Shown: positions 1 through 64,000 of the stretch, piece by piece
Layout: each line of letters opens with the position of its first letter
Numbering within the stretch: position 1 is the stretch's first letter
DNA from: Tsuneonella troitsensis
GTDB taxonomy: Bacteria; Pseudomonadota; Alphaproteobacteria; Sphingomonadales; Sphingomonadaceae
Direction: 5' to 3'
NCBI RefSeq assembly: GCF_001441535.1
Contig: NZ_LMAU01000003.1
Coordinates: 124,001-188,000 of the forward strand
DNA: 64,000 nt
Notes under the pieces: generated by a model
Database searches by the model: none
Told to the model about the DNA's origin: nothing
The model's input: only the letters and a program-made list of their open reading frames with translations
Position numbers and translations under genes: made by a program

Positions 1-907
1 GCGATGGGTCTGGCTCGAAATCGTACCGGACACCGGCCTGAAGATCGAAGTAAGGGCCAATGGCGCGGCTATAGAGCGCCTGGACCTCAGCCGATTCCAC
101 CCCGGCGCCGAACTCGCCTTCACCTTCGGTTTTGACCACCAGCCGATTGATGTCTCCGCCATACCAGGCCTCGCCGCCCCATTCGTAGGCGTCGCGACCG
201 TCCTTGATCTTCACCTCGGCGATGTTGAGCATAACCAGCGAAAAGTTCTGGCCGCCGTGATGCAGCGACAGATGGTGACGCCCCATGGCCATCGCGGACG
301 GGCCATAGATCGCGTCCGCAGCGTAGTCCGTGGGCACGGGCGGAGCCGTGCCCGAGCCGGCAGGGAGGTTCGTCCCTTCTGCCGTGATCGTTTCGGCCGG
401 GGTGCAATGTCCCATCGCCGCCTGTTCCGGCGCGCACGTTACCTGAGTCGCAGGTTGCGCTGCGGGGAGTGTGCAATGCCCCATCTCCGCATGCTCCGGC
501 GAGCAAGTGGTTTGGGCCGGGGACGCGCTCTGTGGCGTCGCTGCGGGAGAGGCAGCGGGACGCGTGCAATGGCCCATTGCAGCATGTTCGGGCAGGCAAG
601 TGCCCGGCGCTTGAGGTGCCGGTAGTGGCTGAGCGGCAGCCGGTTGGTTTTCCGGTAGCGTGCAATGTCCCATCGCGGCGTGCTCGGGCAGGCAGGTCGG
701 CGGCGCTTTGCGCGCGGGCTGCGGCTGAGCGACCGCCGATCGACTTGCCGGCAGCGTGCAATGCCCCATGGCAGCATGCTCGGGAGCGCAACTCGTGGCT
801 GCGGTAGGGACCGATGTCTGGTCCGGCGAAGCCTGTTCTTGCGCGACTGCTGGCACGCTGGCGAAAGCCGCCACGGCAAGCAGGGGAAGTCTGTGAAGCC
901 AGATCAT
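1..907 (-). CDS. copB: Copper resistance protein CopB, partial (3' end outside window)
   Basis: Outer-membrane copper-resistance protein of the CopB/PcoB family, cut by the window edge so that about 300 N-terminal residues are visible. The ATG at 905-907 follows the copA stop after one base, so the two genes are coupled. A signal peptide (MIWLHRLPLLAVAAFASVPAVAQ) is followed by five copies of a C-x-PE-(H/Q)-A-(A/E)-MGHC unit spaced by Pro/Ala-rich linkers, replacing the usual Met-rich segment. The CopB core then begins (SAMAMGRHHLSLHHGGQNF; AYEWGGEAWYGGDINRLV; YFDLQAGVRYDFEPDPS). The frame is open to base 1. The Cys/His/Met repeats presumably bind Cu(I) in the periplasm. Confidence 0.93.
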   Translation of the reverse strand, partial: MIWLHRLPLLAVAAFASVPAVAQEQASPDQTSVPTAATSCAPEHAAMGHCTLPASRSAVAQPQPARKAPPTCLPEHAAMGHCTLPENQPAAAQPLPAPQAPGTCLPEHAAMGHCTRPAASPAATPQSASPAQTTCSPEHAEMGHCTLPAAQPATQVTCAPEQAAMGHCTPAETITAEGTNLPAGSGTAPPVPTDYAADAIYGPSAMAMGRHHLSLHHGGQNFSLVMLNIAEVKIKDGRDAYEWGGEAWYGGDINRLVVKTEGEGEFGAGVESAEVQALYSRAIGPYFDLQAGVRYDFEPDPS

Positions 908-908
908 C

Positions 909-2891
909 TTACGCGTCTCCCTTGTCGGGACGCACGGTGACGACACGCATCATCCCGGCGGTCATATGGTAGAGGTTGTGACAATGGAACGCCCAGTCGC
1001 CCTGCGCATCGAGGGTGACGTCGAAGGTCGCCGTCCCGCCCGGCTGCACGTTCACCGTGTGCTTGCGCGGCGACCAGGCGCCATGCCCGGTCACCAGCTC
1101 GAAGAAGTGGCCGTGCAGATGGATCGGGTGCTGCATCATCGTGTCGTTGACCAGCCGCACGCGCACGCGCTCGTTGTGGCGGAACGGGATCGGCTCGGCC
1201 GGTTCGCTCAGCTTCACCCCGTCGAACGACCACATGTAGCGTTCCATGTTGCCGGTCAGGTGGATGTCGAGCTGACGGGATGGCGCGCGCACGTCGGGAT
1301 TGCGCTCGAGCGCCATGAGATCGCGGTAATTCAGCACGCGGTGGCCGACGTCTTCCAGACCCGTTCCTGGATCGCCCATGCGATCAACCGGCATCGGCGA
1401 GATCGTCTGCACGCCGGGGTTCTTGTCGACGTGCGGCGCGTTGGCGAAGTCGCGCATGCCCATCGAGCCGTGGTCCATTGGCGCCGCTGCCTGGCCGGCG
1501 GCCGCCGGGACCGTGTGTCCCATCGCGGCGTGGTCCATCGGTGCTGCCGCCGGAGATGCCGCAACGGAACCATGCCCCATCGCCGCGTGATCCATACCCG
1601 CCATGCCAGCCGCCGCTGCCGTTGCAACTACGGCGCCAGTCTCTTTCCAGCCGGTCAGCTTCCACAACTCGCCCGAGGCGTTCTGTTGGGCAGTCGGATC
1701 GACGCCGCGTACCTTCGCCGGGTTCGATGATCCACTGCCCATCGCGCCATGATCCATCCCGGAATGGTCCATGTCGCCCATGCCCATGTCCTTCATGGTG
1801 AGAAGCGGGCGCGGGCGCAGCGGCGGAACCGGCGCGCTCATGCCCTCGCGCGGCGCAAGGGTCGCGCGGCCCAGGCCCGACCGGTCGCTCGCCTCGCTGA
1901 CGAAGCTGTAGGCGCGGTCCTGAGGTGTGACGACGACATCGTAGGTTTCGGCGGTGCCGATCTGGAACTCGTCCACCGTCACGGGCCGGACATTGAGACC
2001 GTCGGCCTGCACGACCGTCATCGGCAGGCCAGGGATGCGGATGTTGAAGGTCGTCTGCGCCGAGGCGTTGATGATCCGCAGCCGCACACGCTCGTTCGGC
2101 GTGAACAGCCCGGTCCAGTTGTCGTAGGGGCCGAAGCCGTTGATGGTGAAGGCGTAGGTCGAGCCGGTAACGTCGGCGATGTCGGCGGCGTCCATCCGCA
2201 TTTGCGCCCATTCCCAACGCTGCTTCGCGGTTAAGTCACGCCCCGCGAGCAAGCCGGACAGGGTCATGCGCTGGCGGTTGAAATAGGGCCCGCCCATTTG
2301 CTTGAGCTTGCGATAGATGGTCGCCCCGGCGAGCGGGCTGTGGTCGGACAGCACCAGCACGTGCTCGCGGTCGTAGGCGACCGGATCGGGTCCGGCGGGA
2401 TCGATCACGATCGGACCGTAGACGCCGTCCTCCTCCTGGTAGGCGCTGTGACTGTGATACCAGTAGGTTCCGGCATGGCTGAGATCGAACTCGTAGTCGA
2501 AGGTCGAGCGCGGCATGATGCCAGGGAAGCTCACGCCGGGAACGCCGTCCATCTCGAACGGGACGAGCAGGCCGTGCCAGTGGATCGAGCTGTCCTCGTC
2601 GAGCGTGTTATGGACGCGCAGGCGTACCCGCTGACCTTCCTTGAGGCGGATCAGCGGGCCGGGCACGGTGCCGTTGATGCCGATCGCACGGCTGACCTTG
2701 CCGTCGACCTCCACGCTGACCTGGCCGATGGTGAGGGCAATGTCGTTGCCGCTGACGGTGGGCAGCGGGCGCACCAGGCCTTTCGAGAGCGGCTGAGCCC
2801 AGGCGGGCAGGGCCTGCGCGAGACCGAAGCCTGCGCCGGATACGGCGGCGGCGCGCAACAGCGCACGCCGTCCGAGGACGAGTTCATTCAT
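909..2891 (-). CDS. copA: CopA-type periplasmic multicopper oxidase
   Basis: 660-residue multicopper oxidase of the CopA/PcoA family, exported by Tat (RRALLRAAAVSGAGFGLAQA near the N-terminus) and thought to oxidise or sequester Cu(I) in the periplasm. Copper ligands are visible: HWHG and HSH in the first cupredoxin domain, and HPIHLHGHFFEL and HCHNLYHM near residues 590-645. Roughly residues 365-485 are an insertion rich in MDHAAMGH / MGMGDMDH units, typical of the family but long here. It is transcribed leftward with the two small metal-binding genes upstream and copB downstream, whose ATG begins one base past this TAA. Function is well supported by family; substrate specificity is inferred. 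Confidence 0.96.
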   Translation of the reverse strand: MNELVLGRRALLRAAAVSGAGFGLAQALPAWAQPLSKGLVRPLPTVSGNDIALTIGQVSVEVDGKVSRAIGINGTVPGPLIRLKEGQRVRLRVHNTLDEDSSIHWHGLLVPFEMDGVPGVSFPGIMPRSTFDYEFDLSHAGTYWYHSHSAYQEEDGVYGPIVIDPAGPDPVAYDREHVLVLSDHSPLAGATIYRKLKQMGGPYFNRQRMTLSGLLAGRDLTAKQRWEWAQMRMDAADIADVTGSTYAFTINGFGPYDNWTGLFTPNERVRLRIINASAQTTFNIRIPGLPMTVVQADGLNVRPVTVDEFQIGTAETYDVVVTPQDRAYSFVSEASDRSGLGRATLAPREGMSAPVPPLRPRPLLTMKDMGMGDMDHSGMDHGAMGSGSSNPAKVRGVDPTAQQNASGELWKLTGWKETGAVVATAAAAGMAGMDHAAMGHGSVAASPAAAPMDHAAMGHTVPAAAGQAAAPMDHGSMGMRDFANAPHVDKNPGVQTISPMPVDRMGDPGTGLEDVGHRVLNYRDLMALERNPDVRAPSRQLDIHLTGNMERYMWSFDGVKLSEPAEPIPFRHNERVRVRLVNDTMMQHPIHLHGHFFELVTGHGAWSPRKHTVNVQPGGTATFDVTLDAQGDWAFHCHNLYHMTAGMMRVVTVRPDKGDA

Positions 2892-2969
2892 CGAAGATTC
2901 CTTGGCTCACTGGCGTGAAGACGATCGCCTGCCGGCGGGAGCAACGCCCCCGCCGGCAGTCAATCGTGC

Positions 2970-3209
2970 CTAGTGGTGCGCGTGACCGTCGGCCGGGGCC
3001 GCGGGCGTCATGTCATGCCCTGCGTGCGCGTCCGACGAAGGCGCGTCCGTGCCGCTGGCGGGCTTGGCCGCCATCTTGTCGCAGCACGCGCACTTGTCCT
3101 TCATCTTCTCGCAGCATTCCATCTTCGGCTTCTCCGCGGGAGCAGCCTGGGCGTGCGCGACACCCGGAAGAGCGATCGCCAGCGCGACCGCGGTCATCAA
3201 CTTGTTCAT
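2970..3209 (-). CDS. Small periplasmic Cys/His/Met-rich metal-binding protein
   Basis: 79-residue protein. The ATG at 3207-3209 gives a clean signal peptide (MNKLMTAVALAIALPGVAHA); the longer upstream frame has no such feature. The mature part has two close cysteine clusters (KMECCEKMKDKCACCDKMA) and a His-rich tail (AHAGHDM, DGHAHH), strongly suggesting soft-metal binding, probably copper. It sits directly upstream of copA in the same orientation with a 78-bp gap, so it is probably part of the cop operon. I do not recognise a named family. Confidence 0.85.
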   Translation of the reverse strand: MNKLMTAVALAIALPGVAHAQAAPAEKPKMECCEKMKDKCACCDKMAAKPASGTDAPSSDAHAGHDMTPAAPADGHAHH

Positions 3210-3243
3210 TGTCCTAACTCCATGAAATCGAAAAATGACGATT

Positions 3244-3573
3244 TCACGCAAGTTTGGGAGGGGGAGTGGGAAGTTCTGCCAGAAACGGTTGATGCTTGGT
3301 CGGTCGGAAGCCGGCCAGAATGGGTGCATGATAGGGGATCTGCTCGAGCGAAGCCGCGCCGAGCGGCGCAACGACCGAGCACATCGCGACACAGCACTGG
3401 GTCATCGCGCCCGGCTCGTCTTCGCCGCTGGAATCCTCGTCACCGCAGTGCCCTGCCTGCGCCATCTCACGATGATCCATAGGCATCGCCGCCATGGCCA
3501 TGCCGGACTGCATCGCGAGCGGTGCGACCAGCATGGCTAGCGCAGCCAGGATGAGATGGAGTCGGCGGAGCAT
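3244..3573 (-). CDS. Small exported hypothetical protein at head of cop operon
   Basis: 109 residues with a hydrophobic N-terminus (MLRRLHLILAALAMLVAPLA) followed by Met/His/Cys-bearing sequence (MAAMPMDHREM, AGHCGDE, TQCCVAMCSVV) and a Pro-rich tail. It resembles the small poorly characterised proteins often found in proteobacterial copper clusters (DUF2946-like). That assignment rests on composition and position rather than a clear motif. It is the first gene after a candidate promoter at 3583-3611 and precedes the Cys-rich gene by 34 bp. A periplasmic or membrane-anchored metal-handling role is inferred. Confidence 0.7.
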   Translation of the reverse strand: MLRRLHLILAALAMLVAPLAMQSGMAMAAMPMDHREMAQAGHCGDEDSSGEDEPGAMTQCCVAMCSVVAPLGAASLEQIPYHAPILAGFRPTKHQPFLAELPTPPPKLA

Positions 3574-3582
3574 CAGGAATTT

Positions 3583-3611
3583 GTCCTAGGCTCGGGCGGA
3601 ACTGGGGTCAA
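3583..3611 (-). promoter_or_regulatory. Candidate promoter for the cop operon
   Basis: Read on the minus strand: TTGACC (3606-3611), a 17-bp spacer, then TAGGAC (3583-3588), ending about 10 bp before the ATG at 3573. The implied 5' leader is very short. Sequence match only; the 17-bp spacing is a sigma-70-like arrangement rather than the stretched spacing of a CueR promoter. Confidence 0.35.
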
Positions 3612-3669
3612 TTTTCTTGTCGGGTCGAAGGTACACGCCGGCTTTCTGTGGTTGTCCCCATGGCCTGCA

Positions 3670-4062
3670 TCATCCCACGGACTCAAGGTCATCGAGGATG
3701 GGGCAATCGGGCATTTGATCGCCGTGACACTCGGCGGCCAGGCGCTCGAGCGATCGGCGCATCGAATCCAGCTGCCGAGACTTGGCCTTCAATTCGGCCG
3801 CCCGGGCCAGAGCAAGTGCCTTGACTTCGGCACTGGCGCGGCTGCGATCCTGCCAGAGCCCCAGCAGCTGCCGTATTTCCTCGATACCGAAGCCAAGGTC
3901 GCGAGCCCGTCCGATGAATGCGAGCGTGTGAACGTCTGTCCGATCATAGTCCCGGTACCCGGAATCCCGCCGCGCGGCAGCGGGGATCAGACCCACCTTC
4001 TCGTAATGCCGGATCATCCGCTGGCTGACGCCGGACGCGTTCGAGGCTTCGCCAATCTTCAC
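3670..4062 (-). CDS. cueR: CueR-like MerR-family copper-responsive regulator
   Basis: About 130 residues from a GTG start (4060-4062) that overlaps the upstream ATPase stop as GTGA; the frame runs further upstream but this start matches the MerR N-terminus ([20 protein letters not shown]). It shows the MerR winged HTH ([20 protein letters not shown]), a long dimerisation helix, and a C-terminal C-x7-C metal loop ([16 protein letters not shown]) of the CueR/HmrR type. Translational coupling to the Cu-ATPase and the MerR-spaced promoter upstream of that ATPase suggest it activates the ATPase operon in response to Cu(I). Confidence 0.92.
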
Positions 4063-6431
4063 AGGCGAGCGCTCCGCAAGCGCAGCGAGTTGCCGATGAC
4101 CGCCACCGAACTGAACGCCATCGCCGCGCCTGCGATGATCGGGCTCAGCAGGAGACCGAACCACGGGTACAGAACCCCGGCTGCGATCGGCACCCCCGCG
4201 GCGTTGAACACGAAAGAGAAGAACAGGTTCTGCCGGATATTGGCCATGGTCGCGCGGCTGAGTTTCCGCGCGCGGACGATTCCCCGCAGATCGCCCCTGA
4301 CCAAGGTGATCGCGGCGCTTTCCATCGCTACGTCGGTGCCCGTGCCCATGGCAATACCGACGTCGGCAGCCGCGAGAGCCGGCGCGTCGTTGATGCCGTC
4401 ACCAGCCATCGCCACGCGCCGCCCCGCACGGCGAAGCTCCTCTACCTTCGCCTGCTTCTGCTGGGGGAGGACATCCGCCATTACTTCGTCGATGCCGACG
4501 CGGCGAGCCACTGCTTCGGCTGTCCGGCGGTTGTCGCCGGTCATCATCACCACGTGGATGCCGCTCTGGCGAAGTTCCGCGACGGCCTCAGCAGCGCTAT
4601 CCTTGATCGGGTCCGCAACCACCACGATGCCGGCGAGTTTACTATCGACGGCGACGAACATGACGCCTTCGCCCTCTGAACGATGCTGGTCTGCCTGACT
4701 TTCGAGCGGGCCGGTGTTTGCTCCGATCGTTTCCAGGAGAGCAGCGTTACCCAACGCGACCTGGCGTCCATCCACCTGCCCGGTTACGCCTTTGCCAGTG
4801 ACCGAGGCGAAATCGGAACTTTCCGGCAGCACGATCCCCCGGTCGTTCGCACCTTCCACGATCGCCGCTGCCAGCGGGTGCTCGCTCCCGCGTTCCAACG
4901 CGGCGGACAGGCGAAGAACCTCGCTCTCGTCAAAACCACCTGTCGGCTGGACTTTAATCAGCTTCGGCTTGCCGACAGTCAGGGTCCCGGTCTTGTCGAC
5001 AACCAGGGTGTCGATTTTTTCCGTCAGCTCGAGAGCTTCGGCGTTCTTGACCAGCACTCCGGATGTCGCCCCGCGACCGGTGCCCACCATGATCGACATC
5101 GGCGTCGCGAGACCGAGCGCACAGGGACATGCGATGATCAGGACCGCAACCGCATTGACCAGGGCGTGCGCGGCGCGCGGCTCGGGTCCCACAAAATTCC
5201 ACACGATGAAGGTGGCGATGGCGATCAGCACCACACCGGGAACGAACCAGCCGGAAACCTTGTCCGCGAGAGCCTGGATCGGTGCACGCGAACGCTGTGC
5301 ATCGGCAACCATCCGGACGATCTGCGAAAGCATGGTGTCGCGGCCGACACGGTCGGCCCGCATGACCAGACCGCCGGTTCCGTTCACCGTGGCACCGGTA
5401 ACCCGGTCGCCTTCTCCCTTCTCGACGGGAACCGGCTCACCGCTGATCATCGACTCGTCGATTGAGCTCCTGCCCTCGATCACGGTTCCGTCGACCGGCA
5501 CCTTCTCGCCGGGCCGGATGCGAAGCAGATCGCCGACCTGCACAAGGTCCAGCGCAACGTCTTCCTCGGTACCGTCTGCGTTGACCTTGCGGGCGGTCTT
5601 GGGAGCCAGACCCAGCAATGCGCGGATCGCCTTTCCAGTCGCGGAGCGTGCGCGCAGCTCGAGAACCTGTCCCAGCAGGACGAGCGTGGTGATGACGGCA
5701 GCAGCCTCGAAATAGACCGGCACCATGCCGCCCATCGTTCGGAGCGCCGGAGGAAATATCTGCGGCGCGACGGTCGCGACCACGCTGTAGCCGAACGCGA
5801 CCCCGACCCCGAGCCCGATCAGCGTGAACATATTGAGGTTGCGTGTTCGCAGCGACTGCCAGAATCGCTCGAAGAACGGCCAGCCGCCCCACAGGACGAC
5901 CGGCGCCGCGAGCACCAGCTGCACCCATTGGGACGTGCGCATGGGCATCACTTCCCAGCCGAGTATCTCCATAAGGAGCACCAGAACGACAAGCGGAATG
6001 CTGAATGCGGCGCTCACCCAGAAGCGCCGCGTCATGTCGATGAGTTCGGGGTTCGGGCCTCCCTCCAGTGTCGGCTCGAGGGGCTCCAATGCCATGCCGC
6101 AGATGGGGCAGGTGCCGGGACCGTCCTGGCGGATCTGGAGATGCATTGGGCAAGTCCAGATCGCTCCTGCGGGCACATCCGAGAGATCGGCCGTCGTAGC
6201 TCCCGAAGTCGCGCCGGAAAGGTAGCGCTCCGGATCGGCGCTGAACTTTGCCAGACAACTCGCACTGCAGAACCAGTATGGCTTTCCGTCGAGCTCGAAC
6301 CGATGAGGGCTGGTTCGGCTATCAACCTTCATGCCGCAGACCGGGTCAGTCGTCATTCCGCCTTCGTGTTGGCCCTGCGGCACCGCGCGGGAACCATGCG
6401 TGCAGTCGTGATGATGATGGTCCTCGTGCAT
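4059..6431 (-). CDS. actP: Copper-exporting P1B-type ATPase with YHS and heavy-metal-binding N-terminal domains
   Basis: 790 residues; pumps Cu(I) out of the cytoplasm. Order of parts: a His-rich start (HEDHHHHDC), a YHS domain ([10 protein letters not shown] ... [12 protein letters not shown], about 27-70), a heavy-metal-binding segment with CPMH and [10 protein letters not shown] (about 92-122), transmembrane helices, the actuator loop (SGEPVP), the CPC metal-site helix ([12 protein letters not shown], about 438), the phosphorylation site DKTGTLT (about 478), the SEHPLA loop and [10 protein letters not shown] (about 680). No classical CxxC HMA domain is present; the YHS/HMBD arrangement replaces it, as in many rhizobial and sphingomonad CopA/ActP proteins. 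It is coupled to cueR. Confidence 0.96.
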
Positions 6432-6466
6432 GTCCGGCTCCTCCGAAACGAATCAGTATGCGCGAC

Positions 6467-6497
6467 CTTATGGTGTCTGACATCATGTCAGGGTCAA
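6467..6497 (-). promoter_or_regulatory. MerR-type (CueR) promoter/operator of the Cu-ATPase operon
   Basis: On the minus strand TTGACC (6492-6497) and a CATAAG -10 (6467-6472) are separated by 19 bp, the stretched spacing characteristic of MerR-family promoters. The spacer contains the perfect palindrome TGACATCATGTCA (6478-6490), placed where CueR dimers bind. The element lies about 35 bp upstream of the ATPase ATG, whose operon ends with cueR. Placement and spacing are seen; CueR binding is inferred. Confidence 0.75.
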
Positions 6498-6585
6498 GGG
6501 TATCCGCCAGTGGTCGTTGAGCCAGGATGGAAATGCTGCTGGTGCCGCGTTCCTATGGACCTTAATCGTATGTTCGCGGTCTGGC

Positions 6586-7653
6586 CTAGGCGAGCGCTTC
6601 TTGTCGCTCATACCAGCCGCGCGACCGCTTTACGATGGCGACGACGGAGAGCATCACGGGCACCTCCACGAGCACACCGACGACCGTCGCAAGCGCTGCG
6701 CCCGAATTGATGCCAAACAGCGAAATGGCAGCGGCGACGGCGAGTTCGAAGAAGTTCGACGCCCCGATCAGCGCGGCGGGCGCGGCGACGCACCAGGCCA
6801 CACCGAACTTGCGGCTAAGCCAGTATGCCAGGCCGGCGTTGAAATAGACCTGGATCAGGATCGGCACGGCGAGCAGCACGATGACTAGCGGCTGGGCCAG
6901 GATCTGCTCACCCTGGAAGCCGAACAGCAAGACAAGAGTCGTCAGCAATGAGACGAGCGAAATCGGCCCAAGCACCCCAAGCAATCTGTCGAGTGCAGGC
7001 TGTCCGCCCGTTGCCAGCACGCGCGCGCGCATCAGCTGCGCGATCACAACCGGGATTACAATGTAAAGCACAACTGAGAGCATCAGCGTGTCCCAAGGCA
7101 CGGTGATCGACGCCACGCCCAGCAGCAGCCCGACGATGGGGGCGAAGGCGAACACCATGATGAGATCGTTCAGCGCGACCTGGCTGAGAGTGTAATTGGG
7201 CTCGCCTTCGCAAAGGTTCGACCAGACGAAGACCATCGCCGTGCACGGCGCCGCGGCCAGGATGATGAGGCCGGCGATATAGGAGGATATCTCCCCAGCC
7301 GGCAGCAGCGGCGCGAACAGCCAGCCGATGAAGAAGGTGCCCAGCGCCGCCATCGAGAACGGCTTCACTGCCCAATTGATGAACAGGGTGATGCCGACGC
7401 CTTTCCAGTGCTTCCGGACCGAACTGAGCGCCCCGAAATCGATCTTGAGCAGCATGGGAATGATCATCAGCCAGATGAGCACCGCGACGGGCAGGTTGAC
7501 CCGCGCGATCTCCGCAGCGGCTATCGCCGCGAAGGCGCCCGGAACGGCCGCCCCGAGAGCGATGCCGACCCCGATGCAGAGCAGCACCCATACCGAAAGA
7601 TACCGCTCGAACATCGACATTGCGGGCCGCGCCGCCAATCCAGCATCAGCCAT
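6586..7653 (-). CDS. acr3: Acr3-type arsenite efflux permease
   Basis: About 355 residues with around ten hydrophobic segments; extrudes arsenite from the cytoplasm. The conserved cysteine of the family sits in ILAAAPCTAMVFVWSNLCEG, and the motif following it (GEPNYTLSQVALNDLIM) is typical of Acr3. The ATG at 7651-7653 (MADAGLAARPAMSMF) is chosen because it overlaps the arsC 3' end by 8 bp in a tight operon; an internal ATG shortly downstream is also possible. Last gene of the arsR-arsI-arsC-acr3 operon. Confidence 0.94.
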   Translation of the reverse strand: MADAGLAARPAMSMFERYLSVWVLLCIGVGIALGAAVPGAFAAIAAAEIARVNLPVAVLIWLMIIPMLLKIDFGALSSVRKHWKGVGITLFINWAVKPFSMAALGTFFIGWLFAPLLPAGEISSYIAGLIILAAAPCTAMVFVWSNLCEGEPNYTLSQVALNDLIMVFAFAPIVGLLLGVASITVPWDTLMLSVVLYIVIPVVIAQLMRARVLATGGQPALDRLLGVLGPISLVSLLTTLVLLFGFQGEQILAQPLVIVLLAVPILIQVYFNAGLAYWLSRKFGVAWCVAAPAALIGASNFFELAVAAAISLFGINSGAALATVVGVLVEVPVMLSVVAIVKRSRGWYERQEALA

Positions 7654-8053
7654 TGGCGGGCACAACCTCCCCGTCTTCCTTCACGAAAACCGCGTCGAGT
7701 GTCCGATCGAGGACCGAGAGAACCTCTTCGGACGGCCGACAGAGCTTTGCGCCATTCGGGCCCACCACGATCGGACGGTTGATCAGGACTGGGTGCTCTA
7801 TCATCGCATCGATGAGTTGATCGTCCGTGAGCGACGGCTCCGCAAGCCCAAGCTCCACGCAGGGCGTGCCTTTTTCGCGAAGGAGATCGCGCGGGCCGAT
7901 GCCCATGCGCCGAATAAGCGAAACCAGTTCCTCCCGGCTTGGCGGGGTCTCCAGATAGTGGATCACTTGAGGCTCGGTCCCCGTTGCGCGGATCAGCGCC
8001 AACGTGTTGCGCGACGTCCCGCAAGCCGGGTTGTGGTAGATGGTGACGCTCAT
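7646..8053 (-). CDS. arsC: Glutaredoxin-dependent arsenate reductase ArsC
   Basis: 135 residues, reducing As(V) to As(III) for export by Acr3. The ATG at 8051-8053 gives MSVTIYHNPACGTSRN, with the catalytic cysteine at residue 11 in the C-GTSR context of the E. coli plasmid R773-type (glutaredoxin-coupled) enzymes. The conserved RPIVVGPNGAKLCRP segment is present. Its ATG overlaps the arsI stop (ATGA, 8050-8053) and its end overlaps acr3. Confidence 0.95.
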   Translation of the reverse strand: MSVTIYHNPACGTSRNTLALIRATGTEPQVIHYLETPPSREELVSLIRRMGIGPRDLLREKGTPCVELGLAEPSLTDDQLIDAMIEHPVLINRPIVVGPNGAKLCRPSEEVLSVLDRTLDAVFVKEDGEVVPANG

Positions 8054-8520
8054 CCGCAGCAGCTCGCCGTTTGAGCGGGCACGGTGGGAGCGCAGCATGC
8101 GCCGTCGGCGGCATTGGTGGAAAGAGCCGCCAGTGCGGGGCTATCGCCGTAGATTGTGGCGTCGCCATTGGTGAGAAAGGCTTCCCAGACGATGCCGTCC
8201 GGATCGGCAATCCAGCTCTTTTCCGACTTGGCGTAGCAACAGGTGGTCGCGCCTTCCTCCAGTACAGGACGATCGGCTGCCTTGAGCCGATCATAAACCT
8301 CGGTCAGTTCCTCGCCGTTTTCGACCTGGATGCCGAGATGCTCGATGCCTTTGGCAGCGTGGTTGCCCGAGGAGATCGCGAAATTGACGCGGGGGTCCTC
8401 CAGCATCCACTTGGCATAATCATCCTTCGTCACGGTCGGCTCCGCCCCAAACAGGGTCGAGTAGAACCCGATGGACGTGCTCAGATCGGTGACGCCGACG
8501 TGGACATGCAGACGCTTCAT
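8050..8520 (-). CDS. arsI: ArsI-like C-As lyase / CadI-family VOC protein
   Basis: 156-residue vicinal-oxygen-chelate protein. With ATG at 8518-8520 it reads MKRLHVHVGVTDLSTSIGFY. The residues expected for ArsI dioxygenases occur at the right spacing: His5, His61 and Glu113 as metal ligands and a vicinal Cys94-Cys95 pair (TTCCYAKSEKSW) that binds trivalent organoarsenicals. A Cys-bearing tail follows (GACCAPT, ASCCG). Family knowledge: ArsI cleaves the carbon-arsenic bond of methyl- or aryl-arsenicals; CadI homologues are merely metal-induced. Its place between arsR and arsC, with ATGA overlaps on both sides, supports an arsenic role. Confidence 0.88.
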   Translation of the reverse strand: MKRLHVHVGVTDLSTSIGFYSTLFGAEPTVTKDDYAKWMLEDPRVNFAISSGNHAAKGIEHLGIQVENGEELTEVYDRLKAADRPVLEEGATTCCYAKSEKSWIADPDGIVWEAFLTNGDATIYGDSPALAALSTNAADGACCAPTVPAQTASCCG

Positions 8521-8873
8521 GCGGAAATCCTTTCCTGAGGCTGCGCGGCATCCTCGCCGCATTGTGCCGCCGGCGCGCAGGCCGCACCGCCGCAGCAATT
8601 CTCCATGAGGTAGGCGACCAGCGCGCTCATCGCCGCATAGTCGGCCGTGTAGATGAGCGAGCGTCCCTGCCGCCGCTGCTGGATCAGCTCTGCGCGCGTG
8701 AGGTGCGCCAGATGGAACGACAGGGACGAATTGGGGACACCGAGTGTCTCGGCAATGGCGCCCGCGGGCATACCGTCATCGCCGGCCTGAACCAGCAAGC
8801 GAAACAGTGCCAGGCGATGCTCCTGCGCAAGGGCGCCAAGCGCCTCGACGGCAGCGGATGAACTCATTTCCAT
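8517..8873 (-). CDS. arsR: ArsR-family arsenite-responsive repressor
   Basis: 118 residues from the ATG at 8871-8873 (MEMSSSAAVEALGALAQEHR); an ATG six bases downstream is an alternative, and the longer open frame upstream runs through the promoter. Winged HTH of the ArsR family (IAETLGVPNSSLSFHLAHL). It lacks the classical CVC of helix 4 and instead has a C-terminal NCCGGAAC (Cys93, Cys94, Cys99), like the Acidithiobacillus-type ArsR that binds As(III) at the C-terminus. First gene of the ars operon, overlapping arsI by ATGA; presumed autorepressor. Confidence 0.92.
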   Translation of the reverse strand: MEMSSSAAVEALGALAQEHRLALFRLLVQAGDDGMPAGAIAETLGVPNSSLSFHLAHLTRAELIQQRRQGRSLIYTADYAAMSALVAYLMENCCGGAACAPAAQCGEDAAQPQERISA

Positions 8874-8879
8874 GAGGAT

Positions 8880-8920
8880 CGAAATATTGCCGGTAATCGC
8901 AGCGGTCAAGTTATATTTCG
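8880..8920 (-). promoter_or_regulatory. ars promoter with flanking inverted repeat (candidate ArsR operator)
   Basis: On the minus strand TTGACC (8904-8909), a 17-bp spacer and TATTTC (8881-8886) form a promoter ending a few bases before the arsR ATG. It is bracketed by an 8-bp inverted repeat, CGAAATAT (8880-8887) and ATATTTCG (8913-8920). Promoter and repeat are seen; ArsR binding is inferred from position. Confidence 0.55.
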
Positions 8921-8973
8921 ACCAATCTCGAAACGAGTGTGCGTTTACCCACTTGATGGGATAGGGCACGCTG

Positions 8974-9598
8974 CCCGCTAAGGGCGCAAAGCGAGTTTTA
9001 TCGATCGCCGGCAGAGGGGGCCAAAATTGGGTGCCGAGTCCCTAAAAAGGCATCGAACCAATACGTTACTGGCTTTCTGCGGGCCTTTTCCGGGCTTTTT
9101 CGGAAAGCCACATTCCCGAAGTGTCTGTTAAAAAAACAGAATTCCCCCAGAATTTGATGCCTCTTCTGTTCATCGCACCAAGGGTGTGGGGAGTACTGTG
9201 GGGACCGCTCAAAAGCGGCTTTGGAAAAGTAAGCGCAGACAATGACATAGGCAAATCTCGGAGCAGACACCCTCTCCGCCACGCACCCCCAGCACCAGTC
9301 TCTGGTAACAGGGTCTCCGCGCGAAGCCGCGGAACAGGCGAGCTTGCGCGGCCCAATCCGTCACCGCTGGCCAATGCCAGCCCTGTCTCCGCGGCTTTCA
9401 CGGACATCTTGCGCGCGCAGTCTCCGCGCGGATCGTAATCGGTTCGGTTTCCCTGCATTACAGGGAAAGAACAGGGAAAAATGCAAATTTGCGGCCCAAA
9501 TCAGGCTGATTCCAGGATTTTCGGCCGAAGTGCCTGCTCAAACTGCGCGCCTAATCAGCAGGTTACGAAGAGCAAAATGCCGTTTCCCTGATATTCGC
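8974..9598. other. Long intergenic stretch without a convincing gene
   Basis: Between arsR and the recombinase. Open frames exist on both strands but none has a recognisable domain, good RBS or plausible composition. Seen: a short hairpin-forming run near 9085-9110, a CTGTT/AACAG repeat around an A-run (about 9125-9139), repeated CTCCGCGCG words, and ACAGGG words at 9460 and 9471. It probably marks the junction between the metal-resistance genes and the recombinase module. Confidence 0.5.
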
Positions 9599-9673
9599 CA
9601 TAACAGGCTATTTATTCGGCCATAACAGGGACGTTTATCGCCCGAACAGGGTCTGTTCGGCGGCATAACAGGG
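9599..9673. repeat. Degenerate CATAACAGGG repeats at recombinase 3' end
   Basis: CATAACAGG occurs at 9599-9607, CATAACAGGG at 9621-9630 and 9664-9673, with a related CGAACAGGG at 9643-9651; each lies near a TTCGGC or TCGCC word. Isolated ACAGGG words also occur at 9460 and 9471. The last copy abuts the recombinase stop codon. They could be recombinase substrate or accessory sites; this is inferred from position only. Confidence 0.6.
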
Positions 9674-11254
9674 TTATCTGGCGGACCGCCATCCGAGGGT
9701 CTTGCGCTGCTCTGCCCAACCTGGCGGGATGCTCGTCTGCAACAACTGCTCGAGGTTCAGCGTTCGCGGCTGGCGTCCCTCGAGAATATCGCGCTGGATG
9801 TCGGGAGCGAGGAATGCGAGCCGGAGTACCTTGCGCTCATAAGGTGACCGCGGTGACGTCTCGATAGTGGGAAGTCCCGACCGATCTCGCGACAGCATCC
9901 GGTGGGCCCTGCGCAGCGCCTCGACCAGAGTGCGATCGGGCCGCGGTGAGGACCGGCTGCCGGCAATCACGAGACGGCGTCCGCCCCGAAGCGGCAAGAC
10001 CAGCGGCAGCAGCACCCGGCAGGCGCGGGTCGAAGCATGCGTGATGCGCTCTTGTCCTGCTAACCGGCTGGCGATCGATTCGGCGTCGAGGCCGTTGAGC
10101 TCGAGCTCGATTCCGCCGCCAGCAAGGCGCGCGGCACGAAGATGCTCAAACGGGTCCCCTCCCCGCGTCAGCCACCGCTGGATCGCATCGCCGATGATGC
10201 GCTCGATGTCGCCGGCCGGAAGGCGCCTGACTGTAATGCTGTCCGATGGCGCCGCCCCCTGCTGAAGCGATGCCGAGACGTAGTAGCGATAGACCCGTCC
10301 ACCGCGCCCTTGCGAGAACGTCGGGCTCATGGGTTCGCCGGCAGCATCGAACAGCTTGCCGGTGAGCGGCGCCCTTGTCACCCGCCGCTCGGTCGAGGCG
10401 CGATGACGCCGCGCCTGTCCATCAAGAGCAGTCTGCACAGCGTCGAACAGCTCGGGACTGACGACGGCATCGTGTCCGCCTTCGTGGATCTCGCCCTTGT
10501 GAACTATCTGCCCGAGGTAGATGCGGTTGCGCAGCAGGTGGAACAGGGCTCCGCGGCTGAACGGCTTGCCGCCGAGGGCCTTGCCGCTGAGCGTGACGTG
10601 GCGCTTGGACCGGATCTCTTCGGCCTCGAGTTCTCGCTGCAATGCATGGACGGATCCAAGCTCGAGGTATTGGCCATAGATCTGCCGCACCGTCTGCGCC
10701 TCGACCTCGTTCACCCGAAGCGTTCGCGAACCTGCCTCGGGAAGATCGTACCCCAGCGGCAGCACCCCGCCCATCCACATGCCCCTCTTCTTCGAGGCAG
10801 CGATCTTGTCACGGATCCGCTCGCCGGTGACCTCGCGTTCGAACTGCGCGAACGAGAGCAGGACGTTGAGCGTGAGCCGCCCCATCGAGGAGGTCGTGTT
10901 GAACGCCTGCGTCACCGAGACGAAGCTGACTTCGCGCTTGTCGAACAGCTCGACGATCCGCGCGAAGTCGGCGAGGCTGCGGGTCAGGCGATCGATCTTG
11001 TAGACCACCACGACGTCGATGAGCCCGGCCTCGACATCGGCGAGGAGCTTGCGAAGACCGGGCCGCTCCATGGTTCCGCCCGAGAACCCGCCGTCATCGT
11101 AGCGGGCCGGCAGCAGCTTCCAGCCTTCGTGCGCCTGGCTCCGGACATAGGCCTCGCCCGCTTCGCGCTGCGCATCGAGGCTGTTGAACGACTGCTCGAG
11201 CCCTTCGTCCGAGCTCTTGCGGGTGTAAATCGCGCAGCGGAGCGACTTGGTCAT
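9674..11254 (-). CDS. Large serine recombinase (resolvase/invertase domain plus recombinase domain)
   Basis: About 526 residues from ATG 11252-11254, overlapping the DUF2924 gene as ATGA. The N-terminal resolvase catalytic domain has the nucleophile Ser14 in YTRKSSDEG and the family segments YDDGGFSGGTMERPGLRKLL, VYKIDRLTRSLADF and LLSFAQFERE. A recombinase domain follows (about 170-280; KPFSRGALFHLLRNRIYLG). The central region that is a zinc ribbon in many large serine recombinases lacks the cysteines here. It probably mobilises or inverts a DNA segment. Family knowledge: this recombinase with DUF2924 and DUF3489 partners recurs in alphaproteobacterial islands and prophages. Confidence 0.93.
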   Translation of the reverse strand: MTKSLRCAIYTRKSSDEGLEQSFNSLDAQREAGEAYVRSQAHEGWKLLPARYDDGGFSGGTMERPGLRKLLADVEAGLIDVVVVYKIDRLTRSLADFARIVELFDKREVSFVSVTQAFNTTSSMGRLTLNVLLSFAQFEREVTGERIRDKIAASKKRGMWMGGVLPLGYDLPEAGSRTLRVNEVEAQTVRQIYGQYLELGSVHALQRELEAEEIRSKRHVTLSGKALGGKPFSRGALFHLLRNRIYLGQIVHKGEIHEGGHDAVVSPELFDAVQTALDGQARRHRASTERRVTRAPLTGKLFDAAGEPMSPTFSQGRGGRVYRYYVSASLQQGAAPSDSITVRRLPAGDIERIIGDAIQRWLTRGGDPFEHLRAARLAGGGIELELNGLDAESIASRLAGQERITHASTRACRVLLPLVLPLRGGRRLVIAGSRSSPRPDRTLVEALRRAHRMLSRDRSGLPTIETSPRSPYERKVLRLAFLAPDIQRDILEGRQPRTLNLEQLLQTSIPPGWAEQRKTLGWRSAR

Positions 11255-11664
11255 GCGGCGTCCCTCAGTCCGAAGAACCTCGGCCCGTTCCACTTCGACC
11301 CGGCAATCGCGGTGGCCGCGGCCGACAGGCTGGGGAAGTGGCGGTCGTTCCAGCGGAAGCCCTTCTCTTCAACAACGACCTCGACCTCGCGGCCCTTCCA
11401 CTTGCGGGTGAGCCGCGCGCCGATCCCGAGGTGCTTGCCTTCCGCAACAACGCTGCCGGTTCGCGCCAGTGCGCGCCGGGTGTCAGGATCCAGTCCGCCG
11501 TGCGCCTCGGCCTGCAGGCGCCATGCGAGCAGCTGGCGCATGATCGGCACCGAGCGAAGCGGTGGGGGTGCGCCGTAGCGCTCCCCCCACAGTGTGCGAA
11601 GCTGGTCGAGGTCCATCCGACCGACTTCGGCAACCAGACGATCGACAGTGACAGCGCCGCTCAT
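11251..11664 (-). CDS. DUF2924 domain protein
   Basis: 137 residues from ATG 11662-11664 (MSGAVTVDRLVAEVGRMDLD). Typical DUF2924 features: RTLWGERYGAPPP, RSVPIMRQLLAWRLQAEAHGG, a basic strand (LTRKWKGREVEVVV) and the C-terminal FPSLSAAATAIAG-KWNGPRFFGL. The C-terminal segment resembles RAMA/SAP-like DNA-modifying accessory domains, but the function is unknown. It overlaps by ATGA both the DUF3489 gene upstream and the recombinase downstream, so the three are co-translated and probably act together. Confidence 0.88.
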   Translation of the reverse strand: MSGAVTVDRLVAEVGRMDLDQLRTLWGERYGAPPPLRSVPIMRQLLAWRLQAEAHGGLDPDTRRALARTGSVVAEGKHLGIGARLTRKWKGREVEVVVEEKGFRWNDRHFPSLSAAATAIAGSKWNGPRFFGLRDAA

Positions 11665-11972
11665 GACGGTTTGCTCGCGCGGTAGCGGCGCGTGCCGTCG
11701 ATCTTCTCGCTGGTGATCGCAAGACCCCGCTTCCTGAGCGCGCCTGCCATTGCGCCGCGCACCGAGTGCTGCTGCCATGCGGTTGCGAGCATGATCTCGG
11801 CGATACTGGCGCCGCCGTCCCGAACGAGCATTGCCTGCAGCAGGTCGAGCTTGGATGGCTTGGGCTCGCGAGCGAAAAACGACTCTTCGGTGGTCGATGA
11901 GCCGGTTTGCGGCTGAGGCTCGCGCGCCATGCGGCGCTGCCGCTTCGGGGCGAGGTTGTCGGTATTGGTCAT
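11661..11972 (-). CDS. DUF3489 domain protein
   Basis: 103 residues from ATG 11970-11972 (MTNTDNLAPKRQRRMARE), with a Lys/Arg-rich, low-complexity N-terminus and a C-terminal winged-helix-like DUF3489 domain (KLDLLQAMLVRDGGASIAEI; TAWQQHSVRGAMAGALRKRG; YRASKPS). First gene of the three-gene recombinase operon; its stop overlaps the DUF2924 start. Probably a DNA-binding partner; no experimental role known to me. Confidence 0.88.
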   Translation of the reverse strand: MTNTDNLAPKRQRRMAREPQPQTGSSTTEESFFAREPKPSKLDLLQAMLVRDGGASIAEIMLATAWQQHSVRGAMAGALRKRGLAITSEKIDGTRRYRASKPS

Positions 11973-11990
11973 CTTCGTTCTCCGGTACGT

Positions 11991-12010
11991 GCGGCGAGAA
12001 AGCTCGCCGC
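11991..12010. promoter_or_regulatory. Perfect hairpin upstream of DUF3489
   Basis: GCGGCGAG (11991-11998) and CTCGCCGC (12003-12010) form an 8-bp perfect stem with an AAAG tetraloop, 18 bp upstream of the DUF3489 ATG in the divergent region facing the methyltransferase. A second palindrome, GCCCGC-GTC-GCGGGC, follows at 12022-12036. Could be operators or a leader hairpin. Confidence 0.5.
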
Positions 12011-12158
12011 TACCGGCACGAGCCCGCGTCGCGGGCGAGGACCAGCAATGCTCGGAGTTCAGGGACAGTCCAGTCGAAAGAGGCTGGGCAGTTCTTTGGG
12101 GATAAAATCCGCCGGCGCCCCTTGGGAATCGCGCCGATGTTCCGGTAATGTACTCGGC

Positions 12159-13463
12159 ATGGTGACTGAACCCCAGGAGGTAGCCGCCGCTACCCATCGC
12201 CCGCTCGCCGTCGTCTACAAGGCGACCGCCAGCCTGATCCCTGATCCGCGCAACGCGAGGACCCATCCCAAGCGGCAAATCGAGCAGATCGTCTCCTCGA
12301 TCGAGGCGTTCGGGTTCACCAACCCGATCCTCGCCGATCCCGAGGGACGGCTGATCGCCGGTCATGGACGGCTGCTGGCGGCAAAGCAGGCGGGGCTGGC
12401 CGAGGTGCCGGTGATCGAACTCGCAGGGCTTACCGAAGCGCAGAAGAAGGCGCTGCGCTTGGCCGACAACAAGATCGCGCTTAACGCCGGCTGGGACGTC
12501 GAGATCCTCAAGCTCGAGCTTGCAGACCTGTCATTGCCCGAGTTCGAGATCGATCTCGGCCTGACCGGGTTCAGTACCGGCGAGATCGACGTCGTGCTCA
12601 GCGAGACGGTCGATCCCGACGAGGAGGTTATTCCCGCGATGCTGGTCGAACCGCGCGCTCGCCCCGGCGACATCTGGCAGCTGGGCGAACACCGCATCGG
12701 CTGCGGCGACGGGCGCGATCTTGCTTTCCTCCAATCGGTCGTCGGCGAAGGCCAGAGGGTCGATGCCGCGTTCCTCGACCCGCCGTACAATGTGAAGATC
12801 AACGGTCACGCCAATGCCATAGGACGCCACCGCGAGTTCGCGATGGCCTCGGGTGAGATGACCACGGACGCCTTCCGCATATTCTTGCGTGAGACACTGT
12901 CGGCCTGCGAGCGGGTGTCGCGCGGGGGCGCGGTCCACTTCGTGTGCATGGACTGGCGCCATCTCGACGATGTCAGCGTGGTCGGAAGCGCGGTCTACAA
13001 CGCGCTCCTCAACATCTGCGTGTGGAACAAGAGCAACGCCGGCATGGGCTCGCTCTACCGCTCCAAGCACGAGATGGTGTTTGTCTACCGCGTGGGCGAC
13101 GCCAGCCACACCAACAACGTCGAGCTCGGGCGGCATGGCCGCAACCGCACCAACGTGTGGGACTACGCCTCGGTCAACTCGATGCGCGGCAGCCGGCGGG
13201 AAGATCTCGAGCTGCACCCGACTGTAAAGCCGGTCGCGATGGTTGCCGACGCAATCTGCGACGTGACCCGCCAGGGCGAACTGGTACTCGACATCTTCCT
13301 TGGCTCGGGCACCAGCCTGGTCGCAGCTGAGCGGGTGGGGCGCAAGTTCCGCGGGCTCGACATCGATCCAGCCTATGTCGATGTCGCGATCGAGCGCTGG
13401 GAGAAGATCACCGGCAGGACTGCCGTTCTCGTTTGCCGAGCGGACCAGGAGCAGGCGGCATGA
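12159..13463 (+). CDS. ParB-like nuclease domain / DNA (N6-adenine or N4-cytosine) methyltransferase fusion
   Basis: 434 residues from ATG 12159. Residues about 15-115 are a ParB/Srx-like domain (LIPDPRNARTHPKRQIEQI; FTNPILADPEGRLIAGHGRL). A beta-class DNA methyltransferase follows, with catalytic motif IV DPPYN at about residue 207 preceding the SAM motif (FLGSGTSLVAAERVG, about 381). Such ParB-MTase proteins are common in prophages and islands as solitary methyltransferases. No cognate restriction enzyme is visible. The stop overlaps the next gene (ATGA), and the gene diverges from the recombinase operon, which suggests one phage-like module. Confidence 0.93.
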   Translation: MVTEPQEVAAATHRPLAVVYKATASLIPDPRNARTHPKRQIEQIVSSIEAFGFTNPILADPEGRLIAGHGRLLAAKQAGLAEVPVIELAGLTEAQKKALRLADNKIALNAGWDVEILKLELADLSLPEFEIDLGLTGFSTGEIDVVLSETVDPDEEVIPAMLVEPRARPGDIWQLGEHRIGCGDGRDLAFLQSVVGEGQRVDAAFLDPPYNVKINGHANAIGRHREFAMASGEMTTDAFRIFLRETLSACERVSRGGAVHFVCMDWRHLDDVSVVGSAVYNALLNICVWNKSNAGMGSLYRSKHEMVFVYRVGDASHTNNVELGRHGRNRTNVWDYASVNSMRGSRREDLELHPTVKPVAMVADAICDVTRQGELVLDIFLGSGTSLVAAERVGRKFRGLDIDPAYVDVAIERWEKITGRTAVLVCRADQEQAA

Positions 13464-13981
13464 GCCGCGGCGGCGACACCCGGTTCCGTGCCGGGCAATC
13501 GGGCAATCCCGCAGGCCGACCGAAGAAGCGGCGGCCGCATGTCTCGGCGTTCGACATCATCTTCGACAAGACGCTGACCGTCACCCAGGGCGGGGTCGAG
13601 CGCGAGCTGACGGTCGACGAGGCGCTCCAGCTGCAAACATACCAAGCCGCACTCAAAGGCAGCAGGATGGCGATCCGCAAGGTGCTCAAGATGATAGAGA
13701 AGCGTGAAGCGGCACTCGCCAGTAAATCGCCGCCTCGAACGGGTCCAATAAAGGTTGAGCTTCATCACTGCTCGGACAATGCGAATGAGGCGCTTCGCAT
13801 TCTCCGCATCGCGACCGACGATCCCGGGTTCAAGGGCCGCATGAAGGTACAAACTTGGGCGACGCAAGCGGCGCTCAGCCGCCCGGGACGCAAGAAGATC
13901 TCTCCCAGGGACGTCGAGAACATTAAGTCCTTCACGTTCGATGCTGAAAAGCTCCGTTGGCCGCGCGGGAGGATCGCGTGA
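13460..13981 (+). CDS. DUF5681 domain protein (first of tandem pair)
   Basis: 173 residues from ATG 13460, overlapping the methyltransferase stop. The N-terminus has the diagnostic DUF5681 signature (TRFRAGQSGNPAGRPKKRRP), followed by a helical region (ALQLQTYQAALKGSRMAIRK). DUF5681 proteins commonly neighbour phage or GTA-type packaging and methyltransferase genes; a terminase-small-subunit-like DNA-binding role is a reasonable guess, not shown. Followed by a paralogue with GTGA overlap. Confidence 0.85.
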   Translation: MSRGGDTRFRAGQSGNPAGRPKKRRPHVSAFDIIFDKTLTVTQGGVERELTVDEALQLQTYQAALKGSRMAIRKVLKMIEKREAALASKSPPRTGPIKVELHHCSDNANEALRILRIATDDPGFKGRMKVQTWATQAALSRPGRKKISPRDVENIKSFTFDAEKLRWPRGRIA

Positions 13982-14532
13982 ATATGGAGGAAGATGCGGT
14001 GGGGTACGCCCGGCCTCCCAAGACCTCGCGCTTCCGAAAGGGCCAGTCAGGAAATCCGAAAGGTCGGCCCCGCAACCGCCGCCGAGAGATACCCTATGAC
14101 GGCCTATTGGGGCAGATGGTCACTGTACGCGAGGACGGTCGCGAACGGCGGGTCACCGCCGCCGAGGCGTTCCTGCTCCAGCTCACACAGAAGGGCCTCG
14201 CCGGCGACAGCACGGCTGCTCGCGCGTCGCTCGAGGCGATCGAGACGGCGCGCGCCAAAACGAGCAACGAGTATGTTGGGCCCACGAAAATCGTCTGGAA
14301 AGCGGTGGGCAGCGGAGCCGATGGGATCCTCGACACGCTCGACCTCGCCCGGCTGAAGTATCCGACGGACGAGGCAAGGGTCCGCTGGGAGATCAATCCC
14401 TGGGTCGTCGAGGCCGCGCTGGCGCGACTTGGGGGGAGGCAGCTGTCATTCGAAGAGCAGAGAGAGGTTTGGAAGAGTGCACGAACGCCGGAAAAGGTTC
14501 GCTGGCCGGACTGGTGGACCGTGCGGCACTAA
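13978..14532 (+). CDS. DUF5681 domain protein (second of tandem pair)
   Basis: 184 residues from the GTG at 13978, chosen because GGGAGGA lies at the correct distance and it overlaps the previous stop as GTGA; ATG 13984 is an alternative. Signature SRFRKGQSGNPKGRPRNRRR, then LLGQMVTVREDGRERRVTAA and LLQLTQKGLAGDSTAARASL. Clearly related to the preceding gene, indicating tandem duplication with divergence. Last gene before the IS6-family element. Confidence 0.85.
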   Translation: MNMEEDAVGYARPPKTSRFRKGQSGNPKGRPRNRRREIPYDGLLGQMVTVREDGRERRVTAAEAFLLQLTQKGLAGDSTAARASLEAIETARAKTSNEYVGPTKIVWKAVGSGADGILDTLDLARLKYPTDEARVRWEINPWVVEAALARLGGRQLSFEEQREVWKSARTPEKVRWPDWWTVRH

Positions 14533-14757
14533 TGGCAGATTTGCGCCCTAATTGCGGACATTCAAATGTCTATCTAGTTCACTTGAAGCCGGACATTCTG
14601 ACTGCGGCCCACAATCGGATGCGACATATGCTTGGCTCAGAGCGAATTGCGGTCTGCGCGCAGCTATGGCACCGACATACGGCGGAATTCGTATGTCATG
14701 GGGCCACCTCGAGGCATGGGCATCGACGTACGCAACGTCGACGCATTGCATGAATAG

Positions 14758-15575
14758 GGTCTTGTCAGCTTAACTCGCCAGGGTCGCAAAGCCCCCTACT
14801 CCGCCATAGAGATCAAGTAGCAGCGGTCGCAGCCGCCCACGTGCTATGCGCCTCGGCTCGGAAGAGGCGGAGGGTCGGCCGGCGGATCAGGTGGGGTTGG
14901 AGATTGAAGACATTGTAGACGGCGGCGTGGGTGGCGAGGAACTTCTGGGCTGACGCCCTGGACTTGAATTTCTGCTGCTTTCGTTCCCGCCGGCGGATCG
15001 GGAGATGGGAGTTTTCGGCCCGGTTGTTCTCACGCATCCCGCCGGGCTGGTGGCGGCTGGTCAGTCCCAGATCCCGGGCTGCGGCGCGGTACGAGGCGAG
15101 TTTGTCGGTGACGATCGTCTCGGGTCGGACACCCTGGTTTCTCAGCAGTTTCCGAAGCAGCCTAAGGGCTGCGCCCTTGTTGCGGCGTTCCTGAACCAGC
15201 ATGTCCAGCACCTCGCCTTCGTCGTCGACGGCTCGCCAGAGGAACATCCGCTTGCCGCCAATCTTCACCACCATCTCGTCGAGGTGCCATCGACCGGTGG
15301 GCCTTGGTCGTGACCGTCTGAGATTGTGCGCGAACAACTGGCCAAACTTGAGCGTCCAGCACCGGATGGTCTCATAACTGACCTCTACACCCCGTTGAGC
15401 GAGGAGTTCTTCGACGTCTCGAAGACTCAGCGTGAACCGGAAATAGAGCCAGACCGCATGCCGGATCACCTCCGGCGGAAACCGGTGCCGCTTGTAGGAA
15501 ATCGGTCTCAACGCAGCCTCCGCTCCACCCACCAAGCCCTTAGTGGAGACGGGTTAGCGTTTGCCTGACAGCACC
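14758..15575 (-). mobile_element. IS6-family insertion sequence, left copy
   Basis: About 818 bp bounded by imperfect inverted repeats: GGTCTTGTCAGCTTAA at the left end (14758-14773) and, read inward from the right end, GGTGCTGTCAGGCAAA. It contains a single transposase gene on the minus strand. The right end is almost the same as that of the element at 42850-43672. No 8-bp target duplication is seen between 14750-14757 and 15576-15583. Exact ends are estimated from comparing the two copies. Confidence 0.8.
14813..15511 (-). CDS. IS6-family DDE transposase (left copy)
   Basis: 232 residues if started at the TTG at 15511, which matches exactly the 699-nt length and N-terminus (RPISYKRHRFPPEVIRHAVW) of the second copy; TTG 15535 would add eight residues. 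IS6 features: a helix-turn-helix start, then the DDE catalytic residues in WHLDEMVV, VTDKLASY and ENNRAENSH, and the basic RRRERKQQKFKS segment. By hand alignment it is about 79 percent identical to the copy at 42904-43602, so the two are not recent duplicates. Confidence 0.92.
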   Translation of the reverse strand: MRPISYKRHRFPPEVIRHAVWLYFRFTLSLRDVEELLAQRGVEVSYETIRCWTLKFGQLFAHNLRRSRPRPTGRWHLDEMVVKIGGKRMFLWRAVDDEGEVLDMLVQERRNKGAALRLLRKLLRNQGVRPETIVTDKLASYRAAARDLGLTSRHQPGGMRENNRAENSHLPIRRRERKQQKFKSRASAQKFLATHAAVYNVFNLQPHLIRRPTLRLFRAEAHSTWAAATAAT

Positions 15576-15581
15576 GCGTTG

Positions 15582-16004
15582 TCAGTCCAACGGCGACTCG
15601 TCGCTACCGGCCGCGGGTAGGGCGGCGGCGGACGCCAGCGCCTCTTGCACGCGTTCGCGATGGGCGCCGAAGTCCTCGACCGCATCCTCGTATGCGTCAC
15701 GGGCGCCTGCATACGCCTCCACAAGCGTCGGCTTGGCGCCTTCCTGAAGAATCCGCAGATGGGCCGCGTCACAGGAATCCATCAGGACGTCCAGGCGCGC
15801 CCTGCGGTCGAGATAGCCCTCGACGAGAAGGCGCGTCCGGGGATCCATAGCACTCAAGGCCGGGATCGGGACGCCGGGCGCGAAGTCTGCATGGAGCAAC
15901 GTCCATCCAGCCTCGGCCTTGGCGGCCGCATCCCCGAGGCCATACCCGAATCGTTCGAGCAGCTGACGTCGTCCTCCCTCGTTGGCGCTACGGACGGTCT
16001 GCAT
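15582..16004 (-). CDS. Hypothetical protein at end of the CoA-ligase/hydratase operon
   Basis: 140 residues, helical and acidic (TLLHADFAPGVPIPALSAMD; RLLVEGYLDRRARLDVLMDS). I recognise no family. It lies 15 bp downstream of an enoyl-CoA hydratase in the same orientation and ends only 6 bp from the right boundary of the IS6 element, so its 3' end may have been altered by insertion. Membership of the catabolic operon is inferred from spacing. Confidence 0.6.
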   Translation of the reverse strand: MQTVRSANEGGRRQLLERFGYGLGDAAAKAEAGWTLLHADFAPGVPIPALSAMDPRTRLLVEGYLDRRARLDVLMDSCDAAHLRILQEGAKPTLVEAYAGARDAYEDAVEDFGAHRERVQEALASAAALPAAGSDESPLD

Positions 16005-16019
16005 CAGATAGTCTCCCTC

Positions 16020-16796
16020 TCAACGGTGGCGGAAGCGTGGGGGGCGGCGCTCCGCGAACGCGGTCATCGCCTCCGTCTGGTCTTCCAGGGCGAAGGTCGC
16101 GTGCAGCATGCGGCGTTCGAAGCGCAGGCCCTCGGACAGCGGCGTTTCGAACGCCCGGTCCACGCTTTCCTTGATCATCATCACGATCGGGCGCGAGCTC
16201 TCGGCGATCTCGGCGCCGGCGCTGAGCGCGGCGGCCACGGCCTGGCCGGCCGGGACAAGGCGCGCGACGATACCGATGCGCTCGGCCTCGTGAGCGTCGA
16301 TGATGCGGCCGGTCAAGCACAGTTCCATGGCCTTGCTCTTGCCGACCAGGCGCGCCAGGCGCTGGGTGCCGCCGCCGCCCGGCAGGGTGCCGACCCGCAC
16401 CTCCGGTTGACCGAAGCGGGCCGTCTCGTCGGCGACGATGAAGTCGCACATCATCGCCACCTCGCATCCGCCGCCCACCGCCGGGCCGGCCACCGCCGCG
16501 ATCACCGGCTTGCGGCACTTCAGAAGCGCCTCCCAGTCGCGGGTGACGAAGTCCTCCAGATAGGCCTGCGCGAACGTCTTGTTCGTCATCTCCTTGATGT
16601 CGGCGCCGGCGGAAAAGATCTGCGGGCCGCCAGTCAGCACGATGGCGCCGATGTCGACGTCGGCCTCCAGTTCCCCCAAGGCCTCCTCCAGCGCCCGCAT
16701 CAGGCTGGCGTTCAGGGCGTTGCGCGCCTGCGGCCGGTTAAGCCTCACCAGTCCGACCGCGCCGTGGCGTTCCAGCAGGATGGGACTGTCGGTCAT
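16020..16796 (-). CDS. Enoyl-CoA hydratase/isomerase family protein (PaaF-like)
   Basis: 258 residues, crotonase fold. Visible features: the CoA-binding/oxyanion segment FSAGADIKEM, PVIAAVAGPAVGGGCEVAMMCD and FGQPEVRVGTLPGGGGTQRLARLVGK, which carries the glutamates expected for a hydratase; the C-terminus (FAERRPPRFRHR) is typical. Likely hydrates an enoyl-CoA in beta-oxidation of an aromatic-derived acid. ATG overlaps the upstream paralogue stop (ATGA 16793-16796). Confidence 0.9.
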   Translation of the reverse strand: MTDSPILLERHGAVGLVRLNRPQARNALNASLMRALEEALGELEADVDIGAIVLTGGPQIFSAGADIKEMTNKTFAQAYLEDFVTRDWEALLKCRKPVIAAVAGPAVGGGCEVAMMCDFIVADETARFGQPEVRVGTLPGGGGTQRLARLVGKSKAMELCLTGRIIDAHEAERIGIVARLVPAGQAVAAALSAGAEIAESSRPIVMMIKESVDRAFETPLSEGLRFERRMLHATFALEDQTEAMTAFAERRPPRFRHR

Positions 16797-17593
16797 GCCA
16801 TTCTCCCAAACCGCGGCGGGCGCCGCTCCCGGAATGCCGCGAGGCCTTCCGCGTAATCGGCGGTGCGCGCCAACGCGCCCTGGGTTCTCGCCTCCTCGAC
16901 CAGCACCTCGGCAAGGTCCATTTCCAGGCTGCGCCTGACGAGCGCCTTTTGAGCGCAGAGCGCGGCCTGGGGACCGTCCGCGATGCGACGCGCCAGGTCC
17001 CGCGCCGCCGCGGCGAGCACCGAGTCCGGGGCGAGGCGGTCGGCCAGGCCCAGCCGGTGCGCCTGGGCCCCGTCGATCACATCGCCGGTGTAGATCATCT
17101 CCAGGACCCGCCCAGCCGACATCCTGCGGGGCAGGAAGTAATGGCCGCCGCTGTCGAGGGCCGCGCCGAGCCGCGCGAAAGGAGAGGAAAATCGCGCGCC
17201 CTCGGCGGCGTAGACGATGTCGCAGGCCAGGGACAGGCCGAGGCCGATGCCCATCGCGGCGCCGTTCACGGCCGCTACGGTGGGTTTGGGGAAATGATAG
17301 AGGGCCTCGATTACGGGGTTGATCCTCGTCGACAGGAGGGCCTGGGCGTCTTCACCCTCCCTGGCCTCGGATAGGTCCCGTCCCGCGCAGAACGCGCGTC
17401 CCGCGCCTGTGAGCAGCAGGCAGCGGACGGCATCGTCACGGGCGGAGCGTTCCAATAGTGCTCCGATCTCGTCGAGGTCGCCCATCGTCAGGGCGTTCAT
17501 CTTGTCGGGCTTGTTGAGGCGCACGGTCAGGACATCGTCCTCGATGCGGCTGTCGATCACCGGCGCCGCCGGGCCGTCCTCAGGCGGGGACAT
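16793..17593 (-). CDS. Enoyl-CoA hydratase/isomerase family protein (PaaG-like)
   Basis: 266 residues from ATG 17591-17593 (MSPPEDGPAAPVIDSRIEDD); the longer upstream frame runs inside the ligase gene. Crotonase features: FCAGRDLSEA, PTVAAVNGAAMGIGLGLSLA, FSSPFARLGAALDSGGHYFL. The first catalytic Glu position is replaced (ARLGAALDSGG), as in PaaG/isomerase-type members, so isomerisation or ring-opening chemistry is possible rather than simple hydration. It overlaps the ligase stop by 14 bp and the next hydratase by 4 bp. Confidence 0.88.
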   Translation of the reverse strand: MSPPEDGPAAPVIDSRIEDDVLTVRLNKPDKMNALTMGDLDEIGALLERSARDDAVRCLLLTGAGRAFCAGRDLSEAREGEDAQALLSTRINPVIEALYHFPKPTVAAVNGAAMGIGLGLSLACDIVYAAEGARFSSPFARLGAALDSGGHYFLPRRMSAGRVLEMIYTGDVIDGAQAHRLGLADRLAPDSVLAAAARDLARRIADGPQAALCAQKALVRRSLEMDLAEVLVEEARTQGALARTADYAEGLAAFRERRPPRFGRMA

Positions 17594-19235
17594 CCGACTC
17601 ACCCTTCGCGAACAGGGTTCTGATGGCCTGGCGCGAGAGCTTTGCGTTCTCGGTCTTGGGCAGGACCTCCAGGATCTCAAGCCGCTTGGGCATTTCCATC
17701 GGCGACAACTTGCCGTCCAGGAACGCCTGCAGTTCGGGCAGGGAGAGCTCCGCGCCCGGCCGCAGCGCAACGACGCACAACACCGTCTCGCCGCGATAGT
17801 CGTCCGGAACGCCCACCGCCACGGTCTCGGAGACGGAGGGGTGCTCGAGCACGGCGTCCTCGATCACGCGTGGATAGACGTTGTAGCCGCTGCAGATGAT
17901 CACGTCCTTCAGCCGGTCGACCACATAGAGCACGCCGTCCGCGCTCAACGAGCCGATGTCGCCGCTGCGAAAGAAGCCGTCGGGGGTCAGTTCGGCGGAC
18001 GTCAAAGGCCGGTTCCAGTAGCTGGCGATCACGTTCGCGCCGCTGAAGCAGACCTCGCCTTGCTCGCCGGGCGCCGCACGCGCCGCGGGATCGGCCAGGG
18101 AGCGGATTTCTATGGGCGTCTCGGCCATCGGAACGCCGGTGGCGCCCTCGTGGCCCTCGAGCCTGACATTCGGCATCGCAACGCCGCTGCCCGTCGTTTC
18201 GGTCATGGCGTAGCCCTGCTGTGGCCATAGCCCCGTGGCGTCATGAAAGCGCCGGGCGAGTTCTACAGGCACCGGCGCACCGCCCACCAGCACGTGGATG
18301 ATGCCGCTCCAGTCCAGTTCGCGAGCTTCGGACTCGGCCAGGATCGCGCTCAGCATCGTGGGAATGGCCGTCAGGATGGTGACGCGGCCGGCGCGCACCA
18401 GCTCAAGCAGCTCACTGGGGGAGAAGCGCTCGGTCAATATCGCCTCTCCGCCGACGATGGTCGGCTCGACGATATAGTTCACCAGGCCGGTGATGTGGGA
18501 GAACGGGGCGGCCGCGTACCAGGCCTCCCTGCCGTCCTCGATCCGATGCAGCCAATTGCGGATCTGATGCGCGGCGCTCCAGATGTTTGCGTGGCTCAGC
18601 ATCGCGCCTTTCGGCGCTCCCGTGGTGCCGCCCGTATACTGGATCATGGCCAGGGCATCGACCGCCGGGGCCGCGGGCTCGCTCGCCGGTGCGCCGTCGA
18701 GCAGCGTCGCGAGGGCGACCTCGCTCCCCTCTGTCGCCGCCGGTTGAAGGTCCGCCAGGTCGGCGGCGTCGGCGCGGCAGACGATCAGCCGGGCGCCGGT
18801 CTCGGCCGCCAGTTCCCTCCCCTTGGCGAGCGACGGCTCGTCGTCGCCGATAACCACCCAGTCCACCGCCGCGTCGGAGGCGATCAGCTTGAGCTGGCGC
18901 AGGGAGTAGAGCGGGTTCATGCCCACCCCCGCCGCACCGATCCGCCACAGCGCGAAGCACATCAGGGCGTAGTGAGGCGTGTTGGACATGCACAGGGCAA
19001 CGCGGCTTTCCGCCTTCACCCCCAGCCGCAGCAGCCCTTCAGAAATGCGGCGGGTCAGCGCGGCTGTCTGCGCATACGTCCAGGTATGTTTTTTGAACGA
19101 CAGGTGCGGCCGGTCCGCAAACCTGTCGGCGGCATCGGCGAGCAGTCCGGCGAGAGGGCGCGGCTCGGGGATCGTCCGCTGGAACTCCGCGAGCCCCGTG
19201 AAACGTCCGGATGGGTGCTTGTTATGATCTTGCAT
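17580..19235 (-). CDS. AMP-dependent acyl/aryl-CoA ligase (1 of 3)
   Basis: 551 residues, ANL superfamily: activates a carboxylic acid to its CoA thioester with ATP. The P-loop-like A3 motif is MIQYTGGTTGAPKGAMLSH; other core motifs are GYAMTETTGSG, SGDIGSLSADGVLYVVDRLK and the C-terminal lysine region PKTENAKLSRQAIR. A strong AGGAGG precedes the ATG. It heads a leftward operon with two crotonase-family enzymes. The substrate cannot be deduced; similar proteins act on medium-chain or aryl-alkanoic acids. Confidence 0.92.
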   Translation of the reverse strand: MQDHNKHPSGRFTGLAEFQRTIPEPRPLAGLLADAADRFADRPHLSFKKHTWTYAQTAALTRRISEGLLRLGVKAESRVALCMSNTPHYALMCFALWRIGAAGVGMNPLYSLRQLKLIASDAAVDWVVIGDDEPSLAKGRELAAETGARLIVCRADAADLADLQPAATEGSEVALATLLDGAPASEPAAPAVDALAMIQYTGGTTGAPKGAMLSHANIWSAAHQIRNWLHRIEDGREAWYAAAPFSHITGLVNYIVEPTIVGGEAILTERFSPSELLELVRAGRVTILTAIPTMLSAILAESEARELDWSGIIHVLVGGAPVPVELARRFHDATGLWPQQGYAMTETTGSGVAMPNVRLEGHEGATGVPMAETPIEIRSLADPAARAAPGEQGEVCFSGANVIASYWNRPLTSAELTPDGFFRSGDIGSLSADGVLYVVDRLKDVIICSGYNVYPRVIEDAVLEHPSVSETVAVGVPDDYRGETVLCVVALRPGAELSLPELQAFLDGKLSPMEMPKRLEILEVLPKTENAKLSRQAIRTLFAKGESDVPA

Positions 19236-19315
19236 GTGCGCCTCCTGGCTCCGCGGCCATGACAGTCATTGTTAGGTCGGGCGACGTGTGGTCCGCGCTG
19301 CGGCGGGGCCGGCGC

Positions 19316-19603
19316 TTAGGAGATCTTGCCGAGGAGGGGGCGCCATGGCCGGACCTCCACCCGCTCGAACAGGCCGGCTTGGACGTAAGGGTCGCCATCG
19401 ACGAAGGCCTGCGCCGCTTCCAGGCTGTCGACTTCCACGATCAGCAGGGACCCCGTCATGGCGCCGTCCTCATCCAGGAAGGGCCCGCCGAGCTTCAGTA
19501 TGTCCAGGTTGCGGCGGGCATAGGCCAGATGCGCTTCGCGATGTTCGAGCCGCAGCTCCTGCGCATTGCGCTTATCGATGCAGACTGCGGCGTATGTGGT
19601 CAT
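19316..19603 (-). CDS. YciI-like (YCII domain) protein
   Basis: 95 residues, ferredoxin-like alpha/beta fold of the YCII family, related to muconolactone isomerase. Seen: MTTYAAVCIDKRNAQELRLE, the conserved HLAYARRNLDILKLGGPF with a His-containing first helix, GSLLIVEVDSLEAAQAFVDG-DPYVQAGLF. Good RBS (AGGAGGA). It lies between the CoA-ligase operon and iorAB in the same orientation. A small catalytic or accessory role in the ring-cleavage or CoA pathway is inferred. Confidence 0.85.
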   Translation of the reverse strand: MTTYAAVCIDKRNAQELRLEHREAHLAYARRNLDILKLGGPFLDEDGAMTGSLLIVEVDSLEAAQAFVDGDPYVQAGLFERVEVRPWRPLLGKIS

Positions 19604-19637
19604 CCGATCCTCCTGACAACTCCAAGGGCAATCTATC

Positions 19638-19711
19638 GGCTTTCAACACCCCAGCAACAGAAATTCAACACCCCAGCAACAGAAAACAGACTGGTGCGTA
19701 TGTTGAAAGCC
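19638..19711. repeat. 22-bp tandem repeat inside a 10-bp inverted repeat
   Basis: Two perfect adjacent copies of a 22-bp unit (19642-19663 and 19664-19685, containing CAACACCCCAGCAACAG) lie inside an inverted repeat GGCTTTCAAC (19638-19647) / GTTGAAAGCC (19702-19711). The structure fills the gap between iorAB (upstream in transcription) and the yciI gene, so it could attenuate or stabilise the transcript. Confidence 0.75.
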
Positions 19712-19733
19712 GCCAGCGCGAGCGGTCCGCGGC

Positions 19734-22700
19734 TCACTCCGCCGCCAGGAGATGGGGCTGGTCGATGCGGGCCAGGATCTGGGCCCGCAGTCGTTCGGCC
19801 TCCGCGACTCGGCCCTCCTTGATATGGCCGTAGCCGTAGATTTCGGAGGGCAGCGCCGCCAGTTCCACCGCCTGGGGCAGCGTCGCCGGGCTCAGGCTTC
19901 GCAAGACCCGCTCCAGATCCTGTCGATAGGTCTGAATCAGGCGCCGCTCCATGCGGCGTTCGTGGGTGCGGCCGAAGGGATCGAAGGGCGTTCCGCGCAG
20001 CGGCTTGAGGCGGGCCAGCACACGGAAGGCCGTCATCATCCATGGGCCGAACGTCAGCTTCCGGGGAAGTCCATCGTCGGGGTTGCGGGGCGCCACCATG
20101 GGCGGCGACAGGTGGAAGGTGAGCTTGAGGTCGCCTTCAAACTGAGCCTTGAGCTTCCGGGCGAACTCACCGTCGGTATAGAGGCGGGCCACCTCATACT
20201 CGTCCTTGTAGGCCATCAGCTTGAACAGGTTGCGCGCAACCGCCGTGCTCAGCGCCTCGCTTCCCGGCGCCAGCATCTGTTCGGCGTCGCGGACCTTGGC
20301 GACGAAATCCCGGTAGCTGTCGGCATAGGTCGGGCTCTGGTAGCCGACGAGGAACCCGGCGCGCCGCTCGATCAATTCGTCCAGGTTGGCGGGCGCAAGG
20401 GGATCGGGGCCCGGTTGAGCCGCGGTCTCCGGCGCAACGAGCTCGGCCACGGCGTCGGGGTCGAACACGGCCCAGCGCCCAAGGTTGAAGGCCAGGAGGT
20501 TCTGCTCGACGGCCACCCCGTTCAGGCGCACGGCCCTTTCGATCGAATCGCGGCTCACGGGCAGCAGGCCCATCTGACAGGCGGCGCCGACAATGATCAT
20601 GTTCGTGGCGATGGAGTCGCCGATCAGCCGTTCCGCGATCTCGGTGGCGGGTAGAAACAGGGCGCGCGAGGGGCTCAGGAGCGCCTGCAGCTTGCGCGCG
20701 GTCTGGCTCTCCTGGAAGTCGATGGAGCGCTGGAAGGTGAAGGCGGCGGTCGGCGTGACGTCGCTGTTGACGACCCCGGCGGTGACGCCGGGCCGCACCA
20801 TCCCCGCCGCCTCGGCGCCGCCGGCCGTGATCATGTCGCAGGCCAGGAGCAGGTCGGCGGACGCCGTGTCCACCCGGGCCGCATATACTTCATCGACGTT
20901 GGGAGCGATCTTCAGGTGGCTGAGGACGGCTCCGTTCTTCTGCGACAGCCCCGTGATGTCGACGATCGAGCAGCCCATGCCATCCAGGTGCGCGGCCATG
21001 CCGAGCACCGCGCCCACGGTGATGACGCCCGTGCCGCCGATCCCCGTGATCAGGATCGAGCTGGCGCCGACGGCCTGGCCCGGCTCGGGGAGCGAAGGTA
21101 TGGAGACCCCGCCCGGCGTCTGGGTGCGCGCGCGGGGCTGGCCGCCCTCCACGGTGACGAACGACGGGCAAAAGCCGTTTACGCAGCTGAAGTCCTTGTT
21201 GCAGGAGGACTGGTCGATCTTGCGCTTGCGGCCGAACTCCGTCTCGAGGGGCTGTACACTGACGCAGTTGGACTTGACGCTGCAGTCGCCACACCCTTCG
21301 CAGACCAGGTCGTTGATGAAGACGCGCTTGGGCGGGTCCGGGAATTCGCCCCGCTTGCGCCGGCGCCGCTTCTCGGCCGCGCATACCTGGTCATAGATGA
21401 TGACCGTCACGCCGTTGATCTCCCGAAGCTCCTTTTGCACGGCGTCGAGGCGGTCGCGGCCCAGCAGCGGGATGTCCCCGAGCTGCGCCGAGAGCTCCGA
21501 ATAGCGCCCGGGATCGTCGGCGACGATCACCAGGCGGGCCACGCCCTCGGCGCGCAGTTCGTGGGCGATCTGCAGGGGAGTGAGCGTGCCCTCCACCGGC
21601 TGGCCGCCGGTCATCGCCACCGCGTCGTTGTAGAGCAACTTGTAGGTGATGTTCACGCCGGCTGCGATCGCCGCGCGTATCGCGAGGATGCCGGAATGGA
21701 AGTAGGTGCCGTCGCCGAGGTTCTGGAAAACGTGGGTCGTTTCGCTGAACGGCGCCGCGCCGATCCAGTTGGCGCCCTCTCCACCCATCTGGACTGGCCA
21801 GGCGTGCTTGCGGTGGGGCATCAGCGCGGCCATCACGTGGCAGCCGATGCCGGAAAGGCCGACGCTGCCTTCGGGCACCACCGTCGAGGTGTTGTGCGGG
21901 CAGCCGGAGCAGAAGAAGGGCGCTCGCGTATGGTCCGTGAGGGCTGCAGGCGCCGCGTCGGAGCGCCGTGAGCGCGCGGCCTCGAATCCCGCCCGCGCCT
22001 CTTCGTCCGCAAGGCCGAGCGCTTCAAGCCGTTCGGCGATCGCGGGCAGGACGGCGCCGGGCGACAGCTCGCCGTGGCTGGGCAGGAAGGCCCCCCCCTG
22101 GGGCGTGGTCTTGCCCGACACCGCCGGCCGCCGGTCAGCCGGCATATGGTAGAGCGCTTCCTTCACCTGGGGCTCGATGAAGGCGCGCTTCTCCTCGATC
22201 ACGAGGATCTCGCGACACCCCGCGGCGAAGGCCCGCACCGTGTCGCCAGCGACCGGCCAGGTCATGCCCAGCTTGAGCAGGCGGACACCCAGCTTCCGCG
22301 CCCGCCGTTCATCGATGCCCGCGGCCGCCAGGGCCTCGCGCACGTCGAGGTAGGCTTTTCCGGCCGTGATGATGCCAAGGCCACCGTCCGGCGCGTCAAA
22401 CACCACCTTGTCGATGTGGTTGGCGCGTGCGTAGGCTTGGGCGGCGGGCAACCGGAACTGGACCGTGCGACGCTCCATGCCGAGCTGCGACTCGCCCTTG
22501 ATTATATTCAGCCCCTCGGGGGGCAGGGCGACGTCGTTTGGCGCGTAGAAGTTTCTCGCCGCCATCTCGAGGCGGGCGCTCATCGTCGCGTCGGCTGTGT
22601 CGTTGACGCATTTGAAGCCGACCCACAGGCCCGAATAGCGGGACAGGGCGTAGCCGAACGCGCCGAACTCCAGGAACTCCTCGACGTTGGCGGGGTACAG

Positions 22701-23207
22701 AACCGGAATCAGGGCCGCGGCCAGCGCCTGTTCGGACTGGTGGGCGGTCGTGGAAGATTTGGCGGCGTGGTCGTCGCCGGCGAAGACCAGAACGCCGCCG
22801 TGGGCCGAGGTTCCGGCCAGGTTGCCGTGCTTCAGGGCGTCTCCGGCGCGATCGACGCCAGGACCCTTGCCGTACCATGCGGAAAAGACGCCATCGTACT
22901 TCGCCCCCTCAAAGAAGGCGAGTTGCTGGGCGCCGTAGACCGCCGTGGCCGCGAGTTCTTCGTTCACGCCGGGTTGGAATACAATGTCGTGCTTCTTCAG
23001 GTGCTTGCGGCCTCGCCACATCGCCATGTCCAGCGTGCCGAGGGGGGAGCCGCGGTAGCCGGAAATGAACCCCGCTGTGTTCAGCCCCGCGGCGGCGTCG
23101 GCCCGCTTCTGAGCCAGCAGCACGCGCGTAAGGGCCTGCGTGCCGGAGATGAAAACGCGCCCTTCGTCCAGTTCGTACTTGTCTTCTAGAGTGACGTTCT
23201 GCAGCAT
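19734..23207 (-). CDS. iorAB: Fused indolepyruvate:ferredoxin oxidoreductase (IorA-IorB)
   Basis: 1157 residues, the long single-chain form of 2-ketoacid:ferredoxin oxidoreductase that oxidatively decarboxylates aryl pyruvates to aryl-acetyl-CoA. N-terminal pyrimidine-binding region (GFISGYRGSPLGTLDMAMWR; GKGPGVDRAGDALKHGNLAG), TPP region (GDGTYFHSG; YNDAVAMTGGQP), cysteine clusters for Fe-S centres (CSGCPHN; VCEGCGDCSVKSNC; CNKDFSCVNGFC) and a gamma-type domain (LITGIGGTGVITVGAVLGMA). It starts 36 bp from a TetR-type operator. Such enzymes are O2-sensitive in archaea, but fused forms occur in aerobes. The acid substrate in this pathway is unknown. Confidence 0.93.
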   Translation of the reverse strand: MLQNVTLEDKYELDEGRVFISGTQALTRVLLAQKRADAAAGLNTAGFISGYRGSPLGTLDMAMWRGRKHLKKHDIVFQPGVNEELAATAVYGAQQLAFFEGAKYDGVFSAWYGKGPGVDRAGDALKHGNLAGTSAHGGVLVFAGDDHAAKSSTTAHQSEQALAAALIPVLYPANVEEFLEFGAFGYALSRYSGLWVGFKCVNDTADATMSARLEMAARNFYAPNDVALPPEGLNIIKGESQLGMERRTVQFRLPAAQAYARANHIDKVVFDAPDGGLGIITAGKAYLDVREALAAAGIDERRARKLGVRLLKLGMTWPVAGDTVRAFAAGCREILVIEEKRAFIEPQVKEALYHMPADRRPAVSGKTTPQGGAFLPSHGELSPGAVLPAIAERLEALGLADEEARAGFEAARSRRSDAAPAALTDHTRAPFFCSGCPHNTSTVVPEGSVGLSGIGCHVMAALMPHRKHAWPVQMGGEGANWIGAAPFSETTHVFQNLGDGTYFHSGILAIRAAIAAGVNITYKLLYNDAVAMTGGQPVEGTLTPLQIAHELRAEGVARLVIVADDPGRYSELSAQLGDIPLLGRDRLDAVQKELREINGVTVIIYDQVCAAEKRRRRKRGEFPDPPKRVFINDLVCEGCGDCSVKSNCVSVQPLETEFGRKRKIDQSSCNKDFSCVNGFCPSFVTVEGGQPRARTQTPGGVSIPSLPEPGQAVGASSILITGIGGTGVITVGAVLGMAAHLDGMGCSIVDITGLSQKNGAVLSHLKIAPNVDEVYAARVDTASADLLLACDMITAGGAEAAGMVRPGVTAGVVNSDVTPTAAFTFQRSIDFQESQTARKLQALLSPSRALFLPATEIAERLIGDSIATNMIIVGAACQMGLLPVSRDSIERAVRLNGVAVEQNLLAFNLGRWAVFDPDAVAELVAPETAAQPGPDPLAPANLDELIERRAGFLVGYQSPTYADSYRDFVAKVRDAEQMLAPGSEALSTAVARNLFKLMAYKDEYEVARLYTDGEFARKLKAQFEGDLKLTFHLSPPMVAPRNPDDGLPRKLTFGPWMMTAFRVLARLKPLRGTPFDPFGRTHERRMERRLIQTYRQDLERVLRSLSPATLPQAVELAALPSEIYGYGHIKEGRVAEAERLRAQILARIDQPHLLAAE

Positions 23208-23242
23208 CGGAAAAGCCTTGTGACTGGGCGGAAAGACTCACC

Positions 23243-23256
23243 ATCCTCTACCGTAT
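23243..23256 (-). promoter_or_regulatory. TetR-type operator copy upstream of iorAB
   Basis: Minus strand ATACGGTAGAGGAT, extended to CATACGGTAGAGGATGG. It differs at one position from the 17-bp site before the ring-cleavage operon (26167-26183). It lies about 36 bp before the iorAB start. Confidence 0.65.
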
Positions 23257-23306
23257 GGTTTCGGCTTGGGTTGGCGGCGCCGGACGGAGAAGAGGATGGG
23301 TGCGGT

Positions 23307-23342
23307 CCTCGGAGAAAAATGTGGCCTCGGAGAAAAATGTGG
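23307..23342. repeat. 18-bp perfect tandem repeat between iorAB and tetR
   Basis: CCTCGGAGAAAAATGTGG occurs twice back to back (23307-23324, 23325-23342) in the divergent intergenic region. Purpose unknown; the A-rich core could be part of a regulatory element or a slippage duplication. Confidence 0.85.
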
Positions 23343-23427
23343 GATTTGCAGCTTCGACGAACCGGATGTGTGCTGGACGCACGGTCCGGTGTCCTTCTGA
23401 AACTAGGGCGCGGCCGCGCCCCGGTCA

Positions 23428-23441
23428 ATACGGTGCCGTAT
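23428..23441 (+). promoter_or_regulatory. TetR-type palindromic operator overlapping the tetR start codon
   Basis: ATACGG-TG-CCGTAT, a perfect 6-bp dyad with a 2-bp centre; its last two bases are the first two of the tetR ATG (23440). The position implies direct autorepression. The same dyad, with TC in the centre, precedes the TonB receptor gene. Confidence 0.75.
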
Positions 23442-24114
23442 GAAGGTAGGGCTTGAACCGCGCAAGCGGCTGGATCGGGATGACTGGGTGAAGGCCGCCC
23501 TCGAAGTGCTCGTCGATCAGAGTGTGGACAGCGTCGGGGTCGAGCCGCTGGCGCGCGCGCTGAACGTGAGCAAGGGCAGCTTCTATTGGCACTTCCAGGA
23601 TCGCGACGATCTGCTGCAGGCAGTCATGGACTATTGGCGGGATACCGCCACCCACAACGTGATCCGCTACGTTGAGGCCAAGGGTGAGGGGCCTCTGCAT
23701 AAGCTGCGTCTGCTAGCCAATATCGCCATCGACATGTCGCCTACGAACCCGCTCGCGCGGATGGAGGTGGCCATCCGCGCTTGGGGGCGTCGTGAGGTTC
23801 GTGTGCGGACAATGCTCACTCAATGCGACCGTGATCGGATGGCCTACCTGGCCAAGCTGTTTGCCGAGTGCGGCCTTTCCCAGGAAGAGGCGGAGGCGCG
23901 GGGCGCTTTGCTGTTCGGCTTCGCGGTCGGGGAGCGCAACATCTTCCGGCAGGAGGCAAAGCGCGCCCAACGCAGCCGCCTCGATCGCCTCCTGGAATTC
24001 CTGATCGACGAGCCGGTGGCCAAGAAGCCGCCTGCTCCGCCGCGCGAAGCGGCCGCCGCCGCGCGGGCCAAGCCGCGATCAGCCGCCAAGGCGGCGAAGG
24101 GCGGGCCCGGCTGA
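23440..24114 (+). CDS. TetR-family regulator of the catabolic island
   Basis: 224 residues. N-terminal TetR HTH at about 13-60 (DDWVKAALEVLVDQSVDSVG; ALARALNVSKGSFYWHFQDR), a ligand-binding helical domain, and an Ala/Lys/Pro-rich C-terminal tail (about 195-224) of low complexity. It is divergent from iorAB and its start codon is part of a perfect ATACGG/CCGTAT dyad, so it is very likely autoregulated. Copies of the same site near iorAB, the ring-cleavage operon and the TonB receptor suggest it controls the whole cluster, with an aromatic acid or its CoA ester as inducer (inference). Confidence 0.9.
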   Translation: MKVGLEPRKRLDRDDWVKAALEVLVDQSVDSVGVEPLARALNVSKGSFYWHFQDRDDLLQAVMDYWRDTATHNVIRYVEAKGEGPLHKLRLLANIAIDMSPTNPLARMEVAIRAWGRREVRVRTMLTQCDRDRMAYLAKLFAECGLSQEEAEARGALLFGFAVGERNIFRQEAKRAQRSRLDRLLEFLIDEPVAKKPPAPPREAAAAARAKPRSAAKAAKGGPG

Positions 24115-24178
24115 AGTCCGTCCGCCGCCCCGGCGGCCTGTGACGGGCAGTTCCAAGCCCACGTCGGCGCCGAAAACC

Positions 24179-24192
24179 ATACGCAGGCGGAT
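24179..24192 (+). promoter_or_regulatory. Weaker copy of the TetR-type operator upstream of CoA ligase
   Basis: ATACGCAGGCGGAT matches the 26168 site at 11 of 14 positions and lies 109 bp before the ligase ATG. A small CCGCCG-CCC-CGGCGG hairpin at about 24122-24136 sits between tetR and this site. Weak evidence. Confidence 0.35.
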
Positions 24193-24300
24193 TGTGTCGA
24201 GATTTGTGCTGGGCTAGATGTCGGCAGCCGGATCGGAAGGTGAGGCTGCGGCCATCCAGTCGCAGCATGACCGAGCGCCGCCCGGCGCAAGGAGCCGCAC

Positions 24301-26031
24301 ATGTCCGAAGCCATTGAACTCAGAGCCGCGTCGCCGGCCGCCGACCCTCGCGCCCTGTACGAAGCGGCGCCTTGGCGGGCGCACTATGGCGAGCGCGCCC
24401 GGCGGGGCGACCGGCTGCGGCCGTACGCCCTCTTCGACATGCTCCTTTGGGCGGCTCGGCATTTCGGCGAGCGCCCGCACCTCACCTTCCTGGACCATAC
24501 GATAACGTACTCGGAATCGTTGGAGCTGGCCGAAAGGCTCGCCGTCGGCTTGGCTGGCCTGGGCGTGGGGAAGGGGGACCGGGTCGGCTTTTGTATGACG
24601 AACCATCCCATCTACGGCGTGCTGCACTTCGCCCTTTGGCGTCTTGGCGCGGTGGGGGTGAGCATGAACCCACTCTATCCGGTGAACCGCCTCGCCGACC
24701 AGGCGGCCGATGCGGGGGTGAAGGTGATCCTCACCACCGACGATCCGGCCCAGGGTGACCAGTACCTGGTGCTCGGGGAGGTGGGGCCGCAGCGCCCGGC
24801 AATGGTGCTGGTGCGCCACGACGAAGGCGACATGCACATCGCGCCCCGGGTCTCGCAGGCCGCCGCGGCGGCGGGTGCGCTGCTGCTGTCCGACCTGCTC
24901 GTGTCCGACGGCGATCTTCCCGCCGTCACCATCGCGCCGGAGGAGGATCTGGCGGTTCTGGCCTACACCGGCGGCACCACCGGCACACCGAAGGGGGTGA
25001 TGCTCACCCATGCCAACCTGTCGATGAATTGCCAGCAGATGCACAGCTGGTATCCCCAGCTGACGGCAGGGGCGGAATCGATGTGCGTGGGCGCGCCGTT
25101 GACGCACATCGCCGGAATCAGCCCGACTCTGAACTTCATGACCCACATCGCGGGTGAGATCGTCATCCAGCCCCGGTTCGATCCGGCGGACCTTCTGAAA
25201 GGCGTGGATGGGGGGTGCACGAGCGTTCTGCTGCTGACCCCGACCATGCTGGTGGCGATGGGCGATCTGATGGACCGCCAGCCGGTCGACTGGACCCGCC
25301 TGAAGCTGGTGCAGTGCGGTGCCGCGCCGCTGACCCCCGAACTCAAGCGGCGCTTCGAGACCGCGACCGGACAGCAGGTGATCAACCTGTTCGGGATGAC
25401 GGAGACGTCCCCGGCCGTCGTGTACGGCCTGCCGAATGCACCGGGCGGCGACGTCGCCACGGGCTGCCCCCTGCCGCTCACCCGGGTGCAGGTGCGCGCC
25501 AAGGACGATCCGTCCAAGTGCGTACCCTTGGGCGAGGCCGGTGAACTGTGCTTCGCCGGGCCACAGGTCACCCGGGGTTACTGGAAGCGGGACGACGAGA
25601 ACGAGGCCTCGTTCGTGGACGGCCTCTTGCGGACCGGCGATGTCGGCTATGTCACCGAGGCCGGCCTCGTCCACGTCATCGACCGCCTGAAGGACGTGAT
25701 CATCGCGGGTGGCGCCAATGTCTATCCGGCGCAGGTGGAGAGTGTCCTGGCCGAGCATCCGGCTATCGCCGAAGCGGCGGTCATCGGCTCGCCGGATCCC
25801 TATCGCGGAGAAACCGTCAAGGCGATCGTCCGGCTGCGGCCCGGGCAGACGCTGACCCTGGAGCAGCTTCGCGCCGACCTTGCCGGCAAGCTCTCTCCCA
25901 TAGAGGCGCCGAAGATACTCGAAGTCATGGATGATCTGCCCAGGACGCCCAACATGAAGGTGTCCCGACAGGCCTTGCGGGAACGCGAGCTCGCCGCCGC
26001 CGCTGCGGGCAAGGTGAGCGACCGTGCCTGA
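24301..26031 (+). CDS. AMP-dependent acyl/aryl-CoA ligase (2 of 3)
   Basis: 576 residues of the ANL superfamily. Motifs: VLAYTGGTTGTPKGVMLTHA, INLFGMTETSPAVVYG, RTGDVGYVTEAGLVHVIDRL, KDVIIAGGANVYPAQVE and the C-terminal lysine segment RTPNMKVSRQALRE. Its RBS context (AAGGAGCCGCAC-ATG) closely resembles that of the dioxygenase beta gene. It resembles the ligase at 17580-19235 in layout, suggesting a related substrate class. First gene of the rightward arm, followed by a promoter-containing gap. Confidence 0.92.
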   Translation: MSEAIELRAASPAADPRALYEAAPWRAHYGERARRGDRLRPYALFDMLLWAARHFGERPHLTFLDHTITYSESLELAERLAVGLAGLGVGKGDRVGFCMTNHPIYGVLHFALWRLGAVGVSMNPLYPVNRLADQAADAGVKVILTTDDPAQGDQYLVLGEVGPQRPAMVLVRHDEGDMHIAPRVSQAAAAAGALLLSDLLVSDGDLPAVTIAPEEDLAVLAYTGGTTGTPKGVMLTHANLSMNCQQMHSWYPQLTAGAESMCVGAPLTHIAGISPTLNFMTHIAGEIVIQPRFDPADLLKGVDGGCTSVLLLTPTMLVAMGDLMDRQPVDWTRLKLVQCGAAPLTPELKRRFETATGQQVINLFGMTETSPAVVYGLPNAPGGDVATGCPLPLTRVQVRAKDDPSKCVPLGEAGELCFAGPQVTRGYWKRDDENEASFVDGLLRTGDVGYVTEAGLVHVIDRLKDVIIAGGANVYPAQVESVLAEHPAIAEAAVIGSPDPYRGETVKAIVRLRPGQTLTLEQLRADLAGKLSPIEAPKILEVMDDLPRTPNMKVSRQALRERELAAAAAGKVSDRA

Positions 26032-26134
26032 CCTCGCCGGTCACCGCCTGGGCGGTACAGGATACGCTTGCGTCCGTTCTGTTCATACACTCAACGACCG
26101 CGCGCCGGCCGAGGATTCTTAGTCGGAAGGGTCC

Positions 26135-26183
26135 TTGACAATCACGTCCTCGCCATACATTCAGAACATACGGTAGCGGATGG
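26135..26183 (+). promoter_or_regulatory. Promoter and TetR-type operator of the ring-cleavage/dioxygenase operon
   Basis: TTGACA (26135-26140) with a possible -10 around 26156-26163 (TACATT at 15 bp or CATTCA at 17 bp), followed immediately by CATACGGTAGCGGATGG (26167-26183), the same 17-mer as before iorAB with one change. An operator placed just downstream of the -10 would block initiation. Confidence 0.55.
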
Positions 26184-26215
26184 TTTTCGCCCGTCAAACA
26201 GCAAGGGAGCGGACT

Positions 26216-27058
26216 ATGACGAGTCGGCAAGGGGCGTTTGTGGCGGTGGACGGCGTCCGCACCCACTACCACGACGAAGGCTCGGGTCTGCCCGTCGTGC
26301 TCCTGCACGGGTCGGGACCGGGTGTCAGCGCTTGGGAGAACTGGGGCGGCGTCATCCCGCGCCTGGCGGACCGCTATCGGGTCATCGCCCCGGACATGGC
26401 CGGCTTCGGCCTGACGGAGTTCGACGCCGAACGTCCGCTCGACATCAAGATGTGGGTCGGTCAGCTGCTGGGCTTCCTGGAGGCTCTGGACATCGGCCCC
26501 GCGGTCCTGGTCGGCAATTCCTTCGGGGGCGGCCTGTCGCTGGCGGCCGCCCTGCGCGCGCCCCAGAAGGTGCGCGGGCTGGTGTTGATGGGCACGCCCG
26601 CTGGCCAGTTCGAACAGACCGGGGCCCTGGCCCAGGGGACCGAGTACGAGCCGTCCCTGGAAAATATGCGGGCGATCCTGCGGCGGTTCCCGCACGACCC
26701 CTCCATCGTCACCGACGAGATGGTGCGCGCGCGCCACGAAATGAGCCTGCTCCACCCCGACAATGCCGCGCTGCGGGCGCTGATGCCGAAGGCGGACGAC
26801 ACCGCGCCGCGCATCGTGCGCGGAATGCCGCATGAGCGGCTGGCGACGATCACCCAGCCCACCTTGGTGCTGCACGGCCGTGAGGACTTCGTCATTCCGC
26901 TGGACGTGGCGGTGAATGCCGCGCGGAACCTTCCCGACAGCGAACTGCACGTGTTCGGCAACTGCGGCCACTGGGTCCAGCTGGAGCGCGAGGACGCCTT
27001 CATCGGTCTGGTCCGCGACTTCCTGGCCCGCCGCATCGCGCAGGGGGCACCAGCGTGA
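26216..27058 (+). CDS. Alpha/beta hydrolase, meta-cleavage-product hydrolase type
   Basis: 280 residues from ATG 26216 (AAGGGAG RBS). Alpha/beta-hydrolase fold with oxyanion segment LLHGSGPGVSAWENWGG, nucleophile elbow GNSFGGGLS, the acid in HGREDFVIPLDVA and the base in FGNCGHWVQLERE. This order and the HGSGPGVSAW motif match carbon-carbon hydrolases such as BphD, CarC and HsaD, which split the ring-opened product into an acid and 2-hydroxypenta-2,4-dienoate. The following gene starts inside its stop codon (GTGA) and encodes an extradiol dioxygenase subunit, which supports the assignment. Confidence 0.92.
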   Translation: MTSRQGAFVAVDGVRTHYHDEGSGLPVVLLHGSGPGVSAWENWGGVIPRLADRYRVIAPDMAGFGLTEFDAERPLDIKMWVGQLLGFLEALDIGPAVLVGNSFGGGLSLAAALRAPQKVRGLVLMGTPAGQFEQTGALAQGTEYEPSLENMRAILRRFPHDPSIVTDEMVRARHEMSLLHPDNAALRALMPKADDTAPRIVRGMPHERLATITQPTLVLHGREDFVIPLDVAVNAARNLPDSELHVFGNCGHWVQLEREDAFIGLVRDFLARRIAQGAPA

Positions 27059-27327
27059 GCGTCCATGGCATGGAGATGGCGCTCTACGACATCACGACCA
27101 AGGGCGCCGTCAGGAAACGCTTTGTGGCCGAGCCCCGGGAAGTCCTGAGCGGGTATGGCCTGGAGCCTCCCGAGCAGGCGATGCTGGAGGGCCTCGACGT
27201 TCCGTCCCTGCTCGATGCCGGAGTGAGCCCCATGCTCACCATCGGCTTGTGGATGTGCGTCCGCGGGCCCCAGGCCCTGCCCGAGTATCTGAAGGCGGTC
27301 TCCGATAGCCGCGGAGGGAAGGTCTGA
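27055..27327 (+). CDS. LigA/CarBa-type small (alpha) subunit of extradiol dioxygenase
   Basis: 90 residues from GTG 27055 (GTGA overlap with the hydrolase; ATG 27070 is an alternative). All-helical LigA-like sequence (AVRKRFVAEPREVLSGYGLE; LLDAGVSPMLTIGLWMCVRG). In the LigAB and CarBaBb enzymes this subunit caps the active site formed in the beta subunit; its 90-residue length matches CarBa. Overlaps the beta-subunit gene by one base. Confidence 0.88.
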   Translation: MSVHGMEMALYDITTKGAVRKRFVAEPREVLSGYGLEPPEQAMLEGLDVPSLLDAGVSPMLTIGLWMCVRGPQALPEYLKAVSDSRGGKV

Positions 27328-28145
27328 TGGCCACGATTGTCGGCGGATTCCTGATGTCCCACGACCCGCTGGTGTTCATCAATCCGCGCAAGGTCGATCC
27401 TTCTCCTGTCTTGGCGGCCTACGAGGCCATCGGCGAGCGGGTGCGGGAACTCGAGGCCACCGCCGCGGTGGTGATCGGGGCTGACCACTACATCCTCTTC
27501 GGGCCGACCTGCCTGCCGCAGATGGCGATCGGGATCGGAGACGTGCAAGGTCCAGTCGATCCCCTGCCTGGCGTCGACCGCGGTCCTATCCGCGGTAACC
27601 CGGACCTTGCCCGCCACATCATGGATGTCGGACACGGCGAGGGGTTCGACTGGGCGGCCGCGAAGTCGATGTCCGTCGACCACTCGATCGGTGTGCCGGT
27701 GCGGCGCTGCCTGCCGGCCGACGGCTCGGTGGCGACGATTCCGGTGTATCTGGCGGCCGGCGTCGAGCCGCTGATCCGCCCCCGCCGGGCCTTCGACCTT
27801 GGCGGTTCGATCCGGCGCGCGGTCGAAACTTTCTCCGGGTCCGACCGCGTGGTCGTGATCGGGTCCGGCGGTCTTAGCCATTGGGTCGGCCTGCCCCAGA
27901 TGGGGCGCATCAACAAGGCCTTCGACAGGATGATCCTCGACGCCGTCGAGCGCGGCGACCCCGAGGCCCTGATCGGCCTGTCCGACGACCATGTGCTGGA
28001 AAACGGCGGCAACGGCGCGATGGAGATCCGCCAACTGCTCTGCGCCATGGGCGCTGTCGGAGGGGCGGGCAGGGTGATCGCCTACGAGCCGTGGCCCGGA
28101 GGGGTGACCGGCCTGGGGTTCGCCGAACTGGGCATGGCCGCATGA
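27327..28145 (+). CDS. LigB/CarBb-type catalytic (beta) subunit of extradiol ring-cleavage dioxygenase
   Basis: 272 residues, class III (LigB-fold) Fe(II) extradiol dioxygenase. Candidate iron ligands: His12 (LMSHDPLVF), His54 (GADHYILFG) and Glu233 (AMEIRQ); His185 in SGGLSHWVGLP corresponds to the catalytic base. Together with the separate alpha subunit and the C-C hydrolase this resembles CarBaBb-CarC, which cleaves 2'-aminobiphenyl-2,3-diol, but the true catecholic substrate is unknown. Overlaps its neighbours on both sides. Confidence 0.9.
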   Translation: MATIVGGFLMSHDPLVFINPRKVDPSPVLAAYEAIGERVRELEATAAVVIGADHYILFGPTCLPQMAIGIGDVQGPVDPLPGVDRGPIRGNPDLARHIMDVGHGEGFDWAAAKSMSVDHSIGVPVRRCLPADGSVATIPVYLAAGVEPLIRPRRAFDLGGSIRRAVETFSGSDRVVVIGSGGLSHWVGLPQMGRINKAFDRMILDAVERGDPEALIGLSDDHVLENGGNGAMEIRQLLCAMGAVGGAGRVIAYEPWPGGVTGLGFAELGMAA

Positions 28146-28177
28146 TGACGGCGCGTTTGGTGCCAGACGGGGATGCA

Positions 28178-28558
28178 ATGTCGAACGTGGTCCCGCTTGG
28201 CGACGCCTCTGAGATCGCCGAGGGCGAGATGAAGGCGTTCGCGGTGGAGGGCGCCGGCCGGATCGCCGTCTACCGCGTCGAGGGCGGCTGGTTCGCCACC
28301 GACGATCTCTGCTCCCATGCCGTCGCCTCCCTGACCGAGGGTTGGCTCGAGGGCCATACCGTCATCTGCCCCGCCCATTCGGGCGAGTTCGACGTGCGCT
28401 CGGGCAAGGCGCTGTGCTTTCCGGCCACGCGCCCGATCCGCACCTATCCGGTGTGGGTCGAGGACGGCCGGCTGATCGCGGACATTTCCGCTGCAAGGAC
28501 CGACCCCGCTGCTTCGGGCGCCGGCCGACAATCCGGTGAAGGACATCCCAATGGTTGA
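28178..28558 (+). CDS. Rieske-type [2Fe-2S] ferredoxin of the ring-hydroxylating dioxygenase
   Basis: 126 residues from ATG 28178 (GGGGAT RBS; MSNVVPLGDASEIAEGEMKA, the usual start of BphA3-like ferredoxins); an ATG at 28142 overlapping the LigB stop would add 12 residues. Rieske ligands: CSH (LCSHAVASLTEG) and CPAH (ICPAHSGEFD). Carries electrons from the reductase encoded downstream to the oxygenase. Overlaps the alpha-subunit start by 8 bp. The C-terminal tail beyond the Rieske fold is Ala/Ser/Gly-rich. Confidence 0.9.
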   Translation: MSNVVPLGDASEIAEGEMKAFAVEGAGRIAVYRVEGGWFATDDLCSHAVASLTEGWLEGHTVICPAHSGEFDVRSGKALCFPATRPIRTYPVWVEDGRLIADISAARTDPAASGAGRQSGEGHPNG

Positions 28559-29870
28559 CACCCTGCAACCGCCCGTCGCAGCTCCGGCGACCGACTTCGA
28601 CTTCCACCGTCTCGTCGACGTTGAAGCCGGCTGGATCGACAGGCGCATCTTCTGGGACGAGGGCATCTACCAGCTCGAACTGGAGCGGATATTCGCCCGC
28701 TGCTGGGCTTTCGTCGGCCACGAGTCGCAGTTCGCGGCGCCTGGGGATTTCGTCACCACCTATATCGGACAGGACGCCGTGATCGTCGCCAAGGACCGGC
28801 GGGGCGAGGTGAATGTCTTCCTGAATTCCTGCACTCACCGCGGCAACAGGGTCTGCTTTGCCGAGACCGGCAGCACGCGCCAGTTCACCTGCAATTTCCA
28901 CGGCTGGGCGTTCGGCCTCGACGGCGGGCTGATCAGCGCCCATGAAGAGCACCACTATTCCCGGTGCGCCACCTTCGACAAGTCGAAGCTCGGGCTGCAC
29001 CGGGCGCGCACCGCCACCTACAAGGGCCTGATCTTCGCGACCTTCGACCCGGAAGCCCCGTCGCTGGATGAGTACCTTGGAGACTATCGCTACTATCTCG
29101 ATGTCCTGCTGGACAACGATCCGGGCGGTACGGAGTTTCTCGACGGCAACGTCAAGTCCCGCCTGCGCTGCAACTGGAAATTCGCGGCCGAGAACTTTGT
29201 CGGTGACGCCTATCATGCCGGTTGGACCCACGCCTCGGCGGCGGCGGCGCTCTTCCAGCGCGACGTGAAGGTGAACCCGGCCCACTCCTATCAGGCCAAC
29301 ATCAATGGCCACGGCACGGAATTTGGTCTCGACCTGTTCGGCAACGCCATGGCGCTCGCCGAACCAGAGGTGGTCGAATACCTGAAGGAGAACGAAGCCC
29401 GGTTCGCCGAGCGGCTGGGCAAGCTGCGCTCGCGCATGGTGGGCGCCATGAGTTCGTCGAATGTCTTTCCGAACCTCGCCTACCTGACCGGCCTGAACAC
29501 ATGGCGCGTTTGGGTTCCGAAGGGACCGCACGAGATCGAACTGAACACGTGGGTGCTGGTGAACCGGGACATGCCCAAACGCCTCAAGGAGGCCTATCGC
29601 CGCGGCGTATCCCGCACCTTCTCGCCCACCGGCATGTTCGAGTCCGACGACGGAGAGAACTGGGAGCACTGCACCCATTCCAACGCGGGCGTCGTCACCC
29701 GTCGCCAGAAGCTCCACTACGGGCTTGGGCTGGACTCAAGGATGGAGCACGAGGAATTTCCCGGCGCCGTCTATCACGTGCAGCTGAACGACGCGAACCA
29801 ACGCGCCTTCTACCAGCGATGGGCCGACCTGATGTCCGCGTCCCGCTGGGCCGACGTCCCCAAGCGCTGA
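28551..29870 (+). CDS. Ring-hydroxylating dioxygenase, alpha (catalytic) subunit
   Basis: 439 residues from ATG 28551 (AAGGA RBS). Rieske domain: Cys94-x-His96 and Cys114-x2-His117 (SCTHRGN; CNFHGWAF). Mononuclear iron site: Asp219 bridging, His222 and His227 in ENFVGDAYHAGWTHASA, with Asp366 or Asp367 (FESDDGENWEH) as third ligand; the spacing matches naphthalene/biphenyl-type dioxygenases. Adds O2 to an aromatic ring to give a cis-dihydrodiol. It forms an operon with ferredoxin, beta subunit, dihydrodiol dehydrogenase and reductase, a complete three-component system. Confidence 0.95.
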   Translation: MVDTLQPPVAAPATDFDFHRLVDVEAGWIDRRIFWDEGIYQLELERIFARCWAFVGHESQFAAPGDFVTTYIGQDAVIVAKDRRGEVNVFLNSCTHRGNRVCFAETGSTRQFTCNFHGWAFGLDGGLISAHEEHHYSRCATFDKSKLGLHRARTATYKGLIFATFDPEAPSLDEYLGDYRYYLDVLLDNDPGGTEFLDGNVKSRLRCNWKFAAENFVGDAYHAGWTHASAAAALFQRDVKVNPAHSYQANINGHGTEFGLDLFGNAMALAEPEVVEYLKENEARFAERLGKLRSRMVGAMSSSNVFPNLAYLTGLNTWRVWVPKGPHEIELNTWVLVNRDMPKRLKEAYRRGVSRTFSPTGMFESDDGENWEHCTHSNAGVVTRRQKLHYGLGLDSRMEHEEFPGAVYHVQLNDANQRAFYQRWADLMSASRWADVPKR

Positions 29871-29881
29871 GGAGCCGCACA

Positions 29882-30439
29882 ATGTCAGTAAACGCCACTC
29901 TCGACCGGGAGCGCGAGCCGGCCCCGCGTCGCCGCGCCTCCCTGGACTTCGTCCATGAGGTTCAGCAGTTCCTCTATCGCGAAGCCCGCCTGCTGGACGA
30001 ACAGCGCTACGACGACTGGTTCGAGTTGATGACCGAGGACTTCACCTATTGGGTTCCGGTTCCCCAGTCGCGCTATCGCCGCGACAAGAAGCCGACCTAC
30101 GAACCTGGTCGCATGGCGCATTTTGACGATACGCTCACGGAGCTGAAGCTTCGGGCCTCACGTTGGAAGGAAAAGACCGCCTGGAGCGAAGACCCGCCCA
30201 CGCGCAACGTCCACTATGTGACCAACATCGAGATCGCCCCCGCTGAAGGGGCGCAGGACTGGCTGGTCCGCTCAGTCGCCATAAGCCTGCGCACTCGCAA
30301 CGAGGATGAGGAGAACTGGCTTGGCGGCCGGCGTGAGGACCTGATCCGCGAGACGCCCGATGGGCTCAAGCTGGTCCGCCGCTGGGTCTTCCTCACCCAG
30401 ACGGTGCTCTTGTCGAAAAACTTCAACACCTTCATCTGA
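29882..30439 (+). CDS. Ring-hydroxylating dioxygenase, beta (small) subunit
   Basis: 185 residues from ATG 29882 (GAGGAGCCGCACA spacer). SnoaL/NTF2-like beta subunit: HEVQQFLYREARLLDEQRYD, WFELMTEDFTYWVPVPQSRY, RNVHYVTNIEI and the C-terminal LVRRWVFLTQTVLLSKNFNT. Structural partner of the alpha subunit in an alpha3beta3 hexamer. Lies 11 bp after the alpha gene. Confidence 0.93.
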   Translation: MSVNATLDREREPAPRRRASLDFVHEVQQFLYREARLLDEQRYDDWFELMTEDFTYWVPVPQSRYRRDKKPTYEPGRMAHFDDTLTELKLRASRWKEKTAWSEDPPTRNVHYVTNIEIAPAEGAQDWLVRSVAISLRTRNEDEENWLGGRREDLIRETPDGLKLVRRWVFLTQTVLLSKNFNTFI

Positions 30440-30441
30440 CG

Positions 30442-31242
30442 ATGGCGCAACAGGGTTGGCTTGACGGTTATACCGCTGTCCTCACGGGCGCCGGCGGCGG
30501 CATCGGACGGGCGGTGGCCGAACGCTACCTGGCTGAGGGCGCGCAGGTGGTTGTCCTCGACCGCGACGAAGCCTCGGTGGCGGCCTTGGCCGAGGCCCAT
30601 CCGGGCCGCGCGTTCGGCGTCTTTGGCGACGTCCGGGATCCGCAGGCCCATGTCGACGCCGTGGCGTTGGCGCAGGAGCGGTTCGGCCGCGTCGACGTGC
30701 TGGTGGCCAACGCCGGCGTGTTCGACTTCTGGCGGCCGCTTCCCCGCTACAGCCTCGAACGGCTGGAGCGAAGCTTTGACGAGATCTTCGCCATCAACGT
30801 GAAGGGCCATCTCCTGGCGGTGAAAGCTGCCGAGACCGCCCTGCGGCAGTCCAGGGGCGCGGTGATCCTGACAACGTCGGTGGCAGGGCTGAACGCGGCG
30901 GGCGGCGGGGTGCTATACACCGCTTCCAAGCATGCCGTGGTGGGCCTTGTGCGCCAGCTCGCGCTTGAACTGTCGCCCGATATCCGCGTCAACGGCGTGG
31001 CGCCGGGCGCGACCCTGACGGGGCTGTCCGGCGTCGATGCGCTGGATGAGGGCCGCCGCAGCATTCAGGAGGTCGGGGATATCTCGGCGGCGGTGTCCAA
31101 GATACTGCCGCTGGGGTTTGCCCAGCAGCCCCAGGACCATGCCGGCGCCTACGTGTTGCTGGCATCGCGTGAGAACGCCAGGGCGATCACGGGGCAGATC
31201 ATCGTCAGCGACGGTGGCCAGGAAATCCGGGCGATCGGATGA
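30442..31242 (+). CDS. Short-chain dehydrogenase, probable cis-dihydrodiol dehydrogenase
   Basis: 266 residues, SDR fold. NAD-binding TGAGGGIG near the N-terminus, NAG motif (LVANAGVFDFW), the catalytic Ser in LTTSVAGLNA and YTASK. BphB/NahB-like context: it follows the dioxygenase subunits by 2 bp and is coupled to the ferredoxin reductase by ATGA. It would oxidise the cis-dihydrodiol to a catechol for the LigAB-type dioxygenase. Confidence 0.9.
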   Translation: MAQQGWLDGYTAVLTGAGGGIGRAVAERYLAEGAQVVVLDRDEASVAALAEAHPGRAFGVFGDVRDPQAHVDAVALAQERFGRVDVLVANAGVFDFWRPLPRYSLERLERSFDEIFAINVKGHLLAVKAAETALRQSRGAVILTTSVAGLNAAGGGVLYTASKHAVVGLVRQLALELSPDIRVNGVAPGATLTGLSGVDALDEGRRSIQEVGDISAAVSKILPLGFAQQPQDHAGAYVLLASRENARAITGQIIVSDGGQEIRAIG

Positions 31243-32444
31243 TCGGGACCATCGCGATCATTGGCGCCAACGTCGCCGGTGTGACGACGGCGGCGGAGCT
31301 TCGTCGGCTGGGGTTCGAGGGAAGGATCCTGCTCTTCGACTCCGAGGCCGCCCCCCTCTACGAACGGCCCCCATTGTCCAAAGCGCTGCTGATCGGCGAG
31401 ATGGACCAGGCCTGCGAGGCGCCGCTGCTTACGGCCGCTGAACTGGCGGATCTGCGCCTGGATCTCGAATTCGCAACGCTGGTGCGTGGGATCGCGCCCG
31501 GGCGCGTTGAATTGTCGTCGGGCCGCCAGGTCGACGCCGATGTCATGGTTATCGCCACCGGGGGGCGCGCGCGGCGCTCGCCGGCGTTCGAACATCGCGA
31601 CGGCGTTCACGTGCTGCGCACCGAGGCCGACGCCCTGGCCCTGCGGGCCGCCCTGTCGCCCGGCGCCGAGGTGGTCGTCATGGGCGCGGGCGTGGTCGGC
31701 TGTGAAGTCGCTTCGAGCGCAATCAGGCGAGGCTGCGCCACGACCCTTGTCGACGTGGCGGCCGCGCCCATGCTGCGCTGCCTGGGCGCGGAAGCAGCGC
31801 ATGTCATGGCGACGGTCTGCCAGCAGGCAGGCGCGGACATGCGCTTCGGCGCCGGCATTGCGGCGGTCGAAGGGCGATCACACGTCCAGGGGCTGCTGCT
31901 GGAAGACGGCGAGAGGCTGCCGTGCGACGTTCTGGTGGTGGGCATCGGCATGGCCGCCAACGATGAGCTGGCGCGCGGGGCGGGGGCCGAGGTCGACGAC
32001 GGCATCCTGGTCGACGACGCCTGTCGCACGTCCCTGCCGGGGGTGTTCGCCGTCGGTGACGTAGCAAGGCGGCGCGCGCCGGGTGGCGGGCCCGCCCGCC
32101 GGGTCGAGACGATCATGAACGCCCAGGTCCAGGCCCGCGAGACGGCGGCGGCCCTCCTCGGCCTTGCTCCGCCCGCGCCTCAGCCGCAGTGGTTCTGGTC
32201 CGATCAGTTCGGGTTGAACATCCAGGCGGTCGGTGAGGTCGCGCGGAGCGATCGAGTCGGCTGGGCGCGGCCGTTCGATGGCCGCGAGGGCGTGCTGCTG
32301 CACTTCAGCGACGATCGGCTGTGCGGGGCGGTAAGCTTCAACCGCGGCCGCGAAATGGCGCGCCTCCGCCGCCTGCTGGCGCGAGGAGACGACCAGACGC
32401 CAGAGGCCCTGCTCGGGGACCCTGACCTGGCGGGGGCGGCGTGA
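31239..32444 (+). CDS. FAD-dependent ferredoxin reductase (BphA4-like)
   Basis: 401 residues. Two dinucleotide folds: FAD site at the N-terminus (IAIIGANVAGVTTAAELRRL) and NADH site in the middle (VVVMGAGVVGCEVASSAIRR), the FAD segment GVFAVGDVARRRAPGG, then the BphA4-type C-terminal domain (WFWSDQFGLNIQAVGE). Transfers electrons from NADH to the Rieske ferredoxin. Overlaps both neighbours by 4 bp. Confidence 0.93.
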   Translation: MIGTIAIIGANVAGVTTAAELRRLGFEGRILLFDSEAAPLYERPPLSKALLIGEMDQACEAPLLTAAELADLRLDLEFATLVRGIAPGRVELSSGRQVDADVMVIATGGRARRSPAFEHRDGVHVLRTEADALALRAALSPGAEVVVMGAGVVGCEVASSAIRRGCATTLVDVAAAPMLRCLGAEAAHVMATVCQQAGADMRFGAGIAAVEGRSHVQGLLLEDGERLPCDVLVVGIGMAANDELARGAGAEVDDGILVDDACRTSLPGVFAVGDVARRRAPGGGPARRVETIMNAQVQARETAAALLGLAPPAPQPQWFWSDQFGLNIQAVGEVARSDRVGWARPFDGREGVLLHFSDDRLCGAVSFNRGREMARLRRLLARGDDQTPEALLGDPDLAGAA

Positions 32445-33424
32445 GCGCGATACCCCAACGCATGCAGGCGTGGATACTGCCCCAGTGGGGCGCGCCGTCC
32501 GACCTCCGGTTCGAGTCCGTGTCGGTTCCCGAGCTCTCGGCAGGCGAGGTGCTTGTCGAGGTGCGGGCGGCGGGACTCAACTTCGCTGATGGGCTGATGA
32601 TCGCCGGCAAGTACCAGGTGAAGCCGCCCTTGCCCTTCATCCTCGGAGCCGAGTTGTCCGGGGTGGTGGCCGTTGCGCCGCCCGACTCGAAGTTCCGGCC
32701 TGGCGACAGGGTGGCGGCCCAGGTCTGGACCGGCGCCTATGCACAGTACTGCGCGGTGGAAGAGCGCCGCCTCATCCGCCTGCCCCCGAACCTTAGCTTC
32801 GCGCAAGGCGCGGCGTTGCCCGTGTCCTATACGACCGCCCACGTCGCCCTGTTCCGGGATGGGGGCATCGCGCTGGGCAAGAGAGTGCTCGTCCACGCCG
32901 CCGCAGGCGGCATCGGGGTGGCCGCCACCCAGCTCGCGAAGGCGGCGGGCGCCTGGGTGATCGCCACCGCCAGCACATCACAAAAGCTCGCGGTTGCCGA
33001 GGCAAACGGGGCCGACGTCATGGTGAACTACCGCGAGCCGGACTGGACCGGGATGGTCCGGGCGGCGGCGCCTCGGGGGGTCGACATGGTGGTCGATCCG
33101 GTCGGCGGCGACATTACGCTGCAGAGCCTTCACCACCTGGCCTGGCGCGGCCGGTTGCTGTTGGTCGGCTTCGCATCGGGCGCACCGGCGCAGATACCGG
33201 CGAACCGGTTGCTGGTGAAGGCCGCCGCCGCGGTCGGCGTCTATTGGAACTTTGAAAACGACGGGCCTCTGATAGAGCGCATCCAGGCCGAGCTGGCCGA
33301 GCGCGCCGCAGCGGGTGAGATACGGCCCCTGGTTGGCGCCCGCTTCCCGCTCGAAGATTATCGCCAGGCCCTGCAAGAACTTGGCGAGGGCCGCACCGTG
33401 GGCAAGGTCGTGCTCGACCTCTAG
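32441..33424 (+). CDS. NADPH:quinone reductase-like zinc-independent MDR oxidoreductase
   Basis: 327 residues from GTG 32441 (GTGA overlap; ATG 32462 possible). Medium-chain reductase of the quinone-oxidoreductase type: AAGLNFADGLMIAGKYQVKP, PFILGAELSGVVA, HAAAGGIGVAATQLAKAAGA, and C-terminal PLEDYRQALQELGEGRTVGK. No structural or catalytic zinc cysteines. It could reduce an enone or quinone by-product of the pathway. Last gene of the rightward operon. Confidence 0.88.
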   Translation: MSAIPQRMQAWILPQWGAPSDLRFESVSVPELSAGEVLVEVRAAGLNFADGLMIAGKYQVKPPLPFILGAELSGVVAVAPPDSKFRPGDRVAAQVWTGAYAQYCAVEERRLIRLPPNLSFAQGAALPVSYTTAHVALFRDGGIALGKRVLVHAAAGGIGVAATQLAKAAGAWVIATASTSQKLAVAEANGADVMVNYREPDWTGMVRAAAPRGVDMVVDPVGGDITLQSLHHLAWRGRLLLVGFASGAPAQIPANRLLVKAAAAVGVYWNFENDGPLIERIQAELAERAAAGEIRPLVGARFPLEDYRQALQELGEGRTVGKVVLDL

Positions 33425-33493
33425 CTGCCGGTAGCGAGTGTGCGGCCAGGCGGCCGCTCTCGCCCGTTCCCCGTCGTCCGCGCCCCCCTGTCA

Positions 33494-33526
33494 CAAAAAA
33501 AGGTCCCGGGGGTTCGCCCCGGGACC
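33494..33526 (-). terminator. Rho-independent terminator of the TonB receptor gene
   Basis: Stem GGTCCCGGGG (33502-33511) / CCCCGGGACC (33517-33526) with a short loop, followed on the minus strand by a T-run (A's at 33495-33501). It lies 43 bp past the receptor stop, between convergent genes, and may act on both. Confidence 0.85.
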
Positions 33527-33568
33527 AGGTGAGGGCTGTGCATCGCACGGCCATGGGAGGATCGCCGA

Positions 33569-35884
33569 TCAGAAGCGAGCGCTCACCTCCAGACCAATCT
33601 GGAGGGGACGTTGGGTGTTACGGAAGCGCACGCCGGTCACGGAGGGGGCATCAGTACCGTAGTCGCTGTACAGCTCATCGGTCAGGTTCCTGCCGAACAG
33701 CGCGACCTGCCATCGCTCGTCAACCGGCGAGAGCGCGACCCGAGCGTCCAGCAGCCCGAAGCCTTCCTGGACTTGGTGCGGGTCGTTGGACAGGCCGAGG
33801 TTGAACTTGCTGCGATAGCTGTAGCTGGCCTGGGACGTCAGGACGAACCCGCCGACCTCGGCCTTATGGGTGGCGCCGATCACATAGGTCCATTTCGAGT
33901 TCAGCGGCGCGGGGGCTCCCGACAGATCCTGCCGGCACACCGTGCCCGCAGGGGTGGCGAGGCGCTGCTCGATGTAGCAGGCCGAGTCCGGATAGCTCTC
34001 GTAGACCGCATCGCTGTAGGCGACGGTGCCGTTGATGGTGAGGGGGCTGATCGGGCGCAAGCTGAAGTCGGCTTCGATCCCCTGCGAGCGCTGCTCGGCG
34101 GCGTTGCCCACGACGTAGGTCGTGGCGCCGTCGAAGACGCTGACCTGAAGGTCCTCCACCTCCATCCTGTACGCCGTCACACCGAACAGGAGGCGGCGGT
34201 CAAACGCGTCGCCGCGATAGCCCATCTCGTAGGAGATCGCCTTCTCGGGCAGGAACATTGCTCCGGCCGGGTTGGCGCCGGCGTAGATCCAGTCAAAGCC
34301 CCCCGCCTTCGCGCCCTTGACAACCTTCGCATAGGCCATCCCGCCATTGGCGAAGTCGTATTGCAGGCCGACCTGCGGCATGAGGTGCCATTCGGACAGC
34401 GACAAGTCGGTGAAGGTATGCGGCGCGCCGAAGACGATCTGGTAGATCGAACGGCCCCCGGGGCCCGTCGGGGCCTCGATGCCGGGATAAGGGGTGCGGG
34501 TGGTGATGTAAGTCCCCCGGGCGCTTTGGGTGGCGTCCTTGGTCACGTTCATGTAGCGCGCCGCGACGTTCAGCTTCAGGTTATCGAAAAGCCGGTAGTT
34601 GACGTCGAAGAACACCGAATAGTTGTTCGTCGTCTGATCAATGTAGTTTAAGCGCGCGAACGGCGGCAGGGGGGCTCCGAATGGAGCCGGTTGCGCCGCG
34701 AGGTTCAGGTCACTGCGGGCCGAGGCGATCAGATCGTCCTGCTGGAAGTAGGCGCCCACGATGTAGTCCAGGCGCCCTCCGGCCGGCGACGTCAGTCGGA
34801 TCTCCTGGCTGAACTGGTTGTAGTGCTCGTGGTGGGCATAGTCGAAGATCGGCAGCGGACTCATGTCCCCTTCGGTGTCCTGCGAGAAGCCGTACCAGTT
34901 GTACGCGGTCACCGAGGTCAGCGTGCCGAGAGGGACCTCGTAGTTCACCGTTGCCTGAACGGTCTGGTTTTTCATCCGCGCCGTATCGGTCGTCTTGCCG
35001 TTCAGCGGCGCGCCGTTGCCCATGTAGCGGATGTCGTCGAAGGCGAACTCGGCGACCGACGGGTTACCGATGTTCCCGGTCGCCTGGTTGGTGTTGCCGA
35101 TGGTCAGGAGAGAATAGGATTCGTACTTGAACTCCATGTCCAGGTCTGGTGTGGGCTCGAATACGGCGATGATCCGGCCTGCCCGGTCGGAGCGGTTCGG
35201 ATCCAGGCTTGTGCTTGTGGGACGGATCGTCCTCAGCCAGCCCTTGTCCATCTCGCCGACGTAGCCTGCGATACGCAGGCGCAGGGTGTCCGAGACCGGA
35301 ATGGTCACGCCGCCCTGCACCACAGTCTCCTGGTGCTGGAACTCGTAGCTGCCGCTGAGGTCGCCGCTGAGTTCCATGCCGGGCTTGCGCGAGATCACGC
35401 TGATGGCGCCGGCGATGGCGCTGTTGCCGTAGAGGGCGACCTGCGGCCCGCGCAGGACCTCGACCCGTTCAAGGTCGTAGTAGGGGAAGCGCGACTGTTG
35501 GCCCCGGCCGGCATAGACGCCGTCGACGAACGTTGCGACCGCCTGTTCGAACGAGGGGTTCCCGCCCGAGCCGACGCCGCGCACGAAAGTATAGGAATTA
35601 ACGCCACCGGTCGTCTGCTTGAAGCTCGGCACGCGCAGGGCGAGATCAACTTGGTTGACGATCTTTTCGGCCCGCAGCGTGTCGCCCGAGACGGCGGCCA
35701 CCGAGACGGGCACGTCGCGCACGGATTCTTCCCGCTTCCGGGCGGTGACGATGATTTCCTCGACCGCCGTCGCGGACGTCTCGGCGGGCTGCGGCGCCTG
35801 CGCCGCGGCTTGGCCCGAGAGGCCGGTCACAGCCATCGTGGAAAGCGCCACGCCGCATAAGTAGGTCCGCCGGTTGAATGGCAT
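33569..35884 (-). CDS. TonB-dependent outer-membrane receptor
   Basis: 771 residues. Signal peptide (CGVALSTMAVTGLSGQAAAQ), TonB box-like VEEIIVTARKREESVRDVPV, plug domain (VDLALRVPSFKQTTGGVNSY; VLRGPQVALYGNSAIAGAIS) and a beta-barrel ending in the family-typical LQIGLEVSARF. FecA/sphingomonad-catabolic type, presumably importing the aromatic substrate. A perfect ATACGG/CCGTAT dyad lies upstream and a terminator follows, so it is a monocistronic member of the TetR regulon. Confidence 0.94.
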   Translation of the reverse strand: MPFNRRTYLCGVALSTMAVTGLSGQAAAQAPQPAETSATAVEEIIVTARKREESVRDVPVSVAAVSGDTLRAEKIVNQVDLALRVPSFKQTTGGVNSYTFVRGVGSGGNPSFEQAVATFVDGVYAGRGQQSRFPYYDLERVEVLRGPQVALYGNSAIAGAISVISRKPGMELSGDLSGSYEFQHQETVVQGGVTIPVSDTLRLRIAGYVGEMDKGWLRTIRPTSTSLDPNRSDRAGRIIAVFEPTPDLDMEFKYESYSLLTIGNTNQATGNIGNPSVAEFAFDDIRYMGNGAPLNGKTTDTARMKNQTVQATVNYEVPLGTLTSVTAYNWYGFSQDTEGDMSPLPIFDYAHHEHYNQFSQEIRLTSPAGGRLDYIVGAYFQQDDLIASARSDLNLAAQPAPFGAPLPPFARLNYIDQTTNNYSVFFDVNYRLFDNLKLNVAARYMNVTKDATQSARGTYITTRTPYPGIEAPTGPGGRSIYQIVFGAPHTFTDLSLSEWHLMPQVGLQYDFANGGMAYAKVVKGAKAGGFDWIYAGANPAGAMFLPEKAISYEMGYRGDAFDRRLLFGVTAYRMEVEDLQVSVFDGATTYVVGNAAEQRSQGIEADFSLRPISPLTINGTVAYSDAVYESYPDSACYIEQRLATPAGTVCRQDLSGAPAPLNSKWTYVIGATHKAEVGGFVLTSQASYSYRSKFNLGLSNDPHQVQEGFGLLDARVALSPVDERWQVALFGRNLTDELYSDYGTDAPSVTGVRFRNTQRPLQIGLEVSARF

Positions 35885-35944
35885 TACTCCCCCTCCTCAG
35901 ATTTTCTTTTCCCGGCCCGGGCTTGGGCCGTGCGCGAAACATAC

Positions 35945-35989
35945 ATACGGTCCCGTATAATGCAAACACAACACAATACGCTACCGTCT
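35945..35989 (-). promoter_or_regulatory. Two TetR-type operator copies upstream of the TonB receptor
   Basis: Perfect dyad ATACGG-TC-CCGTAT at 35945-35958, 61 bp before the receptor start, and a second copy (minus strand AGACGGTAGCGTAT) at 35976-35989. The two centres are 31 bp apart, about three helical turns, which would allow cooperative binding. Confidence 0.7.
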
Positions 35990-36107
35990 GGAAAATACCA
36001 CCCTGTGTCATTCGCGTCTCACCTCCGATTTCGGGGGAACTCGCATGGCGCAGCCCGCGGTTAGGGCAAGGCGCGCATGCGGCTTCGATGCTCCTCCACC
36101 CTGGTTG

Positions 36108-36158
36108 ATATAAGACATTGATGTAAGTATGATGCCTTAATATGTATTATATCATAGC
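36108..36158 (+). promoter_or_regulatory. AT-rich control region with ATATAAGACA element before flavodoxin gene
   Basis: A strikingly AT-rich tract in GC-rich surroundings. It contains ATATAAGACA (36108-36117) and ATGTAAG (36121-36127), then several TATA-like words just before the GTG start. The same 10-mer occurs inverted before the PaaA-like gene (40983-40992). Likely promoter/operator region, possibly for the PaaX-like protein. Confidence 0.5.
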
Positions 36159-36671
36159 GTGGTGGCGAACTTGACTGGCTTGATCGGTGAGCGGGAATCC
36201 GCGCTAGGCCAAGGGCTGGCCGGGCTGAAGGTCGCTGTGGTCGCCGGAACCCAGTCGGGCAACGCGCTGATGGTGGCGGAGCTGGTGGCCAAGCGGTTGT
36301 GCGGCGTTGCGGGAGCGCGCGTGGAGCTCCTTCCCGAAGGGTGCGAAATCGACCGGGCGCTGTCCGAGGCGGATGTCCTCGTCGCGTGTGTGGCGAGCCA
36401 CGGGGAGGGCGACCTGCCGGACGAGTTCCTCGTCGCCTATTGCGGGCTCGAGGCGCGGGCGCCCGACCTGTCACACCTGCGGTACGGCCTGATCGGGCTC
36501 GGGGACCGCACCTATTCTACCTTCTGCGGCGGCGCCTGGAAGTTCGATCGGCTGCTGCAACGGTTGTGTGCTCGCCGGGCCGGTGAGGTGTGCGAGATCG
36601 ACGCGTCGTCGCAGCCGTTCCCCGACGAGGAGGCGCTGCTCTGGCTAAGCGGCTGGCTGGAAGAGGTTTGA
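36159..36671 (+). CDS. Flavodoxin / MioC-like FMN protein
   Basis: 170 residues from GTG 36159 (GTG 36162 also possible; no strong RBS). Flavodoxin fold: FMN phosphate loop VVAGTQSGNALMVAELVA, an ASHGEGDLPD loop and the signature GLIGLGDRTYSTFCGGAWKF seen in FMN domains of diflavin reductases and MioC. Presumed one- or two-electron carrier. It is the first gene of a rightward set containing an NADP reductase and a PaaA-like di-iron oxygenase, so it may be their electron shuttle (inference). Confidence 0.85.
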   Translation: MVANLTGLIGERESALGQGLAGLKVAVVAGTQSGNALMVAELVAKRLCGVAGARVELLPEGCEIDRALSEADVLVACVASHGEGDLPDEFLVAYCGLEARAPDLSHLRYGLIGLGDRTYSTFCGGAWKFDRLLQRLCARRAGEVCEIDASSQPFPDEEALLWLSGWLEEV

Positions 36672-36728
36672 GTGGAGCGCCGCCAGTCTACCATACGCAT
36701 AAGAATATAATGCCAAGGGAGGTTGATG

Positions 36729-38573
36729 ATGGAAGCCCAAACACTGCCGTTGGCGGACGCGCCCGACCCGTCGCGTCCCGCCAACATGGCCGACATGATA
36801 AATTCGCTGATCCGCGAGCGGGCCGGGATGCTCGCCTTCCGGAGCAGGACTCCCGAAGGATGGCGTGACGTCACCTGGGCGGAAATGGCCACCTCCGTGC
36901 GGGACACCGCAGCCGGCGCGCTCGCGTTCGGACTGGCTCCCGGCGACGCCGTCTGCATCCTGGCGCAAACCCGGCCGGAATGGCTGGAAGCCGACCTCGG
37001 GGCGCTCGCCTGCGGCCTGGTCAGCGCTGGCATATATCCGACCGAGCCGGCGGCTAAGGTGGCCTACGTGCTCAACGACTGCGGCGCGCGCGTGGTGTTC
37101 GTCGATTCCGCCGAGCAGGTGGCCAAGTTGAAGGCGGTGCGGGCGGAGTGTCCGCGGGTGGAAGCGGTCGTGGTGATCGACGACGACGCTGCGCCCGCCA
37201 ACGATAGGTGGTTCATCAAGCTTTCCGAATGGCGACGCGAGGGGTGCGCGCTGCTTGACGCCCGGCCCGACGCCGTCGACGAGGCGGGCCGCTCGGCGGG
37301 CCGGTCAACGCCGGCCATTCTGATCTACACGTCCGGAACCACGGGCCCCCCCAAGGGCGCGATCGTCACCCACGGCAATATTCTCTACCAGTTGGAGCAC
37401 GCGCCGGGCGGCCTGGGCCTGCAGGCCGGGTGGAACCGCCCCTGCTTCCTGCCGCTGTGCCACGTTGCCGAGCGCATGTTCACCTACATGGCCATGGCCA
37501 GCGGCATGGTGTCGTGGTTTGTCGATGGCCCGAACCAGTTGATGGCCTCGATCGGCGCGATGCGCCCGCATTTCATCCTGGCGGTGCCGCGCGTCTACGA
37601 AAAGCTCTACGGGCAAGCCCAGGAGTGGCTGAACAGTTTGCCGGCCGAGCGGCGCGAGCAGGTAGATGCCGCCGTGTTGCGGGCGTTGGAAGCCGTCCAA
37701 AGATCCGCCGAAGGCCGGCTCTCGTCCGAAGAGGCGGCGGTCTGGCGCTGCGACCAAAGGACCGTCCTGGCCGAGCTCCGCGCCGCCATGGGCCTGGACC
37801 GCGTGGCCATGCTGATGTCGGGCGGCGCGCGGTTCCCCGTGGCGCTCGGCGAATGGCTGCACGCCATCGGCGCCCGCGTTGACGACATCTATGGCATGAC
37901 CGAGTGCGGCACGATCGCCTTCAACCAGGACTTCAGGACCACGCCGGGCCTGGTCGGTCGACCGTTCCCCCACGGGGAGGTGATGCTGGCGCCGGACGGC
38001 GAGATCCTCGTGCGCGGGCCTCATGTGTTCGCCGGCTATCTGAACCTGCCGGACAAGACGGCCGAGGCGTTTCGCTACGGCTGGTTCCGCACCGGCGACG
38101 TCGGACGCTTCGACGACGAGGGACGCCTCATCCTCCTCGACCGCATCAAGGACATCATCATCAGTTCGAGCGGCAAGAACATCACGCCATCGGAAGTCGA
38201 GGGAGCCTTGAAGGCCTCGCCCGTGGTCGCCGATGCGGTGGCCGTGGGGGACGGCCGCAAGTACGTGGCGGCCCTGATCATGATCGACCCCGCCGTGGCG
38301 GGGCAGGCGCTGGCCGAACGGGGCGAGCACTACGAGACCTTCGCCGAACTCGCGCAGGCGCAAAGCACGCGTGACTTGGTGGCCGACGCTGTCGCGGAAG
38401 CCAACCGGAAGCTTTCGCGGGCCGAAGGCGTGAAGACCTTCAGGATCATCCCACGTCAGTTCGGCCCGGCCGACGAGGCGATGACTCCGACCCTGAAACT
38501 GAAGCGCCGCGTTCTGATCGATTCCTACGCCGATCTCGTGGCGCAGATGTATTCGCCCGACGGCCAGGCGTAG
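36729..38573 (+). CDS. Long-chain-type acyl-CoA ligase (3 of 3)
   Basis: 614 residues from ATG 36729, six bases after GGAGG; ATG 36726 and TTG 36723 are closer to the RBS. FadD15/ACSL-like ANL enzyme: ILIYTSGTTGPPKGAIVTHG, DDIYGMTECGTIAFNQ, RTGDVGRFDDEGRLILLDRI, KDIIISSSGKNITPSEVE and C-terminal TLKLKRRVLIDSY. It belongs to a different ANL subgroup from the two ligases at 17.6 and 24.3 kb, implying a bulkier or different acid. It sits between the flavodoxin and epoxide hydrolase genes and would supply the CoA thioester for the PaaA-like enzyme. Confidence 0.92.
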   Translation: MEAQTLPLADAPDPSRPANMADMINSLIRERAGMLAFRSRTPEGWRDVTWAEMATSVRDTAAGALAFGLAPGDAVCILAQTRPEWLEADLGALACGLVSAGIYPTEPAAKVAYVLNDCGARVVFVDSAEQVAKLKAVRAECPRVEAVVVIDDDAAPANDRWFIKLSEWRREGCALLDARPDAVDEAGRSAGRSTPAILIYTSGTTGPPKGAIVTHGNILYQLEHAPGGLGLQAGWNRPCFLPLCHVAERMFTYMAMASGMVSWFVDGPNQLMASIGAMRPHFILAVPRVYEKLYGQAQEWLNSLPAERREQVDAAVLRALEAVQRSAEGRLSSEEAAVWRCDQRTVLAELRAAMGLDRVAMLMSGGARFPVALGEWLHAIGARVDDIYGMTECGTIAFNQDFRTTPGLVGRPFPHGEVMLAPDGEILVRGPHVFAGYLNLPDKTAEAFRYGWFRTGDVGRFDDEGRLILLDRIKDIIISSSGKNITPSEVEGALKASPVVADAVAVGDGRKYVAALIMIDPAVAGQALAERGEHYETFAELAQAQSTRDLVADAVAEANRKLSRAEGVKTFRIIPRQFGPADEAMTPTLKLKRRVLIDSYADLVAQMYSPDGQA

Positions 38574-38588
38574 CGGAGGCCGCGCTCC

Positions 38589-39770
38589 ATGACCTTGTCG
38601 CTCGATCGGCTCAAGCCGTTCTCCCTTGACGCCCCCGAGGCGGCCATGGCGGACCTCCGGCGCCGGCTGGCCGCCTACAGGCCGCCCCCTGAGCCGGCCG
38701 GGGCGGGCTGGCGTTATGGCGTCGACGGCCAATACCTGAAGGCGCTCATCGACTACTGGCGCGAAAGTTTCGACTGGCGCGCGGCCGAACGGCGCCTGAA
38801 CGAGCTGCCCCACTACCGGGCCCGGCTGGACGCGGAGGAGGACGGCCAGGTCGACGTGCACCTGATCGTGCAGCGGGCGGCGCGCCCGGACGCGCCTGTC
38901 GTGCTGATGACTCCGGGGTGGCCGTCGAGCCTCATAGAATATCACGATCTCATCGCGCGGCTGACCGCTCCGGAGCGGTACGGGGCCGATCCTCGCAGCG
39001 CCGTCACGGTCGTCGCCGCCGAGCTCCCGGGCTTTGGGCTGTCGCAGCCGCCCCGAAGCCCGATGGCGGCCCGGCGGATGGCCGAGCTCTGGCGCCAGCT
39101 GATGGTCGATGTGCTGCAGGTCCCGGCATTCGTGGTCCATGGCGGCGACTGGGGCGCGGTGGTGAGTTCGTGGCTGGCGTTCGACCATCCCGAAGCGGTG
39201 CGCGGCCTCCACCTGAGCATGCTGGGGCTGCGGCCGCCACTGGGCCGCTCGGAGCGACCGCTAGACGAAGATGAGCTGGCGTGGGTCGCCGAAGCCAAGC
39301 GCCGGTTGGACCAGGACGGAGGCTATCGCGAGCAACAGGCGACGAAGCCCACCACCCTCGGCGTTGGCCTTTCGGACTCGCCGGCCGCCCTGGTCGCCTG
39401 GCTGGTTGAGAAATACCATGGATGGTCGGGCGCGGGACCGGACCAGCCGCCCCCCTTCGATCGCGACGCGGTGCTGACCGCCGCCACCGTCTACTGGATC
39501 TTCGGATCCCTGCCCGCGGCCAACTGGATCTATTGGGCCGATCGCCATGTGGCCGGCATCGGCCTCGCGGCCGGCGAGCGGGTGCTGACGCCGACCGGGT
39601 TCGCCATGTTCGGCGGCGGGTTCTTCCCGGTTCCGCCGCGCAGTTGGGCCGAGCGGGCCTACGACGTCGTGGCGTGGGACGTTCACGAGCGCGGCGGGCA
39701 TTTCCCCGCCTGGCTGACGCCGGAGCCGGTGGCCCGCAGCCTGCTGGGCTTCGTGGACGCCCTGGCGTGA
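38589..39770 (+). CDS. Epoxide hydrolase with EHN domain
   Basis: 393 residues. N-terminal epoxide-hydrolase domain (MADLRRRLAAYRPPPEPAGA; WRESFDWRAAERRLNELPHY) followed by the alpha/beta-hydrolase core: MTPGWPSSLIEYHDL, nucleophile Asp187 in HGGDWGAVVSSWL and the base His371 in ERGGHFPAWLTPE. Hydrolyses epoxides to diols via an ester intermediate. Starts 15 bp after the ligase and is coupled by GTGA to the reductase gene. Its presence beside a PaaA-like putative epoxidase is the main hint about module chemistry. Confidence 0.92.
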   Translation: MTLSLDRLKPFSLDAPEAAMADLRRRLAAYRPPPEPAGAGWRYGVDGQYLKALIDYWRESFDWRAAERRLNELPHYRARLDAEEDGQVDVHLIVQRAARPDAPVVLMTPGWPSSLIEYHDLIARLTAPERYGADPRSAVTVVAAELPGFGLSQPPRSPMAARRMAELWRQLMVDVLQVPAFVVHGGDWGAVVSSWLAFDHPEAVRGLHLSMLGLRPPLGRSERPLDEDELAWVAEAKRRLDQDGGYREQQATKPTTLGVGLSDSPAALVAWLVEKYHGWSGAGPDQPPPFDRDAVLTAATVYWIFGSLPAANWIYWADRHVAGIGLAAGERVLTPTGFAMFGGGFFPVPPRSWAERAYDVVAWDVHERGGHFPAWLTPEPVARSLLGFVDALA

Positions 39771-40966
39771 GCGGCGCCGCGCCGAGGGTGGCGATTGTCG
39801 GAGCCGGTCCCGCCGGGCTGTTCACGCTCTGCGCCCTTCTGCGGGAGGCGCCGGGCGCAAGCGTGGACGTCTTCGAGCGGCTGCCCACGCCGTTCGGGCT
39901 GGTCCGCAGCGGAGTGGCCCCCGACCACCAGGGCGTGAAGGCCGTCGTCCGTCAGTTCGAGCGAGCCTTCGCGACCGACCGGGTCCGCCTTGTCGCCGAC
40001 TGCGAGGTCGGCGGCGACATTCCGCTATCACTGCTGGCCGACGCCTACGACATGGTGTTCCTGGCTACCGGCGCGCCGCACGCGCGACGGCTCGGCGTTG
40101 CGGGTGAAGATCTGCCCGGCGTGTACTCCGCCATCAGCTTCATGGGATGGCTGAACGGCCATCCGGACCATGCCAGTCTGCAGCCGCGGATCGGGGAACG
40201 GGTGGTGATCGTCGGGGGCGGCAATGTGGCCCTGGATGTGGCGCGGGTGCTGGCCAAGACTCCGAGGGAGATGGAGTCCTCAGACCTTTGCGCCCACGCG
40301 CGACATCTTTGCGGCCGCGCCAGGTCGATCACCATCGTCGCGCGCGGCGGCCCCGAGGCGACGCGGTTCAGCCCCACTGAACTGAAGGCGCTTTCACGGC
40401 TTGAGGCGGCTGCGTTCCAGGTGGAGCTGCCGTCCGGCGCGGATCGATCGGCGCCGGTGGTTGCGGCCCTTGCGGCTCTGGAGACCACTCCGCCCGCCGG
40501 GGCGACGCGGATATGCTTCCGCTTCGGCCTGACCGCCGGTGAAGCCGTCGGTGAAGGATGCCTGGAGCAGGTCCGTTTCCAGCGTGCGGACGGGTCGGTC
40601 GAAGCGCTCGACGCTGACATGCTGATCTCCGCGATCGGCCAACAAGCCGCATTGGCGGGATCGGAGGCGGTCCATGCCGTGGGCTGGGCCTCGGGCGAAC
40701 GGGGCGACATCCCCGCGAGCAGGGCGCAGGCGCTGGGCGTGGTGCGGCAGGCGCTCGAAACGATGCGGCCCGTGCCTCGGCAGGCGGCGCGCGCACGGCT
40801 TGACGAGGTGATCTCGTCGTCCGGCGCCGGATACCTCGACTGGGCGGCCTGGAAGCGCATCGACCAGGCGGAGATATCGTCCGCGGCGCCGCCTCGCCCG
40901 AGGGAAAAGCTTGTCAGCTGGGCCGCGTTGCGAGCGACGGCGCGTTTACATGAGACAAATACGTGA
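39767..40966 (+). CDS. FprA/adrenodoxin-reductase-like NADP(H) reductase
   Basis: 399 residues from GTG 39767 (GTGA overlap with the epoxide hydrolase). FAD site VAIVGAGPAGLFTLCALLRE, LPTPFGLVRSGVAPDHQGVK typical of adrenodoxin reductase/FprA, NADP site VVIVGGGNVALDVARVLAKT and the C-terminal GYLDWAAWKRID. Transfers electrons from NADPH to ferredoxins or flavodoxins. Likely partner of the flavodoxin at 36159 and donor for the PaaA-like oxygenase (inference). Confidence 0.93.
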   Translation: MSGAAPRVAIVGAGPAGLFTLCALLREAPGASVDVFERLPTPFGLVRSGVAPDHQGVKAVVRQFERAFATDRVRLVADCEVGGDIPLSLLADAYDMVFLATGAPHARRLGVAGEDLPGVYSAISFMGWLNGHPDHASLQPRIGERVVIVGGGNVALDVARVLAKTPREMESSDLCAHARHLCGRARSITIVARGGPEATRFSPTELKALSRLEAAAFQVELPSGADRSAPVVAALAALETTPPAGATRICFRFGLTAGEAVGEGCLEQVRFQRADGSVEALDADMLISAIGQQAALAGSEAVHAVGWASGERGDIPASRAQALGVVRQALETMRPVPRQAARARLDEVISSSGAGYLDWAAWKRIDQAEISSAAPPRPREKLVSWAALRATARLHETNT

Positions 40967-40992
40967 TACCATGTAAGAAACTTGTCTTATAT
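40946..40992. promoter_or_regulatory. Nested inverted repeats before the PaaA-like gene
   Basis: TTACATG (40946-40952) and CATGTAA (40970-40976) form one dyad, AGACAA (40953-40958) and TTGTCT (40982-40987) a second, interleaved one. TGTCTTATAT (40983-40992) is the reverse complement of the ATATAAGACA element before the flavodoxin gene. It overlaps the reductase 3' end, GGAG for the next ATG following at 40993. Candidate PaaX-type operator. Confidence 0.5.
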
Positions 40993-41003
40993 GGAGTTTG
41001 ATA

Positions 41004-41825
41004 ATGAGGATGTATGAGAAGGGCGACGACCTGCCGGCCGAGTACCGCGCCGCGCTGCTTCACCTCCTGACCTTCCAGGCGGACTCCGAGTACGCCGGCG
41101 CGCAGCGGGTGGGTGAGAATATCCAGTACGCCCCCAGGCCGGAGGAGGCTTACCGGCTGGCGAAGAAGACGATGGAAGAGTACGGCCACGCCTTCTACCT
41201 CTGGACCCTGTTGGAGGACCTCGGGGTCGACGTGAAATCCCGCATGGAGGAGCTTCGCGACAACCCGGAAAATCCCGACCCGGCAAAGGTCAACATCATC
41301 AACGGCTTCCGCCGGCCTTACTGGCGAGAGCAGTTCCAGTGCTGGGAAGACGTCGCCATGATGTCGTGCGTAGCCACGCCCGGCGCGGTGATCTTTCTGG
41401 GTCAGTACGCCAAATGCTCATACCTGCCCTGGGCCCGCGTTTCGGAACGCATTGCCCGGGAAGAAGTGGGCCACATGGGGTTCGGCGTCTGGGCGGTGAA
41501 GCGGATCATCGAATTCGGCGGCGAGCCTGCCCGTGAAAAGCTCCAGCGGCGGGTGCCGAAGTTCCTGGCCATGGGCATGGGCATGTACGGAAGGCCGTCC
41601 GCTCCGGGCTCGGTCCAGTCACGGTACTTCGACAAGTATTACGAGATGGGCCTGAAGATCATGAAGCCGGAGGAGTGCCAGGCGCAGTACCTCGAACTCG
41701 CGCGCGAGCGGCTGAAGGACGTCGGCCTCGAGTACGTCGAGGACGTCGTTCCCGACTACGACCAGAGGATGGGCTACGCCATGGACGACGCCGAACTCGA
41801 GCTTCGGGTGGCCGGGGCCGCCTAA
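41004..41825 (+). CDS. Stand-alone PaaA-like di-iron oxygenase
   Basis: 273 residues from ATG 41004 (GGAG seven bases upstream); a TTG at 40998 would add two residues. Ferritin-like phenylacetate-catabolism family (PaaA/PaaC, PF05138-type). Candidate di-iron ligands: Glu29 (QADSEYAG), Glu59-x2-His62 (MEEYGHAF), Glu115 (CWEDVAMM), Glu154-x2-His157 (REEVGHMG). PaaA epoxidises phenylacetyl-CoA but requires PaaC, PaaB and the PaaE reductase; none of these is in the window. The protein is shorter than typical PaaA and keeps ligands that PaaC usually lacks. Likely an acyl-CoA or aryl-CoA epoxidase/hydroxylase. Its stop overlaps the convergent PaaX-like gene. Confidence 0.85.
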   Translation: MRMYEKGDDLPAEYRAALLHLLTFQADSEYAGAQRVGENIQYAPRPEEAYRLAKKTMEEYGHAFYLWTLLEDLGVDVKSRMEELRDNPENPDPAKVNIINGFRRPYWREQFQCWEDVAMMSCVATPGAVIFLGQYAKCSYLPWARVSERIAREEVGHMGFGVWAVKRIIEFGGEPAREKLQRRVPKFLAMGMGMYGRPSAPGSVQSRYFDKYYEMGLKIMKPEECQAQYLELARERLKDVGLEYVEDVVPDYDQRMGYAMDDAELELRVAGAA

Positions 41826-42769
41826 GCGGTCGGCCATTCGCGCGGCGTAAGCCCCCCGAAGCGGTCATAGAGCTCCGCCGATGCGCCGCGGATCGGCCCA
41901 TCGGCGGTGCGGACCACATCCGCCAGATAGGCCTCGGAGGGGCTCAGCACGGCTTCGTACACGTTGCGGCATAGCGAGAAGGCTGCTTCGCCAGCCCAAA
42001 CGTTCGGGAGGTGGTCGCGGGGCAGGCGCGGGTCGCGAAGGGCGATGCGGCGGTACTCCATCATCAGCAGAGACCGGATCATGTAGGCCGCCTCGGGATC
42101 CAGCGAGCGGCTGCGCTCCAGGTGTGACCAGACGGGCCGAAACAGGCCCAGAAAGTCGCCGTAGCTCTGCTCCAGGGCAGCGATGTTCCAGGCGTCGGCA
42201 ACGATGGTGCGCATGAGGTCCGGCCTGGCTGGCGAGGTCGCGGCGGCTTGCAGGATCTGGATGCGGCCGTGAAGGCCGGCATCCTCGAACAGCGCCTCAA
42301 GTGTTGCGATGTCCTCGGCCGCGCTGATGAAAACGTGGGGCGCCACCTGTCCCACGCCGCTCCACAGCAGGTTCCGACGAAGATTCGCATACGCCTTTGT
42401 GCTCAGCCCGGCGGCGCCGGTGAGCAGCAGCCACCACACGCCGTTCGCCTTGCGAACCGGTTCACCATAGACCCTCGGATAGTAGGCGATGACGTTGCGC
42501 ACGTGCTCGTCGGTGACGGAGTAGTAGCTCAGCTTTCCCACCCGCGTCGGATGTAGCCAGCCGTCATTTACCAGGCGAAGGGCGGTGGTGCGGGAGAGGT
42601 ATTCGGAGATGCCGAACGGCTGGGCCATCTTCACCAGGCTTCCCAACCAGGCAGTGCCCCCATGGGGCACCAGCATGTCGCCGTATATCGTGGCAATCAG
42701 GTTCTTTGGATTGACCCGAATGGATCCCACGAGCTTCTCGACGACGTAGCTCGTTGTAGTCCCGGCCAT
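41822..42769 (-). CDS. PaaX-like transcriptional repressor
   Basis: 315 residues. N-terminal PaaX winged HTH (NPKNLIATIYGDMLVPHGGT; WLGSLVKMAQPFGISEYLSR; RLVNDGWLHPTRVGKLSYYS), a central ferredoxin-like PaaX domain (GVWWLLLTG; YANLRRNLLWSGVGQVAPHV) and a C-terminal domain with RSLLMMEYRRIALRDPRLPR and W-AGEAAFSLCRNVY. PaaX senses phenylacetyl-CoA in E. coli. Here it is convergent with the PaaA-like gene and probably controls the 36-42 kb operon, responding to a CoA thioester (inference). Confidence 0.92.
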   Translation of the reverse strand: MAGTTTSYVVEKLVGSIRVNPKNLIATIYGDMLVPHGGTAWLGSLVKMAQPFGISEYLSRTTALRLVNDGWLHPTRVGKLSYYSVTDEHVRNVIAYYPRVYGEPVRKANGVWWLLLTGAAGLSTKAYANLRRNLLWSGVGQVAPHVFISAAEDIATLEALFEDAGLHGRIQILQAAATSPARPDLMRTIVADAWNIAALEQSYGDFLGLFRPVWSHLERSRSLDPEAAYMIRSLLMMEYRRIALRDPRLPRDHLPNVWAGEAAFSLCRNVYEAVLSPSEAYLADVVRTADGPIRGASAELYDRFGGLTPREWPTA

Positions 42770-42849
42770 TGAAATCCCGTTGAAGGCAGTACCGCTTGCT
42801 CACCTGCTCTGTCGCACGTTGCCTGGGCGACGAAAAGGTAGGAACGCGG

Positions 42850-43672
42850 GGTGTTGACAAGTTAAGTCGGCCTGGTCGGAAGGGCCGCTTCCCTACCCCT
42901 GGATCAGGCGGCGACGGTCGCGGCTTCCCACGCCCTGTCCGCTTGGGCGCGCAGGATCCGGAGACTTGGTCGGGAGATCAGGTGGGGTTGGATATTGAAC
43001 GTGTTGTAGACGGCGGAGTGGCTGGCCAGGAACCTCTGAGCTGAGCCCTGCGATTTGAATTTCTGCTGCTTTCGCTCTCGTCGCCGGATGACCAGGTGGG
43101 AGTTTTCAACCCGGTTGTTCTCGCGCATCCCGCCTGGTCGATGACGGCTGGTGAGGCCGAGGATCTTGGCCGCAGCCCGGTACGACGCCAGCTTGTCGGT
43201 GGTGATGGTTTCCGGATGGATGCCCTGATTGCGCAGCAGTTTCCGGAGCAGATTCAGCGCCGCTTCCTTGTTGCGACGCTTCTGGACCAGGACGTCCAGT
43301 ACCTCGCCCTCGTCGTCAACCGCGCGCCAGAGATACATCCGCTTGCCGCCGATTCTGACCACCATCTCGTCCAGATGCCAGCGGCCGGTCGGCGGCCCAC
43401 GGCGCCGGCGCAGGTTGGCTGCGATCAACGGGCCGAACTTGTTAACCCAGCAGCGCACCGCCTCGCGGCTGACCTCCACGCCCCGTTGCGCCAGCAATTC
43501 CTCGACGTCTCGGATGCTCAGCGTGAACCGGAAGTACAGCCACACGGCGTGCCGGATCACGTCCGGAGGGAACCGGTGCCGTTTGAATGAGATCAGCCGC
43601 ATGGTCTCTCCCCGGTTGGCCGCACCGTAGGGGCCCGAACCGGAGATAAGTTAGCGTTAGCCTGCCAGCACC
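42850..43672 (-). mobile_element. IS6-family insertion sequence, right copy
   Basis: About 823 bp with terminal inverted repeats: GGTGTTGACAAGTTAA (42850-42865) and, read inward from the right end, GGTGCTGGCAGGCTAA, matching at 12 of 16. Same orientation as the element at 14758-15575, so the pair forms direct repeats around the catabolic genes. No target duplication seen (42842-42849 versus 43673-43680). Ends are estimated. Confidence 0.82.
42904..43602 (-). CDS. IS6-family DDE transposase (right copy)
   Basis: 232 residues, ATG start (MRLISFKRHRFPPDVIRHAV). DDE residues Asp78 (WHLDEMVV), Asp136 (TTDKLASY) and Glu166 (ENNRVENSH); the frame is intact, so it may still be active. About 79 percent identical by hand to the left copy. 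Confidence 0.93.
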   Translation of the reverse strand: MRLISFKRHRFPPDVIRHAVWLYFRFTLSIRDVEELLAQRGVEVSREAVRCWVNKFGPLIAANLRRRRGPPTGRWHLDEMVVRIGGKRMYLWRAVDDEGEVLDVLVQKRRNKEAALNLLRKLLRNQGIHPETITTDKLASYRAAAKILGLTSRHRPGGMRENNRVENSHLVIRRRERKQQKFKSQGSAQRFLASHSAVYNTFNIQPHLISRPSLRILRAQADRAWEAATVAA

Positions 43673-43800
43673 GCCACGATCCGGCACAGGCTGTCGTACT
43701 CATCTTTGAGTGCCTCATTCAAAAGCTGCCGGTCGTTCAACAGGTTCAGCCAGCGTGCTAGCTTCTGTCGCTCTACAGTCGTCAGCTTGTCGTCGGGCTT
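43657..43800 (-). pseudogene. Possible gene remnant truncated by the IS6 element
   Basis: An open frame of 47 codons without a start codon, preceded at once by a stop (43801-43803). It runs into the IS right end, where its TAA lies within the inverted repeat. The peptide looks coding: helical and charged (TTVERQKLARWLNLLNDRQL, NEALKDEYDSLCRIVAV). Probably the tail of an unknown gene interrupted by the insertion; no family recognised. Confidence 0.35.
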
Positions 43801-43987
43801 TCATTGCGCGCCTCTCGGGCATCTGACGGCTGCATTCCATTGTCCGGAAGCGGAGACTCGTCCGCGACCGTGAGCAAATTGACCGGATGGCGTTGAAAGT
43901 ATTGGTGCGTCGCTGCTCGCGGCTGGCTAAGCGCGCTCGATTTCGCCAAAGACCACGTCTGGGAAACCGAGAAGAGGTTCGTTACCA

Positions 43988-45796
43988 ATGGGTCGCATTT
44001 TACGCATAGTCGCATTTTCGGTCAGTGCGTTCGCGCTTTCGGCTTGCGCAACGCAGCGTCAGGAAGCGGTGGGCGCCGATGTGGCGACCCAGCGACCGGC
44101 ACGAGGCATCGATGCCCTGTTTGACGCCTACGACCAGCGTCAGCTCGAACAGTCCCCCAGGTCGAAGGCCTACCGGGGAATTCGCGACGAGGATTACGGC
44201 GAGTGGGGCGACGTCTCCGATGCGGGCCGGATCGCCCAGCACGAGCTGCTTCAGGCGACGGCGGCGACGATGCGCGCGAACTATTCTCCCGCCACCCTGC
44301 AAACCGACGATGCACTCAGTTTTCGCCTGTTCGACGCGGTGGCCAAGCGCAGCGCGCAAACCTTCCAGTTCCGCGACTACGGCTACATCTTCGACCAGAT
44401 GAACGGTGCGCAGAGCGACCTGCCCGCATTCCTCATCAACATCCATTCGGTGGCGAACGCGGACCAGGCCAACGATTATATCGAGCGGATCGCGGGAATG
44501 GGGCCGGTGCTCGACATCCTGACCGCCGAATCGCGCGAACGCGCGGGACGCGGCGTCATGCCGCCCAAGTGGGTCTATCCTTACGTCATTTCCGACATCG
44601 ATAACCTGCTCGACGCTCGCAAGGACAACGCGATGCTCGAAGATTTCGCCGGCAAGGTCGGCAAGCTCGACATCGCACCTGCAGAGAAGAACGCGCTCCT
44701 TTCCCGCGCGGAGGATGCCTGGACCGCATCTGCCCGACCGGCTTATGAAAGACTGCTCGGGGAGATGAAGCGGCAGCAATCGATCGCCGGCACGGTCGAC
44801 GGAGTCTGGCGCTTTCCCCAGGGCCGCGCATATTACGACGCGCTGCTTTCCAACTACACGACCACCGATCTTACCGCCGACGAAATCCACCGGATCGGGC
44901 TGGACGAGGTTGCGCGCATACACCGCGAGATGCGCGACATCATGCGCCAGGTCGGGTTCGAGGGCACCCTGCAGCAATTTTTCGAGTATGCGCGGACCGA
45001 TCCGAAGTTCTATTTCAAGTCGCGCGAAGACTATCTCGCCGCGGTCGAGGAGGTGCAAGACAAGGTCGAGCCGCTCCTTCCGCGCTATTTCGCCACGCTT
45101 CCCAAGGCGCCCCTGGTGGTGAAGCCGGTCGAGGCATTCCGCGAGCAGAGCGCGGGCAAGGCGTTTTACCAGAGCCCTGCCCCCGATGGGTCGCGGCCCG
45201 GCACCTATTACGTGAACCTCTATCGCCTCGAGGACATGAGCCGCAACGAACTCGAGGCGCTCTATTACCACGAGGGATTGCCCGGCCACCACCTTCAGCG
45301 TGCGGTCCAGACCGAATTGGGCGACGACGTGCCCGCCTTCCGTCGCTTCGGCGGGGTCACCGCCTATACCGAGGGTTGGGGCCTCTATGCCGAAGAACTG
45401 GGCAAGGACATGGGGCTCTATACCGATCCCTATTCGGACTTCGGCCGGCTGGGGATGGAACTGTGGCGCGCCGCCCGGCTTGTGGTCGACACGGGCATTC
45501 ATTCGAAGCGCTGGAGCCGGGAGCGGGCAATCGACTATTTGAAGCAGAATACCCCGAACCCGGACGGCGACATTCGTAAGGCGATCGAACGCTACGTCGT
45601 CTATCCGGGGCAGGCGACCGCCTACATGATCGGCAAGCTCAAGATCATGGAGCTGCGCGAAAAGGCACGAAGCGAGCTGGGAGACAGCTTTGACATCCGC
45701 GCATTCCACGACGTCGTGCTCAGAAGCGGTCCGGTGCCGCTGTCGATCCTGGAGGAAAACGTCGATGCGTGGATCGCGGCCGAGCGGAGCAACTGA
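43988..45796 (+). CDS. DUF885 family lipoprotein (putative metallopeptidase)
   Basis: 602 residues with a lipoprotein signal (ILRIVAFSVSAFALSACAT, lipobox LSAC). DUF885 features: ARGIDALFDAYDQRQLEQSP, the HEGLPGHHLQ motif in ELEALYYHEGLPGHHLQRA that suggests a zincin-like metal site, GWGLYAEELGKDMGLY and PGQATAYMIGKLKIMELR. Probably periplasmic; substrate unknown. It stands alone beyond the right IS6 element and looks like host chromosome. Confidence 0.9.
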   Translation: MGRILRIVAFSVSAFALSACATQRQEAVGADVATQRPARGIDALFDAYDQRQLEQSPRSKAYRGIRDEDYGEWGDVSDAGRIAQHELLQATAATMRANYSPATLQTDDALSFRLFDAVAKRSAQTFQFRDYGYIFDQMNGAQSDLPAFLINIHSVANADQANDYIERIAGMGPVLDILTAESRERAGRGVMPPKWVYPYVISDIDNLLDARKDNAMLEDFAGKVGKLDIAPAEKNALLSRAEDAWTASARPAYERLLGEMKRQQSIAGTVDGVWRFPQGRAYYDALLSNYTTTDLTADEIHRIGLDEVARIHREMRDIMRQVGFEGTLQQFFEYARTDPKFYFKSREDYLAAVEEVQDKVEPLLPRYFATLPKAPLVVKPVEAFREQSAGKAFYQSPAPDGSRPGTYYVNLYRLEDMSRNELEALYYHEGLPGHHLQRAVQTELGDDVPAFRRFGGVTAYTEGWGLYAEELGKDMGLYTDPYSDFGRLGMELWRAARLVVDTGIHSKRWSRERAIDYLKQNTPNPDGDIRKAIERYVVYPGQATAYMIGKLKIMELREKARSELGDSFDIRAFHDVVLRSGPVPLSILEENVDAWIAAERSN

Positions 45797-45986
45797 GCGG
45801 CAAGATCCATGCAGCTACCGGATTGAGAACGTGCGGACGATCGTTCCAATCCACCTTGCTTATCGAACGCATAGCGTGATGGTAGCTCCCTCGGCAGCAC
45901 TGGGAACAGGTCTGTAATCGCACGGCTGAGTGGCGGTTGAGTCCGCGATAAAACTCCGTGCGCAACGTACTTTTCGAAACTGGTTC

Positions 45987-47396
45987 CTACTCGACCGTTC
46001 CGAGCACGCGGTAGAGCGTCGCCCGGTTCTGCAGTTCGGCCAGCCGAATTCCGACAAGCTGCTGGCGCGCCGCGAAAAGGCTGCGCTGGGCGATGAGGCT
46101 GTCGAGGAAACTGTCGACGCCGTTGCGATAGCGTGCCTCGGTCAGCCGAGCAGTGGTCGCGGCGGCGGCGGCGTTGTCGCTTGCGGCCTTCTGGCGAGAT
46201 ACCAGGCTGCCCTGATCGGCGAGGGCGTCGGCGGTTTCGCGAAACGCCCGCTGGATCGCGCGCTCATATACGGCGATTGCCGCTTCGCGTTGGGCCTGGC
46301 TGACGGCAACGTTTGCACGGCGGCCGCCCGCGTCGAAAATCGAGTAACCGACGTTCGCGCCCGCGGTGAAGTTAAACGCGTCGCCGGACAGCAGATTGCC
46401 CAGTCCCGTGCTGACCACACCCAGCAACCCGGTCAGCGAGAGCGAGGGGAACATTTGCGCGCGCGCCACCCCGATGTCGGCATTGGCTGCGCGCAGCAGA
46501 TACTCCGCTTCAATGACCTCTGGCCGCCGCAAGAGTATGCGGGAATCGAGCCCAGCGGGAACGGGCGCGAAGCTCGCGGCGATTTCATCCAATCCGCTCG
46601 GGAGGAGCGCCGGATCGATGTCGGCTCCGACCAGGAGCCGCAAAAGGTTCGCGTCCTGGGCCAGCGCGGCCCGCTGCTCGGCGATAGCCAGCTCGGCGCT
46701 CGCGAGCACCTGCTGGGCCTGGCTGAGGTCGGTCCGTGGGGCAACTCCGCCGCGCAAACGCAGGTCTGTCAGGCGCACGCTCTCTCGGGCGTTGGCGGCG
46801 GTCGCCTCGGCGATCGCGAGCAAGTCGCGATCGGCGGCGTAGGTTGCCCACGCCTGCGCGATATCGGCGAGCAGTCCGATGCGGACCGTTCGCGCGACGG
46901 CCTCGGTCGCGAATGCGCGATTGCGCTGTGCCTCGGTCGCGTTGGCGAGCTTGCCGAAAAGGTCGAGTTCGAAGCCCGATACACCGCCCTGGAGGGTGTA
47001 GCGGACACGGGAGCCACGTGCGCTATTGTAATCCTGATCGTTACCACCCGAACCGGCTCGCGAAGCGGTGATGCCACCATCGACCCCGAGCGAAGGAAAC
47101 TGCCCGGCGCGAACGACCCGCACCTGCGCCCGGGCGGCGGCGAGGTCGGCAAAGGCGATCCTGAGGTCGCGGTTCTCGGACAAGGCCGTTGCGATCAGCT
47201 GCTGCAGCCGCGCGTCGCGAAAAAGTTCGGTATGGGACAGTGTGGGGAGAGCCACTTCGCTTTGCGCCAGATAGGAATCCCCGACTGGCCAGCTAAGCGG
47301 GATCGGTGGTGGTGGCAGCGATGTGGGCGGGGCCAGCGAACAGGCCGACGCCAGCAAGCAGGTGCTTGCTGCGAGGCCGCGTATCAGGATGCTCAT
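45987..47396 (-). CDS. RND efflux outer-membrane lipoprotein (OprM/NodT family)
   Basis: 469 residues with lipobox (LAASTCLLASACSLAPP). Two outer-membrane-efflux repeats: LQQLIATALSENRDLRIAFA and VEAEYLLRAANADIGVARAQ-type segments (PEVIEAEYLLRAANADIGVA), and a C-terminal RYRNGVDSFLDSLIAQRSLF. Forms the outer-membrane channel of a tripartite pump with the two genes upstream; its ATG overlaps the permease stop (ATGA 47393-47396). Confidence 0.94.
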   Translation of the reverse strand: MSILIRGLAASTCLLASACSLAPPTSLPPPPIPLSWPVGDSYLAQSEVALPTLSHTELFRDARLQQLIATALSENRDLRIAFADLAAARAQVRVVRAGQFPSLGVDGGITASRAGSGGNDQDYNSARGSRVRYTLQGGVSGFELDLFGKLANATEAQRNRAFATEAVARTVRIGLLADIAQAWATYAADRDLLAIAEATAANARESVRLTDLRLRGGVAPRTDLSQAQQVLASAELAIAEQRAALAQDANLLRLLVGADIDPALLPSGLDEIAASFAPVPAGLDSRILLRRPEVIEAEYLLRAANADIGVARAQMFPSLSLTGLLGVVSTGLGNLLSGDAFNFTAGANVGYSIFDAGGRRANVAVSQAQREAAIAVYERAIQRAFRETADALADQGSLVSRQKAASDNAAAAATTARLTEARYRNGVDSFLDSLIAQRSLFAARQQLVGIRLAELQNRATLYRVLGTVE

Positions 47397-50300
47397 GTCA
47401 CCAAGGCCTCATCGCCCTCGCTGCGGCGCTGAAGCTTGGCGCGTGCGGCGGCTAGGCCGTCGCGGACGCCGCGCCGGACCATGACGAAGAACAGCGGTAT
47501 GTAAAAGATCGCCAGCAGCGTCGCCGCGAGCATTCCGCCGATCACCGAAGTGCCGATTGCGATGCGGCTGTTGGCGCCCGCTCCGGTCGCCAGCGCGAGC
47601 GGTAGCACGCCGAAGATGAAGGCGAAGCTGGTCATCAGGATCGGGCGCAGGCGGATGCGGGCCGCTTCCAGGGCCGCGTCGATCACCCGCGCACCCTTGC
47701 GCTCGGCCTGCTCGGCGAATTCGATCATCAGGATGGCGTTCTTGGCGGCGAGTCCCATGGTGGTGAGCAAGCCGATCTGGAGGTAAACGTCGTTTTCGAG
47801 CCCTCGCAGCGACGTGAACAGGACCGCGCCCAGCAGGCCGAGCGGAATAACGAGCAGAACCGCGACCGGGATCGACCAGCTCTCGTAAAGCGCGGCAAGG
47901 CACAGAAAGACTACGAGTAGAGACAGTGCGTAGAGCAGCGGCGCCTGGCTCGACGCATTGCGTTCTTCATAGGATGCGCCGGACCAGGCGACGCTGGTGC
48001 CGGGATATTCGGCGGCGAGTGCGGCGATCTGGTCCATTGCTTGGCCGGAACTGGTGCCAGATCCCGCCTGACCCGAAAATTCGTACGTCGGCACCCCGTT
48101 GAAACGCGAAATGCTGGGGGGAGCGGACGACCAGTCGAGTTCAGCCAAAGCGGAAAACGGAGTCATCTGCCCCGATTGACCGCGCACATACCATTGGCCC
48201 AGGTCCGACGGCTGCGAGCGATAGGGCGCGTCGCCCTGGACATAGACCTGTTTAACCCGGCCCTTGTCGATGAAGTCATTGACGTAGCGCCCGCCCCACG
48301 CGGTCGAAAGCGTGGAATTCACCGCATCCTGCGACAGACCGTATGCAGCAAGGCGCTGGGGATCGATATCGACCTTGAGCGTGGCGAGATCGGGCAGGTC
48401 CGATAGACGCACCTGATCCAGCGTGCCGGCGGCGTTGGCAGCGGCGAGCAGCGCGTCGCGCGAAGCGGCAAAGCTGTCGCGCGCCAGCCCACCGGTGTTG
48501 GTGAACTGCATCGAGAACCCATTGGACGAGGACAGCCCGCGGATGGCGCCGGGCACGTTTACGAACACGCGCGCATCGCGCAGCCCGCGCATGGCCGCAC
48601 TGGTGCGGTCGGCGATCGCCTGGGCGGTATTCTCTTCCCCCGGCCGCTCGTCCCAGTGCTTGAGCCGCATGAAACCGAACCCCTGATTCTGCCCGCCGCC
48701 GCCGCGTCCGCCGCCGGCCACCATGAACAGCGTGGAGATGTTCGCGCCCTCGGTCTCCATCAAGTACTTCTCGATCGCCCGTGCAGTTTCCTGCGTCCGC
48801 TCCAAGGTGGCGCCCGGCGGCAACTGGTAATTGATCGATACGCTGCCCTGATCTTCGTTGGGCAGGAAACCGCTCGGCAGGCGCAGGAACAGCACGGCCA
48901 TCACCGCTACCAGCACCGCGTAGATGCCGATGAACAGCCAGCGCCGGTCGACGATCGTGCTGATCGAATCCCGGTAGCGATTGGAGAGACGCTCGAAGCC
49001 GGTGTTGAAGCGGTCCTGTGCCTTGATGACCGCGGCCTGCGCGCGCGGATGCCTGCGGGCGAGCCAGCCGTTGCCTGCGCCATCCGCGTCCTTGCGCTTG
49101 AGCAGGTTGGCGGTGAGCGCGGGGCTGAGGATCAGCGCCACCAGCACCGAGAGCACCATCGCCGAGATGATCGTGATCGAGAACTGGCGGTAGATGACGC
49201 CGGTCGAACCGCCAAAGAAGGCCATGGGCAGGAATACCGCGGAAAGGACAAGGGCGATCGCGATCAGCGCCACCTGCAGGTCTTTCATCGACTGCACGGT
49301 TGCCTCGCGCGGGGTCATACCCGGATTTTCGTCCATCAGCCGCTCGACATTTTCGACCACCACGATCGCGTCGTCGACCAGCAGGCCGATCGCCAGCACC
49401 AGCCCGAACAGCGTGAGCGTGTTGATCGAAAATCCGGCGATCCAGAAGACCGCGAAAGTCCCGAGCAGGACGACCGGCACTGCGATTGCAGGGATCAGTG
49501 TCGCGCGCCAACTTTGCAGGAACACGAACATGACAATCACCACCAGGACGATTGCCTCCAGAAGCGCTTTCACCACTTCGTTGACCGACAGGCGGATGAA
49601 GGCGGTGGAGTCGTTGGCGTAACTGATCACCAGCCCATCGGGCATGCCAGCCTCGAGGCGCGACACCTCGGCCTTGATCAGTTCGGCGGTCTGAAGGGCG
49701 TCGGCGCCGGGCGCGAGCGAGATCGCGATGCCTGCACCCGGATGACCGTTGACCCGCCGCATCGAGCTGTAGCTCTGCGAGCCGATCTCGACCCGCGCCA
49801 CGTCGCCTAGTCGGACAGTGGAGCCGTCGGCTTCGGTCTTCAGCACGATCGCACGGAATTCGTCCACGGTCTGGAGCTTGGAAAGCGCCGTAACGGTAGC
49901 GCTCAACATCTGGCGGTCTGGGGCGGGCAGACCGCCGATCTCGCCCGCCGCGATCTCGGTATTCTGGTCCTGCACCGCGCCGATTACGTCGCTCGGCATC
50001 AAGGATACCGCGGCGAGGCGATTGGGATCGAGCCAGATGCGCATCGCATTCGACGCGCCATAGACGTTGATGTCGCCGACGCCCTCGATGCGCGAAAGCG
50101 GATCCTGGATATTGGACGTCAGGTAATCGGATACCGCATCGCTCGACCGGGTATCGGTCTCGTCATAAACCACGACCAGCAACAACTGGTCCGGGCTCGA
50201 CTTGGTCACCCGGACGCCCTGCTGCTGGACCTGCTGTGGCAAGCGCGAGATGGCTGCCTGGACCTTGTTCTGGACTTGGACCTGCGCGATGTCCGGGTCG

Positions 50301-50593
50301 GTTCCCTTCGCGAATGTGGCGGTGATCGAAGCTGCGCCGTTCGACGACGATTGCGAGCTGAAGTAGAGCAGTCCGTCTAGCCCGGTGAGTTGCTGCTCGA
50401 TGATCTGCGTAACGCTGTTTTCGACGGTTTCCGCCGATGCTCCGGGATAGTTTGCGCGGATGCTGACGTTGGTGGGCGCGATGTCCGGGTATTGTTCGAC
50501 TGGCAGGCTATAGAGCGCGCCGAGCCCACCGAGCATGACGATGATCGCCAGAACCCAGGCGAAGATCGGCCGCTCAATGAATATTCGCGACAA
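47393..50593 (-). CDS. RND (HAE1/AcrB-type) multidrug efflux permease
   Basis: 1066 residues from the TTG at 50593, which follows GAGG at proper distance and gives the canonical LSRIFIERPIFAWVLAIIVM; the open frame continues upstream into the adaptor gene. AcrB features: PVEQYPDIAPTNVSIRANYP, LTSNIQDPLSRIEGVGDINV, TM4 FGLVLAIGLLVDDAIVVVEN with the proton-relay Asp pair, and LTTMGLAAKNAILMIEFAEQ in the second half. Proton-driven drug exporter in an adaptor-permease-channel operon. No local regulator is seen. Confidence 0.95.
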   Translation of the reverse strand: MSRIFIERPIFAWVLAIIVMLGGLGALYSLPVEQYPDIAPTNVSIRANYPGASAETVENSVTQIIEQQLTGLDGLLYFSSQSSSNGAASITATFAKGTDPDIAQVQVQNKVQAAISRLPQQVQQQGVRVTKSSPDQLLLVVVYDETDTRSSDAVSDYLTSNIQDPLSRIEGVGDINVYGASNAMRIWLDPNRLAAVSLMPSDVIGAVQDQNTEIAAGEIGGLPAPDRQMLSATVTALSKLQTVDEFRAIVLKTEADGSTVRLGDVARVEIGSQSYSSMRRVNGHPGAGIAISLAPGADALQTAELIKAEVSRLEAGMPDGLVISYANDSTAFIRLSVNEVVKALLEAIVLVVIVMFVFLQSWRATLIPAIAVPVVLLGTFAVFWIAGFSINTLTLFGLVLAIGLLVDDAIVVVENVERLMDENPGMTPREATVQSMKDLQVALIAIALVLSAVFLPMAFFGGSTGVIYRQFSITIISAMVLSVLVALILSPALTANLLKRKDADGAGNGWLARRHPRAQAAVIKAQDRFNTGFERLSNRYRDSISTIVDRRWLFIGIYAVLVAVMAVLFLRLPSGFLPNEDQGSVSINYQLPPGATLERTQETARAIEKYLMETEGANISTLFMVAGGGRGGGGQNQGFGFMRLKHWDERPGEENTAQAIADRTSAAMRGLRDARVFVNVPGAIRGLSSSNGFSMQFTNTGGLARDSFAASRDALLAAANAAGTLDQVRLSDLPDLATLKVDIDPQRLAAYGLSQDAVNSTLSTAWGGRYVNDFIDKGRVKQVYVQGDAPYRSQPSDLGQWYVRGQSGQMTPFSALAELDWSSAPPSISRFNGVPTYEFSGQAGSGTSSGQAMDQIAALAAEYPGTSVAWSGASYEERNASSQAPLLYALSLLVVFLCLAALYESWSIPVAVLLVIPLGLLGAVLFTSLRGLENDVYLQIGLLTTMGLAAKNAILMIEFAEQAERKGARVIDAALEAARIRLRPILMTSFAFIFGVLPLALATGAGANSRIAIGTSVIGGMLAATLLAIFYIPLFFVMVRRGVRDGLAAARAKLQRRSEGDEALVT

Positions 50594-50597
50594 GCCC

Positions 50598-51797
50598 TCA
50601 GCCCCCGCGCCGATTGGCGCCAGCTTCGCCCTGTGCGGGTGCGCCGATGCGTTGCGGCGCATTGGCAGGCACCGGTTTGACCTCGGTGCCCGACTTCAGG
50701 CCGTTAAGACCCTGGACTATCACGCGCTCTCCCGCCTTCAGGCCGCCGGTCACCACCCAGTTCTGCCCGGACGTGCGCTCGGTCTGCACTACGCGGCGCA
50801 CGGCCTTGCCGTCATTCCCGATCACGTAGACGAATGCGTCGCCATTGAAATCGCGCTGAAGCGCGGACTGCGGGACGAGGAATACGCCTGTTTCGATCGC
50901 CTGGTCGAATTCGGCGGTAACGAACATGCCGGGCAGAAGCAGGCCTTGCGCGTTGGGGAAGCGCGCTCTCAAGGTAACTGTGCCCGTTCCTTCGTTCACG
51001 GTGACTTCGGAAAACTGCACGGTTCCACTGGCTGGATAGACCGTACCGTCGTCGAACTTGAGGCGCACCGACGTGCTTCCCGCGGTAGTGCCGCTGTTCG
51101 TTGCAGCCAGGGCACGGCGCAAACGGGTGAGATCAGCGGCGGATTGCTGCATATCGACATAAACGCTGTCGGTTCGCTGAATCACCGCCAAGGGTTCGGC
51201 CTGGTTGCTGCTGACAAGCGCGCCTTGCGTCACCAGAGGCCGCCCGATGCGACCGCTGATCGGCGCCGGGACGCTGGTAAAGCGCAAATTGATCTGCGCC
51301 GTATCTAGGCTGGCGCGTTGCTGCGCGACTGCCGCTCGGGCTGCACCGGCGGCGGCGGCGGCATCGTCGTATTCCTGTTTGGAAATGGCCTCCATGTCGG
51401 CCAGCGGCTTGAACCTGGCAGCGCGGGCGTTCGCAGCACGGGCGTTGGCTTCAGCGCTTGCAAGCGCAGCTCGGGCTTCGGCGGCGGCCGCCTGATACAA
51501 GCTGGCGTCGATCCGGAACAATGGCTGGCCGGCACGCACATATCCGCCCGGCTGGAAGTTGATGCTCTGGACCAGACCCGTAATCTGCGGGCGAACCTCG
51601 CTCGTTTCTTGCGCCACGACCCGACCCGCAAGGGTCGTGGGGATCGCGGCAGTGCTCGGCTGCACTACCAGATAACCCACTGTCGGCACGGGGCGACCGC
51701 TATCCGAGCCCTCTTCACTGCCCGCGCACCCGGCAATCGCAAGCGAGCAACAAAGCGCAAGCCAGAGGCTGCGGCGGCTCGGCAGAGAATCGAACAT
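50598..51797 (-). CDS. RND efflux periplasmic adaptor (membrane-fusion) lipoprotein
   Basis: 399 residues from ATG 51795-51797, which gives a lipoprotein signal (LWLALCCSLAIAGCAG). HlyD/AcrA-type: barrel-sandwich hybrid (EVRPQITGLVQSINFQPGGY; APISGRIGRPLVTQGALVSS) around an Ala-rich alpha-hairpin (AAEARAALASAEANARAANA), then RLKFDDGTVYPASGTVQFSE and LKAGERVIVQGLNGLKSGTE. First gene of the efflux operon; 4 bp separate its stop from the permease TTG. Confidence 0.94.
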   Translation of the reverse strand: MFDSLPSRRSLWLALCCSLAIAGCAGSEEGSDSGRPVPTVGYLVVQPSTAAIPTTLAGRVVAQETSEVRPQITGLVQSINFQPGGYVRAGQPLFRIDASLYQAAAAEARAALASAEANARAANARAARFKPLADMEAISKQEYDDAAAAAGAARAAVAQQRASLDTAQINLRFTSVPAPISGRIGRPLVTQGALVSSNQAEPLAVIQRTDSVYVDMQQSAADLTRLRRALAATNSGTTAGSTSVRLKFDDGTVYPASGTVQFSEVTVNEGTGTVTLRARFPNAQGLLLPGMFVTAEFDQAIETGVFLVPQSALQRDFNGDAFVYVIGNDGKAVRRVVQTERTSGQNWVVTGGLKAGERVIVQGLNGLKSGTEVKPVPANAPQRIGAPAQGEAGANRRGG

Positions 51798-52087
51798 AAA
51801 GCTTTTAACTCGGTTTCTTACGAGCGTTTGCGGATACCCGGCCAGCTTGCAAGCGCGATCCTGTATCAAAATGCATCACGCGGTCAGTGTACCGGGAGAG
51901 CGACATTTCGCGTCGGATGCGACTGAGGGTTTCTGCGCGTCATCCAGGAAGAAGGACGGCATACGGAATTTAGCTGGCTGAAATTGCAGTCCGATATTTG
52001 CCGTGCACCCAGCCTTCCTTGCCATTTGGATCGATCATTGAAGCTGTGGAGGCTGGTGCCATGCGGCTTCGCCATTTGAGTTGGTCT

Positions 52088-52567
52088 TCAGACGCCCGTC
52101 GAGATTTCAGACGGAACCTCAATACTCAATATCTGCAACGCGTTTTCTTCATTGCCGAACGGCAACGTCTCGCCGACCTCAGCGCCGAGCATCGCCTGGC
52201 TAAGCGGCGATTTAAACGAAATCTTTCCCGTGGCGGGTTCAGCCTCATCGTCCCCGACCAGAACGAAAGTCTTCGGCTTGCCGTTGAGGCTGAAGCTCAC
52301 CCTGACCCCAAACTCTACCTTGTCGCCCGATGGTACCGGAGCAAGTTGGGCAGTGGCCTTTCGCGCCTGCCAATACGGAAGGTCTCGCTTTACATTAGTC
52401 GCAGTGGTTTCATCTGCCGTGCGCAATGCGCTCTCAAGGTCTGCGATGCGCTGCTGGATCAACATGAGCCCCCGAGCCGTAACCAGGTTCGGACCGGCTG
52501 GAATTGGCAGCTCAAATTTTGGCTCGAGGTGCTCCTCATCACTGTCGCGGCGGAATGCTACGCTCAT
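52088..52567 (-). CDS. GreA/GreB-family elongation-factor-like protein
   Basis: 159 residues. An N-terminal coiled-coil remnant (TARGLMLIQQRIADLESALR) and a C-terminal FKBP-like Gre domain (VEFGVRVSFSLNGKPKTFVL, ISFKSPLSQAMLGAEVGETL). The acidic tip of true GreA/GreB (D-E-E pattern) is not clear, so it may bind RNA polymerase without cleavage-stimulating activity, as Rnk or Gfh-like proteins do. Monocistronic. Confidence 0.85.
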   Translation of the reverse strand: MSVAFRRDSDEEHLEPKFELPIPAGPNLVTARGLMLIQQRIADLESALRTADETTATNVKRDLPYWQARKATAQLAPVPSGDKVEFGVRVSFSLNGKPKTFVLVGDDEAEPATGKISFKSPLSQAMLGAEVGETLPFGNEENALQILSIEVPSEISTGV

Positions 52568-52613
52568 TTCAGGAATGCCTTTGCCCTACGGAGATCATGC
52601 AGCAAGCATGTGT

Positions 52614-52949
52614 TCAACGATGCTTTTTCGTAACGCTGGCGGTGAAGTCGGGGTCCTTCTTCGCGATCCAGTCGACGAATTTCCGCACGCTGGGATTGGC
52701 CAAAAGTGCATCGACGTCGAGAGCATGACGCTGCAATTCCGAGTTGGTAAAGTTCGCGATCAGAGTTTGTTGGCAAATGGGATGCATGGACACGACATCG
52801 CGACCGCCCCGGCTTTTCGGGACGGGATGATGCCAGACAGTTACCTTGCCGAGCGGCCGGCTGCAGAGCCAGCAAGCCGAAGGCCCTGTCGACGGATTGT
52901 CATCTTGCACCTCGACCGGTGTTCCATGCTTTGAATGTTTACGTGCCAT
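52614..52949 (-). CDS. HNH-like nuclease domain protein
   Basis: 111 residues from ATG 52947-52949 (MARKHSKHGTPVEVQDDNPS). Features: a CxxC pair (CWLCSRPL), TVWHHPVPKSRGGRDVV and MHPICQQTLIANFTNSEL, the pattern of small HNH-type zinc proteins with the HH of the ββα fold and a later cysteine. Unknown function, sometimes housekeeping in sphingomonads. The second metal CxxC is incomplete (one Cys in HPIC), so nuclease activity is uncertain. Confidence 0.75.
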   Translation of the reverse strand: MARKHSKHGTPVEVQDDNPSTGPSACWLCSRPLGKVTVWHHPVPKSRGGRDVVSMHPICQQTLIANFTNSELQRHALDVDALLANPSVRKFVDWIAKKDPDFTASVTKKHR

Positions 52950-53075
52950 TTGTCCGCGCCTGGATTTCGGGAAGGTGAGTTGCCCACCTAGCCTGCCAAA
53001 GCGATGAAGGCGATCTCCGCCTTTTCGTCCAGATGGTGCGAGAGCAACGCGCAACAAGTCAGCCGCGGATCGCCG

Positions 53076-54110
53076 TCACCTTGGCCTGTTCGGCCTTGCC
53101 CGCCGGCTGCGCTGAACCGATGCTGTTGCCGTGCTTGCAGCATCTTCGTCGCGTAACTTGCGCCAACGTGCGATGCGCGCGGGATCGAGGGTTCGGTCCA
53201 GGATACCCGCCTGAATCGCGCATCCAGGTTCGTCAGTATGACCGCAATTTGTGAACCTGCAGTCCAGGGTCGTCACCACGATGTCGTCAAACATTTCGGT
53301 GACGCCTGAGCTTACATCAGACATCTGCAATTCACGCATTCCCGGAGTGTCGATCAGCCAGCCGCCTCCCCCGAGCCCTCCTCCGAGGCGGTGCATCTCG
53401 CGTACCGTCGTTGTATGGAGACCCTTGCCATCGCTTTCACGCACAGCCTGAGTTGCGATGGTGTCCGAACCTTTCAGTGTGTTGACCAAGGTCGACTTGC
53501 CGACTCCGGACGAGCCAACCAGCGCGACGGTCTCGCCCGCTCGACAGAACGTTGCGAGAGCAGCGACGCTCCTGCCATTAAGGCCATTGACGAGTTCGAC
53601 GTGTAGCTGCGGGTGTAGAGACTTTGCCGCTGCGACGAAGGTCGCCGGATTGTCCACAAGGTCGGCCTTCGTGAGCACGACGACCGGACGCACGCCCACT
53701 TCATGCGCCAGGACGAGGTAACGCTCGAGGCGCGCAACATTGAAGTCTTGATCGCACGATGTGACGACAAAAAGCGTATCGACATTCGCAGCGATAAGCT
53801 GAACTCGCCTCTCGTCGCCCGGAGCGGGGCGCTTGAAAAGGCTCGTACGACCCAGAATGCGCTGAATTGCTAGACTCTGCCTTTCTATCAACAACCAGTC
53901 GCCGACGGTGGGTCGACCCTCCGGGCCGTCTGCCATCGGCACGCTGGATGAGATGGATTCCTCGAACCCCTCGCCTGAGACTGTCACCATTCCGCGATGA
54001 ACCGACATCACGCGAGCGGGCTGGCACCCTAGACTTTCGTCAGGTTTAAGTTGATCGCGAAAGAATGGCTTCCAGCCGAGCTGGACAAGAGTGGATCTCA
54101 TAGCTTCCAT
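53076..54110 (-). CDS. rsgA: Ribosome small-subunit GTPase RsgA (YjeQ)
   Basis: 344 residues. OB-fold N-terminus (PARVMSVHRGMVTVSGEG), circularly permuted GTPase order with G4 VVVLTKADLVDNP before G1 VALVGSSGVGKSTLVNTLKG, the TTTVREM switch and G3 DTPGMRELQM, then a zinc site (CRFTNCGHTDEPGC). Assists late maturation of the 30S subunit. A second ATG three codons in (MRSTLVQLGW) is an alternative start. Confidence 0.95.
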   Translation of the reverse strand: MEAMRSTLVQLGWKPFFRDQLKPDESLGCQPARVMSVHRGMVTVSGEGFEESISSSVPMADGPEGRPTVGDWLLIERQSLAIQRILGRTSLFKRPAPGDERRVQLIAANVDTLFVVTSCDQDFNVARLERYLVLAHEVGVRPVVVLTKADLVDNPATFVAAAKSLHPQLHVELVNGLNGRSVAALATFCRAGETVALVGSSGVGKSTLVNTLKGSDTIATQAVRESDGKGLHTTTVREMHRLGGGLGGGGWLIDTPGMRELQMSDVSSGVTEMFDDIVVTTLDCRFTNCGHTDEPGCAIQAGILDRTLDPARIARWRKLRDEDAASTATASVQRSRRARPNRPR

Positions 54111-54142
54111 GGGAGCTTCATTGGCTGATTGTGGGCAATCGA

Positions 54143-54289
54143 CTACACGCCCGGCGTCGGGTTGAAGTCTGAAAATATCCGCTCGGACGCCTTCTTGTCG
54201 GCTTTCGCCTGTGCCTTCTTAGCAGCCTCTGCCGCCTTGTGTTTTTCGCGCTCACGGCGCTCAAAATCGTAATTCGTCTTGCGTGGCAT
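54143..54289 (-). CDS. Small basic conserved-type hypothetical protein
   Basis: 48 residues from ATG 54287-54289: MPRKTNYDFERREREKHKAA, then an Ala/Lys helix (AKKAQAKADKKASERIFSDF) and NPTPGV. Highly charged, helical, no signal peptide. Similar short proteins occur next to housekeeping genes in this order; function unknown. The much longer frame upstream is not credible. Confidence 0.6.
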   Translation of the reverse strand: MPRKTNYDFERREREKHKAAEAAKKAQAKADKKASERIFSDFNPTPGV

Positions 54290-54606
54290 ACCTGGCCCTC
54301 CCGAAATCCGTTTACATGCTGAACGCGATGCGCCAGCGGATGTGCCCGACAAGCGATCGGAGGCTGCTATGTCAGTATAGCAAAAAGCGGATCTCTGACG
54401 AACGCGCGTCTCGGCGACGGGGTGGAACCGGGCCAAGTCGCTAATCGAGCAAGAGAATGCCGCTCGGCGGGGCAGAATGGCGTCAGCGAGAGCTGCCGCC
54501 CGAGGCGGGTTGCATCCCCCAATGCACCCATCGCGAACACTCGATTCAGCGTTTGTGGCGCCGCGCGGTTGGTTTAAACAGTCGATAACAGGGGGGTGGA
54601 TCGACG

Positions 54607-56733
54607 ATGAGGCAGGTCGAACCGGCTGAGGCTTTTCAACAGGCCCAAGGTTCCTGTTTTGCATCGCTATTCGGTCGGTTTCAGGTCAGCGCGGCAAACG
54701 GTCGTGAAATCGTCATTACAAACCGCAGGGCTCGAACACTCCTGGGAATGCTGTGTCTCGCCAGAAGCGAGGTGCTTGATCGCGACTTTCTCAGCAAGTT
54801 GCTGTGGCCCGGGCGGTTCGAGGCGCACGCCAAGGCCAGCTTGCGCCAATGCTTGCTGGAGCTTGGCAAGCTGCTTGCGCCTTTCGGAAGTGAAATGTTG
54901 GTCGTTACTCGAACAAGCGTGATGCTTCGCCCAGGCGCGATCACGACCGCTTTCGGGAGGCTGGAACAGGCGCTCGCGAATGACGACTTTGCGACAGCGA
55001 CGGCACAGCTTTCCGCCATCGGTAACAAGCCGATCCTCGACCAAATGGAACTGGGGGACGGGTTCAACCAGTGGCTCGGTCGCCAGCGTGCCGATGCCGA
55101 GGCGCGACTGCAGGCCGGTGTCCAGAGCGCTCTCGCCGCACTGCTGCGCGAAGGTAATTCGGCTGGTCACGCTCAGCTCGTCGCGGCTTCGTCGCTGCGC
55201 AATCCGACAGTTGCCGGAAACCCGGCCCCTTCTGCGGCTACCGGGAAAGTGCGGCTTGCCGTTTTACCGTTCCAACGGATCGGCGAGGACGAAGGTCAAG
55301 CGTATTTCGCTGACGGGATGGTAGACGAACTGATCACTGCGATGGGCCAGGTGCCGCAACTGATCGTTTCCGGCCGCACATCGTCTTTTCATTTCCGGGA
55401 CAGTCACCTGCCTCCGTCAGCGATCGCAGCCGAACTCGGGGTATCGCATCTTATCGAGGGATCGGTGGGGCGCCAGGGTAACCGGGTGCGGATCCATGCC
55501 CATTTGATTGCCGGCGATACCGGGATCGAGCTGTGGGGCGCACGTTTCGACGGCACGATGGACGATGTCTTCACGTTCCAGGAGCAGGTCGCACAGGCAA
55601 TCACCGCGGCGATCGGCGACGCACTGAAAATCGCCTTGAAGCCACCCCTCTTGCGCGGATTGACGCAAAGCAAGGAGGCATACGACCTTTACTTGCAGGG
55701 CCGATCGCTATCGGTGCGGCCGTTTGGCGACGGCGCCCTCGACAAGGCTGTCGAGCTGCTCGAGCGGGCGGTGATCTTGGATCCGGATTTCGCAGAGGCC
55801 TGGCTGGTGATGGCCGAAGTGCACCAGCTGATTGCTATATACACGGCCTGCCTCGACCGCCCTGCGGCATCGGCGCGGATGGCGCAGTGCGTCGACAAGG
55901 CGCTGGCGATCAAGTCTGGGTTGGGACAAGCCTATTCGCTGCTGGGCCTCCATCAACTGTGCCAGAACGACTTCGTCGGTGCGCTGGACCTTGCATCCAA
56001 GGGATATGCGATGGAGCCGAACAACCCGCAGGTCGCTATGCGACTGGGCTCGTACCTCATGTTCTGCGGCCGCACCGCTGACGGAATGCGGTACATCGAA
56101 GAGGCGATATCGCAGGATCCGATCGATGGCCGCAAATACATGCTGCGGTGTGCCGGGCGGTTGAACCAAGGCGATATCGCTGCTGCGATCTCCGATGGTC
56201 AGCGCGCAGTCGACCTGGGCTTTCCATCGATCCATCTGGCGGTTGCGAGCGCCGCCGCGGGACGGCACGAAGCGGCCGTCGACCAATACCAGCAAACCCG
56301 GCTTCTGCTGAACAAATCCATATTCCCGCCCGTCGGCACCTCTCCGATGACGCCCGAAGTCATGGACGCCTACTGGCTCGTCGCGGCCAAGGGCGTATGC
56401 AGCGGAGTGGCCGAGGATCGCGAAGCCTACTGCCGCACGCTCGATTTCCTTCACCTGACCATGTACGACAACGCCGATTCCTCGATCACGCTGCCGGCCG
56501 TATTCATGGGCTACGCCGACCTGCTCTTCCGCACGCTGGGAGAGCGCATATCGCCTGCGAATATGGGTTGCCTGATGTCGATCTGGGCCGACGTCGATCC
56601 CATCCGCCAGATCTGGCAACACCCCGAATTCATCCCCTTCGCCCAGCGGATCGGCATGGCTGCAGCCTGGGACAAATATGGCTGGCCCGACGTGCTACCT
56701 CTACCCAGCAACGCGCCGGCCGCGGTGCATTGA
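54607..56733 (+). CDS. wHTH - TolB/FlgO-like - TPR regulatory protein
   Basis: 708 residues. N-terminal OmpR/SARP-like winged helix (about 20-110; FGRFQVSAANGREIVITNRR, ARTLLGMLCLARSEVLDRDF), a linker, a TolB-N/FlgO-type domain (about 215-340; VRLAVLPFQRIGEDEGQAYF, ADGMVDELITAMGQ, GVSHLIEGSVGRQGNRVRIH) and a C-terminal TPR array (about 355-560; EAWLVMAEVHQLIA, AYSLLGLHQLCQNDFVGALD). No transmembrane segment lies between HTH and TPR. This architecture is common in sphingomonads and rhizobia and thought to be regulatory; effector unknown. Confidence 0.85.
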   Translation: MRQVEPAEAFQQAQGSCFASLFGRFQVSAANGREIVITNRRARTLLGMLCLARSEVLDRDFLSKLLWPGRFEAHAKASLRQCLLELGKLLAPFGSEMLVVTRTSVMLRPGAITTAFGRLEQALANDDFATATAQLSAIGNKPILDQMELGDGFNQWLGRQRADAEARLQAGVQSALAALLREGNSAGHAQLVAASSLRNPTVAGNPAPSAATGKVRLAVLPFQRIGEDEGQAYFADGMVDELITAMGQVPQLIVSGRTSSFHFRDSHLPPSAIAAELGVSHLIEGSVGRQGNRVRIHAHLIAGDTGIELWGARFDGTMDDVFTFQEQVAQAITAAIGDALKIALKPPLLRGLTQSKEAYDLYLQGRSLSVRPFGDGALDKAVELLERAVILDPDFAEAWLVMAEVHQLIAIYTACLDRPAASARMAQCVDKALAIKSGLGQAYSLLGLHQLCQNDFVGALDLASKGYAMEPNNPQVAMRLGSYLMFCGRTADGMRYIEEAISQDPIDGRKYMLRCAGRLNQGDIAAAISDGQRAVDLGFPSIHLAVASAAAGRHEAAVDQYQQTRLLLNKSIFPPVGTSPMTPEVMDAYWLVAAKGVCSGVAEDREAYCRTLDFLHLTMYDNADSSITLPAVFMGYADLLFRTLGERISPANMGCLMSIWADVDPIRQIWQHPEFIPFAQRIGMAAAWDKYGWPDVLPLPSNAPAAVH

Positions 56734-56897
56734 CGCGCTATTGACGCTTTATTGACGACGGGGCGGATTGACCCCTGACGCTACGGCATCGCACTATGGC
56801 GACCGGGGATCGCATACAATTCGAAGCATCTGGCAAAGTCGGACCATCCGACTTTTGACGGCGGCGAAGCCGTGCCTGCTTCGTGGGGAGATTGGCA

Positions 56898-57344
56898 ATG
56901 AACAGGATCAAGACATTTGTGACCGGAGCCGCCCTTGCACTTGCTACGACCCTGGCAATGCCCGCGGCGGCACAGGAATCGAGCTACAAGCGCGGGACAG
57001 TCTGGGAAGTCGGCCGGATCGACGTGATGCCGGGTCAGTTCGAAAATTACATGGACTGGCTCGCTGGCCAGTGGAAGCAGGTGAACGAGCTGGCGAAGGC
57101 CGATGGAATCGTCGTCGACTATCACGTTCTGGCCAGCACCAATCCGCGCGCTGGCGAACCGGACGTGATTTTGATCATCGAATACAAGGATTATCAAACG
57201 ACCGCGCAGCGGGAGGCGTTCAACAAGAAGGTTGGCGCGATGCTGCAACAGGACAATCGCAAGGCCGGCGCGGCCAGCGCTGAACGCGTCAAAATGCGCG
57301 AGCAGATGGGTTCGGTCCAATATCAGGAAATGATCCTGAAGTAG
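56898..57344 (+). CDS. Exported conserved hypothetical protein
   Basis: 148 residues from ATG 56898, giving a signal peptide (MNRIKTFVTGAALALATTLA-MPAAAQ). Mature part: KRGTVWEVGRIDVMPGQFEN, YHVLASTNPRAGEPDVILII, EYKDYQTTAQREAFNKKV: an alpha/beta (dimeric ferredoxin-like) fold appears likely. Lies after the TPR regulator and before a SnoaL-like gene, all rightward. Function unknown. Confidence 0.8.
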   Translation: MNRIKTFVTGAALALATTLAMPAAAQESSYKRGTVWEVGRIDVMPGQFENYMDWLAGQWKQVNELAKADGIVVDYHVLASTNPRAGEPDVILIIEYKDYQTTAQREAFNKKVGAMLQQDNRKAGAASAERVKMREQMGSVQYQEMILK

Positions 57345-57429
57345 GCCAACGGCCCTGGGATCATGGCAGGCGGGGCACAGTCCCGCTCCGCCTGCCACAT
57401 CCATCGGGGTTCGACAGCGGAGCGATGCC

Positions 57430-57798
57430 ATGACGGCCATCGACGTGATCGCCGGCGATTTCACCGCGATGCTGCGCGCCGGTCGGTTCGAAGACGCGGG
57501 CGAGAAATACTGGGCGAGCGACGTGGTCAGCATCGAACCGGCCGATCTGCCCGGAGGTATTCGCGCAAGCGTCACCGGGATCGATGCCGCCCGGATCAAG
57601 TGCGATGCCCGGTTCGGCTCAGCGCTGGTCGACGAAATTGGGATCGATGGCCCCTTCGTCACCGGCGACCAGTTCGCGCTCTTTCTCGATCTCGTCACGC
57701 TCGACCCGCTGACCGGCGAGCGCCGATCCCTGACCGAAATCGCGCTCAACACCGTGCGAGACAACCTGATCGCAGAGGAAAGGCATTTCTATGACTGA
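57430..57798 (+). CDS. SnoaL/NTF2-like small protein
   Basis: 122 residues: MTAIDVIAGDFTAMLRAGRF, EKYWASDVVSIEPADLPGGI, FVTGDQFALFLDLVTLDP, RRSLTEIALNTVRDNLI-EERHFYD. The pattern of a helix pair followed by a curved sheet, with the ending IAEERHFY, fits NTF2-like/SnoaL proteins. No catalytic role can be assigned. It may belong with the preceding exported protein. Confidence 0.78.
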   Translation: MTAIDVIAGDFTAMLRAGRFEDAGEKYWASDVVSIEPADLPGGIRASVTGIDAARIKCDARFGSALVDEIGIDGPFVTGDQFALFLDLVTLDPLTGERRSLTEIALNTVRDNLIAEERHFYD

Positions 57799-57951
57799 CC
57801 ATCCTCACGTATGTTTGCGACGCGGTTGTGCCGGTCCGGCCATGGGGCGCGGCAAACAAGTCGCGAGCCGGTCCATGGTGATCTCATCCTTCGCCCTATC
57901 GCCCTCGCATCACAATGTTCGCGCGACCTTAGCTCTGACGAAGGCCGGACG

Positions 57952-59247
57952 ATGACCGCGGGCACCGTCGTGTTACGCATGGCGCGTCCCAAGTCGCTCA
58001 GCGAGCATCGGATATTGCGCATCGTGACGCTGTTTCTGCTCTACGTGGCGCAGGGCCTCCCACTTGGCTTCATCAACTTTGCGCTTCCCGGCTGGCTGGC
58101 GCAAAATGGGGCTTCGGCGGGAGAGGTCGGCGCGGTGTTGGCGATGGCCAATCTGCCATGGACCTTCAAGCTCGCTTATGGCGTGGTCATGGATCGTTAC
58201 GCTTTCCTCGCAATGGGGCGGCGGCGGCCCTGGATCATGCTGGGCCAGCTTGGGATGGTCGGGACCTTTATTGGAATGGCGATGATGAATCCCGGCGTCG
58301 CCGAAGTGGCGCTGGTCACATCCTTCGCGTTCGCGCTCGGCATGGGTTCGGCAATTCAAGACGTTGCGGTCGATGGGCTGGCCGCTGACATCCTCCCAGA
58401 GCATGAAATTGAGCGCGTCAACGGCGTGATGTTCGGCGGCCAGATGGCAGGTATCGCCGTTGGCACCGGTCTCGGCGGCACCTTGATCGCCTATCAGGGC
58501 ATTCCCGTCGCCGCGCTGGCGTTGGCCGCCATTCTGGTTGCCATACTGGCGCTCGTCGTCACAGTTCGGGAACGCGCGGGCGAGCGCCTTCTCCCTTGGA
58601 CGCCGGGTCAAGCCTCGCAGCGGAATCTCGACATCCATCTCGGTGCGCTGTGGCCGATCATCCGAGACTTATTCAAGGCCATGACGCAGCGGCAGATCAT
58701 GCTTCTGATAATGGCTTTCTTGGTAGCGATGACGGCACCGGGCATTTTGAACGGGGTCAAACCTCTGTTCGCTGCCGGTGTGCTGGGCTGGGAGAAAGAT
58801 ACCTTCACCAGCTGGTCGAGCCAGGCGCAGTTGCTTGCCGGGCTGCCCGCCGCGCTGCTGTTCGGATTTGTGGCGGCGCGCTGGGGCGCGCGGAAGACTT
58901 TCATTATCGCTGCGGTGCTAACCGGGATGGCGTCGCTAGCGATGCTGGCGCTGCAAGCGCACTGGGCCGACCCGGCCGTTTTCATCGGTCTGATTTTTGT
59001 CACCGAGATCGTGCGCGCGCTGCGTCTCGTCGGCGGCGGTGCGCTGTCGATGCGCCTTTGCACCCCTGCCATCGCTGCGACGCAATTCGCGGTGTTCATG
59101 GCGGTGCTCAATCTGGGTACGGTGATTGGGGGTCTCGCGCTTGGCTGGCTTGATGGCATGGGCGGCATCTCGGCGATGCTCGCCGGTGCCGCGCTATGCA
59201 GCTTCGTCGGGGCTGCATTGGCTCTTACCGCCAAGGTGGGGCGCTAA
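57952..59247 (+). CDS. Major facilitator superfamily transporter (AmpG-like)
   Basis: 431 residues from ATG 57952; ATG 57979 (MARPKSLSEHR) is possible. Twelve predicted hydrophobic segments. The first half resembles AmpG/acetyl-CoA-transporter MFS proteins: LFLLYVAQGLPLGFINFALP, LPWTFKLAYGVVMDRYAF and GMGSAIQDVAVDGLAADILP. The substrate is unknown; muropeptide or sugar uptake is possible by family. A CCCTCCC/GGGAGGG hairpin without a T-run follows at 59257-59280. Confidence 0.88.
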   Translation: MTAGTVVLRMARPKSLSEHRILRIVTLFLLYVAQGLPLGFINFALPGWLAQNGASAGEVGAVLAMANLPWTFKLAYGVVMDRYAFLAMGRRRPWIMLGQLGMVGTFIGMAMMNPGVAEVALVTSFAFALGMGSAIQDVAVDGLAADILPEHEIERVNGVMFGGQMAGIAVGTGLGGTLIAYQGIPVAALALAAILVAILALVVTVRERAGERLLPWTPGQASQRNLDIHLGALWPIIRDLFKAMTQRQIMLLIMAFLVAMTAPGILNGVKPLFAAGVLGWEKDTFTSWSSQAQLLAGLPAALLFGFVAARWGARKTFIIAAVLTGMASLAMLALQAHWADPAVFIGLIFVTEIVRALRLVGGGALSMRLCTPAIAATQFAVFMAVLNLGTVIGGLALGWLDGMGGISAMLAGAALCSFVGAALALTAKVGR

Positions 59248-59383
59248 AGTCATCGACCCTCCCGTGGATTCTGGGGAGGGGCGCCGGGTTCCTTTTGTTG
59301 CCGCGGCCTTCTTCGCCTCCACGCATTAGCCGCGGCCTCCCTGGCGGTCGCTGCGATCGTGTCGGACCAGCTGAGATTGGCGA

Positions 59384-59476
59384 TGGCGGAGACGGAGGGA
59401 TTCGAACCCTCGGTACCGGATTTACCAGTACGACGGTTTAGCAAACCGTTGGTTTCAGCCACTCACCCACGTCTCC
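59384..59476 (-). tRNA. tRNA-Ser (GCT anticodon)
   Basis: Minus strand 5' GGAGACG pairs with 3' CGTCTCC, followed by discriminator G and an encoded CCA (59384-59386). The anticodon stem-loop ACGGT-TTGCTAA-ACCGT carries GCT. A long variable arm (GTACTGGTAAATCCGGTAC region) and T-arm GGTTCGAATCC are present, as required for a class II serine tRNA. It reads serine AGC/AGU codons. I see no duplicated 3' end elsewhere in the window, so no evidence of island integration here. Confidence 0.97.
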
Positions 59477-59660
59477 AGGCCTGCGGCAGGCGGGCGCTAT
59501 AGCGAGGGGGTGGAGGGGCGGCAAGGGGCCGAATGCAGCAAGTTGCGACTCGGCTCGTCGCAAATCGGATTCGGTTGGTCGCGCGTTCATTGCCGCTTCA
59601 CCGGCAAAGGACTCTCTTGCGGGCTGGACGCATCCCGATAGCGGGAACGGAGGGATTTTC

Positions 59661-60461
59661 ATGGCCTTGTTACAGGCAATCGCGCGCCGTGGCTGGTTGG
59701 CCGCTTTGGGCGCCGCCGCATTCGTCGCCGCGCCGAGCGTAGCGCAGATTCAGACGATCGACCCGAACGCGGGCATCGACGCCGATCTGGCGCAGCCGGC
59801 AGAAGCGCCAGGCGAGCCTGCCCCCTACGACAATTCGACGACCTACCAGGCGACCCCGCCCGCTGGTGCGCCCGCCGAAGTCGCTCCCGAATGGAGCGAT
59901 CCGGTCGTGCCCAGCGCCAACGCCTCCACCGCCGCTTCGCAGGCTGCGGCGAACCCCACTGTGGCCGCGGTCCAAGGCGATACCTACAAGAAGGACGACC
60001 TGATCGGCGCGGCCGAGGGCGTCTTCGGCAAGGGTGCCGAGGGCCTCGCGCGGATGATCGAGGACCTGCTCTCCAAGCAGGGCGAGCCCAACGCCTACAT
60101 TGTGGGGCGTGAGGCGGGCGGCGCGTTCGTCGTCGGCGCACGCTACGGATCGGGCACGCTGCACCACAAGGTGGAGGGCGAGCGTCCGGTTTACTGGACC
60201 GGTCCTTCGGTCGGTTTCGACGCGGGGGCGAACGCGAGCAACACGTTCGTCCTCGTCTACAATCTCCACGACAGCGAGGAACTGTACGAACGCTATCCTT
60301 CGGGCGAAGGCGCGGCCTATGCGATCGGCGGGCTCAACGCATCGTACATGCGAAAGGGCGACGTGGTCCTGATTCCCATTCGCGTCGGGGCGGGGCTGCG
60401 GCTCGGCGTCAACGCGGGCTACATGAAATTTTCGAAGAAGCAGCGCTGGCTCCCGTTTTGA
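59661..60461 (+). CDS. eipA: EipA-family (DUF1134) envelope protein
   Basis: 266 residues with a signal peptide (GWLAALGAAAFVAAPSVAQI), a Pro/Ala-rich linker (about 35-105), then the DUF1134 domain: YKKDDLIGAAEGVFGKGAEG, VVGARYGSGTLHHKVEGERP, WTGPSVGFDAGANASNTFVL and GDVVLIPIRVGAGLRLGVNA. In Brucella EipA is a periplasmic protein needed for envelope integrity; the family is alphaproteobacterial. The gene is solitary between tRNA-Ser and the aminotransferase. Confidence 0.92.
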   Translation: MALLQAIARRGWLAALGAAAFVAAPSVAQIQTIDPNAGIDADLAQPAEAPGEPAPYDNSTTYQATPPAGAPAEVAPEWSDPVVPSANASTAASQAAANPTVAAVQGDTYKKDDLIGAAEGVFGKGAEGLARMIEDLLSKQGEPNAYIVGREAGGAFVVGARYGSGTLHHKVEGERPVYWTGPSVGFDAGANASNTFVLVYNLHDSEELYERYPSGEGAAYAIGGLNASYMRKGDVVLIPIRVGAGLRLGVNAGYMKFSKKQRWLPF

Positions 60462-60547
60462 GCCTTTAAGAAAAACTGCCCTTCGGTTCGCGGGGTCGCG
60501 GCGGCTTAGCTGTTGCGGCCCTTCGCGCATGGGCTAATGGGGCGGCC

Positions 60548-61723
60548 ATGCTAGACCGTCTCGCTCCCCAGGCTCCCGATGCGCTGCTCGCGCTGATCAA
60601 GCTGCACCGCGACGATCCGCGGACCGACAAGATCGACCTCGGCGTGGGCGTCTATCGCACCGGCCAGGGCGACACCCCGGTGTTTGGCGCGATCAAGGCT
60701 GCGGAGGCCCGGCTGGTCGAGACGCAGGAGTCCAAGTCCTATCTCGGCCCCGAAGGAGACATGGGCTTCGTCGAGGCGCTGATGCCCTATGTGTTCGGCG
60801 CGAACCCCACGATGGGCGGGCGGATCGAAGGGATGCAGACCCCCGGCGGTACCGGCGCGGTGCGGCTTGCAACCGCGCTGGCCAAGGCGGCGGGCGTGCG
60901 CCGCGTACTGATGGGCACGCCGAGCTGGCCCAACCACGCGCAAATCCTCGCCGATCTCGACCTCGAGGTGGCCGCGTTCGACCACGCCAACGCCGACGGC
61001 ACCGCGAACGTCGATGCCGTAATCGCCGCGATCGAGGGAGCGGACGCCACCGACGCGATCCTGCTCCACGGCTGCTGCCACAACCCGACCGGGATCGACT
61101 ACACGCCCGACCAGTGGGATCGGATCGCCGCGGCGCTGGCTGCGGGCAAGGCATTGCCGATCATCGATGTGGCCTACCAGGGCCTCGGCCACGGAATGGA
61201 CGAGGATGCCGCCGGCCTGCGCAAGGTCTTGGCCGCCGTCCCCGAAGCGTTGGTGGCCTACAGCTGCGACAAGAACTTCGGCCTCTACCGAGACCGGGTG
61301 GGGGCGTTCTACGTCATGGCGGCAGAGGGCAGCCAGTTGCCCGCGATCATGTCGAACGCCGCAGCGCTCGCGCGGGCTAACTGGTCGATGCCGCCCGATC
61401 ACGGTGCCGCGGCGGTGCGGATCGTGCTGCGCGATTCGGCGCTTACCGCCCAGTGGCTCGACGAACTCGAAACGATGCGGACGCGGATGCGCCAGGTGCG
61501 CGAGCGCCTCGCCGAGGCCGGTACCGCGGGCACGATCGACCTCACGCCGCTCAGCAGACAGAATGGCCTGTTCTCCGTCCTGCCGCTGTCGAAGGAGCAG
61601 ATCGCCGCGCTGCGCGCCGATCACGGGGTCTACATGGCGGGGTCTGGTCGCATCAACGTAGCCGGGCTGACGACGGCCAACATCGACCAGTTCGTGCGCG
61701 GGCTGGCCGAGGTTTCGGGCTGA
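60548..61723 (+). CDS. tyrB: Aromatic-amino-acid / aspartate aminotransferase (TyrB/AspC type)
   Basis: 391 residues, class I PLP aminotransferase: APQAPDALLALIKLHRDDPR, DLGVGVYRTGQGDTPVFGAI, TPGGTGAVRLATAL, HGCCHNPTGIDYTPDQW, VAYQGLGHGMDEDA, the PLP lysine in AYSCDKNFGLYRDRVG and SGRINVAGLTTANIDQF. The NPTG and the lysine segment match enterobacterial AspC/TyrB (subgroup I-alpha). Transaminates aspartate and/or aromatic amino acids with 2-oxoglutarate; specificity not deducible. Confidence 0.92.
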   Translation: MLDRLAPQAPDALLALIKLHRDDPRTDKIDLGVGVYRTGQGDTPVFGAIKAAEARLVETQESKSYLGPEGDMGFVEALMPYVFGANPTMGGRIEGMQTPGGTGAVRLATALAKAAGVRRVLMGTPSWPNHAQILADLDLEVAAFDHANADGTANVDAVIAAIEGADATDAILLHGCCHNPTGIDYTPDQWDRIAAALAAGKALPIIDVAYQGLGHGMDEDAAGLRKVLAAVPEALVAYSCDKNFGLYRDRVGAFYVMAAEGSQLPAIMSNAAALARANWSMPPDHGAAAVRIVLRDSALTAQWLDELETMRTRMRQVRERLAEAGTAGTIDLTPLSRQNGLFSVLPLSKEQIAALRADHGVYMAGSGRINVAGLTTANIDQFVRGLAEVSG

Positions 61724-61736
61724 CGGTGTCGCCGTT

Positions 61737-62291
61737 TTGAACCGCCAGCCGGTCCTCGAAGGGGAGCGGCTTGTGCTGCGACCGCTGCGCGCTGAAGACT
61801 GGGATGCACTGTTCGCGGTCGCCGCCGATCCGCAGATCTGGGCGGGCCACCCGATGCACGATCGCTGGCAGGAGCAGGTCTTCCGTCTGTTCTTCGACGA
61901 TGCGCTCGCCAACCGTGGCGCACTCGCCGTGATCGAAAAGACGAGCGGTGAGATCGTCGGATCGAGCCGATTCCAGGGCTACGATCCCGCCGACGGCGGC
62001 AGCGTGGAAATCGGCTGGACGTTTCTCGCCCGCCGCCTGTGGGGTACGGGCGCGAACGCCGAGATGAAGCGCCTCATGCTTACCCACGCCCTGGCATCGG
62101 TCGAGCGGGTCGTGTTCCGGGTCGGCGAGGACAACATCATCTCGCGCTCCGCGATGGAGAATATCGGCGCCCGGCTGACCAACGCGATCGATTTCACCGA
62201 CACCCCGCGCGGGCCCGTCCGTCATGTCATGTACGAGATCGACCGGGCGAGCTTTGCGAGCGGGCTGCTGGTTAACTCCCCTTCGCGGTAA
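61737..62291 (+). CDS. GNAT N-acetyltransferase (RimJ/RimL type)
   Basis: 184 residues from TTG 61737 (MNRQPVLEGERLVLRPLRAE); no ATG lies at a sensible place upstream. GNAT features: LFAVAADPQIWAGHPMHDRW, GSSRFQGYDPADGGSVEIGW and the acetyl-CoA segment LARRLWGTGANAEMKRLMLT, then VFRVGEDNIISRSAMENIGA. Acetylates an unknown small molecule or protein N-terminus. 13 bp after the aminotransferase. Confidence 0.85.
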   Translation: MNRQPVLEGERLVLRPLRAEDWDALFAVAADPQIWAGHPMHDRWQEQVFRLFFDDALANRGALAVIEKTSGEIVGSSRFQGYDPADGGSVEIGWTFLARRLWGTGANAEMKRLMLTHALASVERVVFRVGEDNIISRSAMENIGARLTNAIDFTDTPRGPVRHVMYEIDRASFASGLLVNSPSR

Positions 62292-62349
62292 CGCCGCCCC
62301 ATTTTGGTAGGTCCGTCACGATCTTTCCAGGTCGATGGTCAGCCGAATA

Positions 62350-62385
62350 CAAATTGGGCGGGCCGTGGCTTCCCACGACCCGCCC
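62350..62385 (-). terminator. Hairpin terminator after the DUF4136 lipoprotein gene
   Basis: GGGCGGGCCGTGG (62356-62368) pairs with CCACGACCCGCCC (62373-62385) with one wobble and a CTTC loop; on the minus strand it is followed by AATTTGT. Lies 25 bp beyond the DUF4136 stop and between convergent genes. Confidence 0.7.
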
Positions 62386-62410
62386 GCTCGATGTTCTCCC
62401 TGAGGGCGTG

Positions 62411-63133
62411 TCAGCGGCGCTGGTTGCGCTGGACCGGCATGTTCTCCGGCGCGACCGAGATGCGCTTGGTTTCTCCCGAACGGCCCGGGAAGTCGGTGAA
62501 CATCGCCTCGACCAGGTTCGGCACCAGGTACTGCAACCGGTTCGAGGTCGACAGGGCTTCCGCCTTGCCTTCGAACAGGCGCTGGCCGGTGGCGCGGCTG
62601 TCGATCTTCAGCTCGATCCCGCTGGTGTAGACGGTGGTGACGTCCAGCCCGTTGTCGAAGAACGGGTCGTAGAAACCGTAGCTCCACGGATGGCCGTAGG
62701 CGCGGCCATAATAGCTCGGACCCCAATAACGGCGCGAATAGCCATAGCGGCTGTAGCCGAGCCGGCTGTAGCCGAACCAGGGATCGTAGAACGGATCGCG
62801 GAAACCGGTGCGGCGCACCCGCTCGCGGCCCTTGTCGATGCCGTAATCGAACCGGACCAGCAGGTCTGCGTTGTCGGGCGAAGCGGCCTGGGTGTAGCCG
62901 ATCCGCGTCAGGTTGTTCTCGACGTAATCGGCATACTGCGCGAACTCGAGACCGCCGGCGAGCGACGGATCGTCGGCCACGACCGCAAAGGTCTGTCCCT
63001 GCGGCGCGGGCAGCGCGCTCTGGAAGCGTTGCACGTCGGCGTTGAACGGGGTGGCGCAGGCGCCCAGCGCGCCGAGAGCGAGCGGCGCGGCGATCAGCTT
63101 CAGCTTGCGCTGCCAATTTGTGAATGTGGACAT
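62411..63133 (-). CDS. DUF4136 lipoprotein
   Basis: 240 residues from ATG 63131-63133, giving a lipoprotein signal (LKLIAAPLALGALGACATPF). DUF4136 pattern: QTFAVVADDPSLAGGLEFAQ, YADYVENNLTRIGYTQAASP-DNADLLVRFDYGID, a Tyr/Gly/Arg-rich insertion (about 128-165) and ELKIDSRATGQRLFEGKAEA with a C-terminal LVPNLVEAMFTDFPG. Envelope-associated, function unknown. Confidence 0.88.
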   Translation of the reverse strand: MSTFTNWQRKLKLIAAPLALGALGACATPFNADVQRFQSALPAPQGQTFAVVADDPSLAGGLEFAQYADYVENNLTRIGYTQAASPDNADLLVRFDYGIDKGRERVRRTGFRDPFYDPWFGYSRLGYSRYGYSRRYWGPSYYGRAYGHPWSYGFYDPFFDNGLDVTTVYTSGIELKIDSRATGQRLFEGKAEALSTSNRLQYLVPNLVEAMFTDFPGRSGETKRISVAPENMPVQRNQRR

Positions 63134-63282
63134 CTGCGTAACCCTTCGAGTGGCGGGCGAATGCGCCCCTTGCACCGGCATCTTCCGACGCAAGCTGTCA
63201 TCGTTGAGGCAGGGAGTAAAGGATTCGCGGTGAACCGAGTTTGAATGGCCGACTTAGCAAAGATTATGCCAGCCGCCTGGAA

Positions 63283-64000
63283 TCACCGGACAAGACCGAG
63301 CGCGCGATAGGTGGCATCGAGCGTCGGCACGCCGATCTCGCGCGCCCTTGCGGCGCCGCGCGCGAGGATCGCGTCGAGCGCCTCGTGGTCTTCGAGCAGG
63401 TCGCGGAAGCGCGCCGAAATCGGCGCCAGCGTCTCGACCAGCAGCTCGCCCAGCGCGGGCTTGAACGCCCCGAAACCCTGTCCGCCGAACCGCGACAACA
63501 CTGCGTCGGGGTTTTCGCCCGACAAGGCGCCGTAGATCGTGACGAGATTGAGCGCCTCGGGCCGACTCTCGAGCCCCGCCACTTCCGATGGCAGCGGCTC
63601 GGGGTCGGTCTTGGCCTTCTTGATCTTCTGCATGATCGTGTCGGCATCATCGGCCAGTTCGATCCGGCTCATCTCGGACGGGTCCGACTTGCTCATCTTC
63701 TTCGATCCGTCGCGCAGCGACATGATCCGCGCGGCATCGGGCGGAGTGATCGGTTCGGGCAGGGTGAAGACCGGCGCCTCTTCCGAAGCGAAGTCGTTGT
63801 TGAACTTCTGCGCGATGTCGCGCGCAAGTTCGAGGTGCTGCTTCTGGTCGTCGCCCACCGGGACGTGGGTCGCCTGATAGAGCAGGACGTCGGCAGCCTG
63901 CAGCACCGGGTAGGTGAACAGCGCGACCGATTGCCCTTCGCGGTTCTTGCCCGCCTTGTCCTTCCACTGGGTCATGCGGTTTAGCCAGCCCATCCGCGCC
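63283..64000 (-). CDS. trpS: Tryptophanyl-tRNA synthetase, partial (5' end outside window)
   Basis: About 239 C-terminal residues, open to the window edge. Class I synthetase: [40 protein letters not shown] and the KMSKS loop ([17 protein letters not shown]), followed by the helical anticodon-binding domain (VSSRF-like [20 protein letters not shown]). Charges tRNA-Trp. A housekeeping anchor showing that this end of the window is core chromosome. Confidence 0.95.

Follow-up and report, generated by a model that had tools for sequence, protein, structure and literature searches.

The window, a 64,000-nucleotide stretch of DNA, carries a locus that may well be a horizontally spread, PaaX-type-regulated module for an aromatic CoA-thioester oxygenase, fed by flavodoxin and working without PaaB, PaaC or PaaE. 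We put the probability of this reading at about 0.52. We infer the activity, substrate and electron path of the central protein, PAAA, from homology and gene neighbourhood; it would be a flavodoxin-driven CoA-thioester oxygenase of the PaaA/BoxB kind. The relevant features are as follows.

36159..36671, + strand: short flavodoxin of the MioC/YqcA type (FLD; PF00258, 69.5 bits)
36726..38573, + strand: AMP-forming acyl/aryl-CoA ligase, FadD11-like (PF00501, 220 bits)
38589..39770, + strand: EHN-type (microsomal-like) epoxide hydrolase (PF06441, 98.5 bits)
39767..40966, + strand: adrenodoxin-reductase/FprA-like flavoprotein reductase (FPR), shortened alpha-proteobacterial form (sequence homology)
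41004..41825, + strand: PAAA, putative PaaA-like oxygenase subunit (PF05138, 73.5 bits; curated cut-off 28.5)
41822..42769, − strand: PaaX-type transcriptional regulator (PaaX, PaaX_M and PaaX_C)
15582..16004, − strand: U140, undescribed 140-residue helical protein, companion of PAAA by linkage (no family match)
16020..16796, − strand: enoyl-CoA hydratase of the PaaF-like family, island member (PRK05862, 378 bits; cut-off 396)
16793..17770, − strand: crotonase, nearest family PaaG (TIGR02280, 190.2 bits)
17580..19235, − strand: AMP-forming CoA ligase of the U140-ECH operon (PF00501, 252 bits)
24301..33424, + strand: aromatic catabolic genes adjoining the module (profile matches)

A preliminary description of this DNA named five co-directional genes, closely spaced or overlapping. 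All five are present on the + strand, profile and PDB sequence matches agree with the families named, and the intergenic gaps are 54, 15, −4 and 37 bp. The PaaX-type gene and U140, both on the − strand, were absent from that description. The PaaX-type gene is convergent to PAAA and overlaps its end by 4 bp. Its product exceeds the cut-offs of all three Pfam PaaX domains and scores 220.6 bits against TIGR02277. This is below the cut-off of 264.55 bits and hence does not place it in PaaX itself.

The adjoining catabolic genes encode a CoA ligase, an MhpC/HsaD-like hydrolase, a LigB-type extradiol dioxygenase, an HcaEF-like Rieske dioxygenase, an HcaB-like SDR, an HcaD-like reductase and an MDR. 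Several have homologues upstream of FLD in loci L002–L004, with the order kept. Homologues of the SDR and HcaD-like reductase were not found upstream of FLD in these three loci, and no LigB homologue was found there in L004. A composite transposon was considered and is not supported; the two flanking IS6-type transposases are 77% identical over 677 aligned columns. No terminal repeats were seen for them in a crude scan.

By its PF05138 score, PAAA belongs to the PaaA/PaaC superfamily. It falls below the cut-offs of the PaaA equivalog TIGR02156 (66.7 versus 280 bits) and of BoxB TIGR03225 (21 versus 499.1 bits), and is 21% identical to E. coli PaaA. In a tree that carries a long-branch warning, the PAAA sequences group in a clade of their own (support 100/100), separate from the five PaaA rows. 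The published iron-binding residues of PaaA are E42, E72, H75, D126, E155 and H158 (PMC4498308). PAAA had been credited with a full set of di-iron ligands, among them Glu115. However, only five of the six published residues are kept (E29, E59, H62, E154 and H157), T125 replaces D126, and Glu115 aligns with PaaA Ala116, which is not a ligand position. The change of Asp126, which corresponds to BoxB Asp211, to Thr occurs in 10/10 PAAA members. No replacement carboxylate is found in the same helix of these ten proteins. Hence, a standard di-iron site in PAAA is not assured. D116 of PAAA was ruled out as a sixth ligand because E. coli D126 falls on T125 in three alignments.

Other residues differ too. 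The lysine-bridge Glu49 of PaaA is Val in PAAA, and Lys68 is kept as K55. Phe108, a residue that aids orientation of the phenylacetyl ring in PaaA (PMC4498308), is Ile in all ten members. The structural model of PAAA was too poor to show the site geometry (pLDDT 57, Foldseek rmsd values near 20) and had no Foldseek match at E ≤ 0.001.

The window had been described as lacking PaaB, PaaC, PaaD and PaaE. We confirmed this using queries from three reference species each, which gave no match at E ≤ 1e-4. In tblastn searches, none of PaaB–E, PaaE included, was found in 16 sequences (the window plus 15 related loci), whilst the control locus L067 was matched by every query. The genome-wide searches covered the PaaA/PaaC family and PaaB. 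The window genome, listed as 100% complete, has a single PF05138 gene; neither another PaaA/PaaC-family gene nor PaaB (PF06243) is present. As a control, the PF06243 search was positive in 3/14 named genomes. The genomes of L002, L003, L004 and L006 likewise carry one PF05138 gene each; in G781 a weak second match scores 31.2 bits. Measured against PaaABCE, the genome lacks the PaaC structural subunit and PaaB, and PAAA lacks one of the six iron residues.

PAAA had also been called solitary. This stands in that the genome has no PaaC-family partner, but not in that a conserved protein, U140, accompanies PAAA in 9/10 genomes. U140 is directly 3′ of PAAA in L032, L051 and L052, and was not found in G781. 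It has no Pfam family at E ≤ 1e-5 (the L032 copy has none at E ≤ 0.01), no NCBIfam family at E ≤ 1e-3, no plasmid match at E ≤ 1e-3 and no convincing PDB sequence match (best E 0.11). The AlphaFold model (mean pLDDT 82.5) has two long helices and no Foldseek match at E ≤ 0.001.

Among the sampled groups and in a pattern scan, PAAA occurs in ten genomes: that of the window, three Phenylobacterium, three beta-proteobacterial, and G1264, G1559 and G1682. The gene cluster seems rare and mobile. Plasmid records matching PAAA number 55, all below 60% identity, and no relative turned up when viral contigs were scanned by pattern. Conservation of the five genes as a set does not extend beyond 4/10 (the window and Phenylobacterium), and the gene order of the window is conserved in Phenylobacterium only. 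Linkage to PAAA holds for the flavodoxin (10/10 genomes) and the FprA-like gene (8/10 loci), but less so for the hydrolase, which is in 7/10 loci, window included (L007 is cut by a contig end). The FadD11-like ligase is in 4/10 loci, window included; a close module copy elsewhere exists only in Phenylobacterium. The PaaX-type gene is at the PAAA locus in 9/10, and the tenth contig is cut. Odds of proximity multiplied across genomes were set aside, as they presume that the genomes are independent. The wider shared core is therefore PAAA, the PaaX-type and FprA-like genes, flavodoxin and U140; the epoxide hydrolase and ligase are lineage extras.

FLD is the sole match at E ≤ 1e-8 in the window genome, and the flavodoxin is the single such match in each of eight genomes searched with FLD. 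It lies within 15 kb (0.8–14 kb) of PAAA in seven genomes, ~50 kb away in G1559, and on a different contig in G1264 and G1682. The flavodoxin match in Cupriavidus, on PAAA contig C118, covers only residues 83–168 of 170. Classical PaaA-type genes of this genome are on contigs C20 and C109, and no FprA-like gene was found on the whole 23.6-kb PAAA contig (L005 plus L033).

We propose FLD as the direct electron donor. Its best NCBIfam is PRK08105 (109 bits, below the cut-off of 160), and it matches PDB flavodoxin 2m6r (E 1e-22) and cindoxin 4oxx (E 2e-11). FPR belongs to the adrenodoxin reductase/FprA family. It matches PDB adrenodoxin reductase (E 3e-48, residues 5–213) and FprA (E 4e-45, residues 8–273), and has the glycine-rich FAD and NAD(P) motifs. 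The RRGP and GWxxRGxxG motifs are changed in the alpha-proteobacterial group. Use of NADPH, as first suggested, is uncertain because the Arg-Arg motif is lost from these reductases; it is kept in the other module reductases. A similar chain serves P450cin, where electrons pass from NADPH via an FAD reductase and a flavodoxin-like FMN protein to the oxygenase (PMC9687028). Unlike PAAA, that oxygenase is a cytochrome P450. The same source likens cindoxin reductase to NADPH-dependent ferredoxin reductases and notes that E. coli flavodoxin reductase can substitute (PMC9687028). Hence, cindoxin reductase is apparently outside the adrenodoxin reductase family.

In the mechanism we propose, PAAA would be the oxygenase subunit, acting on an aromatic CoA thioester. 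Electrons would flow from NAD(P)H through first the adrenodoxin-reductase-like protein and next flavodoxin to PAAA. Classical PaaB, PaaC and PaaE would not be used, and PAAA would function as a homodimer or with U140. Against this, PaaA without PaaC is reported to be insoluble (PMC4498308). Homology to PaaA/BoxB and the adjacent PaaX-type gene, the presumed regulator, support the CoA-thioester substrate suggested earlier. The product, an epoxide or hydroxylated ring, would be handed to lineage-specific enzymes. For alpha- and beta-proteobacteria these may be the epoxide hydrolase and enoyl-CoA hydratases. The hydrolase matches PDB epoxide hydrolase 4i19 (E 9e-62) with GGD and GGH motifs aligned. 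The hydratase, 25 kb from PAAA within the window, has copies 63–78% identical in L002–L007, directly after PAAA in L005–L007. The neighbouring crotonase is below the TIGR02280 (1,2-epoxyphenylacetyl-CoA isomerase) cut-off of 345.15 bits. For G1264, G1559 and G1682, PaaG/PaaN-type ring opening of the product is envisaged.

These last three genomes each have two PF05138 genes, PAAA and a degenerate paralogue, PaaA2. The gene order is PaaN, flavodoxin, then divergently PaaA2 and crotonase(s); PaaK follows in G1264 and G1559, and the G1682 contig ends earlier. No PaaB–E was found at these flavodoxin/PaaA2 loci. PaaA2, like PAAA, is a short member of PF05138 that is neither PaaA nor PaaC. It is 22–25% identical to PAAA, forms a separate clade, and carries Lys where PaaA has the ligand Glu72, in 6/6 rows compared. 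The accessory "phenylacetic acid catabolic protein" that follows paaE in Ruegeria, Roseateles and Sagittula is also PaaA2. The idea that PaaA2 is a self-sufficient epoxidase was dropped, given this placement in three classical clusters and the Lys at the ligand position. Since the sole other PaaA-family gene is degenerate, PAAA may be the phenylacetyl-CoA epoxidase in these genomes. PaaA together with PaaC serves to recognise the phenylacetate hybrid pathway in genomes. A 2026 survey for which their presence was a criterion reports that all 825 proteomes counted retain both (PMC13186573). G1264 and G1559, which have PaaK and PaaN and no PaaC-like gene, would be missed by this criterion.

Other readings must be weighed. 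That PAAA is part of an ordinary phenylacetyl-CoA epoxidase, with PaaB/C/E elsewhere or overlooked, would fit the PaaX-type regulator and PaaG-like crotonase. Conversely, the complete genome with neither a second PF05138 gene nor PaaB, the 0/16 tblastn result and the separate clade make it very improbable; for PaaA, PaaC and PaaB in the window genome, it is largely refuted. It is quite unlikely that PAAA is instead PaaC-like, regulatory or protective, lacks oxygenase activity, and leaves flavodoxin and reductase to serve nearby oxygenases such as a Rieske dioxygenase. One iron ligand is indeed gone in all members, a Rieske cluster adjoins the module in alpha-proteobacteria, and a flavodoxin similar to FLD on a Pseudooceanicola plasmid has an FAD oxidoreductase as its neighbour and Rieske genes close by. 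However, the window Rieske cluster includes an HcaD-like reductase of its own, and no Rieske or other ring oxygenase is beside PAAA among the genes scanned in L005–L007, L032 and L051. Of the six residues, PAAA has lost one and the three PaaC sequences in the comparison three or four; yet PaaC keeps the Asp that PAAA lacks.

Hydroxylation or desaturation of a non-aromatic CoA ester or side chain, with the hydrolase acting on an unrelated island substrate, is also unlikely. The Ile and Val at positions 108 and 49 are compatible with it, as are the island ligases, which are FadD-like or without a family name, none being named PaaK. Against this are the genes for aromatic catabolism that adjoin the module in the window and in Phenylobacterium, the phenylacetate cluster in G1264, G1559 and G1682, and the PaaX-type regulator. 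A more elaborate form of the flavodoxin-fed oxygenase reading remains tentative and somewhat doubtful. Here, PAAA would be the core of an aryl-CoA epoxidase put together in a second way. It would combine a five-residue iron site, a dismantled lysine bridge, U140 in place of PaaB/PaaC and an FprA-like reductase feeding flavodoxin, and would replace PaaABCDE outright in some phenylacetate degraders. If so, the switch of electron donor and the disappearance of the lysine-bridge partners would have been coupled in evolution.

The flavodoxin-fed module shares with PaaABCE five of six iron residues, the Lys68 equivalent, a PaaX-type regulator and crotonases. It differs in having flavodoxin, an FprA-like reductase and U140 instead of PaaB and PaaC, and neither PaaD nor PaaE is present at the locus. 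BoxB, like PAAA in its proposed role, is a di-iron aryl-CoA epoxidase, and BoxAB is not known to need a PaaC-like partner. BoxB is much longer than PAAA (the TIGR03225 profile has 471 positions) and keeps Asp211; BoxA is a different reductase from the FprA-like protein and, to our knowledge, BoxAB involves no flavodoxin. Among the literature matches listed, with most subscription journals outside their scope, no flavodoxin-linked PaaA system is described. If correct, our reading would reveal a new way of building an oxygenase of the phenylacetate ring-opening type, with flavodoxin and adrenodoxin-reductase-like partners. A PaaC-free, flavodoxin-fed enzyme would help to show the purpose of the PaaBC scaffold and lysine bridge, and whether a PaaA-type site requires all six ligands.

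The ligase of the U140-ECH operon has copies that are 71–72% identical in L003 and L004; in L002 it is in two pieces, with 58% and 75% identity.

The five co-directional genes at 36159-41825 are present as described, all on the + strand, with gaps of 54, 15, -4 and 37 bp in order. Pfam and NCBIfam assign them to flavodoxin (FLD), AMP-forming CoA ligase, EHN epoxide hydrolase, pyridine-nucleotide oxidoreductase (FPR) and PaaA_PaaC (the PaaA-like protein, PAAA). The fourth product is, as proposed, FprA-like; by sequence it is nearest to adrenodoxin reductase (E 3e-48) and FprA (E 4e-45). A regulatory gene overlaps the PAAA gene by 4 bp:

41822-42769, - strand, PaaX-type regulator

The preliminary description noted that PaaB, PaaC, PaaD and PaaE are absent from the window, and our searches agree. 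Queries from E. coli, Ruegeria and Roseateles had no tblastn match at E<=1e-4 in the window or 15 other loci; every subunit query matched the control locus L067, a classical paaABCDE cluster. A search for partners elsewhere in the strain had been proposed. In its genome (2.9 Mb, 9 contigs, completeness listed as 100%) no PaaB was found and PAAA is the single PF05138 gene; for PaaD and PaaE the negative result covers the window and the 15 other loci.

We collected ten PAAA genomes. Six loci came from a pattern scan covering 84,980 genomes: three from Phenylobacterium (88-91% identity) and, at 74-79%, those of Cupriavidus sp. UYMMa02A, a beta-proteobacterial MAG and a Rhodoferax MAG. Among 397 genomes sampled from its own family, the own genome was accompanied by two weak PaaA-type matches (26-30%), and it was the sole PAAA match in a phylum sample of 398 (E<=1e-25). 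At E<=1e-40, matches were found in 3/299 genomes from the family of Phenylobacterium J367 (all known already), 2/399 from the Cupriavidus order, which added G1264, and 3/369 from the G1264 class, which added G1559 and G1682. PAAA is rare and patchy among the genomes searched, as horizontal transfer would predict.

Linkage of the five genes is conserved in part. The order flavodoxin, ligase, hydrolase, FPR, PAAA and convergent PaaX is identical in the window and three Phenylobacterium loci; elsewhere the set breaks up, so that across all loci the hydrolase is found at 7/10 and the FadD-like ligase at 4/10. A close enoyl-CoA hydratase occurs at seven of the ten, with a 57% copy also in the G1559 phenylacetate cluster. 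The PaaX-type gene accompanies PAAA at nine loci, the tenth contig (L007) stopping within the hydrolase gene. FPR is found at eight; it is missing from the whole Cupriavidus contig, and the L007 contig is cut. FLD occurs in all ten genomes, in Cupriavidus as a partial match (residues 83-168). It lies less than 15 kb from PAAA in seven, about 50 kb away in G1559 and on separate contigs in G1264 and G1682. U140, a 140-residue protein (window 15582-16004), is encoded in 9/10 genomes, the exception being G781, where it was not found; its gene is on a different contig from PAAA in G780 and 25 kb from it in the window. At the most distant loci (L032, L051 and L052; PAAA 59-62% identical), what remains is FPR-PaaX and PAAA-U140, divergently arranged. 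These counts and reduced loci leave a minimal core of PAAA, U140, FPR and PaaX, plus FLD in the same genome. The epoxide hydrolase is not part of it.

Several smaller features of these loci were noted. At the three beta-proteobacterial loci the module is accompanied by a DUF2889 protein (L006:3949-4518, L007:9344-9895 and L005:11920-12471), which was not found in L002-L004, L032, L051 or L052. Matches fall in more than one piece for the Cupriavidus PaaX-type gene (L005:7433-8373), the Phenylobacterium J367 ligase and hydrolase genes (L002:5784-8747) and the L003 ligase gene (L003:5731-7574), pointing to frameshifts or assembly errors.

U140 has no Pfam match at E<=1e-5 (window copy) or E<=0.01 (L032 copy), and no NCBIfam match at E<=1e-3. 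In an alignment of six copies, 28 columns are invariant. The AlphaFold model (mean pLDDT 82.5) has helices at 55-88 and 92-128, and Foldseek returned no match to it at E<=0.001. Because its gene directly follows that of PAAA in three loci, we suggest that U140 may be a partner subunit of PAAA.

PaaA is described in PMC4498308 as binding iron through E42, E72, H75, D126, E155 and H158, and K68 as forming a lysine bridge with E49, E72 and D126 that was suggested to play a part in electron transfer. PMC5489048 gives Asp211 as the BoxB counterpart of D126. MAFFT, HMM-HMM (probability 98.6) and phmmer alignments of PAAA with PaaA were concordant, and gap-free between the W-x-D motif and the last His. 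A full set of apparent di-iron ligands had been claimed for PAAA; five of the six published residues are kept in 10/10 members (E29, E59, H62, E154 and H157), and D126 is T125 in all ten. Glu115, also named as a ligand, aligns with PaaA Ala116. Acidic residues are absent from positions 117-147 in seven members; the other three have one at 136 or 137. K68 is retained as K55, E49 is replaced by V36 and F108 by I99, each in 10/10. Two of three lysine-bridge carboxylates are thus lost together in a group without PaaE at its loci, a correlation rather than a demonstrated mechanism. The three PaaC rows compared lose three or four of the six residues and keep the Asp.

The RRGP motif and GWxxRGxxG stretch are kept in FPR of L006, L032, L051 and L052; their Arg residues presumably bind the 2'-phosphate of NADPH. 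The window and Phenylobacterium enzymes are ~40-50 residues shorter, have RGGP, RSPP, RAPP or RAMP in place of RRGP, and lack the GWxxRGxxG stretch. These changes make NADPH, the proposed electron donor, an uncertain cofactor for the window enzyme.

The reading we favour is that of an aryl-CoA oxygenase module whose FPR and FLD would take the place of PaaE, with U140, or self-association of PAAA, standing in for PaaB/PaaC. The hydrolase may complete a diol route in alpha-/beta-proteobacteria or act as a safety valve. Several points count against such a module: one iron ligand is missing, the Cupriavidus contig carries no FPR gene, FLD lies apart from PAAA in three genomes, and PaaA alone is reported to be insoluble (PMC4498308). 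The P450cin system, as described in PMC9687028, is a known flavodoxin chain feeding an oxygenase, as proposed here. Consistent with the earlier statement that no system with this set is described, no paper on a flavodoxin-linked PaaA-type oxygenase was among those listed by a literature search that mostly excluded subscription journals. A 2026 phenylacetate-pathway survey that used the presence of PaaA and PaaC as a criterion reports that all 825 proteomes retain both (PMC13186573).

The assemblies of the genomes with the three most distant loci (G1264, G1559 and G1682) each have exactly two PF05138 genes, PAAA and a member of a second, short family, PaaA2. There, an FLD homologue adjoins PaaA2 within a phenylacetate cluster:

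L054:9866-10663, PaaA2 beside flavodoxin
L061:9151-9948, PaaA2 beside flavodoxin
L062:2304-3101, PaaA2 beside flavodoxin

The G1264 order is PaaN (TIGR02288, 860 bits), FLD, PaaA2, crotonase, thioesterase and PaaK (TIGR02155, 738 bits), PaaN and PaaK scoring over cut-off. The G1559 cluster matches this set and adds a 3-oxoadipyl-CoA thiolase scoring over cut-off, together with a PaaY-like protein just under it (319.1; cut-off 319.6). In G1682, PaaN-FLD-PaaA2-crotonases lie on a 6.9-kb contig, on which PaaK was not found. PaaA2 was rejected as evidence, by itself, of a new epoxidase because relatives 48-49% identical to the L061 copy stand directly 3' of paaE in all three classical paaABCDE clusters inspected (L065, L066 and L067). 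At the E72 position PaaA2 carries Lys in 6/6 rows, and at the D126 position Gly or Ser, which makes PAAA the better-preserved candidate epoxidase in these genomes. In the G1559 cluster there is, in addition, an IOR-alpha-like gene scoring 614 bits against a cut-off of 651.

The module lies in a catabolic island (window 14.8-43.6 kb) between two IS6-type transposase genes that differ from each other (77% identity):

14813-15535, - strand, IS6/IS240-type transposase gene
19734-23207, - strand, indolepyruvate ferredoxin oxidoreductase, full-length 1157 aa (1599 bits, over cut-off), inside the island
42904-43602, - strand, IS6/IS240-type transposase gene

Indolepyruvate ferredoxin oxidoreductase can in principle turn arylpyruvates into arylacetyl-CoA. 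The island also holds a TonB-dependent receptor and a 3-phenylpropionate/cinnamate-like set: HcaE/F-like Rieske dioxygenase, HcaB-like SDR, HcaD-like reductase, LigB dioxygenase, MhpC/HsaD-like hydrolase and further CoA ligases. The HcaE, HcaB, HcaD and HsaD names are family resemblances, since nearly all scores fall below curated cut-offs. Some of these genes are also present in Phenylobacterium, in unchanged order, with U140, two enoyl-CoA hydratase genes (ECH and ECH2) and a ligase directly beyond PaaX; in the window that operon is at the opposite island end. Apart from extra genes, the two arrangements are related by a circular permutation. Its break, between PaaX and U140, is the site of both transposase genes.

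A near-palindrome, TGATACA(C/T)TAGTGT, occurs between the PAAA and PaaX genes at each of the three divergent loci (L032:8883, L051:10449 and L052:7199) and is possibly a PaaX-type operator. A TGAGACA...TGTCT-type inverted repeat lies upstream of PAAA in the window (40951-40989), and such repeats precede the Phenylobacterium flavodoxin gene, exact in L004 and imperfect in L002 and L003.
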